This document shows, piece after piece, positions 1 to 64,000 of a stretch of 64,000 bases of DNA. The position numbers and the translations under genes are program-made. Below the pieces are notes generated by a model. The model made no database searches. It was not told the DNA's origin and saw only the letters and a program-made list of their open reading frames with translations. Location of the stretch: NCBI GenBank assembly GCA_019750135.1, contig JAIEOV010000009.1:276398-340397 (forward strand), given 5' to 3'. Source of the stretch: Reyranella sp. (lineage in GTDB: Bacteria; Pseudomonadota; Alphaproteobacteria; Reyranellales; Reyranellaceae). How positions within the stretch are numbered: the first letter of the stretch is position 1; each line of letters begins with the position of its first letter.

Positions 1-631
1 CGCACTCCGACTCGACGAACGGTTCAGCCGCGCCGGCCGACACCTTGGACTCAAAGCCGCGGCCCTGGATGGTGAGCGCGAAGGTGCCCTGCACTTCCTC
101 GCAGGCGCGCACGCAGCGCGAACAGACGATGCACTTGGACGGGTCGAAGGTAAAATACGGGTTCGATTCGTCCTTTTCCTGCCTGGTGTGGTTCTCACCG
201 TCGTAGCCGTAGCGCACGTCGCGCAGGCCGACGGCGCCCGCCATGTCCTGCAATTCGCAGTCGCCATTGGCGGCGCAGGTCAGGCAGTCGAGGGGGTGAT
301 CGGAGATGTAGAGCTCCATCACGCCCTTGCGGACCTGCTTCAGCCGCTCGGTCTGGGTCGACACGACCATGCCGGGCCCGACCGGCGTGGTGCATGACGC
401 AGGCGTGCCGGGCCGGCCCTGGATCTCGACCAGGCAGAGCCGGCAGGAACCGAAGGCGTCGACGGAGTCCGTGGCGCAGAGCTTGGGCACCTGGGTCCCG
501 ATATCCATCGCCGCGCGCATGATCGAGGTGCCGGCGGGCACCGTGACCGGCTGGCCGTCGATGGTGAGGGTCACCATCTCCGCCGATTTGCTGGCCGGCG
601 TGCCGTAATCAGTCTCGGGAACGAGAGACAT
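1..631 (-). CDS. fdsA: NAD-dependent formate dehydrogenase alpha subunit, N-terminal part (truncated by window edge)
   Basis: Minus-strand translation from ATG at 631 reads MSLVPETDYGTPASKSAEMVTLTIDGQPVTVPAGTSIMRAAMDIG...CRLCLVEIQGRPGTPASCTTPV, a 2Fe-2S/4Fe-4S N-terminus; directly downstream of the NuoF- and NuoE-like subunits. Confidence 0.85.
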   Translation of the reverse strand, partial: MSLVPETDYGTPASKSAEMVTLTIDGQPVTVPAGTSIMRAAMDIGTQVPKLCATDSVDAFGSCRLCLVEIQGRPGTPASCTTPVGPGMVVSTQTERLKQVRKGVMELYISDHPLDCLTCAANGDCELQDMAGAVGLRDVRYGYDGENHTRQEKDESNPYFTFDPSKCIVCSRCVRACEEVQGTFALTIQGRGFESKVSAGAAEPFVESEC

Positions 632-641
632 GGCCTGCTCC

Positions 642-2195
642 TTATTCCGCCGCAGCCTTGAGGCCAGACTTGCGGGGGTTTTGGCGGTCGAAATGCTCAG
701 GGAAATGCCGGATGGCGCTCATCACCGGATAGGGCGTGAAGCCGCCAAGGGCGCACAGCGAGCCGAACTTCAGGGTCTGGCAGAGGTCGGTGACCAGCGC
801 GAGATTGGCCTCGACGCGCTCGCCGCGGATGATCTTGTCCATGGTCTCGGTGCCGCGCACCGAGCCGATGCGGCAGGGCGTGCACTTGCCGCAGGATTCG
901 ATGGCGCAGAATTCCAGCGCGAAGCGCGCCTGGTGCGCCATGTCGACCGTGTCGTCGAACACGACAACACCGCCATGGCCGATCAGGCCGTCGAGGGCGG
1001 CAAAGGCTTCGTAGTCGAACGGCGTATCGAACAGCTTGCGCGGGAAATAGGCGCCGAGCGGTCCGCCGACCTGCACGGCGCGCGCCGGCCGGCCGCTGCG
1101 GGTGCCGCCGCCGATATCCTCGACGATCTCGCCCAGGGTCAGGCCGAACGCCGCCTCGAACAGACCGCCATGCTTGACGTTGCCGGCCAGCTGGATCGGC
1201 ATGGTCCCGCGCGAGCGGCCCATGCCCAGCGCCGCATAACGCTCGGCGCCGTCGGCCAGGATGAACGGGACCGTGGCGAGCGAGATCAGGTTGTTGATGA
1301 CCGTGGGCTTGCCGAACAGGCCCTTGTGCGCCGGCAATGGCGGCTTGGCCCGCACCTGGCCACGCTTGCCTTCGAGGCTTTCCAGCAGCGAGGTCTCCTC
1401 GCCGCAGACATAAGCGCCGGCGCCGACACGCACTTCGAGGTCGAACTTCGCTTCCGCGCCCAGCAGGCCCTCGCGTTCGGCCAGCACGATCGCGCGCTCC
1501 ATGATGCGGATGGCGTCGGGATATTCAGAGCGGATGTAGATGTAGCCCTTGGTGGCGCCGACCGCGAAGCCGGCGATCGCCATGCCTTCGATCAGCACGA
1601 AAGGATCGCCTTCCAGGATCATGCGATCGGCATAGGTGCCCGAATCGCCTTCGTCGGCGTTGCAGACGATGTACTTCCGATCGGCCGCGGTGTCGGCCAC
1701 CGTCTTCCACTTGATGCCGGTCGGGAAGCCCGCACCGCCACGGCCGCGCAAGCCTGACTTGGTGACCTCAGCGACGGTCGCCTCCGGGCCAAGGCTCCTC
1801 GCCCGCTCCATCCCACGCCAACCGCCGTGTGTGCGGTAGTCGGCCAGTGACAACGGGTCGACGATGCCGCAGCGCGCGAAGGTGATGCGCGTCTGGCGCT
1901 TGAGGAAGGGAATCTCCTCGGGCCGGCCGACGCACAGCGGATGAGCTGCAGTGGGCAAGCCATCGGCGAACAGAGTCGCGACATCCTTCGCCGCGACCGG
2001 TCCGAAGCCGACGCGCCCACCCGGAGTCTCGACCTCAACGAGGGGTTCCAGCCAGAACAGGCCGCGCGAGCCGGTGCGCACGATCTCGACGTCGAGACCT
2101 TTGCGCTTGGTCTCCTCGGCGATGGCCGTGGCGACCTTGTCGGCGCCGACGGCGCGGGCTGCGGCATCGCGGGGCACGAAGATGCGCGTCGTCAT
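642..2195 (-). CDS. fdsB: NAD-dependent formate dehydrogenase beta subunit (NuoF-like, FMN/NADH)
   Basis: MTTRIFVPRDAAARAVGADKV...GLRGRGGAGFPTGIKWK...CNADEGDSGTYADR...ESCGKCTPCRIG; start chosen inside the longer ORF. Confidence 0.92.
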   Translation of the reverse strand: MTTRIFVPRDAAARAVGADKVATAIAEETKRKGLDVEIVRTGSRGLFWLEPLVEVETPGGRVGFGPVAAKDVATLFADGLPTAAHPLCVGRPEEIPFLKRQTRITFARCGIVDPLSLADYRTHGGWRGMERARSLGPEATVAEVTKSGLRGRGGAGFPTGIKWKTVADTAADRKYIVCNADEGDSGTYADRMILEGDPFVLIEGMAIAGFAVGATKGYIYIRSEYPDAIRIMERAIVLAEREGLLGAEAKFDLEVRVGAGAYVCGEETSLLESLEGKRGQVRAKPPLPAHKGLFGKPTVINNLISLATVPFILADGAERYAALGMGRSRGTMPIQLAGNVKHGGLFEAAFGLTLGEIVEDIGGGTRSGRPARAVQVGGPLGAYFPRKLFDTPFDYEAFAALDGLIGHGGVVVFDDTVDMAHQARFALEFCAIESCGKCTPCRIGSVRGTETMDKIIRGERVEANLALVTDLCQTLKFGSLCALGGFTPYPVMSAIRHFPEHFDRQNPRKSGLKAAAE

Positions 2196-2656
2196 CAGCC
2201 GACCTCGCGCGAAATGTCGTCGATCGAGGCCCTCGTCAGCCGCCCGATCGGCTCGCCATCCAACATGGCCGACGGACCCGAGGCGCAGAGGCCCAGGCAA
2301 TAAGTGGCCTCGATCGTGAGACGACCGTCGGGCGTGGTGCCGCCCCATTCGACGCCGAAGCGATCGAGGAACTCCTTCGCCAGGTGCTCGCCATCGACCG
2401 ACTGGCAGGCCTCGGCGCGGCAGAGCTTCAGGACATGGCGGCCAGCCGGCTTGTCGCGAAAGTCGTGGTAGAACGAGACGACGCCGTGAACTTCCGCGCG
2501 GGTGAGATTGAGCGCGTGGGCGATGACGGGCACTGCCAGTGCCGGCACATGCCCGAAGGCGGCCTGGATGTCGTGAAGAATGGGCAGCAGAGCGCCCTCG
2601 CGGCCCGCGTGGCGGCGGATGATGTCGTTGGCCTGCGTTTCATTCCACGCCGCCAT
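2195..2656 (-). CDS. fdsG: NAD-dependent formate dehydrogenase gamma subunit (NuoE-like 2Fe-2S)
   Basis: MAAWNETQANDIIRRHAGREGALLPILHDIQAAFGHVP...CRAEACQSVDGE...ATYCLGLCASGPSAMLDG. Confidence 0.9.
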   Translation of the reverse strand: MAAWNETQANDIIRRHAGREGALLPILHDIQAAFGHVPALAVPVIAHALNLTRAEVHGVVSFYHDFRDKPAGRHVLKLCRAEACQSVDGEHLAKEFLDRFGVEWGGTTPDGRLTIEATYCLGLCASGPSAMLDGEPIGRLTRASIDDISREVG

Positions 2657-2755
2657 GCCCGAATACTCCAAATGGCTACCGACCGGACTTCCGGCCATCG
2701 CTGCTCAGCTATTGAGCGTTGGTCAGCCCATGCGCAATAAAGCTAACGTGTGCTG

Positions 2756-2835
2756 CGATAGAACAAATCTATCGACTTGCCGGCCTATCGCCAAGTTTCT
2801 CTATGATTTGAGACAATATGTAGGGTTGATAGGCC
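2756..2835. promoter_or_regulatory. Candidate LysR-type operator: nested inverted repeats upstream of fdsG
   Basis: CGATAG-N7-CTATCG at 2756..2774, and GGCCTATC (2782..2789) paired with GATAGGCC (2828..2835), between lysR and fdsG. Confidence 0.45.
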
Positions 2836-2857
2836 GCTGAGCACAAGTAATAGTGTC

Positions 2858-3748
2858 CTAGGTCATCTTCGACGCCAAATGGGTCGCTTCGGCAACGAGC
2901 GCTGAGACCAAAGGTGTCATAGGTTCACGCGGCGGGACGACCAGGCCAATCTGATGGACGGCCTCGGGCTCGATGATCGGGATCGAGCGCAGCTGCTCGG
3001 TGAGACCGAGCGTATTGGCCAGCTTCTCGGGCATGACGCTGGCCCAGCGGCCGGTGCGGACATGCGAGAACAGCACGATCATGGAGTTGGATTCGAGCGT
3101 GGGCTCGGGCCGGCCGCCGGCGGCGTGGAGCAGGCTGTCGATGATGCGTCGGTTCTGCATGTCCGGCGTCAGCAGGCAAAGCGGAATGCGGGCGACCTCG
3201 GCCCAGGTCACCTGATCGCGCTCACCCAGCGGGCTGTCGGCCGAGGTCAGCAGGCGGTACTGCTCGAGATAGAGCGGCACGGCGCGCATGCGGCCCAGCG
3301 GCTCGTTGTCGATGTAGGTCAGGCCGGCATCGACCTCGAGGTTCTCCAGCATCGACAGGACGTCGCTCGACGTCCGCGACAGGATCGTGAACTTCACGTT
3401 GGGATGCTTGGCGCGATAGGGCGTGGTCAAGGCGGAGACCATGGCAAGCGCCGTCGGGATCGCGGCGATCTTGAGGTGACCACTCAACCCCTGCTTGAGG
3501 GTGCGCACCTCCTGCCTCATGGCTCGCGTGTCGGCCACGATGGTGCGCGCCCAGTCGAGCACGCGCTCGCCCTCGGCGGTGAATCCGAGGAAGCGCGATG
3601 TGCGCTGCACAAGCATTACGCCCAGCGTGTCCTCAAGTTGCTTTATGCCTGCGGAAAAAGTCGGCTGTGTCACGCCGCATTGCTCGGCCGCCCTGCCGAA
3701 GTTCTTTTCCCGCGCCAAGGCGATGAGGAACTCGAGCTTGTCGATCAT
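2858..3748 (-). CDS. LysR family transcriptional regulator
   Basis: MIDKLEFLIALAREKNFGRAAEQCGVTQPTFSAGIKQLEDTLGVMLVQR; typical HTH and effector domain; divergent from tctC. Confidence 0.93.
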   Translation of the reverse strand: MIDKLEFLIALAREKNFGRAAEQCGVTQPTFSAGIKQLEDTLGVMLVQRTSRFLGFTAEGERVLDWARTIVADTRAMRQEVRTLKQGLSGHLKIAAIPTALAMVSALTTPYRAKHPNVKFTILSRTSSDVLSMLENLEVDAGLTYIDNEPLGRMRAVPLYLEQYRLLTSADSPLGERDQVTWAEVARIPLCLLTPDMQNRRIIDSLLHAAGGRPEPTLESNSMIVLFSHVRTGRWASVMPEKLANTLGLTEQLRSIPIIEPEAVHQIGLVVPPREPMTPLVSALVAEATHLASKMT

Positions 3749-3835
3749 TGCTTTGTCGGTGCTCGACCCGTCATCTGGATCATTGTAGAGTTTTGAGAAT
3801 TAGCACAAAAATACGCTTCGGGAGGAATCAAGGTC

Positions 3836-4846
3836 ATGACTCACACGCTCCGTAGGCGGACGCTTGCTGTCGCCATGACGGTATTGGCAGCCGGTCTCTA
3901 CGTTACACCGGCGAGTGCCTGGGAACCGACACGCAACGTCGAATTCATCGTGCCGGCCGGCACCGGAGGCGGTGCCGACCAGATGGCCCGCATGATCCAG
4001 GGCATCATCACCAAGCACAACCTGATGAAGCAGAGCGTGGTTGTGGTGAACAAGGCCGGCGGCGCCGGCGGCGAGGGCTTCCTCGACATCAAGAACTCCA
4101 AGGGCAACCCGAACAAGCTCGTCATCACCCTGTCGAACCTGTTCACCACGCCGCTCGCGACCGGCATTCCGTTCTCGTGGAAAGACATGACGCCGGTGGC
4201 GATGCTGGCGCTCGACGAGTTCGTGCTGTGGGTCAATGCCGACTCGCCCTACAAGACGGTCGCCGAGCTGGTCGCCGCCATGAAGGCGGCACCGGCGGGC
4301 CAGTTCAAGATGGGCGGCACGGGCTCCAAGCAGGAAGACCAGATCATTACCGTCGCCCTCGAGAAGGCGACCGGCACCAAGATCACCTACGTGCCCTACA
4401 AGGGCGGCGGCGAGGTCGCCGTCCAGCTGGTCGGCAAGCACGTCGACATGACGGTCAACAACCCGATCGAGGCGGTGGCCCAGTGGCGTGCCGGCAAAGT
4501 CCGGCCGCTGTGCGTGTTCGACAGCAAGCAGCTCGGCGGCAAGGAGAAGATCGCGGGCGACCTGTCGTGGTCCAGCATCCCGACCTGCAAGAGCCAGGGC
4601 CTCGACATCGAGTATCTGATGCTGCGCGGCATCTTCATGCCGGCCGGCGTTCCCAAGGACGCGGTCGACTACTACGTCGAGCTGTTCAAGAAGGTGCGGG
4701 CGACGCCGGAATGGGCCCAGCTGATGGCTGACGGCGCCTTCAACCAGTCCTTCATGACCGGTGCCGAGTACACGAAGTGGGTAGAGGCCGAGGAGAAGCG
4801 CCATCGCGACCTGATGAAGGAAGCCGGCTTCCTCGCCACCAATTGA
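3836..4846 (+). CDS. Tripartite tricarboxylate transporter substrate-binding protein (TctC/Bug)
   Basis: Signal peptide then WEPTRNVEFIVPAGTGGGADQMAR...; followed by TctB and TctA. Confidence 0.9.
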   Translation: MTHTLRRRTLAVAMTVLAAGLYVTPASAWEPTRNVEFIVPAGTGGGADQMARMIQGIITKHNLMKQSVVVVNKAGGAGGEGFLDIKNSKGNPNKLVITLSNLFTTPLATGIPFSWKDMTPVAMLALDEFVLWVNADSPYKTVAELVAAMKAAPAGQFKMGGTGSKQEDQIITVALEKATGTKITYVPYKGGGEVAVQLVGKHVDMTVNNPIEAVAQWRAGKVRPLCVFDSKQLGGKEKIAGDLSWSSIPTCKSQGLDIEYLMLRGIFMPAGVPKDAVDYYVELFKKVRATPEWAQLMADGAFNQSFMTGAEYTKWVEAEEKRHRDLMKEAGFLATN

Positions 4847-4935
4847 TCACCGATTTCACAGTCCATGTTTGCCGGGAGCGACGCGACGCTCCCGGCATTC
4901 TTATGCCCAGCGTCGAGGGGCAGTAGAGGCCGTTC

Positions 4936-5439
4936 ATGTCCACTTCCCCGGATGACTCGCCTTCCGCCGGACCGCGCCAGCATCATGTCGAGATGGGCGT
5001 CGCCGCCTTCATGGCGCTGCTGGGTGCCGTCGCCGTCATCGGCAGCCTGAGAGTCGGCATCGGCTGGGGCGCCGAAGGGCCGAAATCCGGGTTCTTCCCT
5101 TTCTGGATCGGCCTGATCGTGGTCGGCGCCAGCCTCTACAACCTGGTGCGCGCCTGGACCCACGGCAGCCGCAAAGTGTTCGCGACCTGGTTCCAGATCG
5201 CCCAGGTCCTGAAGGTGGTGCTGCCGCTCACGATCTATGTCGGCGCCATTCCTTGGCTCGGCATCTACCTCGCCTCGGCCCTGCTGATCGGCGGATTCAT
5301 GCGCTGGATCGGCCGCTACGGCTGGCCACTCATCCTGGCCATCAGCATCGGCCTGCCGGTGATCACCTACATCACGTTCGAAATGTGGTTCCTCGTGCCG
5401 CTGCCCAAGGGGCCGCTCGAGGAGCTGCTCGGCCTGTAA
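4936..5439 (+). CDS. Tripartite tricarboxylate transporter small membrane subunit TctB
   Basis: Small 4-TM protein; position between tctC and tctA. Confidence 0.85.
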   Translation: MSTSPDDSPSAGPRQHHVEMGVAAFMALLGAVAVIGSLRVGIGWGAEGPKSGFFPFWIGLIVVGASLYNLVRAWTHGSRKVFATWFQIAQVLKVVLPLTIYVGAIPWLGIYLASALLIGGFMRWIGRYGWPLILAISIGLPVITYITFEMWFLVPLPKGPLEELLGL

Positions 5440-5467
5440 GGCCGGGCAAGAAGAGGATCGGGAAGCG

Positions 5468-6973
5468 ATGGAAGGTATTGGCGACTTGATGCACGGCTTC
5501 GCCGTCGTGTTGAGCTGGCAGAACGTCCTCTACATGGTGATCGGCATCGTGCTGGGCGTGATCATCGGCGTGCTGCCCGGGCTGGGCGGCGCCAACGGTG
5601 TGGCGATCCTGCTGCCGCTCACCTTCAGCATGTCGCCGACCTCGGCGATCATCCTGCTGTCGTGCATCTACTGGGGCGCGCTGTTCGGCGGTGCCATTAC
5701 CTCCATCTTGTTCAACATCCCGGGCGAGCCATGGTCGGTCGCCACCACCTTCGACGGCCATCCGATGGCGCAGAACGGCAAGGCCGGCGAGGCGCTGACC
5801 GCCGCCTTCACCTCGTCCTTCGTCGGTGCGCTGTTCGCCGTGATCGTCATCACCTTGGCCGCTCCCCTGGTGGCGAGCTTCGCGCTGCAGTTCGGACCGG
5901 CCGAGAAGTTCTCGGTGTTCTTCCTCGCCTTCTGCAGCTTCGTCGGCATGGGCAAGGAGCCGCCGGCCAAGACCATCGCGGCGATGATGCTGGGCTTCGT
6001 GCTGGCCGCCGTCGGCACCGACACGGTGACCGGCCAGCTCCGCCTGACCTTCGGCTCGACCGAGCTTCTCAGCGGCTTCGACTTCCTGGTGGCTGTGATC
6101 GGCCTGTTCGGTATCGGCGAGATCCTGCTGACCATGGAGGAAGGGCTGTCCTTCAAGGGCAAGGCCGCCAGCATCAACCCCACGGTCGTATGGCAGACCT
6201 GGAAGGAGCTGCCGCGTCACTGGATGACCTCGCTGCGCTCGTGCCTGATCGGCTGCTGGATGGGCATCACGCCGGCCGGCGCCACGCCCGCGTCGTTCAT
6301 GAGCTACGGCATCGCCAAGCGTACCTCGCGCAACGGCGACAAGTTCGGCCAAGGCGAGATCGAGGGCGTGGTGGCGCCCGAGACGGCGGCGCACGCCGCC
6401 GGCACCTCGGCGCTGCTGCCCATGCTGTCGCTCGGCGTGCCGGGCTCGCCCACCGCCGCCGTGCTGCTGGGCGGCCTCTTGATCTGGGGCCTGCAGCCAG
6501 GACCGCTGCTGTTCGTCGAGCAGAAGGATTTCGTCTGGGGCCTGATCGCCAGCATGTATCTCGGCAACATCGTCGGCCTGATCATCGTGCTGACCATGGT
6601 GCCGTTCTTCGCCGCCATCTTGCGCGTGCCGTTCAGCATCATCGCGCCGATCATCCTGGTGATCTGCGCCATCGGTGCCTACACGGTGCACAACAACACC
6701 TTCGACGTGGTGATGATGCTGGTGTTCGGCGTCGCCGGCTACTTCCTGAAGAAATGCAACTACCCGCTGGCGCCGCTGGTCCTGGCCATCGTGCTGGGCG
6801 ACAAGGCCGAGGAATCCTTCCGCCAGTCGCTGCTGATCTCCCAGGGCGGGCTGGGGGTGTTCTTCTCCAACGCCCTGGTCAGCACCATCATGGTCCTGGG
6901 CCTGGTCGCCCTGTTCTGGCCGGCACTCTCGAACCTGTACGGCCGGCTGCTGCCCCCTCGCCGAACGGCCTGA
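5468..6973 (+). CDS. Tripartite tricarboxylate transporter large permease TctA
   Basis: GVIIGVLPGLGGANGVAILLPLTF...ALLPMLSLGVPGSPTAAVLLGGL. Confidence 0.93.
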   Translation: MEGIGDLMHGFAVVLSWQNVLYMVIGIVLGVIIGVLPGLGGANGVAILLPLTFSMSPTSAIILLSCIYWGALFGGAITSILFNIPGEPWSVATTFDGHPMAQNGKAGEALTAAFTSSFVGALFAVIVITLAAPLVASFALQFGPAEKFSVFFLAFCSFVGMGKEPPAKTIAAMMLGFVLAAVGTDTVTGQLRLTFGSTELLSGFDFLVAVIGLFGIGEILLTMEEGLSFKGKAASINPTVVWQTWKELPRHWMTSLRSCLIGCWMGITPAGATPASFMSYGIAKRTSRNGDKFGQGEIEGVVAPETAAHAAGTSALLPMLSLGVPGSPTAAVLLGGLLIWGLQPGPLLFVEQKDFVWGLIASMYLGNIVGLIIVLTMVPFFAAILRVPFSIIAPIILVICAIGAYTVHNNTFDVVMMLVFGVAGYFLKKCNYPLAPLVLAIVLGDKAEESFRQSLLISQGGLGVFFSNALVSTIMVLGLVALFWPALSNLYGRLLPPRRTA

Positions 6974-7322
6974 GCAACAGCGCTGTGGCGTTGCCGCCAC
7001 AGTGCGACAGCCTTGATCGAAAAATCATCGAAGCGACCTTGCCTGCAGACGCTTCGAGGCCTAGCTTGCGCGCCCTCGATGCAACCCCAGCCAGGGAGAC
7101 GTTGATGACCGTCATCATGTTCAACGCCATCGCTCCCGCCGGTTGCTCGTCGGACCTTCGCCGCTTCAGGCACTAGGTCCGGCCGCGGCCGTCGCCGAGC
7201 GCGCCGCCTTCGTCTCCCGCTTTTCTGATCAATCACATCGTCGGACGTCGCCGGTTCACCCGGCCTTCGGTCGGACGACCTTTTCGGGAGCCATCGCCTT
7301 TTCACGGGCGTGGCATCGAGCA

Positions 7323-9140
<1,818 letters not shown>

Positions 9141-9161
9141 CCGGCACCCGCTCCGCAATAA

Positions 9162-9203
9162 AATATCACGGCGGACCGATGGACGATGGTCCGCCGTGGT
9201 ATT
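9162..9203. repeat. 16-bp near-perfect inverted repeat (hairpin or operator)
   Basis: AATATCACGGCGGACC - 10 nt - GGTCCGCCGTGGTATT, 15/16 pairing, between ABC transporter stop and gntR. Confidence 0.6.
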
Positions 9204-9261
9204 ATGAATAATGTATAAGAGCCGGTGGGGGCCGGCAGCAACGAGGGAACAACCCGTTTCC

Positions 9262-9951
9262 ATGACCGAAGCGCGCCTGGTGGTCGCCCCGATCGACAGT
9301 CGGGAGACGTTCAAGGACAAGGCCTATGCGGCCTTGCGCAACGTCATCATGTCCTCGGACATCTATCGTTCGCGGACCGACATCCGCCTCGATGAGCGCC
9401 AGCTCGCCCAGGACTTCGGGATCTCCCGCACGCCGGTGCGCGAGGCCCTGGCGCAGCTCGAGCGCGAGGGCTTCGTCCGCTCTGTCCCGCGCCGCGGCGT
9501 CTACGTCGTGCGCAAGACCAAGGGCGAGGTGATCGAGTTGATCCAGGCCTGGGCTGCTCTGGAAAGCATGGCGGCGCGCTTGATCACCGAGCACGCCAGC
9601 GACGAGGACATCGCCGGCCTCCGGCGCATGTTCGCGACCTTCGAAGGCGACAGGCTGCACGCCAAGCTCGACGACTATTCCGAGGTCAACATCGCCTTCC
9701 ACCAGAGCATCATCGAGCTCAGCGGCAACCAGGCGCTGATCCGGCTGGCGGAGAACCTGTTCACCCACATGCGCATGATCCGCGGCGCCACGATCGGCGA
9801 GGACGACCGCGTCGACCGCTCGATCCGCGATCACATGAACATCATTCAGGCGCTCGAGGCGCGCGACACTGAGCGCGCCGAGGACCTGGTACGGCAGCAC
9901 GCGCTCGGCCTCGCCGAGCACGTCGCCAAGCACGCCGACTATCTGGACTGA
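9262..9951 (+). CDS. GntR family transcriptional regulator (FCD type)
   Basis: [15 protein letters not shown]...[30 protein letters not shown] then C-terminal FCD helices. Confidence 0.92.
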
Positions 9952-9974
9952 CAGAGGAATTTCGGGAGGAACGC

Positions 9975-11705
9975 ATGGCCGAGGCAGCACTCAAAGAAAC
10001 AGTCGACGAGACCCCGGACCTGACGGACGGCTTCAGCCTCGTCATCGATACCATGAAGCTGAACGGCATCGATACGATCTACGGCGTGCCGGGCATCCCC
10101 ATCACCGATCTCGGCCGCCTGGCGCAGGCGGCCGGCATCCGCGTGCTGTCGTTCCGCCACGAGCAGAACGCCGGCTATGCCGCGGCGATCGCGGGCTTCC
10201 TGACCAAGAAGCCCGGCGTTTGCCTCACGGTGTCGGCACCCGGCTTCCTCAACGGCCTGACGGCGCTGGCCCATGCCACGACCAACTGCTTCCCGATGAT
10301 CCTGGTCTCGGGCTCGTCGGAACGCGAGGTCGTCGACCTGCAGCAGGGCGACTACGAGGAGATGGACCAGCTCGCCATCGCCAAGCCGCTTTGCAAGGCG
10401 GCCTTCCGCGTGCTGCACGCGGCGGATATCGGCATCGGCTTCGCCCGTGCCGTCCGCGCCGCCGTCTCGGGTCGCCCGGGCGGCGTCTATCTCGACCTGC
10501 CGGCGAAACTCTTCGCCCAGGTGATCAGCGCCGACGCCGGTGCGAAGTCGCTGGTGAAGGTGGTCGACGCCGCGCCGGCGCAGTTCCCCGGCCCGGCCGC
10601 GGTCCAGCGCGCGCTCGACGTGCTGAAGGCGGCGAAGCGGCCGCTGATCATTCTCGGCAAGGGCGCGGCCTACGCCCAGTGCGACGACGCCATCAAGGCC
10701 TTCGTCGAGAAGAGCGGCGCGCCCTTCCTGCCGATGAGCATGGCGAAGGGCCTGCTGTCGGACATGCATCCACAGTGTGCTGGAGCTGCCCGCTCGACGG
10801 TGCTGAAGGATTCCGACGTCGTCATGCTGATCGGCGCTCGGCTCAACTGGCTGCTGTCGCACGGCAAGGGCAAGACCTGGGGCGATGCGCCCAAGAAGTT
10901 CATCCAGGTCGATATCGAGCCGCGTGAGATGGACAGCAACGTCGAGATCGCGGCCCCGGTGGTCGGCGACATCGGCTCGTGCATACAGGCGCTGATGGAC
11001 GGCATGGGCGGAAGTTGGGCCAAGGCGCCGGCAGACTGGACCGGCACCGTCACGGCCAAGCGCGACGAGAACATCGCCAAGATGGCGCCGCGATTCATGA
11101 ACAACAAGTCGCCGATGGACTATCACGGCGCGCTGGGTGCGCTGCGCACCATCATCAAGGAGCGGCCGGACACGATCCTGGTCAACGAGGGGGCCAACAC
11201 CCTCGACCTCGCGCGCGGCGCCATCGACATGTACAAGCCGCGCAAGCGGCTCGACGTCGGCACCTGGGGCGTCATGGGCGTCGGCATGGGCTCGGCGATC
11301 GCCGCCGCGGTCGAGACCGGCCATCCCGTGCTGGCCGTCGAGGGCGACAGCGCCTTCGGCTTCTGCGGCATGGAGATCGAGACGATCTGCCGATACAAGC
11401 TGCCGGTCTGCGTCGTGGTCTTCAACAACGACGGCATCTATCGGGGCGACGGCGTCAACACCGGCGGCGGCGAGGATCCAGCGACGACGGCCTTCGTGAA
11501 GGGCGCGCGCTACGACAAGATGGCCGAGGCCTTCGGCGGCGTCGGCGTCAACGCCACCACGCCCGATGACCTGCGACGCGCCGTCAACGAAGCGCTCGAT
11601 TCGCGCAAGCCGACATTGATCAACGCCGTCATCGACCCGGCGGCCGGCGCCGAGAGCGGCCGCATCGGGAACCTCAATCCGCAAAGCAAGCTGCGCAAGA
11701 AATAG
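9975..11705 (+). CDS. oxc: Oxalyl-CoA decarboxylase (ThDP-dependent)
   Basis: [78 protein letters not shown]; adjacent to frc. Confidence 0.92.
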
Positions 11706-11730
11706 CTTTTACGAGAGATCGGAGAGAAAC

Positions 11731-13170
11731 ATGGCGAAGAAGAAGAAGGTCCTGAAGGCGAAGACCAAGGCGAAGGCCCCGAAGAAGGTCGCCAAGGCGG
11801 CCAAGAAGCCGGTGCTCAAGGTCGTTGCGAAGAAGGCCAACGGCAATGGCAACGGCCTACCCAAGGTCTCGTCCAAACCCTGGGGCAAGGACGGCAAGGC
11901 GCTCGACGGCGTGAAGATCCTCGACTTCACCCACGTCCAGTCGGGCCCGACCTGCACGCAGCTGCTGGCGTGGTTCGGCGCCGACGTGATCAAGGTCGAG
12001 CGGCCGGGCACGGGCGACATCACGCGCGGCCAGCTCGTCGATGTGCCGGGCGCCGACAGCCTCTATTTCACCATGCTCAACCACAACAAGCGCTCCATCA
12101 CGCTCGATTCCAAGAGCAAGGAAGGCATGAAGGTGCTGGAGCGCCTGGTGAAGACCTGCGACGTGCTGGTCGAGAACTTCGCGCCCGGCGCGCTCGACCG
12201 CATGGGGCTGACCTGGGAGCACATCCATGCGTTGAATCCGCGCATGATCGTCGCCTCGGTGAAGGGCTTCGGCCCCGGGCCGTACGAGGACTGCAAGGTC
12301 TACGAGAACGTGGCGCAGTGCGCCGGCGGCGCCGCCTCGACCACCGGCTTCCATGACGGCATCCCGCTGGTGACCGGTGCGCAGATCGGCGATTCCGGCA
12401 CCGGCCTGCACCTGGCGCTGGGCATCGTGAGCGCGCTCTACCAGCGCAAGCGCACCGGCCGCGGCCAGCGCGTGCTGGCCTCGATGCAGGACGGCGTTCT
12501 GAACCTCTGCCGCGTCAAGCTGCGCGACCAGCAGCGCCTGGCCGCCGGCCCGCTGAAGGAATACACGCAGTACGGTCAGGGCATCCCGTTCGGCGATGCC
12601 GTGCCGCGCGCCGGCAACGACTCGGGCGGCGGCCAGCCCGGCGTCATCCTGAAGTGCAAGGGCTGGGAGACCGATCCCAACGCCTACATCTACTTCATCA
12701 CCCAGGCGCCGGTGTGGGAGAAGATCTGTGACCTGATCGGCGAGCCCGAATGGAAGACCCATCCGGACTACGCCAAGCCGCCGGCCCGCCTGCCGCGGCT
12801 GAAGCAGATCTTCGAGCGCATCGAGCAGTGGACCATGACCAAGAGCAAGTTCGACGTCATGAACGAGTGCAACGCGCTCGACATTCCGGTCGGGCCGATC
12901 CTGTCGATGAAGGAGTTGGCCGAAGAGCCTTCGCTGCGCGAGACCGGCACCATCGTGGAGGTCGATCACCCGAAGCGCGGCAAGTACCTGTCGGTCGGCA
13001 ATCCGATCAAGCTCTCCGACTCGATCTCCGACGTGAGGCGTTCGCCTCTGCTGGGCGAGCACACCGACGAGATCCTGACCAAGGTGCTGAAGTTCACGCC
13101 TCGCGAGATCGCCCAGATCAAGGCATCGGGCGCGACGGGCGACGCCCCGAAGGCCCAAGCTGCGGAGTAA
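11731..13170 (+). CDS. frc: Formyl-CoA transferase (CoA-transferase family III) with lysine-rich N-terminal extension
   Basis: [44 protein letters not shown] core preceded by [35 protein letters not shown]. Confidence 0.92.
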
Positions 13171-13175
13171 GCATC

Positions 13176-14105
13176 ATGCGCATCGTGGTCCATGGCCAGC
13201 AGGCCTTCGGCAAGGCCGTCCTGGAAGCGCTGCTGAAGCGCGGCGAGAACATCGTCGGCGTCTATGTGGCGCCGGAGAAGCCCGGCCAGAAGGCCGATCC
13301 GCTCAAGGAGGCGGCACTGGCAGCCAAGCTGCCGGTGTTCCAGCCCGCCTCGTATCGCAAGCCCGAGGTGTGGGAAGAGTTCAAGGCGCTGAAGCCCGAC
13401 CTGCAGGTCATGGCTTTCGTGACCCTGTTCGTGCCCGAGGAGTTCTTGAACATCCCGACGCACGGCTCGATCCAGTACCACCCGTCGCTGCTGCCGGCCT
13501 ATCGCGGCGCCAGCGCGATCAACTGGCCGATCATCCTCGGTGAGAAGGAGACGGGCCTGTCGATCTTCTGGCCGGACAACGGTCTCGATACCGGCGACGT
13601 GCTGCTGCAGAAGAAGACCCCGATCGGCCCGAAGGACACGCTGGGCACGGTCTACTTCGACCGCCTGTTCCCGATGGGCGTCGACGCCATGCTGGAATCG
13701 GTCGACCTTGTGAAGGCCGGCAAGGCGCCGCGCATCAAGCAGGACGAGGCGCAGGCCACGTATGAAGGCCGCGCCACGGCCGACATCGCCCGCATCGACT
13801 GGGGCAAGTCGTGGCGCCAGATCGATCCGCTGATCCGCGGCTGCAATCCGGCGCCCGGCGCCTGGACGACGATCGACGGCAAGAACCTGCAGATCTTCGA
13901 CATCCAGCCGCTGCCGGCGCGCGATCCCAAGGGCATCGGCGGCAAGTATGGCGAGGTCGTCGAGGTCTCGGCCGACGGCTTTACGGTCGTCGTGCCCGAC
14001 GGCCGCATCAAGGTCCTGCGCGTGAAGCCGGCCGACGGCCCCAAGGTCGCCGCCGGAGAATGGGCGGCAGCCGCCAAGCTCACCGTCGGCGCGCGGCTGG
14101 TCTGA
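13176..14105 (+). CDS. Formyltransferase (Fmt/ArnA-type, 10-formyl-THF-binding family)
   Basis: MRIVVHGQQAFGKAVLEALLKRGENIVGVYVAPEKPGQKADPLKEAA...IQYHPSLLPAYRGASAINWPIILGEKETGLSIFWPDNGLDTGDVLLQ. Confidence 0.85.
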   Translation: MRIVVHGQQAFGKAVLEALLKRGENIVGVYVAPEKPGQKADPLKEAALAAKLPVFQPASYRKPEVWEEFKALKPDLQVMAFVTLFVPEEFLNIPTHGSIQYHPSLLPAYRGASAINWPIILGEKETGLSIFWPDNGLDTGDVLLQKKTPIGPKDTLGTVYFDRLFPMGVDAMLESVDLVKAGKAPRIKQDEAQATYEGRATADIARIDWGKSWRQIDPLIRGCNPAPGAWTTIDGKNLQIFDIQPLPARDPKGIGGKYGEVVEVSADGFTVVVPDGRIKVLRVKPADGPKVAAGEWAAAAKLTVGARLV

Positions 14106-14116
14106 AAACAAAACAT

Positions 14117-14208
14117 CACCTCACCCCGAGGAGCGCCCGTGGGGCGCGCCTCGAGGGTGAGCAACAACAAGACTGGTTCCACCCTTCGAGACCTGCTCGG
14201 GGTGAGGC
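14117..14208. repeat. REP-like palindromic element 1
   Basis: CCTCACCCCGAGGAGCGCC...GCGCCTCGAGGGTGAG and CACCCTTCGAGACCTGCTCGGGGTGAGG in the intergenic gap before fhs. Confidence 0.7.
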
Positions 14209-14233
14209 AATCCGCTAACCGAGGAAATGTCCG

Positions 14234-15931
14234 ATGCCCGCGTCTCAGCACACCAATCCCAAGACAGACATCCAGATCGCCCAGGAGGCCACCAAACGGC
14301 CGATCATGGAGCTGGCGAAGGAGAAACTGGGCATCGCGCCGGAGAGCCTCGATCCCTATGGCCACTACAAGGCCAAGGTCTCGATGGACTACGTCAAGTC
14401 GCTGAAGGACAAGCCCGACGGCAAGCTGATCCTGGTGTCGGCGATCTCGCCGACGCCGGCCGGCGAAGGCAAGACCACGACCACCGTGGGCCTGACCGAT
14501 GCGCTGAACCATATCGGCAAGAAGGCCATGCTCTGCCTGCGCGAGCCTTCGCTCGGGCCGTCCTTCGGCATGAAGGGCGGCGCGGCGGGCGGCGGCTATG
14601 CCCAGGTCGTGCCCATGGAGGACATCAACCTCCACTTCACCGGTGACTTCCATGCCATCGGCGCCGCGCACAACCTGCTGTCGGCGCTGATCGACAACCA
14701 CATCTACTGGGGCAATGCGCTCGGCATCGATGGCCGCCGCGTCGCCTGGCGTCGCGCCATCGACATGAACGACCGCAGCCTGCGCCAGATGGTGTCGTCG
14801 CTGGGTGGCGTCGCCAACGGCTTCCCGCGCGAGGACGGCTTCGACATCACCGTGGCCTCGGAGGTCATGGCGATCTTCTGCCTGGCCAAGGACCTCGAAG
14901 ACCTGAAGGCGCGGTTGGGCAACATCATCGTGGCCTACACCCGCGACCGTAAGCCGGTGCGCGCCGCCGACCTCAAGGCGCATGGGCCGATGGCCGTGCT
15001 GCTGAAGGATGCGCTGGCGCCGAACCTGGTGCAGACGCTGGAGGGCACGCCCGCTTTCATCCATGGCGGCCCGTTCGCCAACATCGCCCACGGCTGCAAC
15101 TCCGTGCTGGCCACGACGACGGCGCTGAAGCTCGCCGACTACGTCGTCACCGAGGCGGGCTTCGGCGCCGACCTGGGCGGCGAAAAGTTCATCGACATCA
15201 AGTGCCGCAAGACGGGGCTCAAGCCCGATGCCGTGGTCCTGGTGGCGACCATCCGCGCGCTCAAGATGCATGGCGGCGTGAAAAAAGAAGACCTCAAGAC
15301 CGAGAACCTGAAGGCGCTCGAAGCCGGCATGTCGAACCTCCAGCGCCATGTCGAGAACGTCCAGAAGTTCGGCCTGGTACCGGTCGTGTCGATCAACCGC
15401 TTCAGCGCCGACAGCGACGCCGAGATCGCCCTGGTGAAATCGGCCTGCGCCAAGCTCGGCGTCGAGGCCGTGATGGCCGACCATTGGGCCGAGGGCGGCA
15501 AGGGCGCAGCCGACGTCGCCCGCGCCGTGGTCAAGGCGGTCGACGGCGGCAAGAGCAACATGAAGCTGCTCTATCCCGACGACATGCCGCTGGTCGAAAA
15601 GATCCGCACCATTGCCAAGGAGATCTACCGGGCGCGCGACATCGCCATCGCCAAGCCGGTCCAGGACCAGCTGGCCTCCTTCGAGGCCATGGGCTTCGGC
15701 AAGGTGCCGGTCTGCATCGCCAAGACGCAGTACAGCTTCTCGACCAATCCCGATTCCAAGGGGGCGCCCACGGACCACGTCGTGACGGTCCGCGAAGTTC
15801 GCCTGTCGGCAGGGGCCGAGTTCGTGGTCGCCGTGTGCGGAGACATCATGACCATGCCGGGCTTGCCCAAGGTCCCGGCCGCCAACAGCATCGATATTGG
15901 CCCCGACGGGAAGATTGTCGGGCTGTTCTAG
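14234..15931 (+). CDS. fhs: Formate--tetrahydrofolate ligase
   Basis: [72 protein letters not shown], diagnostic for Fhs. Confidence 0.97.
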
Positions 15932-15970
15932 AGCTTCTAGGGTCTCCTCCGTATAGACCGAGGAGACCCC

Positions 15971-17245
15971 ATGAACGTGATGGCCAAGCGGGACGCGATG
16001 GCTCGCCCCGACCTGAACAATCCAGAGCTCAACAATCTCGCCATGTCGAAGGAGGCGAAGCCCCTCTACGACGCGGTGGTGAAGCACATCGAAGACAACG
16101 TCGCCCCCATCACGGAGAAGTTCTTCAAGCTGGGCGAGGGCCGCAAGGACCGCTGGAGCTGGGCGCCCGGCCAGCTCGAGCTGCTCGAGGGCGCGAAGAA
16201 CAAGGCCAAGGCGTCGGGTCTCTGGAACTTCTTTCTGCCCGGCTCGGAGATCGGCCGCGGCCTCACCAATCTCGACTACGCCTACATCGCCGCTGAGCTC
16301 GGCAAGCAGCCGCTGGCGTCCGAGTCGCTCAACTGCTCCGCCCCCGACACCGGCAACATGGAAGTGCTGGAGCGCGTCGGCACGCCGGAGCAGAAGGAGA
16401 AGTGGCTGAAGCCGCTGCTGAACGGCGAGATCCGCTCGGCCTACGCCATGACCGAGCCGCACGTCGCCTCCTCCGACGCCAAGAACGTCGCCACCCGGGC
16501 CGAACTCCACGGCAATGACTGGGTGATCAACGGCGAGAAGTACTTCATCTCCGGCGCCGGCGACCCGCGGTGCAAGATCATGATCACCATGGTCAAGACC
16601 AGCCCAGATGCCTCACCGCAGTTCCAGCAGTCGCAGATCCTGGTGCCCATCGACACGCCAGGCGTGAAGATCCTCGGGCCGATGGAAGTGTTCGGCCATG
16701 ACCACGCCCCCCGCGGCCACATGCACATCAAGTTCGAAAATGCGCGCGTGCCCAAGGAGAACATCCTGCTGGGCGAAGGCCGCGGCTTCGAGATCTCGCA
16801 GGTCCGCCTGGGACCTGGCCGCATCCATCACTGCATGCGCTCGATCGGCGCCGCCGAGAAGGCGCTCGACCTCATGGTCAAGCGCGGCTCGACGCGTCAG
16901 GCGTTCGGCAAGAACCTGATCGCGCTCGGCAAGAACCTCGAGCTGGTGTCGCGGGCGCGCATCGAGATCGAGGCCATGCGACTCATGGTACTGAAGGCCG
17001 CCAAGGCGATGGACGTGCTGGGCAACCGCGAAGCCCGCATCTGGGTCAGCATGGTCAAGGCCATGGTGCCCGAGAAGGTCTGCACGATCATCGACCAGGC
17101 GATCCAGATCCACGGCGCGACCGGCATCTCCCATTGGACGCCGCTCGCCGAGATGTACATGAACCAGCGCCACCTGCGCTTCGCCGACGGCCCGGACGAG
17201 GTCCATCACATGGTGGTGGGTCGCGCCGAGCTCAGCCGGCACTGA
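15971..17245 (+). CDS. Acyl-CoA dehydrogenase family protein
   Basis: YAMTEPHVASSDAKNVATRAEL...NGEKYFISGAGDPRCKIMI...GRGFEISQVRLGPGRIHHCMRSIG. Confidence 0.93.
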   Translation: MNVMAKRDAMARPDLNNPELNNLAMSKEAKPLYDAVVKHIEDNVAPITEKFFKLGEGRKDRWSWAPGQLELLEGAKNKAKASGLWNFFLPGSEIGRGLTNLDYAYIAAELGKQPLASESLNCSAPDTGNMEVLERVGTPEQKEKWLKPLLNGEIRSAYAMTEPHVASSDAKNVATRAELHGNDWVINGEKYFISGAGDPRCKIMITMVKTSPDASPQFQQSQILVPIDTPGVKILGPMEVFGHDHAPRGHMHIKFENARVPKENILLGEGRGFEISQVRLGPGRIHHCMRSIGAAEKALDLMVKRGSTRQAFGKNLIALGKNLELVSRARIEIEAMRLMVLKAAKAMDVLGNREARIWVSMVKAMVPEKVCTIIDQAIQIHGATGISHWTPLAEMYMNQRHLRFADGPDEVHHMVVGRAELSRH

Positions 17246-17288
17246 CCACCAACGAAGACGACGCGTCAGAGCGTCGCTTCAACAGAAC

Positions 17289-17405
17289 CACCTCATCCTG
17301 AGGAGCACGCCGCAGGCGTGCGTCTCGAAGGATGGGCAACAGCCGTGATGTAGCCCACCCTTCGAGACGCCACGCTCCGCGCGTGGCTCCCCAGGGTGAG
17401 GTGGT
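17289..17405. repeat. REP-like palindromic element 2
   Basis: ACCACCTCATCCTGAGGAGCACGCCGCAGGCGTGCGTCTCGAAGGATGGG ... CCACCCTTCGAGACGCCACGCTCCGCGCGTGGCTCCCCAGGGTGAGGTGGT. Confidence 0.75.
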
Positions 17406-17430
17406 GTTGTTTCTGCGGTCTCGTCCCGCC

Positions 17431-19056
17431 TTAAGCCGCCGCCTTCTCGTCCGCCAGGATGCGCTCGTAGGCCGGCAGGGTCAGGAACTCCTCGAACACC
17501 GGCTGCTCGACCAGGTCGAGCATGAGCTGGGCCGCATCCTCGTAGCGGCCGTTGGCGTAGGCCTCCTCGCCCATCGCCGCCTTCACCTTGTCGTTCTCCT
17601 CGCGCACGATCTCGCGCACGAACTCCTTCGTGACCGGCCGGCCGTCCTGCAGGGTCTGGCCATGGCGCACCCACTGCCAAACCTGCGCGCGGCTGATCTC
17701 GGCGGTGGCCGCATCCTCCATCAGGTTGAACAACGGCACGCAGCCGATGCCGCGCAGCCACGCCTCGACATAGCCGATGCCCACGGCCACGTTCTGGCGC
17801 AGCCCGGCCTCGGTCTTGGTGCCTTCCGGCACGACGATCAGGTCGGCCGCGTCGACATGCACGTCCTGCCGCTTGCGGGCGATCTGGTTGGCGCCCTTCA
17901 TCACCGCGTCGAACTCCGCCTTGGCGATCTCGACCAGGCCGGGATGGGCGACCCAGGTGCCGTCGTGGCCGTCGCTCGCCTCGCGCTTCTTGTCGGCGCG
18001 CACGCGCTCCATCGCCGCCTCGTTGGCGGCAGGATCGTTCTTGATCGGGATCTGCGCCGCCATGCCGCCCATTGCGTGGACTTCGCGGCGATGGCAGGTC
18101 TTGATCAGCAGCTGGCTGTAGCAGCGCAGGAAGTGCGCCGTCATGGTGACCTGCGCGCGGTCGGGCAGGACCGACCACTCCTGCTCGCGGAACTTCTTGA
18201 TGAAGCTGAAGATGTAATCCCAGCGGCCGCAATTGAGGCCGGCCGAGTGATCGCGCAGCTCCCACAGGATCTCGTCCATCTCGAACGTGGCGAGGATGGT
18301 CTCGATCAGCACGGTGGCCTTGATCGTCTTCTGCGGGATGCCGAGCACGTCCTGGGCGTGGACGAACACGTCGTTCCACAGGCGCGCCTCGAGATGGCTC
18401 TCCATCTTGGGCAGATAGAAGTATGGGCCGGTGCCGCGCGCCAGAAGCTCCGCCGCGTTGTGGAAGAAGTAGAGACCGAAATCGAACAGCGAGCCCGACA
18501 TCGGCACGCCATCGACGGTCATGTGCTTCTCCGCCAGGTGCCAGCCGCGTGGCCGCACGAAGAGCACGGCGGTCTTCTCATTCAGCTTGTATTCGCGGCC
18601 CGTCTGCGGATCGACATAGTCGATCTCACGGTGCACCGCGCTCGCCAGGTTGAACTGCCCGTCGACCATGTTTGACCAGGTGGGCGTGCTGGCATCCTCG
18701 AAGTCGGCCATGAAGACGTTGGCGCCGCAGTTCAGGGCGTTGATGATCATCTTGCGGTCGACCGGCCCGGTGATCTCGACACGGCGGTCGAGGATGTCCT
18801 GCGGCAAGGGCGCCACCGTCCAGTCACTCTCACGGATTTGCGCCGTCTCGGGCAGGAAATCGGGCTTCTCCCCGGCATCCAGCCGCTGCTGGCGCTCGGC
18901 CCGGGCGGCCAGCAGTTCCTCCCGGCGCGGATTGAAGCGGCGCTGCAGGTCGGCGACGAAGGCGACTGCCTCCTTGGTGAGCACTTTCTCGAAAGCGGGG
19001 TTGATGACGCCGTCGATCGAAACGCCCTCGGGAAGATCCAACGCCACTATATGCAC
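17431..19056 (-). CDS. Malate synthase (A-type)
   Basis: [18 protein letters not shown]...[25 protein letters not shown]...[44 protein letters not shown] start proposed. Confidence 0.93.
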
Positions 19057-19138
19057 TCCCTCAAAATCGTTAATTTGCGCGCAGGGGAGCGCGATATAGG
19101 GCCTTGAGAGCACTTGGGGCAAGGCGCTACGACAACGC

Positions 19139-20326
19139 ATGGACGCTGCTTTCGTCGTTGAATGGCTCAATCTGGCGCTGCGCTGGGCCCACATGATCGT
19201 GGGCATCGCCTGGATCGGAGCCTCCTTCTATTTCATCTGGTTGGACAACCATCTTCATCCGCCGCTCGACCCGGCCGACGCCGCCAAGGGGATCGGCGGC
19301 GAGGTCTGGGCGGTCCATGGCGGCGGCTTCTACACCGCCAAGAAGTTCAAGCTGGCCCCCGAGAAGCTTCCGCCCGAGCTGCACTGGTTCAAGTGGGAGG
19401 CCTACACCACCCTGATCACGGGCTTCTTCCTGCTCGTCCTGGTCTACTACTACGGCGCGGAAGTGGCGCTGATCGATCCGTCGGTGATGCCGCTCAGCAA
19501 GCCCGAGGCGATCGCCATCGGCCTCGGCTTCCTGGTGCTGGGCTGGCTGGTCTACGACCGGCTCTGCTGCTCGGCCTTCGGCGAGGATGACGCCATCCTG
19601 GGCGGCCTGCTCGCCCTCTATTGCGCCGTGGCGGCCTGGGCGCTCTGCCATCTGTTCTCCGGCCGCGGCGCCTACCTGCATTTCGGCGCGATGCTCGGCA
19701 CCATCATGGTGCTCAACGTCTACTTCGTGATCATCCCCGGCCAGCGCGAGCTAGTGAAGGCCAAGGAGGAAGGCCGCACGCCCGATCCGAAGTACGGGCT
19801 GATGGGCCGCCAGCGCTCGGTCCACAACACCTATTTTACACTGCCCGTGCTGTTCACCATGATCAGCAACCACTATGCCGGGCTGTACGGGCATGCCTGG
19901 AACTGGGTGCTTCTGCTCCTGATCTCGGCGTCCGGCGCGCTTGTGCGGGTATGGTTCGTGCAGCGCCACAAGGGCAACCAGAACCCGCTCGTCCTGGCGG
20001 CGGGACTGGTCGTGCTGGCGATCACCGCCCTCGTTTCCCTGCCCCGGCCCGAGGCCGACATCGGCCCGCCCGCGTCCTTTGCCGAGGTCCAGCCGATCTT
20101 CAAGGAACGCTGCCAACCCTGCCATGCCACCAAGCCCACGCAGGAAGGCTTCGCCGCCCCGCCCAAGGGTGTCCTCCTCGAGACGCCCGAGGAAATCCGG
20201 GCACGGGCGTCGATGATCAACCAGCAGGTCTGGGTGACCCGGGTCATGCCACCCGGGAACCTGACCAATATGACCGACGCCGAGCGACGCCTGATTGCGC
20301 GCTGGTTCAAGGGCGGCGCACAATAG
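19139..20326 (+). CDS. puuD: Membrane urate oxidase PuuD-like with C-terminal cytochrome c domain
   Basis: [24 protein letters not shown]...[24 protein letters not shown]...[13 protein letters not shown] (CxxCH). Confidence 0.88.
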
Positions 20327-20330
20327 CGCC

Positions 20331-20789
20331 ATGATGGTTCGCCCGGGACGGATGCCGTGGCGCCGCCTGCTGACGGCGGCACTGTCGGTGATCGCGATCT
20401 TCTTCTACTGGACGCAGGTCAGCGAGCGCGGACAGCACGACGTCGTACGCAGCGCCGCGGCCACCGAGGTCGCGCAGCTCGAGGCGCGTAGCTTCGGACC
20501 GACCATCGGTTTTGCCGACCAGCGCCGGCTCGACGAGCATTTCGAGAAGCATGGCTCGGAGTTCGGCCGCATCACCAAGCAGGACTATCTGCGCCAGGCC
20601 CAGCTGCTGCGCGATACCAAGGTCGGCGGGCCTGTGCTCGAAGCCGTCCGACGCGACGGCGTCGTCACGCGCTACGACCAGCAGACCGGCGCCTTCATTG
20701 CCTTCAACCCCAACGGCGTCATCCGCACCTTCTTCAAGCCCAACGACGGCGAGCGCTACTGGAAGCGCCAGGCGGAGCGTGGGGAATGA
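20331..20789 (+). CDS. Membrane-anchored small protein with BECR/EndoU-like putative RNase domain (candidate toxin)
   Basis: N-terminal TM (LLTAALSVIAIFFYW), then DEHFEKHGSEFGRITKQDYLRQAQLLRD...VRRDGVVTRYDQQTGAFIAFNPNGVIRTFFKPNDGERYW. Confidence 0.5.
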   Translation: MMVRPGRMPWRRLLTAALSVIAIFFYWTQVSERGQHDVVRSAAATEVAQLEARSFGPTIGFADQRRLDEHFEKHGSEFGRITKQDYLRQAQLLRDTKVGGPVLEAVRRDGVVTRYDQQTGAFIAFNPNGVIRTFFKPNDGERYWKRQAERGE

Positions 20790-21163
20790 AACCACCGCCG
20801 CCGCCCGGCCCGCCCGACGTCGCCGACTTGCGCGAGCTTGTCGATCAGTGGGCCGAATTCACGACCGACCTGGCGAAGGGCTACAGCTTCGACCTCGACA
20901 ACTGGCTGAACGACGTCGACGTGCGCGAGCTGATCCTCGAAGCGTTGCCGATGTTCAGCAGCGAGGAAATGGGCGAGCACGCTTTGAAGCTCGAGCAGGC
21001 CGACAAGGCGTTCCTGGCGGCGACCCGCGACTTCAAGAAGTGCGTCTGGGGCAAGGGCACGGCGCGCAAGGAGAAATGGACGCCGCAGAAGAACTGGTGG
21101 TACTTCCGCACGCCACTCAGTTCGAACGGCCAGCTCGAGGACGAGCTGGCGACAATCCGTTGA
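20786..21163 (+). CDS. Hypothetical protein, candidate immunity/antitoxin
   Basis: Start overlaps preceding stop (ATGA). DLDNWLNDVDVRELILEALPMFSSEEMGEHALKLEQADKAFLAATRDFKK...NWWYFRTP, acidic first half. Confidence 0.5.
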   Translation: MKPPPPPGPPDVADLRELVDQWAEFTTDLAKGYSFDLDNWLNDVDVRELILEALPMFSSEEMGEHALKLEQADKAFLAATRDFKKCVWGKGTARKEKWTPQKNWWYFRTPLSSNGQLEDELATIR

Positions 21164-21173
21164 ACAACGCCTG

Positions 21174-21944
<771 letters not shown>

Positions 21945-22967
21945 ATGCGGGCGTTGGTTTGCGAAGCTTATGGGCCGATCGAAAATCTGAAGATTGCCGA
22001 CGTGCCGGTGCCGGAACCCAAGGCGGGCGAGGTGCTGCTGCGCGTCGGCGCGGCCGGCGTCAGCTTCGCCGCCATGCTGGGGGTGCAGGGCAAGCACCAG
22101 AACAAGCCGCCCCTGCCCTACGTTCCCGGCAACGAGATGGCCGGCCACATCGTCAAGCTGGGCGCCGGCGTCACCGATCTGTCGGTCGGCCAGCGGATAG
22201 CGACCGGGGTGAGCCAGGGCGCCTTTGCCGAATACGCCGTGGCGACGGCGGCGAATGTCGTGCCGATCCCCGAGACCATGCCCTATGCGCAAGCGACAAA
22301 CTTCCCAACGCTGTATCCGACGGCGTACGGCGCGCTGAAATGGAAGGCCGACATGCAGCCCGGCGAGGTGTTGCTGGTGCATGGCGCAGGCGGCGGTTCG
22401 GGCCTGACGGCGATCGAGGTCGGCAAGGCGATGGGCGCGATCGTCATCGCCTCGGCCGGCGGCGCCGACAAGCTGGCCGCCGCCAAGGAAGCAGGAGCCG
22501 ATCATCTGATCGACTATCGTTCGGAAGATCTTCGCGGCCGCGTGCTGGAGCTGACCGGCGGCCGCGGCGCCGACGTCATCTACGACCCGGTCGGCGGATC
22601 GGCGTTCGACATCTCGCTGCGCTGCGTGGCGCCGGAGGGTCGGTTGATCCCCATGGGTTTTGCCAGCGGCACCATTCCGCAGATCCCGGCCAACATCCTG
22701 CTGGTCAAGAATGTGACAGTGATCGGCTTCTACTACGGCTACTACACGGGCTGGGGCGGCCGCAGCGAGCCGAGCGAGAAGGACATGGCTTCGTTGGCCA
22801 AGCGCCGGGCCATGGTGGCGGCGGCGCAGGCCGAGCTGATGCGCTGGTTCACCGAGGACAAGCTCAGGGCCACGATCGCCGGCACTTTTGACCTCGCCGA
22901 CTGGGTCCAGGGCTTCAAGCTGATCGAGGAGCGGACGGTGGTCGGCAAGGCCGTTCTTGTCCCCTGA
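21945..22967 (+). CDS. NADPH:quinone oxidoreductase / zinc-type alcohol dehydrogenase family protein (MDR)
   Basis: MRALVCEAYGPIENLKIADVPVPEPKAGEVLLRV...LLVHGAGGGSGLTAIEVGKAMGA. Confidence 0.92.
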   Translation: MRALVCEAYGPIENLKIADVPVPEPKAGEVLLRVGAAGVSFAAMLGVQGKHQNKPPLPYVPGNEMAGHIVKLGAGVTDLSVGQRIATGVSQGAFAEYAVATAANVVPIPETMPYAQATNFPTLYPTAYGALKWKADMQPGEVLLVHGAGGGSGLTAIEVGKAMGAIVIASAGGADKLAAAKEAGADHLIDYRSEDLRGRVLELTGGRGADVIYDPVGGSAFDISLRCVAPEGRLIPMGFASGTIPQIPANILLVKNVTVIGFYYGYYTGWGGRSEPSEKDMASLAKRRAMVAAAQAELMRWFTEDKLRATIAGTFDLADWVQGFKLIEERTVVGKAVLVP

Positions 22968-23011
22968 GGAGAGGCTTGTCTGCCGGCGGCTTTCCGGCAT
23001 AGTTCGCAGAC

Positions 23012-23404
23012 ATGCCGGTGCAGTGGACCGTATCCCACCCGACGCGCCTGGTGATCGCGGTCGCCAAGGGTAGCCTCCGCCTTCTCGATATCGAGCACTA
23101 CCTCGATGGCGTCATGACGGCGAATGCCATGGCGTACCGCAAGATCTTCGACATGACGCAGGCGACGCCCAATCTCAGCGATGACGAATTGATGATGTTG
23201 GGTGCGCGCATCCGCGCCTATATCCCGCTCGGGCCGATCGGCCCGTTGGCCATCGTCGCCACGACCCAGAAGAGCTACGACCAGGCCCGCATGTTCGTTG
23301 CCCTCGCTGAGGCCGATCGCCCGATCAAGATCTTCCGCGAGCTCCACCTGGCGCGGCAGTGGCTGGACGCGCCGCCGGACCGCCCCTCGGGTCCCAGCGG
23401 CTGA
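23012..23404 (+). CDS. Hypothetical protein, STAS/SpoIIAA-like fold suspected
   Basis: 130 aa; MAYRKIFDMTQATPNLSDDELMMLGARIRAYIPLGPIGPLAIVAT. Confidence 0.5.
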   Translation: MPVQWTVSHPTRLVIAVAKGSLRLLDIEHYLDGVMTANAMAYRKIFDMTQATPNLSDDELMMLGARIRAYIPLGPIGPLAIVATTQKSYDQARMFVALAEADRPIKIFRELHLARQWLDAPPDRPSGPSG

Positions 23405-23406
23405 GC

Positions 23407-24042
23407 TCAGGTCCGACGCAGCACGCTGCCGAATATCGCGGCGCTGAACCCCAACAAGGCAAAGCCCGACGCCGTCTGCACCGCCGACCGGAAGCGCCGC
23501 GCACCGAGCCGTGATTGCACCGCGGCGGCGAACAGGGCGTAACCGAAATGGACAGTGCCAACGACGACGATGAGTGTCGCGAACAGGGGTGCGAATTGCG
23601 GCAGCAGCGGCTGCTCGTGATGCAGGAAGTTGGGAAAGAGCGCGGCCAGAAAGAAGACCGAGCCGAGGTTCGTCGCGCTGACGAAGAACGCCTGGAGATA
23701 GCGCCGGACCGGGCCGGCAGCGTCCACCGGCTGGTCCGCGACGACGGCGCCTCCTCGCGACCGCCAGGCATTGCGCAGGGCCTTGATGCCGACGTACGCG
23801 AGATAGGCCGCGCCGATGACCCGCAGCCCATCGTAGGCCGCCGGTACACTCATCAGCACTGCGCTGACCCCAGCGGCGGCCGCCACCGCCACGAGGAAAA
23901 GCAGGGAGATGTTGCCGAGGATGGTCGGGCCGATGCGCAGCAGCCCGAAGCTCAGCGTGTGATTGACGACCAGGATGACATTGGGGCCGGGCGAGACGGA
24001 GGCCAGCGCGATGACGCCGGCAAACACGACGAGTTCGTTCAA
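23407..24042 (-). CDS. LysE family translocator
   Basis: SPGPNVILVVNHTLSFGLLRIGPTILGNISLL...AAYLAYVGIKALRNA. Confidence 0.88.
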   Translation of the reverse strand: MNELVVFAGVIALASVSPGPNVILVVNHTLSFGLLRIGPTILGNISLLFLVAVAAAAGVSAVLMSVPAAYDGLRVIGAAYLAYVGIKALRNAWRSRGGAVVADQPVDAAGPVRRYLQAFFVSATNLGSVFFLAALFPNFLHHEQPLLPQFAPLFATLIVVVGTVHFGYALFAAAVQSRLGARRFRSAVQTASGFALLGFSAAIFGSVLRRT

Positions 24043-24851
24043 GCGGACAACACCTTAGGAAACATTTCACATTCGAGCCTGTCGCCGGGCTCGAGCCCGT
24101 GCCCGTCGAGCGGCGGCGAGATCTGGCCGACGCGGGCGGCGTAGCGCGCATCGTCGCCGCACCAGCGCGTGGCCCAGGCGCGGCGCCGGCGCGAGGTCGA
24201 GAGGTTGCCCGACGCGCCGTGCAAGGTGAGCGCATGGAAGGCGATGACGTCGCCCGGTTCCATGTCCCAGGCGAGGAATTCGTGGCGATCGCGCTCGGCG
24301 TCTAGGTCGGGCAGCGGCTCGAAACGCGGATCGGAGACCACGAGGTCGACGCCGCCCTGCCGGAAGAACTTGGGTTGGAACCACCGGCCCCAGCGATGCG
24401 AGCCCTTCACGTATTCGACGCAGGTCGCGCGATCGACCGGATCGAGCGGCAACCACAGCGAGACGATCTGCTCGCCGTCGATCGGATAGTACGGCTGGTC
24501 GTGATGCCAGGGCGTGCGCTCGCGCGTGCCCGGCTCCTTCACCAGGAGGTGATCGTGATAGTAGACGACCTCGCGCGAGCCCATGAGCCGGGCCGCGATC
24601 TGGTGCGCCGGCGAGCGATAGACGAAGTCGCGGGCGGCCGCATGGCGTTGCCAGAGCTGGAAGTCGACGAAGAAGAGCCCCGGCGCCCCTTGCGGCGTGT
24701 TGCGCCGGACCATGGGGCCGGGGCTTGCCATGTCGGCATCGATCGCCCCGCGCAAGCGTTCGATCCAATCGAGCGAAAAGGCGCCGCGCAGGCAGATCGC
24801 ACCGTCGGTGCGGTAACGCGCGACCTCGTCGTCGGTCGGCAGGCCGGTCAT
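24039..24851 (-). CDS. Phytanoyl-CoA dioxygenase family protein
   Basis: RTPWHHDQPYYPIDGEQIVSLWLPLDPVDRATCVEYVKGSHRWG...PGDVIAFHALTLHGASGN. Confidence 0.9.
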   Translation of the reverse strand: MTGLPTDDEVARYRTDGAICLRGAFSLDWIERLRGAIDADMASPGPMVRRNTPQGAPGLFFVDFQLWQRHAAARDFVYRSPAHQIAARLMGSREVVYYHDHLLVKEPGTRERTPWHHDQPYYPIDGEQIVSLWLPLDPVDRATCVEYVKGSHRWGRWFQPKFFRQGGVDLVVSDPRFEPLPDLDAERDRHEFLAWDMEPGDVIAFHALTLHGASGNLSTSRRRRAWATRWCGDDARYAARVGQISPPLDGHGLEPGDRLECEMFPKVLSA

Positions 24852-25642
24852 CAGATATCCCCGAAATTGCCGCCGCGGCCCTTGCCGTCGGCGAAGCGAG
24901 CGGCGCCCGAGCGAGCTTCAGCCTGCAGGGCCGGCACGCCGCGCCGCGCTTCGTTGACCAGCGACGGCCCGACCTCCAGCGCCCACTGCTCGTGGGACGA
25001 CAGGCGATCGGAGCGCATGCAGATCTGGGGGAAGCGGGCGAGCTGCTCGGCAAGCGTGACCGCCTCGGTCAGGGCTTGGCCTTCGGGAACCAGGCGATTG
25101 GCCAGGCCCCAGTCGAACGCCTCGCGTGCATCGACCTCGCGACCGGTCAGGATCATGTCCAGCGCGCGGCTGTGGCCGATCAGGCGTGGCAGGCGCACCG
25201 TGCCGCCGTCGACCAGCGGCACGCCCCAACGCCGGCAGAAGACGCCGAACTTTGCGCTTTCCGAGGCCACGCGCATGTCGCACCACAGCGCCAGCTCGAG
25301 GCCACCCGCCACGGCATAGCCCTCGACCGCGGCGATCACCGGCTTGGAGAGCAGATGCCGCGTCGGCCCCATCGGCCCCGGGCCTTCGACATTACGCAGC
25401 GCTCGCGCCGATGCGTCGTCCGGGGTGCGGCCCGCCGCCAGCTTGAGGTCGTAGCCGGCGCAGAAGGTGCCGCCGCGGCCGGTCAGGATCGCCACCGACT
25501 GGCTCTCGTCGGCATCGAAAGCAAGGAAAGCGTCGCGCAACAGCACCGCGGTTTCCGGATCGACGGCATTGCGCGCTTCCTTGAAGCGGTCGATGGCGAC
25601 GATCGTGATCGGCCCTTGCTTGTCGACGGCGACCTTGGCCAT
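24851..25642 (-). CDS. Enoyl-CoA hydratase/isomerase family protein
   Basis: ILTGRGGTFCAGYDLKLAA...AVEGYAVAGGLELALWCDMRVA. Confidence 0.92.
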   Translation of the reverse strand: MAKVAVDKQGPITIVAIDRFKEARNAVDPETAVLLRDAFLAFDADESQSVAILTGRGGTFCAGYDLKLAAGRTPDDASARALRNVEGPGPMGPTRHLLSKPVIAAVEGYAVAGGLELALWCDMRVASESAKFGVFCRRWGVPLVDGGTVRLPRLIGHSRALDMILTGREVDAREAFDWGLANRLVPEGQALTEAVTLAEQLARFPQICMRSDRLSSHEQWALEVGPSLVNEARRGVPALQAEARSGAARFADGKGRGGNFGDI

Positions 25643-25657
25643 GTGCGCCTCCCGCTG

Positions 25658-26116
25658 CTAACGCCCCTGCATCATGCGCAACGGCGTGTAGATCAGGACC
25701 GTTTCGCCAGTCTGCTTTTTCACGACGTTCGTGGTGCGCACCAGCGCCCGCATCGGATCCTTGGACGTCGGCCGGATCTCGGTGAGCTCGATCTCGACAT
25801 GGATCGTGTCGCCAACGTAGGTCGGCCCCTTGATGTCGAAGCCCATCGACAGGAAGGCGAGCCCCGTGCCCTGCAGGGTCGTCGGGATCACCAGTCCCTC
25901 GGCCATGGAATAGACCAGAGCGCCCGGTACGGGATGGCCGCCACGCATCGGCGCGTGCTCCTTCACGTACTCCTTGTTGGTGAACAATTCCTCGGAAAAG
26001 CCGCAAAGAGTGACGAAGCTCAACAGATCAGCTTCGAATAAGGTCCGACCATAGGTGACGAACCGGTCGCCGATCTTGAGCTCGCGCCAGTTCCAGCCCT
26101 CGCCGAGCTGCTTCAT
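25658..26116 (-). CDS. MaoC-like dehydratase
   Basis: GWNWRELKIGDRFVTYGRTLFEADLLSFVTLCG...GDTIHVEIELTEIRPTSK. Confidence 0.85.
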   Translation of the reverse strand: MKQLGEGWNWRELKIGDRFVTYGRTLFEADLLSFVTLCGFSEELFTNKEYVKEHAPMRGGHPVPGALVYSMAEGLVIPTTLQGTGLAFLSMGFDIKGPTYVGDTIHVEIELTEIRPTSKDPMRALVRTTNVVKKQTGETVLIYTPLRMMQGR

Positions 26117-26127
26117 GGTCGCGGCCG

Positions 26128-26352
26128 TCAATGGGCGTGGGCGCCAGGCTTGGCGCCCTCGGCCAGCACATAGAGCCTGCTGCAATAGGGGCACTCCACC
26201 CGCCCCTCTTCGCCCAGGTTGAGATAGACTTTAGGATGGCCCAAGGCGCCGCCGCCGCCATCGCAAGCGACTCGGTCAGTATCGACAGTGATGACTTCAA
26301 ACGGCTCGGTCACGATCTCACTCCTCTCGCGGTTGGCGATGATAGCGGCCAT
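26128..26352 (-). CDS. Zinc-finger (zf-CHCC) domain protein
   Basis: [36 protein letters not shown]; start uncertain, overlaps divergent lipase start. Confidence 0.7.
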
Positions 26353-27367
26353 GGCGGCCCTGGTCATGCTTTCCGCCTGCGCCCCCACCGTTCAGCCCAC
26401 AGTTTCGGGCAACGGATCGGCGGGAAACGGATCGACCCATGCACCTACCCTCACGTCGGACCGTTATGTCGCAGCCGACGGCACGTCGCTACCGGTCGCC
26501 GTCTGGCCGGCCGCCGCCAACAAGTCGGAGGGGCGGAAGCCGAAGGCCGTGATCCTGGGCCTGCACGGCTTCGGCGACTATCGCAAGGCGTGGGACGAGC
26601 CGGCGGAGATCTGGGCCAAGGACGGCATCACCACCTATTCCTATGACCAGCGTGGCTTCGGCAGCAGCCCGACGCGCGGCCGCTGGCCCGGCACCGAGGC
26701 CCTGGTCGACGACGCCAAGACGATGATTTCGCTGCTGCGCGCCCGCTATCCCGGTGTGCCGGTCTATCTTGCCGGCGAAAGCATGGGTGGCGCGGTGGCG
26801 CTGGTCGCGGAGGACCAGGGTGCGCAGATCGACGGGCTGATCCTGCTCGCGACGGCGCTGCGCTCGCGCGACACGTTCGGTCCGGTGGCGACCGCCGGCC
26901 TGTGGTTCTTCGCCCATACCATCCCGTGGTTTCCATCCGGGCCGACCTCGATCGACTACAAGCCGACCGACAATCCCAAGACGCTGGAGAAGCTGCGCAA
27001 CGATCAGCAGATGCTGCGCCAGACGCGGCTCGACATGGGCTATGGGCTGGTCGACCTGATGGATGCCGCGCGCGAGTCGGCGGCGCGCGTCCATGTCCCT
27101 TACCTGATGCTGCATGGCCTCGGCGATCGCATCATTCCACAGGAGCCGGTGAAGGCGGCCATCGAGGTCATGCCGCGCCGCCCCGATTCAAAGCTCGCCT
27201 TCTACAAGGAGGGCTACCACCTGCTGCTGCGCGACAAGGAGGGCAAGACGGTCGCGGCCGACGTCGCCGTCTGGATCGGCAATCACGACGCAGCGCTGCC
27301 CTCGGGCGCCGAGGCCGAGCGCTCTCAGCCTGAACTGGCAGCGTTGTGGGGTTCGAAGCGCCGCTAG
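26339..27367 (+). CDS. Alpha/beta hydrolase (monoacylglycerol-lipase-like lipoprotein)
   Basis: Lipobox [42 protein letters not shown]...[10 protein letters not shown]. Confidence 0.85.
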
Positions 27368-27675
27368 GCGCCGGCGCAGCGCACCACGACCGTGCCCCTG
27401 CCGCGTACGACGCTGGCGTCGCCGCGGGTCGGCATGTTGTCCATGTTGAGCACGGTGTAGTTGCCCTTGCACATGGCCAAAGCGCGGTTCTGGCAACCGC
27501 CTGGCATGCCGCAGGTGATCTGGATCGCCTGCTTGCCGTCGGTCCAGGTGACCATCGTGGCGGTGGTGTCGGAGCTGGGATCGGGGCCTGGCTGTGTCTT
27601 GGGATCGGCGCATGCAACAGCAAGAACAGCCATGCCGAAGACAACAATCGACCGAGCCGTCGCACGCAAGACCAT
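27364..27675 (-). CDS. Hypothetical secreted lipoprotein
   Basis: Signal with VACADPK; multiple Cys. Confidence 0.5.
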   Translation of the reverse strand: MVLRATARSIVVFGMAVLAVACADPKTQPGPDPSSDTTATMVTWTDGKQAIQITCGMPGGCQNRALAMCKGNYTVLNMDNMPTRGDASVVRGRGTVVVRCAGA

Positions 27676-27776
27676 GTTCACTCCCCCTAGTTGCCGGTGG
27701 CCGACCGGGCATACGACAGTACCTCGCACCAGGGCGCTCGTATAGGGTCGTTGGCCATGACCCTTTGGAGAACTCG

Positions 27777-28052
27777 ATGCGAGCGGCCTGCATCGCTTGT
27801 TTGATCCTGCTGATCGCGGCATCCAGCGCGAGGGCACAGCCGACCAACGAACAGCTGGCGGCGCGCTGCGCCGAGCTCGGCGCCATTTTCGACAGGTACG
27901 GCACGCGCCGCAGCGAGGGCTCGGGCGGTCCGGACATGATCCGGCTGGGCGCCGGCATCGACTGCCAGAAAGGCCGCTATGCGCAGGGCATCAAGGCGCT
28001 GGAAGACCTGCTCAGTCGCAACCGTATCCCCTATCCGCCGGCGTCGTATTGA
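27777..28052 (+). CDS. Hypothetical secreted protein
   Basis: Signal peptide MRAACIACLILLIAASSARAQ then 70 aa. Confidence 0.5.
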   Translation: MRAACIACLILLIAASSARAQPTNEQLAARCAELGAIFDRYGTRRSEGSGGPDMIRLGAGIDCQKGRYAQGIKALEDLLSRNRIPYPPASY

Positions 28053-28499
28053 TCACTTGAGTTCGATGACCATGGCGTCGGCGCCGAGCGACACGGCCAG
28101 GCCCTCGCGCCTCGCCTTCAGGCTCATGATCACGCCGTGGGGATTTTCGAGCCAAAGCTCGCCTCCGCCCTTGTCGCCGAATGCTGCGCCATAGCGCGCC
28201 GCTCCGTAGGCACCGGGAAACTGGCTGAGCTCGCGAAGATTGTAGACGTCGCCGGTCGCTTCCATCTTCGAGATGCCGAAACCGCCGACGCCCAGGCCGC
28301 CCGCGGAGAAGCGGTAGCTTCGGCCATGGAAGTGCAGCGTGCCCTCGCCCGCCCCGCCGCTGCCGATGAAGGCGACCTGGATCTGCTCGATGGTCACCGT
28401 GCCGCTCTTTGCCCGCTGCTGCGCCGTGGCCGGCAACCCGGCAAGCGTGAGGAACGCGCCGGCGCCGGACAACAGCCGGCGCCTCGAATGTTCATTCAT
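28053..28499 (-). CDS. Hypothetical secreted protein
   Basis: Twin-arginine-like leader MNEHSRRRLLSGAGAFLTLAG; Gly-rich body. Confidence 0.55.
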   Translation of the reverse strand: MNEHSRRRLLSGAGAFLTLAGLPATAQQRAKSGTVTIEQIQVAFIGSGGAGEGTLHFHGRSYRFSAGGLGVGGFGISKMEATGDVYNLRELSQFPGAYGAARYGAAFGDKGGGELWLENPHGVIMSLKARREGLAVSLGADAMVIELK

Positions 28500-28500
28500 C

Positions 28501-28881
28501 TCAGCCCCCGACCACGCCCATGCTTTCGATCTCGACCACCAGGCCCGGCACGGCGAGCGCGCTCACCGCCACCAGGGTCGAGGTCACGACCGATCCCTTG
28601 AGCGCCTTGCCCAGGGCCTTCGACACCGTGCCCATGTCGCGGATGTCGGTGACGAAGATGGTCATCTGGGTGAGATCGGAGAGCTTGCAGCCGGCCTTCT
28701 TCAAAGCAGCCTCGATCTTGCGCATGGTGATAGTGGTCTGCCCGGCGGCGTCCTTGCCCTGCACCCGGCCTTTGGAATCGAGCGAGGTCGTGCCGGATAC
28801 GAAGACCAGGGGGCCGCTGCGGATCGCGCGGACATAGAAGGGAACGACTTCCGTTCCGTCAGGAAAGAGTTTCTTCGCCAT
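28501..28881 (-). CDS. RidA family protein
   Basis: VRAIRSGPLVFVSGTTSLDSKGRVQGKDAAGQTTITMRKIEAALKKAGCKLSDLTQMTIFVTD. Confidence 0.88.
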   Translation of the reverse strand: MAKKLFPDGTEVVPFYVRAIRSGPLVFVSGTTSLDSKGRVQGKDAAGQTTITMRKIEAALKKAGCKLSDLTQMTIFVTDIRDMGTVSKALGKALKGSVVTSTLVAVSALAVPGLVVEIESMGVVGG

Positions 28882-28961
28882 GGTTTGCTCCCCTACTGTG
28901 GGCACGCAATCTAGGCGGCCAATCAGCGCCACGCAAAGCTGGCGCTACGTAAAGGAGACCT

Positions 28962-29708
28962 ATGTCGCTCGACCGCTACCGCACCGCTATCGTCACCGGC
29001 GCCAGCCGCGGCATCGGCGCCGCGATCGTCCGGCAACTGCGCATAGGCGGGTTGGATGTCTGGGCCGTTGCTCGCTCAGCCGACGATCTCAGCGAGCTGG
29101 CGCGCGAAACCGGCTGCCGGCCGCTGGCGCTCGACATCAGCCACCGCGATGCCGTGCTGAACGCCATGAGCGGCGTCGACGCCGACATCCTGGTCAACAA
29201 TGCCTCGGCCCTGGTGCGCGGCGGCCTGTCGTGGGAGACCGCACCCGACGACATCGATGCGCTGACGGCCGTGAACATCAAGGGCACGCTGAATTGTCTC
29301 GCCGCTGCGGTGCCCGGCATGAAGGCGCGCGGGCGCGGCCACATCGTCAACCTGGGTTCGATCGCAGCCGTGTCACCCCTTCCGGGCATGCCGGTCTATG
29401 CCATGACCAAGGCCGCGATCCGCAACCTCAGCCAGACGCTTCGGCTCGACCTCCATGGCACAGGCGTGCGGGTGAGCGAGATCTCGCCGGGGCGGGTCGA
29501 GACCGGCGCGCATCTCGCCCTGGCGGAAGACCCCGTGGAGGGCCGCCGCCGCTTCTATGACGCCTTCGACTGCCTGCAGCCCGACGACATCGCCGAGGCC
29601 GTCATGTTCGTGCTGGGCGCGCCGCAGCGCATGGACGTGAGCTACATGGAGATCGTGCCCACCGACCAGTCCTACGGCGGCTCGCAGTTCCACCAGCGGG
29701 CGCGCTGA
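28962..29708 (+). CDS. SDR family oxidoreductase
   Basis: AIVTGASRGIGAAIVRQL...YAMTKAAIRNLSQTLRLDL. Confidence 0.92.
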   Translation: MSLDRYRTAIVTGASRGIGAAIVRQLRIGGLDVWAVARSADDLSELARETGCRPLALDISHRDAVLNAMSGVDADILVNNASALVRGGLSWETAPDDIDALTAVNIKGTLNCLAAAVPGMKARGRGHIVNLGSIAAVSPLPGMPVYAMTKAAIRNLSQTLRLDLHGTGVRVSEISPGRVETGAHLALAEDPVEGRRRFYDAFDCLQPDDIAEAVMFVLGAPQRMDVSYMEIVPTDQSYGGSQFHQRAR

Positions 29709-29718
29709 GCCAGACTGT

Positions 29719-30714
29719 CTAGGAGTCGGCCGTGAAGCCGATCTCTTTCACGATCGGCCCCCAGCGGTCGTAGCTCTGCTTCAGGAGAACGGCGAGCTGG
29801 TCAGGCGTCGACGACGTGGCCTCCAGACCCATGACGGCGAGGCCGTCGATCACGTCCTTCTGCTCGAGCGCGGTCCGTAACGCCGTGTTGGCGCGCTGCA
29901 CCACCGGCGCGGGCGTGCCGCCCGGCGCGAAGAAGCCGAACCATTCGGAGAATACCAGGTCCTTATACCCCTGCTCGGCGAAGGTCGGCACGTTGGGTGC
30001 GAAGCGGCTGCGCTGGGCGCCCGACACGCCGAGGAAGCGCGCCTTGCCGGCGTTGACCTGCTGGATGAACTCGCCGACCGGCGCGGACACGGCCTGGATC
30101 TGGCCCGCCACCATGTCCTGCACGGCGGGCGCCGACCCGCGATAGGCGACATGCTTCAGCTCGACGCCGCCTGCTTTGCCGAGCAGCACGCCGATGAAGT
30201 GCGGCACGGCGCCGGCGCCCGGCGACCCGTAATTGGCCTTCTCGGGATTGGCCTTGCACCAGGCGAGGAAGGCCGGGATGTCCTTGATGCTGTCCGGCAC
30301 GGCCGGGCCGACGCAGAAGCCGAAATCGAAGGTGCAACCCAGGGTCACCGCGGTGACGTCGGTGAAGGCGTTGTAGGCCAGGTTCTTGTAGATGTGCGGA
30401 TAGATCATCAGCATCGAGGCCGGCGTCTGCAGCAGGACGCTGCCGTCGGTCGGCGCCCCCTTCATGGACTGCACGGCGATCTGGCCGCCGGCGCCCGGCT
30501 TGTTCTCGACCAGCGCGCTCTTGGTGAAGGCGCTGCCGCGCAGGTTCTCGGCGACGCGCCGGCAGAGCGTGTCGGAGGTGCCGCCCGGCGGGAAGCCGGT
30601 GACGATCTTGACGGCGTCGAGCGGACCGTTTTGCGCACCGGCGCGGCCCGCCAGGCCAAGTGCCGCAAGCGCAACACCGGACGCGCCGAGGAAATGACGG
30701 CGATTGACAGTCAT
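29719..30714 (-). CDS. Tripartite tricarboxylate transporter substrate-binding protein (Bug family), orphan
   Basis: MTVNRRHFLGASGVALAALGLAGRAGAQ...KIVTGFPPGGTSDTLCRRVAENL. Confidence 0.9.
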   Translation of the reverse strand: MTVNRRHFLGASGVALAALGLAGRAGAQNGPLDAVKIVTGFPPGGTSDTLCRRVAENLRGSAFTKSALVENKPGAGGQIAVQSMKGAPTDGSVLLQTPASMLMIYPHIYKNLAYNAFTDVTAVTLGCTFDFGFCVGPAVPDSIKDIPAFLAWCKANPEKANYGSPGAGAVPHFIGVLLGKAGGVELKHVAYRGSAPAVQDMVAGQIQAVSAPVGEFIQQVNAGKARFLGVSGAQRSRFAPNVPTFAEQGYKDLVFSEWFGFFAPGGTPAPVVQRANTALRTALEQKDVIDGLAVMGLEATSSTPDQLAVLLKQSYDRWGPIVKEIGFTADS

Positions 30715-30784
30715 AGGTGTAGTCCCCGATGGATCGTTTCCTGGTCGGACTGTCGTCCAATTGCATGGCAGCAGCAAGGCATCG

Positions 30785-31867
30785 TCACGGTTGTGGCCAG
30801 GCGATGTTGTCCAAAAGCCGGCGGCTGATGGCGTCGTGCCAGAACGGGCCGGGATGGCCATCGAAACCGATGATGTCGTCCTGGACGACGGAGTCGAATT
30901 CGCTGCGCACGGCGCCGATGACCTGGACCTTCGGGCTGACCTTGCGGCGCACCGGATTGTCGGGCGAGCCGGCGAAATGCAGCAGGTAGACCTTGGCCGG
31001 AGACCGCGCGGCGATCTGGTTGACCAGGGCTGCCGTGACGTCGGTCATATCCCGTTGCGACGGATCGGGACGGCGGCAGTAGTCGCCAAGCACGGCGCAA
31101 CGCTGATCGACGTACCCGATCGTCACGCCGCCACCTGCGGCCAACGCTGCCTTGGGCAGCTGGAAGGGCGGGATCGGCTGGTTGATGCGCTTCAGCCAGT
31201 TTTCGATTTCGAGCAGGCGCGAGGGCGCCTGGACATGGCGCACATCGAAGTAGTCGGCATAGCCCAGGATGACGATATCGTCGGGGCCGATCCCTTTCAG
31301 GCGTTCGAAGTTGAGCCAGGCCTGCGTCAGCGACCAGCCACCCAGCGCCACCAGACGCACGTTCCAGTCGGGCAGTGCCTGGTAGAGACGGCCGGCGAAG
31401 GTGAGCTCGTCGGGCACGCCGTTGCCGAACACCCAGCTGTCGCCGAAGATGTAGACGGTGGGCTTGCCCGGCCGCGGCGCGCCGACCCACCGCGTGCCGT
31501 CGGGGTTGATCGTCACCTTGTTGCGGAAGTACTCCCATTCGCCAAAGCCGTTCCGGCGGGCATAGGAATGAGTATAGACGCCGGGCGCGGCGCTGTAGCC
31601 CAGGACCGGATCGGCGCGGAAGAAGGGCGACGGCGAGCTCTGCTCCAGCACCATGTCGGGCTCGCTCAAGCCCACCAGCCGGCCGAACCGCCGCGCCAGG
31701 TTGACGATGGACAGGTAGCTGGTGTCGTAGGTCTCGAAGTTCTGCTGGTGGGTGGCGCGGTAGTAGCCCAGCATCATCCACGACGCGCCGATCTCGAGGA
31801 CCACCAGCGCGACCAGCACGGTGGCTGCGGAATAGAGGACAGACCGGAGCCGCGAGCGTGTTTTCAT
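30785..31867 (-). CDS. SGNH/GDSL hydrolase-like protein
   Basis: TM anchor; VYIFGDSWVFGNGVPDELTFAGRL; C-terminal GFDGHPGPFWHD. Confidence 0.7.
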   Translation of the reverse strand: MKTRSRLRSVLYSAATVLVALVVLEIGASWMMLGYYRATHQQNFETYDTSYLSIVNLARRFGRLVGLSEPDMVLEQSSPSPFFRADPVLGYSAAPGVYTHSYARRNGFGEWEYFRNKVTINPDGTRWVGAPRPGKPTVYIFGDSWVFGNGVPDELTFAGRLYQALPDWNVRLVALGGWSLTQAWLNFERLKGIGPDDIVILGYADYFDVRHVQAPSRLLEIENWLKRINQPIPPFQLPKAALAAGGGVTIGYVDQRCAVLGDYCRRPDPSQRDMTDVTAALVNQIAARSPAKVYLLHFAGSPDNPVRRKVSPKVQVIGAVRSEFDSVVQDDIIGFDGHPGPFWHDAISRRLLDNIAWPQP

Positions 31868-31988
31868 CGATCGACGGGTTGGTCCGGCGCGAGCATACGA
31901 AACTCTACGGAACCGGCGGTTGCCGGTCCACGGCGGCGGGCGGCCGCGCATTGCGTCGCCCAGCCCCCTCCGCTATGTTCCGCGCGCC

Positions 31989-33667
<1,679 letters not shown>

Positions 33668-33688
33668 GGCAGAGGTCTCCTCGTCAGG

Positions 33689-33913
33689 TCATCGGCGCGG
33701 TCCGAAGAGCTCGTCAAACAGGTCCCCGAACCACGCCTCGAACACGTCCACCTCGGCATCCGTGACGGGGACGTGCTCTGGCCAATCGTCGGTGACGGTC
33801 CAGGCGGCAAGGTCATGCCTGGGCGGGCGGCCCGGAAAAGGCCACGGCTCGCCGAGGAGCTGGTGAAGCTGGTCGGACGCCGAAAGCTGATGCTTGCGAG
33901 AGGCGCGAGGCAT
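33689..33913 (-). CDS. Small hypothetical protein upstream of recombinase
   Basis: 74 aa MPRASRKHQLSASDQLHQLLGEPWPFPGRPPRHDL...DVFEAWFGDLFDELFGPRR. Confidence 0.5.
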   Translation of the reverse strand: MPRASRKHQLSASDQLHQLLGEPWPFPGRPPRHDLAAWTVTDDWPEHVPVTDAEVDVFEAWFGDLFDELFGPRR

Positions 33914-34043
33914 TCAGCCAGGATCGAAGCCGGCATTAGCGGGTGCAACCGACCGCCTCTGCGCCACGGCCCTCTGCGTAGCGTCGGGTCAAACAACAGG
34001 GCAAGGGCGGCTCCCGGAAGCGCTGGCGTTGCGACGGCAGGCA

Positions 34044-34163
34044 TTACGCGGCAGCCCTGAGCGGCCGGGCCCGTTCGATGCGCAGTCGCTCCTTGGGACT
34101 GTGCATCGCCTCCCAAAGATCGCTGCGCCGCTGCACATTCAGCCAGAATGTCCGGGCTGTTAC
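34044..34163 (-). pseudogene. HigA-type antitoxin C-terminal remnant
   Basis: Frame reads VTARTFWLNVQRRSDLWEAMHSPKERLRIERARPLRAAA*, the HigA C-terminus, without an N-terminal HTH. Confidence 0.65.
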
Positions 34164-35632
34164 CGCGTTTCAACCAAGTACCCCATACTTCCTGCGCAAT
34201 CCCAGCCGCCTGGCGTCTTGTGCGCCCGCAACGTACTGTCCTGGGTCTTGCGCGAGAATTTCTTCGAGCAATACGGGCATTGATAGACATAGGTCGGTCC
34301 AAAACTTGTCGTCCGTGAAGGCCGACCGATGCCGCCGCCGAGACCACGCCCCAATCTCCGGCCCAGCCCGCCATCGAAACTTGAACCGAAGCCAACGGAT
34401 GATGACGAACCGCGCGAGGTCGCCGGGATCGATTGCGAACCGCTCGGTGTGAGCTCGATGGCGTATCTCGGCGAGAAGACGCGCGACGTGGACCGCGCGT
34501 TTCCGATGCGATCTGTTCGATAGGTGCGGTGGTCATTGCGCTCCATGTCGAACGCATGCAAGACGACTTGACCGGCTTGTGTCTGGCGCAGCGAGTAGGC
34601 TTCGATCTCCCGTGTCGTGCGCTCGCCGTTTGCCTTCTCGTAGTCAATTTCGACGGTGAGGCGGTTGGCAGCGGCAAAGCGTATGATTTCGACCGCGGAG
34701 GAAACCAGCCCCAGTCCCGACAATGTGCCGAGCGGCTGGCGCAGAACAACGTCACCTTCTGCCAGCGGGAACGCTGCCGGCATGACAGGCCGCAGGCCTC
34801 CGGCCAGCCAGGCGAAGAATTCCGGTAAAGCATCCCAGAAGGCTTGCAGCGGCGGGAGCGCCGGGAGCTGATGCGCGAGCATCGTCTGCCAGTCACCCGA
34901 CAGCTCTTCATAGAATGCCCTGATTGAATCGACTGTCGGCAACTGGATGCCTTTGTAGTCGCACTTGCGGCGCAGGACCCCGAGGATGGCATCGGGCGTC
35001 GGCTGGAAGTCGCCGTGACGAAACAGATTGATGACATCATAGAGGTCGCGCGGACGCGCGCGTTCGCCCAGCGCCCTCACCTTTTCGCCAAAAACCTCTT
35101 CGTAGGCATAGCACCGCGCGTGAATGCCGCCGTCCGGCTGATCGGAATACGGGTGCACGACAGGACGTTCGACCGGCGGCATGGCGATCACTTCGTCCGT
35201 CGTCAGGTCGAGCTTGATGCGCGGAAGGTCGCCGCCTCTGGGCGCGATCGGACCGCGATAGTAGATGCGGCCTTCGGCCGCCAGCTTGTTGCGGCGGTTC
35301 TTGAACACGTCGAACCGTAATCTGTCGGCGGGTATCTCAATGCCTGAGTGCTCGTATATCCACCCTGAGATGTCACCGAACACGCGGGCAAGGAAAGCAG
35401 CGTCGAGATGCGCGTCGCTGGTGATCGTGAAGTCGAGGTCTTCGGAGAAGCGGTAGGTTTCGAAGTAGCACTTCTTGAGACAGGTGCCGCCCTTGAATAC
35501 CCAATGCTCACCGAGTTCCGCATTGGCATGGATGCCTGCCAGCAACCATCCCAGCACGTAATCCTTTTCGACGACTTGAGGCTGCAGACCGAGATTTTGG
35601 GCAAGCTCCATGAGTTCGCGGCGTTCGATCAT
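34160..35632 (-). CDS. AbiEii/AbiGii-type nucleotidyltransferase toxin fused to WYL domain and C-terminal zinc finger
   Basis: VFKGGTCLKKCYFETYRFSEDLDFTI (AbiEii core); IRFAAANRLTVEIDYEKANGERTTREIEAYSLRQTQAGQVVLHAFDMERNDHRTYRTDRI (WYL); YQCPYCSKKFSRKTQDSTLRAHKTPGGWDCAG tail. Confidence 0.85.
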   Translation of the reverse strand: MIERRELMELAQNLGLQPQVVEKDYVLGWLLAGIHANAELGEHWVFKGGTCLKKCYFETYRFSEDLDFTITSDAHLDAAFLARVFGDISGWIYEHSGIEIPADRLRFDVFKNRRNKLAAEGRIYYRGPIAPRGGDLPRIKLDLTTDEVIAMPPVERPVVHPYSDQPDGGIHARCYAYEEVFGEKVRALGERARPRDLYDVINLFRHGDFQPTPDAILGVLRRKCDYKGIQLPTVDSIRAFYEELSGDWQTMLAHQLPALPPLQAFWDALPEFFAWLAGGLRPVMPAAFPLAEGDVVLRQPLGTLSGLGLVSSAVEIIRFAAANRLTVEIDYEKANGERTTREIEAYSLRQTQAGQVVLHAFDMERNDHRTYRTDRIGNARSTSRVFSPRYAIELTPSGSQSIPATSRGSSSSVGFGSSFDGGLGRRLGRGLGGGIGRPSRTTSFGPTYVYQCPYCSKKFSRKTQDSTLRAHKTPGGWDCAGSMGYLVETR

Positions 35633-36462
35633 GAAGGCCGCTCCGTCCTGGCCCGCCGCGCCTGCGACCATGTTTCTGGAATCCAGAGACGCCACCCGCG
35701 GACGAGCCGGGGCGATTTTATGGTCGGATCAAGCTTGGCATTGCCCTGCGTCATTAGTTCACGACAAGCATCGACCAATAATTTCTGTTCTGGCATTGTC
35801 TCCGCGAGAAATCCCATGCGCTTGAACACTGCGCCGTTGCCGAGTTTGTCGGCATAGGCAATCAGCGTCTCAGCATTGGCGTCCTTGTGCTTGAAATACG
35901 CTTCGAAGCAATCCGCCACATGCCGGATGCCGCCGCCCGCGGCGGGGTCGGCCAGCATGTCGATCGTTGTCCGATGCACATCAGAAATCTGGACCTTGGT
36001 TTGGCCGCGCCAGATGCTGCGTGTGCCAAAGAATGCCTCAGGGCGAATGTGCCGGAGCAAAAAGGTGATGCCGTGGACTTCGTGTTTGCGCGATCTGATC
36101 GCCTTGGTCGTGAAGACGAGCGTGTCGCGGAAAAGCTGTTCGGTGAGGTCCCAATGTTCGGCGGCGCTCCAGCCGCCCACATAGGCCGTGCCGAAAAGGG
36201 ACGGCACGAGTATCCATGGATCTTCGAGTACCTGTTCAGTCGCACGGGCGTCGAGCGGGATCGCGACATAGAGGCCGTGGCCGACACGCTGCAGCCAGCG
36301 CTGCGCGTGCCACCGCGCGAGCATCTTGGATGCGCCCTTCCGGTCCATCCGCAGTGCTCTCATAGCGTCTTCGACCCTCACGAGGTGCCCCGCCTGGCCC
36401 AGGACGGCGGCCAAGCGGGCGCGAGGGCCCCTCTGGCCGGTTTGATATAGCTCGGCTGCCAT
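35629..36462 (-). CDS. AbiEi-type antitoxin / wHTH transcriptional regulator
   Basis: RARLAAVLGQAGHLVRVEDAMRALRMDRKGASKMLARWHAQRWLQRVGHGLYVAIP; ATGA overlap with the AbiEii gene. Confidence 0.85.
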   Translation of the reverse strand: MAAELYQTGQRGPRARLAAVLGQAGHLVRVEDAMRALRMDRKGASKMLARWHAQRWLQRVGHGLYVAIPLDARATEQVLEDPWILVPSLFGTAYVGGWSAAEHWDLTEQLFRDTLVFTTKAIRSRKHEVHGITFLLRHIRPEAFFGTRSIWRGQTKVQISDVHRTTIDMLADPAAGGGIRHVADCFEAYFKHKDANAETLIAYADKLGNGAVFKRMGFLAETMPEQKLLVDACRELMTQGNAKLDPTIKSPRLVRGWRLWIPETWSQARRARTERPS

Positions 36463-36474
36463 TGTTCTCTAATA

Positions 36475-36566
36475 ACGTGAATTCCTTCATTCTAACTATA
36501 CCGTATGAACGCAGGGGTTGTGCACAATATTATATTCCAAGCGTTCAAATTCACGTAATTCGTGAA
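36475..36566. promoter_or_regulatory. Candidate AbiE operator: inverted repeats in AT-rich leader
   Basis: ACGTGAATT at 36475..36483 is the reverse complement of AATTCACGT at 36548..36556; TTCACG-TAATT-CGTGAA at 36550..36566. Confidence 0.5.
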
Positions 36567-36741
36567 CTTGAACGTTCGAATTATATCATAAAAAGACGAA
36601 CGATTTCAATGAGTTGACCGCCTAGCCGTCGCGGGCAATCCGGCGCCACGGCGACCGCCATTTCTCGGGAGCGGCTAGATCCCCAACATCTCTGCTCGCC
36701 AGGTCGCACGTCCTGTGCCCGCTACGCCGATCCCTCTTGGC

Positions 36742-38730
36742 TTATAACCCCAACCCCCGGCTTCGCCCGAACGACCAATCCACATCGCCGCTGGGCATGG
36801 CGACGCCGGAGACGGGGCGGCCGATATGCTGTTCGAGCGCGGGCCGCCACGGAACGAGGCTGAAGCCGAGGCCGTCATCGATCATGGCGAACCGGCCGCT
36901 GGCAAGCTGGGTTGAGCCGACAAGCTGGCCCACGACGTGATTGCCAGGAATGGCGGGCCGCCATTCCCGCCCCCGCTCGGCGGCGAGCGCCTTGCCGGCG
37001 CGCTCGATGTCGCGGATCTCAAGCCGCTGGACCAGGTCTTTGGGAGCCCGGATCCGGCCGCCGCCAAGGTCCGTGGCATAGCCCTTACCGGCAAGCCATT
37101 GCCGACGTCTGGCTAACGCCGTGCTCACTTCCTGGCCGAAGCCCTCGTCCGCCAGAGCGGTGCGCTGCCGGGACACCAGCTCGCGGTCTGACCGCGCGGG
37201 TAGGTCGGTCGGGATACGCCACCGGTCCACGTCGATCCGCTCGACATGGCCCGCCCGGCGCAACGCCTCCAGGCGCCGAACATGGGATCGGACGTAGGCC
37301 GCGGGATCGCCACCCAGGCGCTCGATGGCGCCGACGGCCTGCTCCAGATGCTCGGATGGGCGATAGATGCCTTCCTTTCCGGCCATGGCCAGGATGTTGC
37401 GGTCCGAGGCGCGCGAGCCAGCAGGCGCCGCGCCGGCTGCCACGCCCCGCTGGACCTCCTCGGCTCGGGCCGGGTCCATCTCGAGGTGATGGACACGCCC
37501 GTCCACGCCGTCGATGACGAGCCGCACCCGCTCGCCCATCTCGTCGCCGCCCAGGCCCTTGTCGAGCACCCGGCCGACGATGGACTCCGTTGGCTCTCGC
37601 CCGTGGAGGACGTAGCGCCCGATAGCCCGTTGCTCAGCTAGGCCCTCGCGATCGAGCGCCCGGTGCATGGCCTTGATGAGGTCGCCGCGCTCGCCCATCT
37701 CCCACAAGGCGGGCTCGGCCTGGGGCGACACCGTCCAGCGGCCGGTTTCGACTTCAGTGGCGAGGCCCATGCGCTCCAACTTGCGCGCCCGCTGGATCAG
37801 CAGGGCCCGGTTCTGCCAGAGGCTGTCCAGCATGTCCCTGTCTGGCCGCAGGTCGGCGAACTCGTTGCGGCTCCGCTGCTCAGCGATCAGCATGCGGTCC
37901 AACCGCGTGAAGCGATCGGCATCGACCTCCCGGTCCAAGCTGCGCGTGACCTCCTGCTCGGCCTGCCGGCCGAGCTCTTGGGTGACGACATCGCTCGCCG
38001 CTCCCGGATGCCGTGGGCGATGTAGTCGCCGGCGATGTTGAGGGTCTTGCCGTCGTCGGTCATGGAGAATGATGTGGGTGTGGGGATGACCGGTGTTGTG
38101 GTGATCGACCGCGATCCAGTCGCGCCTGGTGCCGAGATCGGCTTCCATCTGCCTCATCAGATCGCGCGTTGTGGCGCGCGGATCGGAGACTTCGACGCCG
38201 TCCTCCGCCAACACGATGAAGCGGAACTGGTGACGGTCTTCACGGCCACGTTAGACGAAGGCTCGGCCATCCTTTAGATCGCGTTCAGCCGAGTAGACTC
38301 CCTTTTCGCCGTCCTTCGTCACGCTGTCGCGTTGGAGATAGCGCAGGTGCGCGTCTACCGCCTTGGCGCTGACGAAAGCACGCCCGCGCGCTGCCCCATC
38401 TTGGGGGTTGAGCTTCACGACCCGGGCCTTGACCGCGACGCGCCGCGACCACGTACGGACCGCTCCGTCCCGGCTCCAGGGGCTCCGATTCTTCAGCGCC
38501 ACCGCCACCGCCGCGCCACGACCACGCGCATTGAACCGGCCGCTTCCCTTCCCGGTCCCGTTCAGGCGGGTGGGGTCGCCGCCGGCCCGGCGAATAGCCT
38601 GCTGGATCTGTCCCGTGAAGCTGGTCGGACGGGCGCGGACCCCACGCGCGCGGCGTCCGCCAAGTCGCTCACTACTCAGATCGCGGATCTTGCCGGGACG
38701 GAGTCGAAAGTCATCGTCATCGCGTGCCAT
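36742..38730 (-). pseudogene. RlxS/VirD2-like relaxase (DUF3363 type), decayed
   Basis: N-terminus MARDDDDFRLRPGKIRDL...GRAFV* (stop at about 38248..38250); reading resumes RGREDRHQFRF...VDHHNTGHPHTHIIL; two compensating indels follow. Confidence 0.8.
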
Positions 38731-38812
38731 GGCATGACGATGGAAGCCGCGCGAAAGCCCGCAAAAGGCTGACTGCACGCGCCGTCGTGCAGAGTGACGT
38801 TGCCCCCAACTT

Positions 38813-39000
38813 TTATCCAGGTGCAACTGGAGTCTGGCGCTGCTCGGTTTGGTCGGTGGTAAGGGGCCAAGGCGCGAAGCCTTTCGCGAGCGCAGCGCCT
38901 TGGCCCCGTTGCGTCGAGAGCTGCTCGGCATAGGCGGCGGGCGTCAGCCAGCCGATGCGCGAATGGGGGCGCACGGTGTTGTACAACAGGGTTTTGAGAA
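38813..39000 (-). pseudogene. IS3-family transposase C-terminal remnant
   Basis: LLYNTVRPHSRIGWLTPAAYAEQLSTQRGQGAALAKGFAPW. Confidence 0.7.
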
Positions 39001-39037
39001 CGCCCACGGGACTGGCTTTCGTGAGCTTTTGTATCGA

Positions 39038-39345
39038 TGGCATCCGTGGTTTGGTCTTCGCGTTTGCATCCATGGGACGATCGACAAGGCCGGTGGTGTT
39101 GTTTTCCGTTGCACGCTGAGCGGGTCTGACGCGGATCGCTGGCTGGAGGTCCCAGCGTGGATGTTCGATCACACCGCTTGCGCGGGCCGGGCGACGCTTT
39201 CGACGAGCCCATTTGTCGACATGGCGGCGCTGTCGGCCTTGGGGAAGCTTCTGGCGGATCTGCTCAAGGCGCGCCCTGCATCATCGAATGCGCCGCTTTC
39301 CGGCGCATCATGTGCCTCTCGCGAGCAGAATCGGGGAGAGGCCCA
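39038..39345 (+). CDS. Small accessory protein, DUF5372-like fragment
   Basis: WHPWFGLRVCIHGTIDKAGGVVFRCTLSGSDADRWLEVPAWMFDHTACAGRATLSTSPFVDMAALSALGKLL; N-terminus not clear. Confidence 0.35.
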
Positions 39346-39590
39346 TGTCAGGGAAGACAGCATCCTGCCGGGCGGCGGCACGGCAGAGCCGGACCAAGTA
39401 CGGTCGGCGGCGCAAGCCAGAGCAGATGGATCTGTTCGGAAGCGGCCAGTCCAGCGTCGTGATCGGCGCGCCGGCGTGGCCGGAACTGCCGGCGGAGACG
39501 CAGCGTGCGCTGATCAGGCTGATGGCGCAGCTGCTTCTGGAACATGCGGACGAGAGCCCAGCCATGACGGGGGCCGGTCATGATCTCTGA
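39345..39590 (+). CDS. Small protein upstream of recombinase
   Basis: MSGKTASCRAAARQSRTKYGRRRKPEQMDLFGSGQ...; overlaps recombinase start at 39580. Confidence 0.45.
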   Translation: MSGKTASCRAAARQSRTKYGRRRKPEQMDLFGSGQSSVVIGAPAWPELPAETQRALIRLMAQLLLEHADESPAMTGAGHDL

Positions 39591-41647
39591 GAAGATCCGC
39601 CCCCATCATCTGGAGCGCAAGGCGCAGCTCTATGTCCGCCAATCGTCAGTCCATCAGGTGCAGCACAATCGCGAGAGCGGCGCGCTGCAATATGCCATGC
39701 AGGGTCGTCTGAGAGCGCTCGGGTGGTCTGCGATCGAGGTCATCGATGATGATCTTGGCCGTTCGGCAGCGGGCGGCGTCCAGCGCGCCGGCTTCGAGTG
39801 CATGGTGGCGGAGGTGTGCCTCGGCAAGGTCGGCGCAGTATGCGCGCGGGAAGTCTCGCGCTTCGCCCGTAACAGCCGGGACTGGCAGCAGCTGATCGAG
39901 ATGTGCCGCGTGGTCGACACTGTGCTGATCGACCAGGAGACAGTATACGCACCGCGCCAGGGCAATGATCGGCTGCTGCTCGGCCTGAAGGTAGCCTCAA
40001 CGAGTACGAACTCGATCTCTTGCGCCAGCGCTCGCTCTCGGCCCGCCACGAGAAGGCGCGCCGCGGAGAGCTCGTCGTCGGGGCGCCGGTGGGTTTCGTG
40101 AAGGTCGGCGATCGCTACGAGAAGGATCCAGACCAGCGTGTGCAGCAAGCCATCACGCTGGTTTTCGACAAGGTTCAGGAACTGGGCAGTGCCCGTCAGG
40201 CGTTGCTGTGGTTCCTCGAGCATGATCTTGATCTGCCGGTGAAGCGGAGTAACGGTGACATCGCCTGGCGGCGGCCCAACTATGCCTCGATCCACCGGAT
40301 GATCGAGAACCCGATCTACGGCGGCGCCTATGCCTATGGTAAGACGGCAGTGGCGGCGGGCCATGGCGCTGCGGGCGTCGGCGTGAAGATCCGCCGCAAG
40401 GCGCGCAGCGAATGGCTGGCGCTGATGCCGAACGCGCATGAGGGCTATGTCAGCTGGGAGAAGTCCGAGGCGATCCGGATAATGGTCAGCAACAACGTCC
40501 CCACCAGCCGCCATCACGGGGCGCCCAAGCACGGCGATGCTTTGCTGGCCGGCCTGATCCGGTGCCGTCGTTGTGGACGCAAGCTGACGCTCCGATACTC
40601 CGGTTGAAGCACTCGATCCCACGCTACAGCTGCAGCCGGGGCTGGATGGACAATGGCGAGCCGCGGTGCATCACCTTTGGCGGTCTGCGCGTCGACGATA
40701 CCATCGAAGATGCAGTTCTCGGTGTTGTCGGTCCCGGTGCCATCGCAGCCGCGGTGGCCGCCGAGCAGGAAGGAGACCAGCGGCGGGACCAGGTGCGGGC
40801 GGCTCTTCTGCGCGATCTCGAGGCCGCGCGTTACACGGCCGATCGCGCCTTCCGCCAATACGATGCAACCGACCCCGCGAACCGCCTCGTGGCCGGCGAG
40901 CTTGAAGCACGCTGGAACAAGGCGCTTGCCCGTGTCGCGGAGGTCGAGAGCAAGATCGCCGCGCTCGACGCAGCGCGACCAATACCTGCTCGCGATCCGG
41001 CGTCACTGGCAACGCTCGCGACGGACCTCGAGACCATTTGGTCCGCGCCAACGACGGATGCGCGACTGAAGAAACGTATCGTGCGCACCCTGATCCAGGA
41101 GGTCGTTGCCGACATCGATCCGGAAGCCGCAGAGATCATTCTCGTGGTTCACTGGATCGGCGGTGTGCACAGCGAGATACGCCTGCCCAGGCGGCGGCGC
41201 GGGCAACGCAACGGCACCTCCGCCGACATCATTGCCGCTGTGCGCACGCTGGCCTTGATCGCCAATGACGATCTCATCGCCGGCATTCTGAACCGCAACG
41301 GGGTCGTCACAGGCAACGGCAATCGCTGGACACGCGAGCGCGTTACTTCGCTGCGATCTCACCACTGCATCCCGGTGTACAAAGCCGCCCCCGATAACAT
41401 CGAGCCGTGGCTAAACCTCAGCACGGCAGCGCATCTTCTCAAGATCGCACCAAAGACGCTCAGGCTGGCGGCGGAAGCTGGCGAGATTGCCGCCGTCCAC
41501 CCCTTGCCGGATGGTCCCTGGATCTTCAGCCGCGCCGCTCTCTCATCGTCAGCAGCGCGCGTTATCGCGGAACACGCCCGGCACAATCCTAAATACCCCA
41601 CGGGATCGCATCCCGATCAGCAAAACCTATTCTCTTCAACCACATAG
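39580..41647 (+). pseudogene. Serine recombinase split by two frameshifts; C-terminal HTH
   Basis: Three ORFs in order: KAQLYVRQSSVHQVQHNRESG...NDRLLLGLK / [25 protein letters not shown]...LRYSG* / KHSIPRYSCSRGWMDNGEPRCITFGGLRVDD... Confidence 0.85.
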
Positions 41648-41900
41648 ACAGATGGGTGTTCAGATGCATGGTTGTAGTGCCGGCGCCAGGCCTCGATCAC
41701 GACCTTGGCCTCGACCCGCGAGCGGAACCATTCGAGGCCAGGCACTCGTCGCGGAACTTGCCGTTGAAGCTCTCGGTGGCACCGTTCTGCCACGGCTTGC
41801 CGGGATCGATCAGGACGATCTCGATGCCCTGCTCGACGATCCACTCGAGCAGTGCCCGCGCGACGTGTGTGTCGGCTTCCCGTTCTTGAAGTAAATGACG
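41640..41900 (-). pseudogene. IS3-family transposase remnant (DDE core, frameshifted)
   Basis: EWIVEQGIEIVLIDPGKPWQNGATESFNGKFRDECL then in another frame EWFRSRVEAKVVIEAWRRHYN. Confidence 0.8.
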
Positions 41901-42202
41901 ATGTTCTCGGGTCCGTAGGACTGGCCTTCGATGCGGACTTCGCCGTGCTCGATCAGCTTTGCCATGAAGTCGCTCTTGGCGAGCACGCGGCAACCGCGTT
42001 CAACGAAAAGCCGCTGGAACTCGGGCATCCGCTCTATTTGCAAGCCGTGGGCGTGGCAGTTGTAGGTCTTGTCCCGGTCTATGATCTGAAGCCGGTGCCC
42101 GCCCATAGTGATCAACTGCTCCCAGGCAGCCGCGAATTGGCTCGGATACTCGATCACCATAACCGCATCGATGTCCTTCTGAAGTTCTGGATCACCATTC
42201 AT
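41895..42202 (-). pseudogene. Hypothetical gene (NCHAHGL motif) truncated by the IS3 remnant
   Basis: MNGDPELQKDIDAVMVIEYPSQFAAAWEQLITMGGHRLQIIDRDKTYNCHAHGLQIERMPEFQRLFVERG... Confidence 0.5.
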
Positions 42203-42364
42203 GTTGAATCCTTCCCGAGACATCGCGTCAGAACGGAATGTCATCAATCTAGAGGGGTCGGCACAGGTGCATCGCCCGGCAACGGGAGGTTGGTCACGAC
42301 GAACAGGTTCACGATGTCCTCCCGGTCCATGAAGAGGACTTGGCTCCGCTCCTCGCAGCCAACG

Positions 42365-42685
42365 TCAGCTCGCTTGGCGCAAAGCCACCGGTTCGTCGTC
42401 GAATCCCTTGCGGCATTCCTCGCGTAGGAATTCCACTACTGCGGTGAGTTGGCGGTGATTGGCACGGCAGATTACTTCCCGGCCGACCTTCTCTTGGGAA
42501 ACCAGCCCAGCTCTGACCAGGCCGCCGAGATGGAAGGCCAAGGTCGATGGCGCCGCACCGAGACGAGCCTGGATGTCGCTGATGATCATGCCGTCGAGAC
42601 CAGCCCTCACGAGCAGCCGGTAGATGTCGAGCCGGGTCAGGTTGCCCAGCTCAGCCAGGCATTGCGCGGCGAGTTTGCGGTTCAC
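42365..42685 (-). CDS. ArsR family transcriptional regulator
   Basis: CLAELGNLTRLDIYRLLVRAGLDGMIISDIQARLGAAPSTLAFHLGGLVRAGLVSQEKVGREVICRAN. Confidence 0.88.
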   Translation of the reverse strand: MNRKLAAQCLAELGNLTRLDIYRLLVRAGLDGMIISDIQARLGAAPSTLAFHLGGLVRAGLVSQEKVGREVICRANHRQLTAVVEFLREECRKGFDDEPVALRQAS

Positions 42686-42807
42686 CGGGCGAACATATCG
42701 GAATGCAATGGTGAAAACAACTACATTCCTAGTTTTATCACTATGTCGTGGAGTGCCAAGTCATACCCTTGGCCGTTCCTCGCCTTGGAATACTTCCAGG
42801 ATGGGAA

Positions 42808-43245
42808 CTATCCAGCCTGCGCTAGCGTCTCGAGAAGTGGACAGGCGGGCATCGTCCCTCGGGCGCACGCCTTCACCATGCTGGCTAGAACTCCTTCCAT
42901 GCGCTGAAGATCGGCGATCTTTGCGCGGACCTCGTCGAGATGGTGGGTAGCGATGTCATGTACTCGACGGCACGATCTGGACTTCTGATCGGCCAGATCC
43001 AGCAGCCGTCGAACCTCATCGAGAGAAAAGCCGAGATTGCGCGCGCGACGAATGAAGCAGAGACGATCGGAATCACTCGATCGATAAAGGCGATACCCTC
43101 CGGCAGTCCGCTCGGGCTTCGGCAGGAGGCCAGTGCGCTCGTAGTAGCGGATGGTTTCGATGTTCACACCGCAGCGCACGGACAGGGCGCCAATTGAGAA
43201 GCACTCTTCCGCAGGGCGTGCTGCCCGGCTTGACCACCTGTCCAT
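42808..43245 (-). CDS. MerR family transcriptional regulator (metal-responsive type)
   Basis: FSIGALSVRCGVNIETIRYYERTGLLPKPERTAGGYRLYRSSDSDRLCFIRRARNLGFSLDEVRRLLDL; C-terminal CARGTMPACPLLETL. Confidence 0.88.
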   Translation of the reverse strand: MDRWSSRAARPAEECFSIGALSVRCGVNIETIRYYERTGLLPKPERTAGGYRLYRSSDSDRLCFIRRARNLGFSLDEVRRLLDLADQKSRSCRRVHDIATHHLDEVRAKIADLQRMEGVLASMVKACARGTMPACPLLETLAQAG

Positions 43246-43599
43246 CTTCATCGCCATGCTTGCCTTCACCGTGGACACCATGTCCGATTGATCCGGGCTC
43301 TGTTCCAAAACGCCGCCATATAGCGTGGCGAGCACCCTCTCGCGCTCCCCGCACCCCAAGGCAGTAGCCGCGACGGCGGTCTAAGCACCGCTTACAGACG
43401 AAGCGTTCACCAAGACGAAGGTTTGCCTCGGCGGCGCGCGCGTGCCGGAGTGGCCGGCTCGCAGGCTCATGCGGGCGCGACAGCGAAATCGCCCCGCCAC
43501 ATGCATTGTCGCTTGACACGAGGTCGTCAGACGGGCGACGAGAATGCGAATTATTACCACTAACACTCGGCAGCCCTGACATGGACTTCTCCGGCATTT

Positions 43600-44775
43600 G
43601 TGCTACCGGCTCATCGGCCGGCCATACGACGAAGCGATGCCGTGAAGCCCGCCATTGAAGGCTCAGAAGGCAATCCCGTGTTGGCTGGCCTTCGCCTGGT
43701 GCATCGGCTTGTCGGGCTCACTGTGTCGCTGTGGCTGCTCCTGCTGGGTGCGACCGGAGCTTTGCTTGTCTTCAAGGATGACTGGCTGCACCTGACGCAA
43801 CCGGTGACGGCTGGCCCCTCTCCCGACGCGCAGGCGGCGACGCCTTCAGGCCTCGCGCGCCGAGCCAGGGCCGCAGAATTCGCTTTCGGGGCCGATCGCA
43901 TCTGGGCCTTGGTGCTCGCGGGTCCGTCGATCGCGCTCGATCAGGTGTATCTGCGCGACCATGCGGGTGGTGGCTATCTCGATCCGCAAACCGGTGCCGT
44001 CGTTGCCCGCTGGGACGGTGCCGAGCGCGTCGTCGATGTGCTGTTCGATCTGCACCATGCGTTGATGCTCGGTGATGCGGGGAAGAAAGCCGTCGGGATC
44101 GTCGGGCTGCTTGGGGCGATGCTGGTGCTGTCGGGTCTGGTGCTGGCCTGGCCCACGCTTAGGCGTCTTCACGGTTCGGTGTGGCCAAAGAGCACGACAC
44201 GGTCTGGCTTGGTCGTGGCGCACCGGGAACTCGGGCTGATCGCGGCCCTGCCACTGCTTGGCATCATGCTCACTGGTGCAGCGGTGATTTTTCCTGCCAC
44301 CGCGAGAGTGCTGCTCGGCGGCGACTCGAAGCTCTCCATAGCGGCGCGCACTCCGGCGACATCTTCCGGATCGTCCGACACCGCGTGGCAAGCGGTGTTC
44401 TCCGCAGCCCTTGCGCGTTTCCCTGAAGCGACTCCCCGCGCCATCACTTGGCCCAAGGCACCCGATACCGCGATTGCCGTGCGGCTGCGGCAGCCAATCG
44501 AATGGCATCCGAACGGGCGCACGACCGTCCTAGCGACCGCGGCGGGCTACGTGGTCGACACACGTGATGCTGCTGCTGCGCCGCTGCCTGATCGGCTCGT
44601 CAACGCCGCCTATCCAGTCCACGCCGGCAAAGTGGGCGGTCTGCTCTACAGATCGCTGGTCGCGCTGGCAGGTTTGGCGCTCGCGCTACTCTCCTCATAC
44701 AGTGCGATCGCCTATGCTAGGCATCTGTTTGGAGGCCTGGGACAACGCAAGGCCAGGCCGGCCTCCCGCGGTTGA
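43600..44775 (+). CDS. PepSY-associated TM domain protein (iron-uptake-associated)
   Basis: LRLVHRLVGLTVSLWLLLLGATGALLVFKDDW...DVLFDLHHALMLGDAGKKAVGIVGLLGAMLVLSGLVLAWP. Confidence 0.85.
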   Translation: MLPAHRPAIRRSDAVKPAIEGSEGNPVLAGLRLVHRLVGLTVSLWLLLLGATGALLVFKDDWLHLTQPVTAGPSPDAQAATPSGLARRARAAEFAFGADRIWALVLAGPSIALDQVYLRDHAGGGYLDPQTGAVVARWDGAERVVDVLFDLHHALMLGDAGKKAVGIVGLLGAMLVLSGLVLAWPTLRRLHGSVWPKSTTRSGLVVAHRELGLIAALPLLGIMLTGAAVIFPATARVLLGGDSKLSIAARTPATSSGSSDTAWQAVFSAALARFPEATPRAITWPKAPDTAIAVRLRQPIEWHPNGRTTVLATAAGYVVDTRDAAAAPLPDRLVNAAYPVHAGKVGGLLYRSLVALAGLALALLSSYSAIAYARHLFGGLGQRKARPASRG

Positions 44776-44814
44776 CAGCAATCCTTCGATCGCCGGTCAT
44801 TAATGCTGAGGGAA

Positions 44815-45624
44815 TTAGGCATCTGGGCCGGAGAGTGTGGACCAGCGCGCACTGCTTGCCTGTTCACGCAGACCGGCGATGTGCGCCTTGAGCGCGCGGA
44901 AAATGACGCCACGATCGTCACCCACAAGAAAGCTGCGCACGCCGCGCCGAAGCCATTGGCCCAGCTGCCCATCGGCCCGCGGAACGGCGCAGTACGGGAC
45001 GCCGGCGACCCGGCTACGCTCGGCGATCAAGTCCAGCGCCGTCAGCACGTCGGCGTGCTGAGGCTGACAAGGGACCCCAAACGACTGAGAAAGGTCGATC
45101 GCGCCCTCGATCACCAAATCGACGCCCTCAACGGCCACAATGTCATCGATCGCTTCGACGCCTTCCCGGTCCTCGATCATTACCGCGACCAGAATCTCGG
45201 TGTTGGCGAGGGCCATGTAGTCAGGCAGGCTCAGCGTTCCGAAGCCGGTCGTCCGGCCACCCGAGATGCCGCGCGCTCCCACGGGGTGGTAACGGCTGGC
45301 GCGGACGGCGATGCGCGCCTCTTCGGCAGAGCACACATGGGGTACGACAATTCCCTGCGCGCCGGCATCGAGCACCCGGAGAATTACATCGGGCTGCGCG
45401 CCGGGAACGCGCACGAGTGGAGTGACGTCGCAGCACTCGGCGGCGCGGATGAGGTTCTCCAGCGTTTCCGGGTTGGGGCTCACATGCTCCAGGTCGAGGA
45501 TGACAAAGTCGTAGCCTGCGTACCCGAGCATCTCCACCAGAAGGGGCGCCGGCACCGAGTTGATCAGGCCGAAGAGTGGCGTGTCGCCGCGCAGCGCGCG
45601 CTTGAACCTATTCGGCCGCAACAT
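44815..45624 (-). CDS. HpcH/HpaI aldolase family, SbnG-like citrate synthase
   Basis: PLFGLINSVPAPLLVEMLGYAGYDFVILDLEHV...GIVVPHVCSAEEARIAVRASRYHPVGARGISGGRTTGFG; in NIS siderophore operon. Confidence 0.8.
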   Translation of the reverse strand: MLRPNRFKRALRGDTPLFGLINSVPAPLLVEMLGYAGYDFVILDLEHVSPNPETLENLIRAAECCDVTPLVRVPGAQPDVILRVLDAGAQGIVVPHVCSAEEARIAVRASRYHPVGARGISGGRTTGFGTLSLPDYMALANTEILVAVMIEDREGVEAIDDIVAVEGVDLVIEGAIDLSQSFGVPCQPQHADVLTALDLIAERSRVAGVPYCAVPRADGQLGQWLRRGVRSFLVGDDRGVIFRALKAHIAGLREQASSARWSTLSGPDA

Positions 45625-46843
45625 TCACAGCTTCGTCGATCGGCAGGAAGATCGTCTCGGGATGCGGATGCCGTAGAAAATCGTGGTGAGAAATGTGCCA
45701 CGCGTAGGCGCCTGCGAGGGGGAAGAGCAACACGTCGCCCACCCGCACGCGGTCGACCGGCGCTTCGGTCGCCAGCACGTCCTTCGGGGTACAGAGCTGG
45801 CCGACCACAGTAACGGCCTCACGGACGGCTTCGAGTCTCCGGTAGGGCCGCCGCCAGGGCTCGATCGGCAGCACGCGGAACGGATGACTGTGGCTCTGGG
45901 CGTAAGGGGTGCGGAAATGATGGGTACCGCCGCGCGCGACGACGAACGTCCGACCGAAGGTGCTTTTGATATCCAGCACCTCCATGGCGTAGACGCCGCA
46001 GCCCGCGGCGACATACCGGCCCATTTCGAACCGCAGACGCCAGCCCTTCAATCCGCGCCGCGCCACGAGTTGGGCGAGCCCGGCGCTGAAGACCGGCCAG
46101 TCGAAGACTTGCTCGGGATCGCGGTAGTTGATGCCGATGCCGCCGCCGACGTTGATGTGCCGGACCTCCAGCCCGTGCTCACGGTTCCACGATTGGACGG
46201 TGCGCACATAGCCGTCGATCAGCGCCAGATGAGCCGCCGCGTCGCGCTGACCCGACATGAGGTGGAAGTGAAACCCCTCCAGGCGCAGCTCGGGATGGTC
46301 GGCGAGCCAGGCCAGGCATTCGCCCAACAGCGCGATATCGATCCCGAACGGCGTCGCCCGCCCGCCCATGGCGAGCGGCACGTCCGGCATTTCCGTGAGC
46401 GGCAAGTTCATGCGCAGCAGGATCGCCGGCCTCACACCTATGCGCCGGGCGAGAACGCCGAGCCGCTCCAGCTCGCCGAGGCTTTCGACGTGGATGCGCT
46501 CGACGCCTGCATCCAGGGCGGCCACCAGCTCCTCGTCCGTCTTGCCGGGGCCGCCGAAGATCAGCGGCGCCTGCGGGCAATGCTCGCGCAGCCAGGCGAG
46601 TTCGCCCGACGAAGCGATCTCGAAGCCCGCCACGATCGGGGCGAGCGTCCGGAGGATGGGCGCATCCGAATTCGCCTTCGCCGCATAGAACAGCTCGAAC
46701 TCGGGCGGCAGGCTGGCGACGAGGCCGCCGGCGTGGCGGCGCAGCGCCTCGAGGTCATAGAGATAGGCGCACCAGGGGCTCGTCGCCGCCGCCTTGGCCG
46801 CAGCGGCCGCGCGCGAGATTTTCGGCCAATTGGGCAGCATCAT
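45608..46843 (-). CDS. PLP-dependent decarboxylase (PvsE/SbnH-like)
   Basis: YLYDLEALRRHAGGLVASLPPEFELFYAAKANSDAPILRTL...GFEIASSGELAWL...HINVGGGIGINYRDPE. Confidence 0.88.
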   Translation of the reverse strand: MMLPNWPKISRAAAAAKAAATSPWCAYLYDLEALRRHAGGLVASLPPEFELFYAAKANSDAPILRTLAPIVAGFEIASSGELAWLREHCPQAPLIFGGPGKTDEELVAALDAGVERIHVESLGELERLGVLARRIGVRPAILLRMNLPLTEMPDVPLAMGGRATPFGIDIALLGECLAWLADHPELRLEGFHFHLMSGQRDAAAHLALIDGYVRTVQSWNREHGLEVRHINVGGGIGINYRDPEQVFDWPVFSAGLAQLVARRGLKGWRLRFEMGRYVAAGCGVYAMEVLDIKSTFGRTFVVARGGTHHFRTPYAQSHSHPFRVLPIEPWRRPYRRLEAVREAVTVVGQLCTPKDVLATEAPVDRVRVGDVLLFPLAGAYAWHISHHDFLRHPHPETIFLPIDEAVNVAAE

Positions 46844-48657
46844 ACCATCTCCGGGTTGAAGGGGCTGGGCAGCGGCACATATCCCGCGAGCCGGTCAGCC
46901 TGTTTGAGGAAGCGTGTCGTCAGGTTCGCCTTGGCCGGCAATGGCGCGCCGCCAAGGAGGTCGTCGAGTCGCCGCCCGGCGCGAGGCCCGAGCCCCGCCC
47001 GACAGGCCTGAACCTCGCGGCGGACGATTTCCCACAGCCGCCTGTGAAGCTTGGAATCGCCGTCCGCCAGATGATGCACGGCCTCGCTTAGCTGGTTCAC
47101 CAGAAGGCAGTAGGCGATCCGGTTCCAACCGCGCTCCTCGTCGTACCACAAGGCAGATTGAGTGCGCGCGTCGAGGGATGCGATGCGGATCGGGTCGAAG
47201 CGCCCCTCGACGAGCTTCACGCCTTCGAAGTCGCGCAGGATCATCCGGTCCGGCCAACCGTCGCGCAGTCCGATCAGGGTGTTCTGCAGATGAGGTTCGA
47301 ACACGAGGCCATGGACCAGCAGTGCGTGCAGCACTGGCGGAACAAGCCGTTCCACATAAGCCGCGAACCAGGCCTCGACCGTGGCGGCGAGCGGCGAGCG
47401 GTCGCGCCGGGCGATGGAGCGGCACCAGTCATGCGCCCGCGGCAGGCCGGTCGGCCAATCCGAGAACAACGCCGCCGCCAGGACGGGCGTCGTCCCTCCG
47501 GCTACGAGCGGCTGAACGCCATCGCGCAGGATGAGGCCGAACGCCTCGTTCACGGCGATGCGCTCGTCCGGGTCGGCGTCGGGCAGATCCACGGTTAGGA
47601 AGCCTGGCTCGGACAGCACGGCGAAGCCTGGGAACGTCGTGGTCAGCTCCGGCAGCAAGGTGCGCAGAATTCGAGTCACGGCGATCGCGCCATCAAGCTC
47701 GTAAACTGCGTTCTTGCGCAGGCAGTTGGTGATCCGCACGTGAAGCGACAGCTTGTAGAAATACGGGTTGCGGGGGTGGAACAGCGTGCGGATCGAGGAG
47801 GTCGGGACGTAGGCCTCGCCCTGCGCACCGAGGTCGCGCAATTGCCCGCTCCGCAAGGCGCGCTGCACCGCCGGCAGCTTGCGGATGTGGCCGGCCTGCC
47901 AGGGGTGCACGGGCGCCAACGCGTAGCCTGGGGGCAGGGCGAGGCCGGATTGTTCCAGGACGACCTCATCCGGCATGCGGTCTAGCAAGCTCGCCTGCCG
48001 CAAGTGGTCGCGGGGTACGGCGAAGTAATGCAGGGGAAATCGCACTCGGAGTTCCGGCGAGTAGGTCCGTCGGTCAGCGCTGGTGAAGCCTTGCCGACTC
48101 TTGGGCGCGGGATGGAAGGCGTGGCCCGCGACCAGCGCCTGTTCAGACTCGATGTAGTGGCTCAGACCATCGGTCGGTGGAGCCGGCCACACCCGGCCGG
48201 CAAGGATGGTGCTCACCGTTTCCACGCTGTCGCAGACCTGGGCGAGCAGCTCCTCGTTGAATGGCGTTTCGTACCTGGCTGACAGCTCTCTCAGCAGCAG
48301 GGCGGCGAGCGCGCGCCACTCGACCGGCGCCCAGGGCTGCCCCGGCGAGCGGGCGTAGACCGGCGAGCGGTGACGGTATCGGTCGGAGCCGGCGGGCGGA
48401 TCGACCGCCACGATCAGGCGGGCGCCGGTTCTGGGCAGGACGACGTGCAGCGCCTGCCCGCCGGGCAGGGCGGCTCGCAGGCCAAGCGGCCAGTCATTTT
48501 CTCCGAAAGGGGCGCCGAGGCTGACCTGGCCCTCCGGCGCCGCGGCTTCGCGGCAATAGCAGTTCAGAAGGGTCTGCATGCCGTGACGGGCCGCGTCCGC
48601 CGCCGCGGCGGCCTCGGGATTCGGGAGCGCCTCGAGCGAGGTGGTGGTGAAAGTCAC
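46840..48657 (-). CDS. IucA/IucC family NIS siderophore synthetase (PvsD-like)
   Basis: GHAFHPAPKSRQGFTSADRRTYSPELRVRFPLHYFAV...PVHPWQAGHI...LVHGLVFEPHLQNTLI. Confidence 0.9.
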   Translation of the reverse strand: MTFTTTSLEALPNPEAAAAADAARHGMQTLLNCYCREAAAPEGQVSLGAPFGENDWPLGLRAALPGGQALHVVLPRTGARLIVAVDPPAGSDRYRHRSPVYARSPGQPWAPVEWRALAALLLRELSARYETPFNEELLAQVCDSVETVSTILAGRVWPAPPTDGLSHYIESEQALVAGHAFHPAPKSRQGFTSADRRTYSPELRVRFPLHYFAVPRDHLRQASLLDRMPDEVVLEQSGLALPPGYALAPVHPWQAGHIRKLPAVQRALRSGQLRDLGAQGEAYVPTSSIRTLFHPRNPYFYKLSLHVRITNCLRKNAVYELDGAIAVTRILRTLLPELTTTFPGFAVLSEPGFLTVDLPDADPDERIAVNEAFGLILRDGVQPLVAGGTTPVLAAALFSDWPTGLPRAHDWCRSIARRDRSPLAATVEAWFAAYVERLVPPVLHALLVHGLVFEPHLQNTLIGLRDGWPDRMILRDFEGVKLVEGRFDPIRIASLDARTQSALWYDEERGWNRIAYCLLVNQLSEAVHHLADGDSKLHRRLWEIVRREVQACRAGLGPRAGRRLDDLLGGAPLPAKANLTTRFLKQADRLAGYVPLPSPFNPEMV

Positions 48658-48672
48658 GGGTCGTCTCCTGGA

Positions 48673-49848
48673 TCAGGGAAATTGCGGACGAGCCCTGGGT
48701 GTCCGGGTGGCGAGGAGGTAGAGGACGCTGGGAGCCAGCACGGCGGCACCGATCAGGAACGGGCTGGCGCTTCCCGTCGCCTGGCTGATCGCGCCTGCAG
48801 CCAGGCCGGCCGCGACGCCGCCCCATTTGGAGGCGCTGTCCAGGCGTCCGAAGATGCGTCCAGCGTTTTCAGCGTGGGCGATTTCTGAAATCGCGCCGTT
48901 CAGGCCGATGAATCCGGCGGTCATGGTGAGCCCCATGAGCACGCGCCAGGCGACCAACGCGGGGAGGCCGACCGCCAGAGCCTGGCCGACGAGGCTGGCG
49001 GCGAGCAACACGAGGGCGATCGCCAGGGTCAAGGTCAGACGGCTTTGCCCGAGACGCAGGCTGAGCGGACCGGCGCCGACCAGGTAGACGAAGTGAGGCA
49101 GGCCAAACAGTGCCCCGGCCATCCCGCCGGGAAGTCCAGGCGCGATGCTTCGCGCGAACTCGATGAAGTAGGGGAAGGTGACGACCGTCGAGAACGCGAA
49201 GGCGAACTGAAGGATCGCCAGACGCCGCACGCCCGGAACGCCGTTTGCCGACGCGACGACCGCGCGTTCCTTGGCCGGGCCGTCCGCGGCCGGGGCCGGG
49301 GCCGGCAGCCGCCAGATCAGCAGCGCGGAAATCAGCGGCAGAAGCGCCAGCCAGCGATACAGCTCCAGGGGAGAGCCCATCGTCATGAAGGCGCCCAGCA
49401 GCGCCGGCGCCACCACCAGGGCTGCGCGCGCCGAACCCTGCATCAGCGTCAGAGTCCGCGTGAGGTTGCTGCCGCTGGTCACTGTGGCGAGGTAGGCGTT
49501 TGAGGCGGAGAAGGTGCCGCCGAGCAGGCCTTGAAGCGCCAAGGCTGCGATGAAGGTCGGCACGTTGGTGGCGAAGCCGGCCATCAAGAAGCTGCCCGCC
49601 AGACCAAGCTGAGCGCGCAGCAGCATGGTCTTCTTGCCGAAGCGGTCGCTCAGATCTCCCCAGATCGGCGCGCTTAGCGCGGTCATCAGGGGCGGCAGCA
49701 CGTAGCACCAGCCGGCGAGCCAGGTCGTCTGGCTGCCGAGAGAGTCCCGCAGGATGATCGGGAAGAACGGCGGCATCCCCAGCGCCGAGAACGACGCCGT
49801 GAAATGCCCGACGACAATGGTCGCCACGGTCCAGCGCGGCGGGCTCAT
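48673..49848 (-). CDS. MFS transporter (siderophore exporter, PvsC-like)
   Basis: MFS TM pattern; LSAPIWGDLSDRFGKKTMLLRAQLGLAGSFLMAGFATN; coupled within the NIS operon. Confidence 0.85.
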   Translation of the reverse strand: MSPPRWTVATIVVGHFTASFSALGMPPFFPIILRDSLGSQTTWLAGWCYVLPPLMTALSAPIWGDLSDRFGKKTMLLRAQLGLAGSFLMAGFATNVPTFIAALALQGLLGGTFSASNAYLATVTSGSNLTRTLTLMQGSARAALVVAPALLGAFMTMGSPLELYRWLALLPLISALLIWRLPAPAPAADGPAKERAVVASANGVPGVRRLAILQFAFAFSTVVTFPYFIEFARSIAPGLPGGMAGALFGLPHFVYLVGAGPLSLRLGQSRLTLTLAIALVLLAASLVGQALAVGLPALVAWRVLMGLTMTAGFIGLNGAISEIAHAENAGRIFGRLDSASKWGGVAAGLAAGAISQATGSASPFLIGAAVLAPSVLYLLATRTPRARPQFP

Positions 49849-51656
49849 GACGCCCTCAGGAAGTTCGGCGCGGTCTCGCCATAGAACTTGTTGACGTCCG
49901 CGGCTCCGGTGCTCGCCTTGCTCTCCAGGCTCGCGGCGCGAAGCAGGTACTTCAGCGGCAGACGCTCGGCCTGCAGAAGCGCGCGACGTGCAAGAGTTAC
50001 GTCCTCGCTGTCCGCCGCGAGGTCGTCGAGGGCGGCGCTTAGCGCCTCGCGCACGCGACGATAGAAATCGTCGCGCGTCGCATGCCCGGCCTCCGCCATG
50101 GCCTCGACCAGGACGGCGAGATTAAGCTGCAGCGTGATGGTGATGAACATGCGCGCGAGCGCCATCGGATCGTCGACGACGATCCGCCGGTCCAGGAGAC
50201 CGTCGAGCCAGGGCGACAGATCCGATCGGCGGCTCGCCAGACGCGCGCCGTCTATGCGCGCCGCGTCGTTGTCCTTCAAAAGCAGGCGCAACGGCGAGCC
50301 GGCGGACAGCGCCAGCATCGAGTTCTGCTGGTTCGACTCCAACGCCACGCCGTAGCGGATCCACAGCGTCAGGTGCAGCCGCGCGGTGAGCTCGAGATAC
50401 TCCTCGAACAGGCGCAGCAGGTCGCCGCCCCGATGCCGGTCGGCCAGGGTCTCGATGACCAGCCGTCGATCCGGTCCGCGCGCGGCCAAAGCGGCGACGG
50501 GAGCGACGTCCTCGTCGCGCAGCGTGTCCGGATAGCGGCGCAGGATGAAGCCGAGGAACGGCTGATCGGCCACGCAGCCGCCCACTTCCTCGTCAGTCAA
50601 CAGAAGGCGATGGCCAAGCTCCGGCAGGTCCGCGGCGATCGCCTTCAGCATGGTCTGAACCCCGTGGCCGTCGCGGATGGTGCTGGGCTTGATTGTGCGG
50701 AGGTTCCGCGTGCCCAGAGTGCGCATCACCAGCGGAAGCTTGATGTGGTGCGACGGGCAGCCGAGCACCGCGACGGTGCGGACCGAAAGGGTCGGCGTGA
50801 CCTTCAGCCAGGGGAGCGGCGCGCGCACGACGCGTTCGGTCAGGCCGCTTTCAGCCAGATAGCCGTCCAGTGCGCCGGTCCACATCGCACCGTGCACCGG
50901 CAGCAGTACGTGGTCGCCCGCGAGGTCCTCCGGCAGCCCGACATCGGCAAACCGGGGCGCGATGTGGGCCGGCAGGTCGGCGCCGCGGTACAGCGCTCGC
51001 GGCGCGGCGACCCAATGCAGCTCGAAGATTGGCTGGAATTCCGGCGCGTAGGCACGCAGGTCCGCTTTGCTGAAGCCAAGCTTGGCTCTGGCCGTCGGAT
51101 AGAAGGGATGGTCGTGGAAGGCGGCGAGACGGTCATGCCTGAGCAGGCTCGCCGCCCACGTCGGCCAGTTCGCCACGCCGCCGTCGTTGTCGGCGAACCA
51201 GCGCGAGCGTTCAGCCGCGCACCAGGCGCCGTGCTCCTCGGCCACGCGGCACTCTTCTGCAAAGGCCTCATGGAAGCCGCGGGTCTCGGCGTCCAACCCG
51301 GCGCGGAAGTGGCGCAGAATGCTCGCTAGGTCGGTCAGGGCTTGCGCCTGGCCGTCGACGCAGGCGATGGCGGGCAGCGACCGCAGACGCCATTCCTGCA
51401 TGAACCGGCAAGGCTCGACCGGCAACCAGAGTACAACGCCCGCGAGTTCGGCCCCCAGCCATCCGCCCGACCGCAGAGCCGGGTCGAGCTGATCGGCGAA
51501 GGAAAGGGCGGTCCCCTTCTCGATGCGGCCGCGGCTCATGCAGCCGCGCACGTCCTCGCGCAGCACGGCATCGAGCACCCGCCGGGTGAGGCGATCGGGC
51601 GCGATGGCGCCGATCGTCGACGGCACGGCGACGGTCTGGCAGGCGAGGGAGCTCAC
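49845..51656 (-). CDS. IucA/IucC family NIS siderophore synthetase (PvsB-like)
   Basis: DHPFYPTARAKLGFSKADLRAYAPEFQPIFELHWVA...LPVHGAMWTG...YGVALESNQQNSMLAL; C-terminus NKFYGETAPNFLRAS. Confidence 0.9.
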   Translation of the reverse strand: MSSLACQTVAVPSTIGAIAPDRLTRRVLDAVLREDVRGCMSRGRIEKGTALSFADQLDPALRSGGWLGAELAGVVLWLPVEPCRFMQEWRLRSLPAIACVDGQAQALTDLASILRHFRAGLDAETRGFHEAFAEECRVAEEHGAWCAAERSRWFADNDGGVANWPTWAASLLRHDRLAAFHDHPFYPTARAKLGFSKADLRAYAPEFQPIFELHWVAAPRALYRGADLPAHIAPRFADVGLPEDLAGDHVLLPVHGAMWTGALDGYLAESGLTERVVRAPLPWLKVTPTLSVRTVAVLGCPSHHIKLPLVMRTLGTRNLRTIKPSTIRDGHGVQTMLKAIAADLPELGHRLLLTDEEVGGCVADQPFLGFILRRYPDTLRDEDVAPVAALAARGPDRRLVIETLADRHRGGDLLRLFEEYLELTARLHLTLWIRYGVALESNQQNSMLALSAGSPLRLLLKDNDAARIDGARLASRRSDLSPWLDGLLDRRIVVDDPMALARMFITITLQLNLAVLVEAMAEAGHATRDDFYRRVREALSAALDDLAADSEDVTLARRALLQAERLPLKYLLRAASLESKASTGAADVNKFYGETAPNFLRAS

Positions 51657-52858
51657 GCGCGGATGTCCCAGATCAGGCTGGACTGCGCAGTCTGCACGGC
51701 GGCCGCCAACGTGTCCGTGTCGACGGCGCTGGCGCTGAGGACGCCCAGATAATCCTTGTTCGAATGGGTCACGACGACGCGGTCGCCCGGCCGGCGCAGC
51801 GCGCGATAATGGACGCGCACGTCAGCCTCTTCGCGCAGGAAGCCCGCCGGCGCCGCAATGACCTCGCCAGGGCGGTCGGCTGCGAAATAAAGGATTGCGG
51901 CCGCTCGATCGGCGACGTCGCACTCGCCGAGCGGTTCGCCGAGATGCAGGCGCAGAATCTTCTCGAACAGCGAGATGCCCAGCGTGTGCTCGAGCATGAA
52001 GTCCCGGTGATCGCCGACCGTGCGGTAGTTGATCTCGATGAGGCGCGGACCGTCGTCGGTGAGCACAAATTCGGTGTGACATGAGCCGAAGCCGACGCCG
52101 AAGGCGGTGAGTTGGCTCAGCACGGCCTGCTTTTGGGCGGTCGTCAGCCAATCACCCCAGCGCGCCTCCAACTCCACGAAGTTGGGCGGCGGCCCCAAGG
52201 TGACGCGAAAGCCCCCGAGGACGCGAATGTCTGAGCCGTCGCCGAGCGTCTCGAGCGTGTAGAGATCGCCCGCCACGAACTCCTCGAGCAGCATCGCGCG
52301 GCCCGGCTGGGCGCTCCAGACGCTGCGGCAATGAGAGGCCAGTTCGTCTCGATCCTGGCATTGGCGAACCTGCTGGCTGCCGACCCCTTCACGGGGCTTG
52401 GCCACGCAGGGGAAGGGCACGCCGGACAGGCCCGCAAGCTCGGCTTCATTCGTCACGACGGCATGCCACAAGGTGTCCAGACCCTGATCGCGCAGGAAGG
52501 CGCGCATGGCGGCCTTGTTCTTCGCCCGGTAGGCCACTCGCCAGTCCTTGCCGGGGAGGCGGAAATACTCGGCCGCGAGGGCGGTGCTGGTCTGTAGGTG
52601 GTCGCTATTGGAGAAGACTGCGACAGGACGCTCGCCGCGCCCGCTGATCTGGTTGACGACCGCCACCGGGTTGAACACGTCGCAGGCGACGATCTCGCCC
52701 GGATAGGCCGGCAAACCAGGCGCGGCGAAGTGGCGCCTGTGCGCCTCAACGTTGTCGGTGAGCAAGGTCACAGAAAGCCCAAGACGACGGGCCGCAGGAA
52801 GGAAGCCCTCATTGACCGACTCGGTCGGCACATGGGCGAGCAGGACGAGATTGGCCAT
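51653..52858 (-). CDS. ATP-grasp ligase (PvsA-like)
   Basis: GVPFPCVAKPREGVGSQQVRQC...MLLEEFVAGDLYTLETLGDG...GFGSCHTEFVLTDDGPRLIEINYRTVGDH; first gene of the operon. Confidence 0.87.
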   Translation of the reverse strand: MANLVLLAHVPTESVNEGFLPAARRLGLSVTLLTDNVEAHRRHFAAPGLPAYPGEIVACDVFNPVAVVNQISGRGERPVAVFSNSDHLQTSTALAAEYFRLPGKDWRVAYRAKNKAAMRAFLRDQGLDTLWHAVVTNEAELAGLSGVPFPCVAKPREGVGSQQVRQCQDRDELASHCRSVWSAQPGRAMLLEEFVAGDLYTLETLGDGSDIRVLGGFRVTLGPPPNFVELEARWGDWLTTAQKQAVLSQLTAFGVGFGSCHTEFVLTDDGPRLIEINYRTVGDHRDFMLEHTLGISLFEKILRLHLGEPLGECDVADRAAAILYFAADRPGEVIAAPAGFLREEADVRVHYRALRRPGDRVVVTHSNKDYLGVLSASAVDTDTLAAAVQTAQSSLIWDIRA

Positions 52859-52926
52859 GAGGGGACAGCTCCATTCATTAAGTCGCAATTCAGCTGCGCA
52901 GCAGCTGCGGTGGGGTCTATCTATAT

Positions 52927-52943
52927 ATGCGAATGAGTCGCAA
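52927..52943. promoter_or_regulatory. Candidate iron-responsive operator upstream of the ATP-grasp gene
   Basis: ATGCGAATGAGTCGCAA (reverse complement TTGCGACTCATTCGCAT); partial dyad TGCGA-ATGAG-TCGCA; near-copy upstream of TonB receptor. Confidence 0.5.
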
Positions 52944-52964
52944 TTGCAATAGAAAAAATACAGT

Positions 52965-53213
52965 TAGGCGCATCAATGAGCGCCAAGATCTTGGTCGTCA
53001 TACCGCCGTTGGAGCGGCCTATGGCCTGGCTCTGAGTCCCCTTTTGCGGCCAGGCCGTGACGATGGACCTTGACGATGGTGGCATCGACCATGGCGCATT
53101 CCATGTGCGGCTCGTCCGAGCAGGCCTCGAAAAGCCGGACGAAAACATCGGCTTTGACCCAGTGGCGATAGCGCTTGAACACCGTGTTCCACTTGCCGAA
53201 GAGCGTTCGCCGC
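52965..53213 (-). pseudogene. IS5-family (IS427-like) transposase N-terminal remnant
   Basis: GKWNTVFKRYRHWVKADVFVRLFEACSDEPHMECAMVDATIVKVHRHG and, in another frame, TQSQAIGRSNGGMTTKILALIDA. Confidence 0.75.
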
Positions 53214-53390
53214 GTACTCCGCAGTGAAGCGCGCCAAGTCGGTGTCGCAGGCACGCTTGGGCACGATATTGATCGTGCCACCGACGCTGCTTTGGGCGAC
53301 ATGCCATAGAGGACCGTGCTCGGCCCCTTGGCCGCAAATCCTCGCCAAGAATGTCGATACCGTTGGCGCCGTAATGCGCGACCACGGCGG
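53214..53390 (-). pseudogene. TonB-dependent receptor plug-domain remnant interrupted by the IS5 fragment
   Basis: KGPSTVLYGMSP and, in a second frame, SSVGGTINIVPKRACDTDLARFTAEYA, ending where the IS5 frame begins. Confidence 0.65.
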
Positions 53391-53439
53391 TCGCGCGAAC
53401 GGCGAAAGCCGTGCTTGCCGTCGGGCAAGCCAGATACCA

Positions 53440-55539
53440 TCAGAGATTGGTCGTCAGGCTCAGCATGAAGGCGCGTCCAGGCCCAGGCACACGGCCGACC
53501 GGGCTGGTATCGACACCCCGGAAATAGTAGTCGGTATCGAGTGCGTTGTTCACCGTGAACGCGGCCGTGACGTTGCGGCCACCACGGACTTCGAAGTCGC
53601 GAGCCAGCCGGAGATTGAGCAGCCAGTAACCGGGAACTTGACCGATCGTACCGGTCAGATCTTCGGCTACGGTATTGGCCGCATCGGTGAACGCATTGCT
53701 CTGGTAGTATCCTGTAGCGCCGAAACTGTAGGGACCCGTCCGATAGAAGGCGCCAAGACTCAGCAAGTGTTGCGACGCGAACGGCACTCTGTTGCCAGCA
53801 TATTGTCCAGACTGCAGCCGAGCGTCCAGGAACGTATAGGCGGCGCGGATTGCAGCACCAGGAAAGATGGCGGGCTGCCAGTTCGCCTCGAGTTCGAACC
53901 CTTGGTGCAAAGTCTGTCCAAGGTTGAGAAAACGCTGGGAGAAGCGGTCGAAGTCGATCTGCGCGGAGAAATCGAAGCGGAATGCCGTCGCACTGAAGTC
54001 GAGCCCAGGCATTGGAAACAGGCGGAAACCCACCTCATAGTTCCAGGCCACTTCCGCCCCGACATCCCCGCCACGTGTCACTTGTGCAACCTGCGGCGGA
54101 CGTAGCGACTTATGCAGGTTTGCGAACAAGAAGATCTCGTCCGACAACCGGTAGCCGATATCGAGGCCCGGTAGCAGCTCCTGACTGATGTTGCGGGAGG
54201 CGTTGCGGGCGATGTTGTCGCGAAAGGCGGTATCCACGTATTCGTAGCGCAGACCAGGGGTGATCTGGAGCTTCCCGTTCAGGAACCTGACCGTGTCGTT
54301 GGCATAGAATGCGTAGGCATTGGTATCGAAGCGCCAGTCGCGTTGGCGTGTGGTCGCGCGAGTGCGCAAGTTGTACTGGTCGACGACGAAATCGACTCCC
54401 TCGCGCACATAACGGGCACCGAGGGTAATTGTCTGGTCGATGCCACCAGGCTTGATGTTCCAGCCCACACGCGGCTCTAGCCCAAAGACACCGAAGGAAC
54501 GCGGGCTGGTGGATACTACGGCCGGCATCAGGGCGGGATTGAATGGTTCGGAAAAGGTGAAGCTGCGGCTGCTTCCGTGACCGAATGCGAGCAAACTGAA
54601 CTCAGCCGTATCATCGATTGCATGGGTGTAGACCGCGGAGCCTCGCCAGGTTTTGCCTCCAAAGGCATCATACGGTCGCTGCGACTGCCATCTGTTCTGC
54701 TGGTAGGCCTGGGGTGTAAGGGCGCCGGGCAGTTCTGCGTTGGCTTGGTAGAACTGAAATTGTCCCTTCAATTGAGCATCGTCGCTAATATGCCAATCGG
54801 CATCGAGCAACACGTTGTATGCCGCCGTGTTTGAGTGATCCCGACTGCCTGCGCCTTTGATGGCATTGAGTTGAAGCTGCATGCCGAGATTGGATGTGAC
54901 CAATCCACCAGCGCGCATGTAGGTGTCCGTAAGGGCGTTGCCCGTGTGATCCGCCACCGTCACCTGCTCGGACAGCGTGTAGCTGGGTGCCGTCGGTATG
55001 GGCCGGGAGATGAAGTTTATCACGCCGCCTACGTTGTTGGGGCCATAGCGCACGGCGGCACCGCCTCGCACGATGTCGATACGGTCGATGGTCTGCATCG
55101 TGACGGGAAAGAGCGAGAGCCCGGTTCCGGTATAGGGCGCAAGCGCGAGCGGTACTCCATCGAGCAGCACTTGGGCGCGCTCACTGCGAGCCGGATTGAG
55201 TCCACGAATCCCGAAGTTCGGCAACAGGCCCGTACCTGTCTCATCCTGCACAATGACTCCTGGGGACTGGCGCATTGCATCTTCGAGATTTCGGGCGCCC
55301 GACTCGCGCAAGGCCCGATCGGAGAGGACGGTTCTTGCGCCAGGATAGGTTCGCACCGCCTTCTCGGATCCGTCGCCAAGCCACTCCCCGACGACCTGCA
55401 CCTCGGGTAGTTGAACAGTTGTGTCGCTCTGTTGCGTCGGCTGAGGCGTCTGCGCAGCGGCGGCAAGCGGCCAGACGAGTCTACCGAAACCCACGATTGC
55501 TGCTGCGGACAGGAGTGTCCGCACGCTTCCCTTCAACAT
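53440..55539 (-). CDS. TonB-dependent siderophore receptor (FecA/PvuA-like)
   Basis: VQLPEVQVVGE...NLEDAMRQSPGVIVQDETGTGLLPNFGIRGLNPARSERAQVLLDGVPLALAPYTG...IDIVRGGAAVRYGPNNVGGVINFISRPI. Confidence 0.93.
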   Translation of the reverse strand: MLKGSVRTLLSAAAIVGFGRLVWPLAAAAQTPQPTQQSDTTVQLPEVQVVGEWLGDGSEKAVRTYPGARTVLSDRALRESGARNLEDAMRQSPGVIVQDETGTGLLPNFGIRGLNPARSERAQVLLDGVPLALAPYTGTGLSLFPVTMQTIDRIDIVRGGAAVRYGPNNVGGVINFISRPIPTAPSYTLSEQVTVADHTGNALTDTYMRAGGLVTSNLGMQLQLNAIKGAGSRDHSNTAAYNVLLDADWHISDDAQLKGQFQFYQANAELPGALTPQAYQQNRWQSQRPYDAFGGKTWRGSAVYTHAIDDTAEFSLLAFGHGSSRSFTFSEPFNPALMPAVVSTSPRSFGVFGLEPRVGWNIKPGGIDQTITLGARYVREGVDFVVDQYNLRTRATTRQRDWRFDTNAYAFYANDTVRFLNGKLQITPGLRYEYVDTAFRDNIARNASRNISQELLPGLDIGYRLSDEIFLFANLHKSLRPPQVAQVTRGGDVGAEVAWNYEVGFRLFPMPGLDFSATAFRFDFSAQIDFDRFSQRFLNLGQTLHQGFELEANWQPAIFPGAAIRAAYTFLDARLQSGQYAGNRVPFASQHLLSLGAFYRTGPYSFGATGYYQSNAFTDAANTVAEDLTGTIGQVPGYWLLNLRLARDFEVRGGRNVTAAFTVNNALDTDYYFRGVDTSPVGRVPGPGRAFMLSLTTNL

Positions 55540-55594
55540 CAAAATTGTCCCCCCCCCAAAATTTGCCGCGATCAGGGGTCGCATCTAATCGATA

Positions 55595-55611
55595 TTGCGA
55601 CTCACTTGCAA
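55595..55611. promoter_or_regulatory. Candidate iron-responsive operator upstream of TonB receptor
   Basis: TTGCGACTCACTTGCAA, 14/17 identical to the site upstream of the ATP-grasp gene. Confidence 0.5.
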
Positions 55612-55676
55612 GAGATTTATTGCGTCACTACTATATTTTACGGCATATCGACTGAAGAGAGCGCAGATCGTCTCGC

Positions 55677-56130
55677 ATGTCATCTCTTGCGATCCTCCCT
55701 ATCGGCGTTTTCGCCGACAGATCCGACACCCCGATCGAAACAATTCGCACCTATGAGCGCCTTGGCTTGGTGGCCAGGTCGCGACGCGCGGCGCAAGTTC
55801 TTCGACCTGGCTCGCCTCACCAAGGCGCCGATCGCTCTCGAAACGGTCGCTCGCATCGATGCGTTGTTCGCCATCGAGCGCGACCTCAACGGACTGTCAC
55901 CCGACGAGCGCAAGCGCGCGCCGCCAAGAGCGCAGCCGCCCGCTAGCCGAAGCATTGGGAACTTGGCTGCGCGAGCAGTACGTCAGGCTCTCGTCCAACA
56001 GCCAGGTCGCCAAGGCGATTGCCTACAGCCTGAACTGCTGGGACGCCCTGGTTCGCTTCCTCGACGACGGCCGCCTCTGCCTCAGCAACAACGCCGCCGA
56101 GCGGGCGCTGCGCTGCATCGCGATGAGGCA
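55677..56130 (+). pseudogene. Degenerate MerR HTH fragment followed by IS66 TnpC C-terminal remnant
   Basis: LPIGVFADRSDTPIETIRTYERLGLVARSR then RRKFFDLARLTKAPIALETVARIDALFAIERDLNG... and YVRLSSNSQVAKAIAYSLNCWDALVRFLDDGRLCLSNNAAERALRCIAM. Confidence 0.75.
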
Positions 56131-56149
56131 TTCATTGTGCACCTCGTTC

Positions 56150-57925
56150 TCAAGTGTCTGTAAACATTGGAACTTGGTTTTCGGGATCGACGCGACACGG
56201 GCGACCTTTCCGGCGGATCGCGTGGTTGCTCACGCCAAGCAGCTTGGCGGCTTCGCCCATCGTCAGCCACTCGCCGGTCTTCTCCGCCGAAGGGTAGGCA
56301 CGAATCCCATGCACCCTGCGCAGCGAACTGACACGATGCGCGGTCCAGGTTTTTCCCTGACCCGTCGGCATCCTCATCCGGTTCAACGACGCGGCGATGT
56401 CTTCGTCCGACCATCGGGTCGCTATGCTCCGCATGACGGCGAGGGCATCTTCGGGAGTGCGGCAGCCATGCTCGCCGGATTTTAGCTTGCGGACCCGAAG
56501 CTGCGAGTGCTGACCGCCCCGCCAATGGACCGTCAGCACGACCTCGCGTGCCGCCTCGTCGATGTCGGCGATGATGTCGGTGACCAGGGCGCGCAGGAGC
56601 CTTTGGCGGGCGCGCATGCTCACGCCCGCTGCATTCCACGCGGCTTCGAGGTCTTCTGCCAAACCGGCAAAGTTCGGCACAATGGCGGCCGGGTCCGGTG
56701 TCCGCACCGCCTGCAGCCGCGCCTCGCACGCCTCGACGCGCCGCAGCGCTGCTTCCCAGCTCTTCTCGAGCTGCGCGGCGATCAGGCGATTGTCGGGATC
56801 GCAGGCAGCGTAGCGTCGCTCCGCCAGCAAGGCTTCGTAGCGCGCCTGCTGAAGCTCGAGTTCCACGATGCGCTGCTGTTCGTCCCGGCTTTCCACGTGC
56901 AGTCTCTCGGCTTCCCGGGCCGCCTCGATCGCCATCGGTTCGACGGCGCGCAGAAGCTCCCGGGCAATGGCCGCGTCGACACGGGGTCCGCTGAAGGTCA
57001 GACACCGCGGCAGCCCCAACATCAGGTTGGGTCGGTCGCAGCGATAGACCGGCTGTCCCGGCGAGCGGCCCGAGTAGCTTACCACCAAGCGGCGGCCGCA
57101 ACGCCCACAGGACAGCAGCCCGGCCAGCAACGCCCGTCCGCCGCGCCGCCCAAGCTCCAGGGTGACGATCTCGCTTGCCCGCTCGCGGACACCGTGGGCG
57201 ATGTAGTCGCCGGCGATGTTGAGCATCTTGCCGTCGTCGGTGACGCCCCGCAGGAGGATGTGGGTGTGGGGATGGCCGGTGTTATGGTGATCGACCACGA
57301 TCCAGTCGAGCCGGGTGCCGAGGTCGGCTTCCATCTGCTTCATCAGATCGCAGGTAGTCTCCCGCAGGTCGGACAGTTCCACACCTTCTTCGGCCGAGAC
57401 GATGAAGCGAAACTGGTGGCGGTCCTCGCGGCCGCGGTCGAGGAAGGCGCGATCGTCCGCCACGTCACGGTCGGCCGAATAGATCTGGCCCTTCTCGCCG
57501 TCCCTGGTGACGCCGTCACGTTGGAGGTAGCGCAGGTGCGCGTCGACCGCCTTGGCCCTGGCGAACAGCCGACCGCGCCGAGCGCCGCGCTGCGGGTTGA
57601 GCTTCACGACGCGCGCCTTGACCGCGACCCGACGCGCCCGGGTGCGGTTGCCACTCCCGTCCCGGCTCCAGGGGCTGTGGTTCTTCAGCGTCACTGCCGC
57701 CGTCGCGCCACGGCCGCGCTCATTGAACCGGCCACCGCCCTTCGTCGCGGCCGCGCCCAGCCGATCGGGGGTGCCGCCGGCCCGCCGAAACGCCTGATGG
57801 ATCTCGCCCATGAAGCTGGTCGGACGGGCCCGGACCGCACGGACACGGCGGCCGCGCGGGCGCGCGATGCGACGGTCGTCAACCTTACCGGGCCGGATGC
57901 GGAAATCGTCGTCGTCGCGTGCCAT
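56150..57925 (-). CDS. Chimeric protein: RlxS-like relaxase N-terminus fused in frame to serine-recombinase zinc-ribbon/coiled-coil/HTH C-terminus
   Basis: MARDDDDFRIRPGKVDDRR...VDHHNTGHPHTHILLRGVTDDGKMLNIAGDYIAHGVRERASEIVTLELGRR joined to GGRALLAGLLSCGRCGRRLVVSYSGRSPGQPVYRCDRPNLMLGLPRCLTFSGPRVDAAIARELL...GEWLTMGEAAKLLGVSNHAIR. Confidence 0.85.
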   Translation of the reverse strand: MARDDDDFRIRPGKVDDRRIARPRGRRVRAVRARPTSFMGEIHQAFRRAGGTPDRLGAAATKGGGRFNERGRGATAAVTLKNHSPWSRDGSGNRTRARRVAVKARVVKLNPQRGARRGRLFARAKAVDAHLRYLQRDGVTRDGEKGQIYSADRDVADDRAFLDRGREDRHQFRFIVSAEEGVELSDLRETTCDLMKQMEADLGTRLDWIVVDHHNTGHPHTHILLRGVTDDGKMLNIAGDYIAHGVRERASEIVTLELGRRGGRALLAGLLSCGRCGRRLVVSYSGRSPGQPVYRCDRPNLMLGLPRCLTFSGPRVDAAIARELLRAVEPMAIEAAREAERLHVESRDEQQRIVELELQQARYEALLAERRYAACDPDNRLIAAQLEKSWEAALRRVEACEARLQAVRTPDPAAIVPNFAGLAEDLEAAWNAAGVSMRARQRLLRALVTDIIADIDEAAREVVLTVHWRGGQHSQLRVRKLKSGEHGCRTPEDALAVMRSIATRWSDEDIAASLNRMRMPTGQGKTWTAHRVSSLRRVHGIRAYPSAEKTGEWLTMGEAAKLLGVSNHAIRRKGRPCRVDPENQVPMFTDT

Positions 57926-58191
57926 GAGACGACGATCGGAAGCCGTGAGAAGGCCTACAAGAGGCGAGCGGCGGTCGTCGTACCGTGGCGTAGAACGACG
58001 TGCGCCAGCGTAGGTTGACCGGTCCACACTTCGCGGCGACGGCGCTCGGCACCTTGTAAACAAAGGGAAAAGCGGCACAAGCGCCGCACCCGCTCCTCGG
58101 CGGGTCGTCACGAGCGGAGCGGCAAACAACGTGCAGACAGGCTTTCAGGCGCATGGCGCCGACAGCGGGGCAACCCGCTTTATCTTGCCGT

Positions 58192-59729
58192 CCTAATCAG
58201 GCCTGTTAAGTCAAGATGCTCGTTCGCTTTTCTCCGGTTTACCTTCCATCGTCACCCACCTTCCGCACTGTCTGAACAGCGCACGGAGTCCGTTTGTCGA
58301 CGCGCACTCAGCTTGTATTCTCCAGGCGGGGTCCATGCGTTCCTTCGCGATCAGCACAGGGCCGTCGCATGCTCTTCAACAGTCGTGAACAGAGGTCCAA
58401 GCAGTCATAGCGCTCTCATCCTCGATGGACGGCAGCCGGCAAGATAGCGTACATTCCCTGTTTCGCGGCCCGCCAGGGTACGCTCACTGCGCGCGCGGAT
58501 CTCGATCTTCATCTCCTCTCGTGCAGATCTTCGACAACTTCACTACAGAATGATCGCCCTCGATGTGGCACGGCCTTTCTATGCCGGCGTCAACCTGAGC
58601 TTCTCGACAACCTTGGCCCCGAAGCCTATCTGGAACTCCGTACCGTCAATCCACATGCGATGCAGGATACCTGACAGCTTGCGGGCGACGGCCACGATCG
58701 CGCAAAGCATGCTCGTCCGCTTGGCCACGCGTAATCCCCAGGCACGCAAGGCCGAGTAGCGCTTTACCCGCAACAGCAAGCTCGCTGCCGCCTCACAAAG
58801 AGCTTCGCGGACAGCGCCGTCGCCTTGCTTGGTGATGTGTCCGTCGAAGTCGACGGATGTTCCGGATTGATGGCGTCTGGGCGTCAGGCCGAAGTGCGCT
58901 CCGACTGTTCGCGACCGGGCGAAGCGCAGCGGATCATCGACGCCAACCTTGAACGACAGCGCTGCAACCGGACCGACGCCCGGCACGGTCATAAACCGCC
59001 GGCAAACGGCATCATGCTGCACCACCCGCAAGAGAATCTTGTGCAATCGATTGAAGCCCTCCGAGACCGCACGGCGCACATCGAGCATGGTCTCGATCAT
59101 TGCCAAGAAGACGAGGTCGGTACGCTCGATCAGCTGCGCACCCGCGCTTCGAAGCTCCCTCGGCTGACCGAGCCGACCTGAGACCACCCTGGATATGGTT
59201 CTCCATGTCGATGAGCTTGCGCTTCAAGAGCTTGCGGTGGACAGAAGCGTGCGCAGTCGCTGCGTCTCGATGTTCTTCACGTGTACTGCCCGGAACCAGC
59301 CCAACCGCATCATCTGGGCAATGCCGCGGGGCATCTTTGCGGTCGGTCCTGTTGCGCATGGCCGGCAGCGAGACATGCATGTGTTATGCTTCCACGACGA
59401 TCATCGGAAGACCACCCGGATGCAACTCGCGATAGAGCCAAAGCCCAATCGACGACGCTTCCAAGCCTATCCGCTGCACGCCCTCTGCGAAGCTCGCCAG
59501 GGCCGACCGAATCGCATCCGGATCGGTCGGAACCTTCGCCTCGCGGACGTTCTTGCCTTTTCGGTCCACGATGCAAACGCTGGTCTCCTCGAGGCCAACG
59601 TCCAGTCCAACATACACTTCCATGGCAGACTCCCTTCCATGGCAACGATCGTCTGCGATCGTTGCATCAGGCTCCCAAGTGCCGCCACCGCGATTGCTTC
59701 CAACGGTCGCCTAGTCGAGCCTGATTAGG
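58192..59729 (-). mobile_element. IS110-family insertion sequence with decayed transposase
   Basis: N-terminal MEVYVGLDVGLEETSVCIVDRKGKNVREAKV (59384..59623) and C-terminal MTVPGVGPVAALSFKVGVDDPLRFARSRTVGAHFGLTPRRHQSG (58579..59187); 11-bp inverted CCTAATCAGGC at 58192..58202 and 59719..59729. Confidence 0.75.
59643..59725 (-). ncRNA. Candidate structured RNA (bridge-RNA-like) in the non-coding end of the IS110 element
   Basis: Perfect 9-bp hairpin CAACGATCG-TCTG-CGATCGTTG (59643..59664) and long-range pair ATCAGGCTC (59666..59674) / GAGCCTGAT (59717..59725). Confidence 0.35.
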
Positions 59730-60064
59730 GGAGCCGTTGTAAATCAGTGGGCGTAGGCGTCTGGGTCGCGCATGACCTTCGGCGAGTGCATCGTCCCTCC
59801 GAATCGGTTCCTTCGTTCACGGGTTCTCCGCTGGCAAGGAAACATCTTGAAAATGCGGCACGTCGAGAATGGTGGGCTGTGCACATCGAGGCATGACAAC
59901 ACAGCGGCCTTTCGCAGCGCCGCTACTGCCGGACGCGCCGCCTCATGGACACGACGTTTACACGTTGGCTGCGTGCGATCGGAGATGCGGAAGTGGCCAA
60001 GATTCGCGCGCAGCACGCCAGAATCCTTGCCGAAACCGAGCAAGACGAGCGGAGCGGCTGGCGG

Positions 60065-60225
60065 CGCGACGAAGCGAGTCCAAGCCGATCATCGACGGGC
60101 TGATGAGCTGGCTTTAGACGCAGCTGCCGCAACTTCCGGGTCGTGGCAGGCTCGCCGAGGGCTATGCGCTATGCCCTTTCGAAATGGAACGGCCTGACGC
60201 GCTTCCTGAACGCTGCCGTTGAGCG
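60065..60225 (+). pseudogene. IS66 TnpC internal remnant
   Basis: AERLAARRSESKPIIDGLMSWL*TQLPQLPGRG then MRYALSKWNGLTRFLNAAV by frame joining. Confidence 0.55.
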
Positions 60226-60298
60226 TGTGCTTGGTATATCATCGGTTTGGAAATGCGTTGTCCGGCTAAAGTGTCCGGTCCGTTCAGGTCAAGCGCCA

Positions 60299-60931
60299 TC
60301 AGCTTTGTAATCGAATCGCCCGATTCGCGAGGACCCATGTTCGCGGAATGATGTAGAGCCCGATGGCTGCCCCGACAATGGGGTCGACCAGCGACCAACC
60401 CGTCAACACAATTATGATTGCAGTGACGACTACCTCCAGCGAGCCCGGCATGTCATGTAGGATGCTGACCCAAGGCCTTTTGCCGTGAGGACGAGGCGAC
60501 GACTCTGCGGCCAGAAGCTTCATGTTGCCCAAGTTAACGATCAGGCTGCCCATCGCGATGATCAGCATAAGACCCCCCCGAACTTCCGGCAGGCTCAGCG
60601 AGCGCTGGTAAGCCTCGTAGAGAATGCAAACCACCAACAACAGAAAAAATGCGCAACCTGTCAGAACGATAGCAACTCCTGCATTGCCATAGCCGTGAGC
60701 TTTCACGGGCATAGCGCGGCGTTCCGCGTTTTGGTTGGCGATCATCACTAGTGCTAATCCAGACGCAGAGATCAGCATGTGCGCTGCGTCTGCGAGAAGC
60801 GCAAGACTCGCCGCGTGCAGTCCACCTATAACTTCAATGGCCGCGAAGGCCACAGTGACAGAAAGGGCTACTACAAGCCTGCCCCGATGCCCGGCGGCAG
60901 CCCCCCCGGTGGCCGGATCTTTATCGCTCAT
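60299..60931 (-). CDS. Truncated, diverged cation diffusion facilitator (CDF) family protein
   Basis: HRGRLVVALSVTVAFAAIEVIGGLHAASLALLADAAHMLISASGLALVMIA...ILHDMPGSLEVVVTAIIIVLTGWSLVDPIVGAAIGLYI. Confidence 0.8.
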   Translation of the reverse strand: MSDKDPATGGAAAGHRGRLVVALSVTVAFAAIEVIGGLHAASLALLADAAHMLISASGLALVMIANQNAERRAMPVKAHGYGNAGVAIVLTGCAFFLLLVVCILYEAYQRSLSLPEVRGGLMLIIAMGSLIVNLGNMKLLAAESSPRPHGKRPWVSILHDMPGSLEVVVTAIIIVLTGWSLVDPIVGAAIGLYIIPRTWVLANRAIRLQS

Positions 60932-61271
60932 GCCGCGGCTTCCCTGGCCAGACTGTCGGTCTCGCCCCAACCGAAGCGATCATCCAAAAGGACGTCGAAT
61001 GCATGATCTGAGCGTGCGGTCGTGTTCATCTTTACTCCCGCCTATGCATAGTGAGGTCCCAGATTGTAACTCTGCTCCTTCGTGTAGGTCAGGCTAAAGT
61101 GCCGAATCGAAATCGGTCGTTTTGGCACACACTGCCTAAGGGCGCGGCCGCCCACGGCCTGTGCCAGATCATGGTACGATGGCGGCTTATCGGAGGACGA
61201 GAGCCGGCGAACAAAGAAACCGAATGGACCGCCTCGACCGCGGGAAGCTTCCTCTTGCAGTGGGGTTCGAT

Positions 61272-63758
61272 ATGGCTCGAAACTTGAACGTGACTGGCAA
61301 GCTGCGCTTGGACATCCCGATCCTGCTTCCGGAGGTAAATGACGCCGCCGATGCTTGCGTGAAGCGGCTGATATCGGAGATGCGCGGTCGCGAGGGGATC
61401 GAAGAGGTCCACGTCGCCACTCGTGATGGCGAGCCTGCTCAGCTCTGCGTTCACTATGATGCTGCCGTTCTGCCGCTGCCGCGCATCCGCGAATTGGTTA
61501 CCGCAGCTGGCGCAAGGATCGCCGAGCGTTATGGTCACGCAGTGTGGCAGCTCGACATCCAGCACGAGAGGCGTGCGCGCACTATCGCCGAACAATTGCG
61601 CGCGCTGCCGGGGGTCCTGGAGGCGGAAGCCAGTGCCGCTGGAGCTGTGCGCATCGAATTCGATCGATCCATCACCTCGGAAGCGTCGCTCGCGCGCGAA
61701 CTGGCCAAGATGCGCACCGGACGTTCCGCGAAAGCACGTGCGGGCGCCGATGACCATGCCGGGCACGACCATCGGGCGGAGAGGCACGGATCGGGAGAAG
61801 CAGAGCACGACCATGAAAGCGGAATTCTTGGACCGAACACCGAGCTGATCTTCGCCCTGACTTGCGGCGGGCTGCTTGGCGGCGGCTTCTTGATGGAAAA
61901 GCTCTTGTCGGTTCCGGCTTGGCTGCCATTCGCCTGCTTTCTCGGCGCCTATTTCTTTGGCGGGTTCTTCACGCTGCGCGAGGCGATCGACAATCTGCGC
62001 CTGAAGCGGTTCGAAATCGACACTCTGATGCTGGTTGCTGCGGCCGGTGCGGCCGCGCTCGGCGCATGGGCGGAAGGCGCGCTCCTGCTCTTCCTTTTCA
62101 GCCTCGGCCATGCCCTCGAGCACTACGCCATGGGTCGCGCGAAGCGCGCGATCGAGGCGCTGGCGGAACTCGCGCCCCGGACAGCCCTCGTCAGGCGCGG
62201 TGGCGACCTGCGGGAGGTGCCCGTCGAGGAGCTAGTCCTGGGCGACATCGTCGTCGTCAAGCCGGATGCGCGTCTTCCGGCGGACGGCTTCGTGGTGACG
62301 GGCGAGAGCAGTGTCAACCAAGCACCCGTGACGGGCGAGAGCATCCCCGCCGATAAGCAGGCCGTCGCCGATGCGGTGGCAGCCCGGGCGGACCCCGACA
62401 AGCTCGATTCGGCCCACCGCGTCTTTGCCGGCACCATCAACGGCAGCGGCGCCATCGAGATCGAGGTCACCCGCAAGTCCACCGACAGCGCGCTGGCCAA
62501 GGTGGTCCGGATGGTCAGCGAGGCGGAGACGCAGAAGTCGCCGACCCAGCGCTTCACCGAGAAATTCGAGCGCCTCTTCGTGCCGGGCGTGCTGGCGCTG
62601 GCAGGGCTGTTGCTCTTCGCCTGGGTAGTGATCGACGAGCCTTTCCGTGACAGCTTCTATCGCGCCATGGCCGTCCTGGTCGCCGCCAGTCCCTGCGCGC
62701 TCGCCATCGCGACCCCGAGCGCCGTGCTGTCGGCCGTAGCGCGCGCCGCGCGCGGCGGTGTCCTGGTCAAGGGCGGCGGGCCGCTCGAGAACCTTGGTTC
62801 GCTTTCGGCGATCGCCTTCGACAAGACTGGCACCCTGACGGTAGGCAAGCCGCGCATAACCGATGTCGTGCCTGCCCCCGGTGTCGCGGAGAAGGACCTG
62901 CTACGGGTGGCGGTCGCCGTCGAGAGCCTGAGCGATCATCCGTTGGCCCGTGCCATCGCGCGCGATGGCCGCGACCGCCTCGGCAAAGATGTGGTCCCTC
63001 GAGCCACCGATCTCGAGAGCCTGACCGGGCGCGGGGTCGCCGCCAACGTCGACGGCGACAGGGTGTTGATTGGCAAGGCTGAGATGTTCGGCACCCAGGG
63101 CATCGCGCCACTCTCCACTCCCATGCAGGATGCCATCACGTCGCTTCGCGAGGGCGGCCGCACGACCATGATCGTGCGGCAGGGCAACCGCGATCTCGGC
63201 GCCATCGGGTTGATGGACACGCCGCGCGCAGCCGCGAAGGCGGCGCTGGCGCGGCTGCGCGCGCTTGGCATCCGACGGATGATCATGATCTCGGGCGACC
63301 ATCAGAAAGTCGCCGAGGCGATCGCGCATCAGGTCGGCCTCGACGAAGCTTGGGGCGACCTGATGCCCGAGGACAAGGTCGAGGCAATCAAAAAGCTGCG
63401 CGCCGAGGGCGAGGTCGCGATGGTCGGCGACGGCGTCAACGACGCCCCGGCGATGGCCAATGCCACGGTGGGCATCGTCATGGGCGCTGCCGGATCCGAC
63501 GTGGCGATGGAGACCGCCGACGTCGCCCTGATGGCCGACGATCTCGCCAACCTGCCGTTCGCCGTCGGATTGAGCCGCACCACGCGTTCGGTGATCCTCC
63601 AGAACGTCGTCGTCAGCCTGGGCGTGGTGGCGCTCCTGGTGCCGGCGACCATCCTTGGTCTCGGCATTGGCCCGGCGGTCGCGGTCCATGAGGGGTCGAC
63701 ACTGCTCGTCGTCTTCAATGCCCTGAGGCTCCTCGCTTATCGCAACAATAGCGGCTGA
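61272..63758 (+). CDS. Heavy-metal P1B-type ATPase (P1B-4-like motifs), His-rich linker
   Basis: SPCALAIATPSAVLSAVARAARGGVLVKGG, AFDKTGTLTVGKP, MVGDGVNDAPAMA, VAVHEGSTLLVVFNALRLL; DDHAGHDHRAERHGSGEAEHDHESG linker. Longer ORF begins at 61161. Confidence 0.9.
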   Translation: MARNLNVTGKLRLDIPILLPEVNDAADACVKRLISEMRGREGIEEVHVATRDGEPAQLCVHYDAAVLPLPRIRELVTAAGARIAERYGHAVWQLDIQHERRARTIAEQLRALPGVLEAEASAAGAVRIEFDRSITSEASLARELAKMRTGRSAKARAGADDHAGHDHRAERHGSGEAEHDHESGILGPNTELIFALTCGGLLGGGFLMEKLLSVPAWLPFACFLGAYFFGGFFTLREAIDNLRLKRFEIDTLMLVAAAGAAALGAWAEGALLLFLFSLGHALEHYAMGRAKRAIEALAELAPRTALVRRGGDLREVPVEELVLGDIVVVKPDARLPADGFVVTGESSVNQAPVTGESIPADKQAVADAVAARADPDKLDSAHRVFAGTINGSGAIEIEVTRKSTDSALAKVVRMVSEAETQKSPTQRFTEKFERLFVPGVLALAGLLLFAWVVIDEPFRDSFYRAMAVLVAASPCALAIATPSAVLSAVARAARGGVLVKGGGPLENLGSLSAIAFDKTGTLTVGKPRITDVVPAPGVAEKDLLRVAVAVESLSDHPLARAIARDGRDRLGKDVVPRATDLESLTGRGVAANVDGDRVLIGKAEMFGTQGIAPLSTPMQDAITSLREGGRTTMIVRQGNRDLGAIGLMDTPRAAAKAALARLRALGIRRMIMISGDHQKVAEAIAHQVGLDEAWGDLMPEDKVEAIKKLRAEGEVAMVGDGVNDAPAMANATVGIVMGAAGSDVAMETADVALMADDLANLPFAVGLSRTTRSVILQNVVVSLGVVALLVPATILGLGIGPAVAVHEGSTLLVVFNALRLLAYRNNSG

Positions 63759-64000
63759 TGTCCGCGCCGTCAGACCCGGGCAGTGCTGCAACTAATCTTG
63801 GAGAAGATAGAGCATGGACGGGATCCAGAAGGGGACGACCGCCGCGCGTAGAGGCCCGGAGGACCCAGATATCCTGTAGAATTGTCGCAGCAAGACTACT
63901 TTAGGGATGAGAACCTTGAACCTCTAGCCCGGATATCTCACAGGTAAGAGGTGCATCGGAGTCCTGCCTCTGAGAAAGTTGTTTTGCGAGAACGACTTTC

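Follow-up and report, generated by a model that had tools for sequence, protein, structure and literature searches.

Organisation of an AbiE-type module beside a serine recombinase

Within the window (the whole 64,000-nt stretch of Reyranella sp. DNA that was analysed), a single unbroken ORF on the minus strand codes for an AbiEii-like toxin of 490 aa (34160..35632, with an ATG at 35632 and a stop codon ending at 34160). Although an in-frame GTG lies upstream at 35695, we place the start at the ATG, since its M-I is also where the relatives start. As the earlier note had proposed from four peptides, all of which were found in this frame, the ORF combines AbiEii and WYL domains: Pfam places AbiEii at residues 30-269 (E 2e-40) and WYL at residues 314-380 (E 5e-10), both above curated cut-offs. 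Combining these matches with an alignment of relatives, an AlphaFold model (mean pLDDT 84.5) and Foldseek searches, we divide the protein into a nucleotidyltransferase (NTase) domain (residues 1 to about 280; 34793..35632, minus strand), a WYL domain (about 308-395; 34448..34711, minus), a charged, disordered linker (about 399-444; 34301..34438, minus) and a zinc-type module (about 446-490; 34163..34297, minus). All parts except the linker, which the AlphaFold model leaves disordered at 399-441, are modelled with confidence. In the host genome, no AbiEii match was found other than the window's toxin gene.

The toxin gene is preceded on the same strand by an abiEi-like gene for an antitoxin/autorepressor of 277 aa (35629..36462, minus), whose last 4 nt (ATGA) are shared with the start of the toxin gene. 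Its product matches the PADLOC AbiEi model with an E of 1.6e-117, falls below threshold for Pfam AbiEi_4 (E 0.008) and below cut-off in NCBIfam, contains a wHTH-type region, and has no sequence match among solved structures. Upstream lies a strong sigma-70-like promoter (TTGAAA-18-TATAAT with a TG before the -10; 36580..36609, minus) that agrees with the consensus at 11 of 12 positions. It is overlapped by an imperfect palindrome of 25+25 nt (36531..36585, minus), a candidate AbiEi operator, although in only 17 of 77 upstream regions of relatives was a palindrome better than those in all 25 shuffles. The bicistronic abiEi-abiEii order is shared with the AbiE system of Streptococcus agalactiae (PMC3985639), and the palindrome would correspond to the inverted repeat at the promoter of that system.

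The module sits between two genes, one for a large serine recombinase (32000..33667, minus) and one of the DUF3363 relaxase type (36742..38214, minus), whose 5' part appears to have been split off at 38251-38931. Because the 3' end of the recombinase gene overlaps a tRNA-Arg(ccg) gene (31989-32065), integration at the tRNA is suggested; no second attachment-site copy of the tRNA-Arg end was found in the window. The DUF3363 region is present in two diverged copies (36742-38931 and 56150-58129), 19.2 kb apart and about 73-92% alike in blocks, and the second continues in frame into what resembles a serine recombinase's C-terminal half, an arrangement that a deletion might have produced. Inspection by eye placed a siderophore-like (NIS synthetase-type) cluster with an MFS transporter, a decarboxylase and a TonB-dependent receptor at 44815-55584, and a heavy-metal P-type ATPase-like gene at the end of the window (61161-63758).

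An intact nucleotidyltransferase joined to a WYL domain, a basic linker and a zinc-type module

Using the motif definitions of PMC3985639, where motifs I-IV were needed for AbiEii toxicity, we located motif I (KGG 47-49), motif II (R61...D65xD67, with the x15 spacing also found in the S. agalactiae protein), motif III (K184/R191) and motif IV (R195 D196xxD199), and found all of these residues to be invariant in 49 aligned relatives. The active site is thus intact; degenerate residues there would, by the earlier note's own criterion, have counted against its reading. Together with the upstream AbiEi gene, this integrity bears out the assignment as an AbiE-type toxin. The best structural match of the NTase half was MenT3/TglT of M. 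tuberculosis (6j7q, 8xhr; Foldseek E 5e-7), which shares 12-14% identity and lacks a C-terminal tail. Model confidence is also low at residues 50-62, close to the catalytic motifs in the region of the active site. S63 lies two residues ahead of the first motif II Asp, and from the MenT3 sequence we presume that it may be the counterpart of the regulatory S78 of that protein. Whereas classic AbiEii proteins of about 300 aa have no WYL domain, charged linker or zinc module, the window's toxin has all three.

Structure prediction and Foldseek yielded a genuine WYL fold, as the note had expected, with matches to PafBC, BrxR and the ssDNA complexes of CapW and DriD. Together with conservation and Pfam, they describe an Sm-like SH3 barrel with a conserved basic ligand groove. 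R318, N323, Y331, E344, Y346 and L358 are invariant, and the basic residues R318/R369/R372/R375 are conserved among relatives; among the best 80 of 235 relatives, the position of R372 holds 70 Arg and 7 Lys and R375 is kept in 69, so that the pair is about 87% conserved. By motif spacing, the Y371/R372/R375 loop is equivalent to the F210/R211/R214 loop of PafB, the arginines of which PafBC needs in order to bind ssDNA (PMC11804915, PMC6789036). The letters W-Y-L themselves are not retained, as in many members of the family. While the fold and the Y/F-R-x-x-R loop are shared with PafBC, DriD, CapW and BrxR, in those proteins the WYL domain is joined to an HTH and controls transcription, whereas here it is joined to a toxin enzyme.

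The linker, recognised by its low AlphaFold confidence, was net positive in all 75 relatives compared (median +5, against a median of -7 for the rest of the protein). Its sequence varies among them while its charge stays positive, and it is rich in S, R, P, A and T (15.6% R, 1.8% D+E). The glycine richness first noted proved peculiar to the window's copy, with G making up only 6% of the linker across the 75 relatives, and was dropped as a defining feature.

The C-terminal module, predicted to be an all-beta fold, has the pattern Cx2Cx15Hx7C (C452-x2-C455-x15-H471-x7-C479), with ligands invariant in 49 aligned members. The C-terminal zinc finger of the earlier reading therefore stands as a Cys-Cys-His-Cys zinc-type module, though not as a standard C2H2 beta-beta-alpha finger: the CCHC ligands and the all-beta model speak against the latter, as do zinc-finger Pfam models below cut-off on the toxin (zf-C2H2_4, E 0.014). 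Zn_ribbon_8 was weakly matched in 16 of the 49 members, and the module alone had no significant structural match (best Foldseek E 0.29). We also considered whether it might be a mobile domain of other proteins and rejected this, since a search of viral contigs and of the genomes of 399 Pseudomonadota revealed no other architecture. It returned only two degraded tail remnants, one (L100:1414-1791) beside probable transposase frames that resemble the IS66 type, the other (L098:3892-4495) within a degraded plasmid copy.

Distribution of the family and its genomic neighbours

Searching genome contigs by tblastn, with one genome per species, we obtained 235 relatives that passed, of which the 80 best were retrieved; these counts are lower bounds, since peptide patterns with KKCYFETY may miss relatives with KKCFFETY, a form that does occur. 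The best 80 share 45-76% identity over essentially the whole query. Their source genomes, which include many MAGs, are proteobacterial, deltaproteobacterial, acidobacterial, nitrospiral and other, with some relatives on plasmids. Nearly all of these 80 keep the complete toxin layout, with frame breaks in a handful (L020, L036, L046, L063, L076), and such full-length relatives across many phyla rule out an artefact or chance fusion as the source of the ORF. This architecture search, which the note had called for, also showed that all 49 aligned members match Pfam AbiEii and WYL as well as PADLOC PDLC02317, a model that spans AbiEii and WYL but whose match stops at residue 403, leaving the zinc module and the greater part of the linker uncovered. 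In all of the best 80 loci the AbiEi gene lies directly upstream of the toxin gene, overlapping it by 4, 8 or 11 nt in 63.

The tail varies in places. On the NTase tree, two relatives without the zinc module (L144, and L142, which has a basic tail) nest inside full-architecture forms, as do, with weak support, the tail-less L140, L141 and L105. All five retain AbiEi, which implies that an AbiE module can do without the tail. Conversely, the retrieved flanks of a divergent plasmid lineage (L095, L096, L136) contain no AbiEi match; its members all keep the WYL domain and two of the three keep the zinc module, and by eye L095 and L096 lack the WYL arginine pair.

The prevalence of the family is low. 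We counted five AbiEii-WYL genes of the clade in 385 Alphaproteobacteria, the window's included, and three of the five encode the zinc module; PF08843 was matched in 91 of 299 Pseudomonadota, with the window's frame the only one longer than 500 aa. No close copies of the module were found in the annotated phage set. One IMG/VR viral contig (L103, 5136-8359) carries a full AbiEi/AbiEii-WYL-zinc module with what by eye are phage-like replication genes around it and a SIR2-like ORF after it.

Among the best 80 loci, nine have hsdM downstream on the same strand, adjacent to the module in seven and, in two, after one or two genes (by eye Fic-like and HipA-like). This is far above the number expected in the 3 kb that follow on that strand, about 0.03, a Poisson figure that takes no account of how defence genes cluster in general and is based on 237 matches in 200 genomes (a density of roughly 0.32 per Mb at an assumed genome size of 3.7 Mb). 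Pfam confirmed the hsdM identity in three representatives. The neighbouring hsdM genes form three groups that are only 20-33% alike, and about six changes are counted on the tree. No hsdM was found in the window's own genome, and none of the window's genes was recognised as belonging to type I restriction. Other neighbours were seen at single loci: a defence-type RT (L055/L056), an LmuB-like gene (L054), a ThsB-like TIR gene (L048) and a CD-NTase (L095). Directly downstream of the module, three loci carry a related gene of unassigned family (L055:6537-7967, L056:6497-7927, L065:9522-10880), of which the L056 copy matches neither Pfam nor PADLOC at E 1e-5.

Possible roles of the tail in an AbiE-type toxin

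Taken together, we regard the locus as very probably a type IV toxin-antitoxin module. AbiEi would repress its own promoter and neutralise the toxin; once freed, the AbiEii NTase would add nucleotides to RNA, and the resulting arrest of growth would abort phage infection or stabilise the element. The likeliest target is the 3' end of tRNA, as in MenT relatives, with the reservation that the best-matching tRNA-modifying structures share only 12-14% identity. We further infer, on good grounds, that the tail of Sm-like WYL domain, positive flexible linker and CCHC zinc module probably binds nucleic acid, and our best overall explanation, to which we assign a probability of about 0.55, is a type IV AbiE module on a mobile element, with a toxin that is adjusted by its nucleic-acid-binding tail. 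In favour of this reading we also count the hsdM, RT, LmuB-like and TIR neighbours; against it stand the zinc module's want of a significant structural match and the relatives that lack part or all of the tail. That the tail responds to a ligand by gating the toxin is a tentative proposal at slightly under even odds. Assembly or RNA binding, instead of sensing, can also be the task of a WYL domain. Were the tail to gate the toxin, the preferred trigger would be single-stranded nucleic acid arising from infection or damage.

The strongest competitor, which we consider possible though clearly less probable than the main reading, holds that the WYL domain, linker and zinc module dock the substrate, holding tRNA or another RNA for the NTase while AbiEi alone exerts control and nothing is gated. 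RNA is a common ligand of both Sm-like WYL folds and zinc modules, the linker is positive in all 75 relatives, and the NTase substrates of the superfamily are tRNAs (PMC11541572; PMC10435456); yet single-domain AbiEii/MenT proteins work without such a tail, and the WYL domains in the cited literature are ssDNA-responsive or nucleic-acid-sensing modules. The charged linker and zinc module might instead contact DNA, making the tail a part of a co-repressor that, with AbiEi, ties toxin level to operator occupancy by conditional cooperativity and without any sensor. The overlap of palindrome and promoter would fit such an arrangement, but this is improbable in view of the poor recurrence of the palindrome in relatives, the wHTH-type region that AbiEi already has, and the retention of the tail in the plasmid lineage without a detectable AbiEi neighbour. 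We give equally little credence to an ordinary addiction module of a mobile element with an inert or merely structural tail: the serine recombinase, relaxase-type gene and tRNA-Arg adjacent to it in the window, the plasmid-borne relatives and the ability of AbiE to stabilise plasmids (PMC3985639) all accord with addiction, whereas WYL arginines and zinc ligands conserved at 45-60% overall identity, and the association with restriction operons, argue against an inert tail.

A more specific and rather unlikely elaboration of ligand gating is that the tail is a direct nucleic-acid sensor within a tRNA-modifying toxin, such that ssDNA or RNA from failed restriction or phage replication would license the NTase, and the module would then serve type I restriction as a ligand-gated back-up fuse. 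Its operation might be partly AbiEi-independent, as suggested by the AbiEi-less lineage that keeps the tail. A parallel to this proposal is offered by the PrrC/RloC-type anticodon nucleases linked to type I restriction, translation-blocking effectors encoded inside or beside an hsd locus. They belong to a different enzyme family, and the hsd link of AbiEii-WYL proteins consists of gene adjacency in a minority of loci.

The fusion itself is known in outline: Makarova et al. listed WYL with an 'AbiGII-like nucleotidyltransferase (DUF1814)' in 2014, in a single sentence of a paper in which the word zinc does not occur, and proposed ligand sensing (PMC4012209). The note's statement that it knew of no characterised example must be qualified by this listing and by the existing PADLOC model, but holds for function, as our literature search, which took in few subscription papers, returned no experiment or functional study on the AbiEii-WYL-zinc subfamily, nor any description of the zinc module, charged linker or hsd association, which thus seem to be undescribed. 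The AbiE of M. huakuii, considered as a characterised example, appears to be of another subfamily, its AbiEi having 221 aa. Few predicted phage-defence modules are commoner than AbiE; by carrying within the toxin a domain of a type known to sense ssDNA, the present subfamily, which occurs in many phyla and repeatedly lies directly before hsdM, makes the question of the trigger testable in one protein.

Follow-up and report, generated by a model that had tools for sequence, protein, structure and literature searches.

Conserved families such as the relaxase-helicase TraI/TrwC and the relaxase-primase MobA join an HUH nuclease to a second DNA-acting part. Among the MOBP1 relaxases, RlxS (profile NF041267) of ICEMlSymR7A belongs to a conserved transfer set that includes trb and traG (PMC8627217). 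Serine integrases contact the att half-site jointly through their recombinase domain and zinc ribbon, and a coiled coil is inserted in the zinc domain (PMC3783163). Titles and abstracts of the literature contained no description of relaxase-serine recombinase chimeras, nor of serine recombinases residing in IS66 tnpC genes, and those found under TRm30 held nothing relevant.

The gene described here resembles these systems only in part. In the window (the whole stretch of 64,000 nucleotides of Reyranella sp. that was analyzed), a single ORF of 591 amino acids, at 57925 to 56150 on the minus strand, begins as an RlxS-type relaxase and ends as a large serine recombinase. It opens with an ATG that is common to its relatives, which likewise begin with MARDDDDF, and its stop codon lies at 56152-56150. 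The features of the locus are as follows, with loci from other genomes cited by L numbers.

57926 to 58598, minus strand: sequence preceding the relaxase gene, collinear with L008 (85.5% identity over 58598-57145)
57146 to 57925, minus strand: N-terminal part of an RlxS-type relaxase (HUH nuclease region, without DUF3363), residues 1-260; supported by NF041267, PF03432, 88% identity to L006, and the end of the relatives' DNA match at 57147-57145
57260 to 57289, minus strand: metal-binding HUH motif HHNTGHPHTH at residues 213-222, intact in a comparison of 14 relaxases
57145 to 57146, minus strand: fusion junction, where one base (C) fits both parents; base-level comparison of 10 relaxases and 9 recombinases
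56150 to 57145, minus strand: residues 261-591, the C-terminal half of a large serine recombinase, with the zinc ribbon, a presumed coiled coil, and a truncated C-terminus; L021 at 83% amino acid identity and 82% by blastn
56954 to 57130, minus strand: zinc beta-ribbon, residues 266-324, with four cysteines (PF13408 and sequence)
56209 to 56210, minus strand: position of an in-frame deletion of 108 bp (36 amino acids, most of the C-terminal HTH_17 gone); alignment to L020, L021, L022, and L027
56116 to 56149, minus strand: right-hand end of the recombinase element (AGGTGCACAATGAATGCCTCATCGC), directly next to IS66 tnpC and conserved in relatives
55786 to 56131, plus strand: frameshifted fragment of IS66 tnpC, host gene of the recombinase element (PF03050 in two frames; DNA 79.6% identical to L007 and L062 across 56221-55786)

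Unlike the neighboring genes, neither half contains a frameshift or a stop. On the relaxase side, Pfam places Relaxase (PF03432) at residues 167-240, with the nuclease part uninterrupted to the end of this match, and residues 25-264 align with positions 8-228 of the 654 in the RlxS profile. The closest relatives are RlxS-type relaxases of sister species, at 88% protein identity over 260 amino acids (L006; the L084 protein is the same there), and H213, H214, H220, and H222 of the metal-binding motif are invariant across the relaxases compared. On the recombinase side, Zn_ribbon_recom (PF13408) covers residues 266-324 and retains its four cysteines (LSCGRC, YRC, and PRC). The closest protein is L021 (692 amino acids), with 83% identity over the aligned part and a blastn match of 82% over 900 bp. 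Like other large serine recombinases borne in IS66 tnpC, this half has the zinc ribbon, the coiled-coil region, the C-terminal tail, and a right end next to tnpC. A PDB search with the chimera gave no meaningful match. The preliminary description, made from the letters alone, had proposed a relaxase of about 260 residues with its HUH motif, running in frame into a recombinase within an ORF of 591 amino acids, and the Pfam, NCBIfam, and blastn results agree with it.

When the locus is compared with its relatives by blastn, the matches fall into two disjoint sets, as the relaxase loci end and the closest recombinase loci begin at 57147-57145. The junction is sharp and lies at 57146/57145, only a few bases from the position near 57140 given originally. 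There the relaxases read ..CTG GGC CGG CAG ACC.., the recombinases ..AAG TCG GGC CGC GGC GGA.., and the chimera ..CTT GGG CGG CGC GGC GGA... Since the parents have only about 1 bp in common at this point, the join is illegitimate rather than a product of homologous recombination. The meeting of two unrelated families at one base position is far beyond chance. The retained frame is weak evidence by itself, as its chance is 1/3 for the fusion and 1/3 for the 108-bp deletion. Both breakpoints fall in interdomain linkers: the relaxase breaks at residue 260, while DUF3363 begins at 323 in L008, and the recombinase breaks between the end of the Recombinase domain (312 in L021) and the start of the zinc ribbon (331). 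Such a placement is somewhat unlikely by chance, although it was spotted post hoc.

What the fusion lacks separates it from each of its parents. Compared with RlxS, it has no DUF3363, which Pfam finds at 323-708 of L008, and its NF041267 score of 261 is below the family cut-off of 850. Compared with the tnpC-borne recombinases, it has neither the Resolvase catalytic domain (PF00239), present in L021, nor the Recombinase domain (PF07508), and the deletion removed 36 residues of the HTH_17 region; this domain is found in full-length L021 (618-663) and is undetected in the chimera, which is 36 residues shorter there. The loss of the recombinase catalytic N-terminus and of the relaxase C-terminus had been recognized from the start, with PF07508 overlooked, and an HTH said to follow the coiled coil has in fact been cut. 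The idea that the second half supplies a complete sequence-specific binding module is weakened as well, because PF07508 and most of the HTH are missing and contact with the att half-site needs the recombinase domain together with the zinc ribbon. The genome also appears to lack the usual partners of RlxS. No family-level match to a VirB4/TrbE-type ATPase (PF03135) or a VirD4/TraG coupling protein (PF02534) was found in the assembly, with positive controls, so no trb/traG type IV secretion system with which an RlxS could work was detected. Relaxase matches in the assembly are two in total, the chimera and a broken copy.

We looked for the same junction in other genomes, as had been suggested, and did not find it. 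It occurs in none of the relatives in a whole-protein search of 101 genomes (its own and 100 relatives), and a junction-spanning probe of 114 amino acids gave no match across the junction in 76 genomes of the order. It was likewise not found in about 72,500 plasmids, nor in scans of about 85,000 GTDB species genomes and of IMG/VR, which were pattern based and not as complete as the whole-genome searches. Across all these sources, other sequences match one half or the other, and residues 1-260 and 261-591 occur together only in this genome. A conserved relaxase-recombinase family, with the junction in independent genomes, is therefore not what the searches recovered. Whereas TraI/TrwC and MobA are conserved families, this chimera has been seen once, and its second part contains no enzyme domain.

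The recombinase half derives from an element of about 2.6 kb, of which it forms the 3' part; this element consists of small ORFs and a recombinase of about 690 amino acids. Across Proteobacteria, the element lies antisense in IS66 tnpC at one site, at about codon 448, where the AERAxRxIALGRK motif has its Ile-Ala codons. It is found in tnpC in L021, L022, L027, L029, L031, L045, L060, L066, L068, L072-L075, L113, and others, and also at 55786-56149 of the window. Of the 30 loci that have a right flank, 25 have tnpC next to the right end of the element; the left end borders on C-terminal tnpC sequence, and both ends are conserved. Isolated contigs of about 2586-2589 bp carry the recombinase in several genomes (among L020-L099, e.g., L023, L038, L052, L070, L071, and L097), a sign that the element may be multicopy and that assemblers break it out at its ends. 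The element has the appearance of a transposon with a transposase gene as its target.

The chimera is surrounded by IS debris, namely, the frameshifted IS66 tnpC, a split IS110 transposase, and the broken genes at 36.7-41.6 kb. The IS110-family transposase, at 58579-59623 upstream of the relaxase, has its Transposase_20 and DEDD_Tnp_IS110 domains in different frames, and an IS110-like ORF likewise lies upstream of the relaxase in L084. At 36742-38931 there is an RlxS-type relaxase pseudogene with an internal stop, frameshifts, and an interrupted DUF3363. A second serine-recombinase element (38813-41993), frameshifted and located at about 39.2-41.65 kb, is inserted in an IS3-family orfB between RRHYN and TVRPH, flanked on each side by rve_3 pieces. 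Here, too, a recombinase element sits inside a transposase gene.

The chimera is probably a one-off deletion fusion of two decaying mobile-element genes in this IS debris. The simplest account is a deletion fusion, which agrees with the finding that neither missing half is present elsewhere in the genome. At first, an rlxS-type relaxase gene would have lain in the same orientation as a serine-recombinase element, itself antisense in IS66 tnpC. An illegitimate deletion, with a microhomology of about 1 bp, would have taken the relaxase C-terminus together with the 5' part of the element, that is, its small ORFs, both the catalytic and the recombinase domain, and the remainder of tnpC. The reading frame would have survived by chance, and a second in-frame deletion of 108 bp, then or earlier, would have taken the HTH; this order of events and the co-orientation of the parents are reconstructed from the present arrangement. 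A deletion fusion had already been put forward and remains plausible, without its proposed source, a neighboring pair of the kind seen at 36.7-41.6 kb. There, the relaxase (minus strand) and the recombinase (plus strand) are divergent, so that deletion alone could not have placed both in one frame; both genes are already broken, and the recombinase is only about 40% identical to the half found in the chimera.

A chimeric read or a misassembly could also have joined two loci, as this is a draft genome of 160 contigs with an estimated contamination of 5.4% and the junction is unique to it. We consider such an artefact unlikely. The single shared base is too little for a k-mer or overlap misjoin, the junction is internal to a contig of at least 340 kb, and the orphaned other halves are on no other contig. 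Elsewhere in the assembly, the lost relaxase C-terminus is represented only by a broken copy with 76% identity (about 37-38 kb) and the lost recombinase N-terminus only by relatives with 45-50% identity, and the absence of the missing halves favors a real loss over a misjoin. If the fusion is real, its protein could still act. The preliminary description had suggested a new mobilization enzyme, in which the HUH domain would nick DNA and the zinc-ribbon and coiled-coil tail would add sequence or partner binding, giving a mobilization or recombination protein. The intact HUH motif and zinc cysteines, the frame open for 591 codons, and the breakpoints in linkers are compatible with this idea, and relaxed selection was not seen. 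In polarized counts, the chimera branch has a dN/dS of 0.19 in the relaxase half, against 0.10 and 0.23 for two other branches, and of 0.09 in the recombinase half, against 0.11 and 0.17; at about 131 near-invariant recombinase columns, the chimera has 4 unique changes, inside the range of 72 sequences. By these values, the fusion is either recent or constrained, and dN/dS cannot separate the two, as the branch may for the most part be older than the fusion. Against a functional enzyme stand its occurrence in one genome only among the sources searched, the loss of the RlxS C-terminal domain and of the recombinase domain that contacts the att half-site with the zinc ribbon in large serine recombinases (PMC3783163), the cut HTH, and the absence of a conjugation ATPase and coupling protein from the assembly. 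A functional enzyme of this kind is thus very unlikely, and that the chimera is expressed as a newly born mobilization protein, with its tail giving the HUH nuclease a new DNA target or partner, seems very improbable.

A role as a truncated relaxase is also very unlikely. Here, the recent fusion would keep some nicking activity in its HUH domain, or exert a dominant-negative effect on incoming rlxS-type elements, with the tail as a passenger. The native start and upstream region are retained, collinear with L008 to 58598, and the nuclease part is complete to the end of the PF03432 match; however, there is no positive sign of expression or activity, and an intact cognate element is not in the genome. 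The most likely state of the chimera is that of a one-off fusion of gene remnants, too recent to have decayed. If made, its product could at most be an isolated HUH nuclease domain that carries a zinc-ribbon tail; it is probably not a functional mobilization enzyme and most likely plays no part in transfer.

Seen as a deletion fusion amid IS debris, this gene is ordinary, while a functional product would represent a relaxase-recombinase fusion of a kind absent from the searches made. The more useful by-product of the analysis lies in the anatomy of the recombinase half, which derives from a widespread site-specific element at one conserved codon of IS66 transposase genes.
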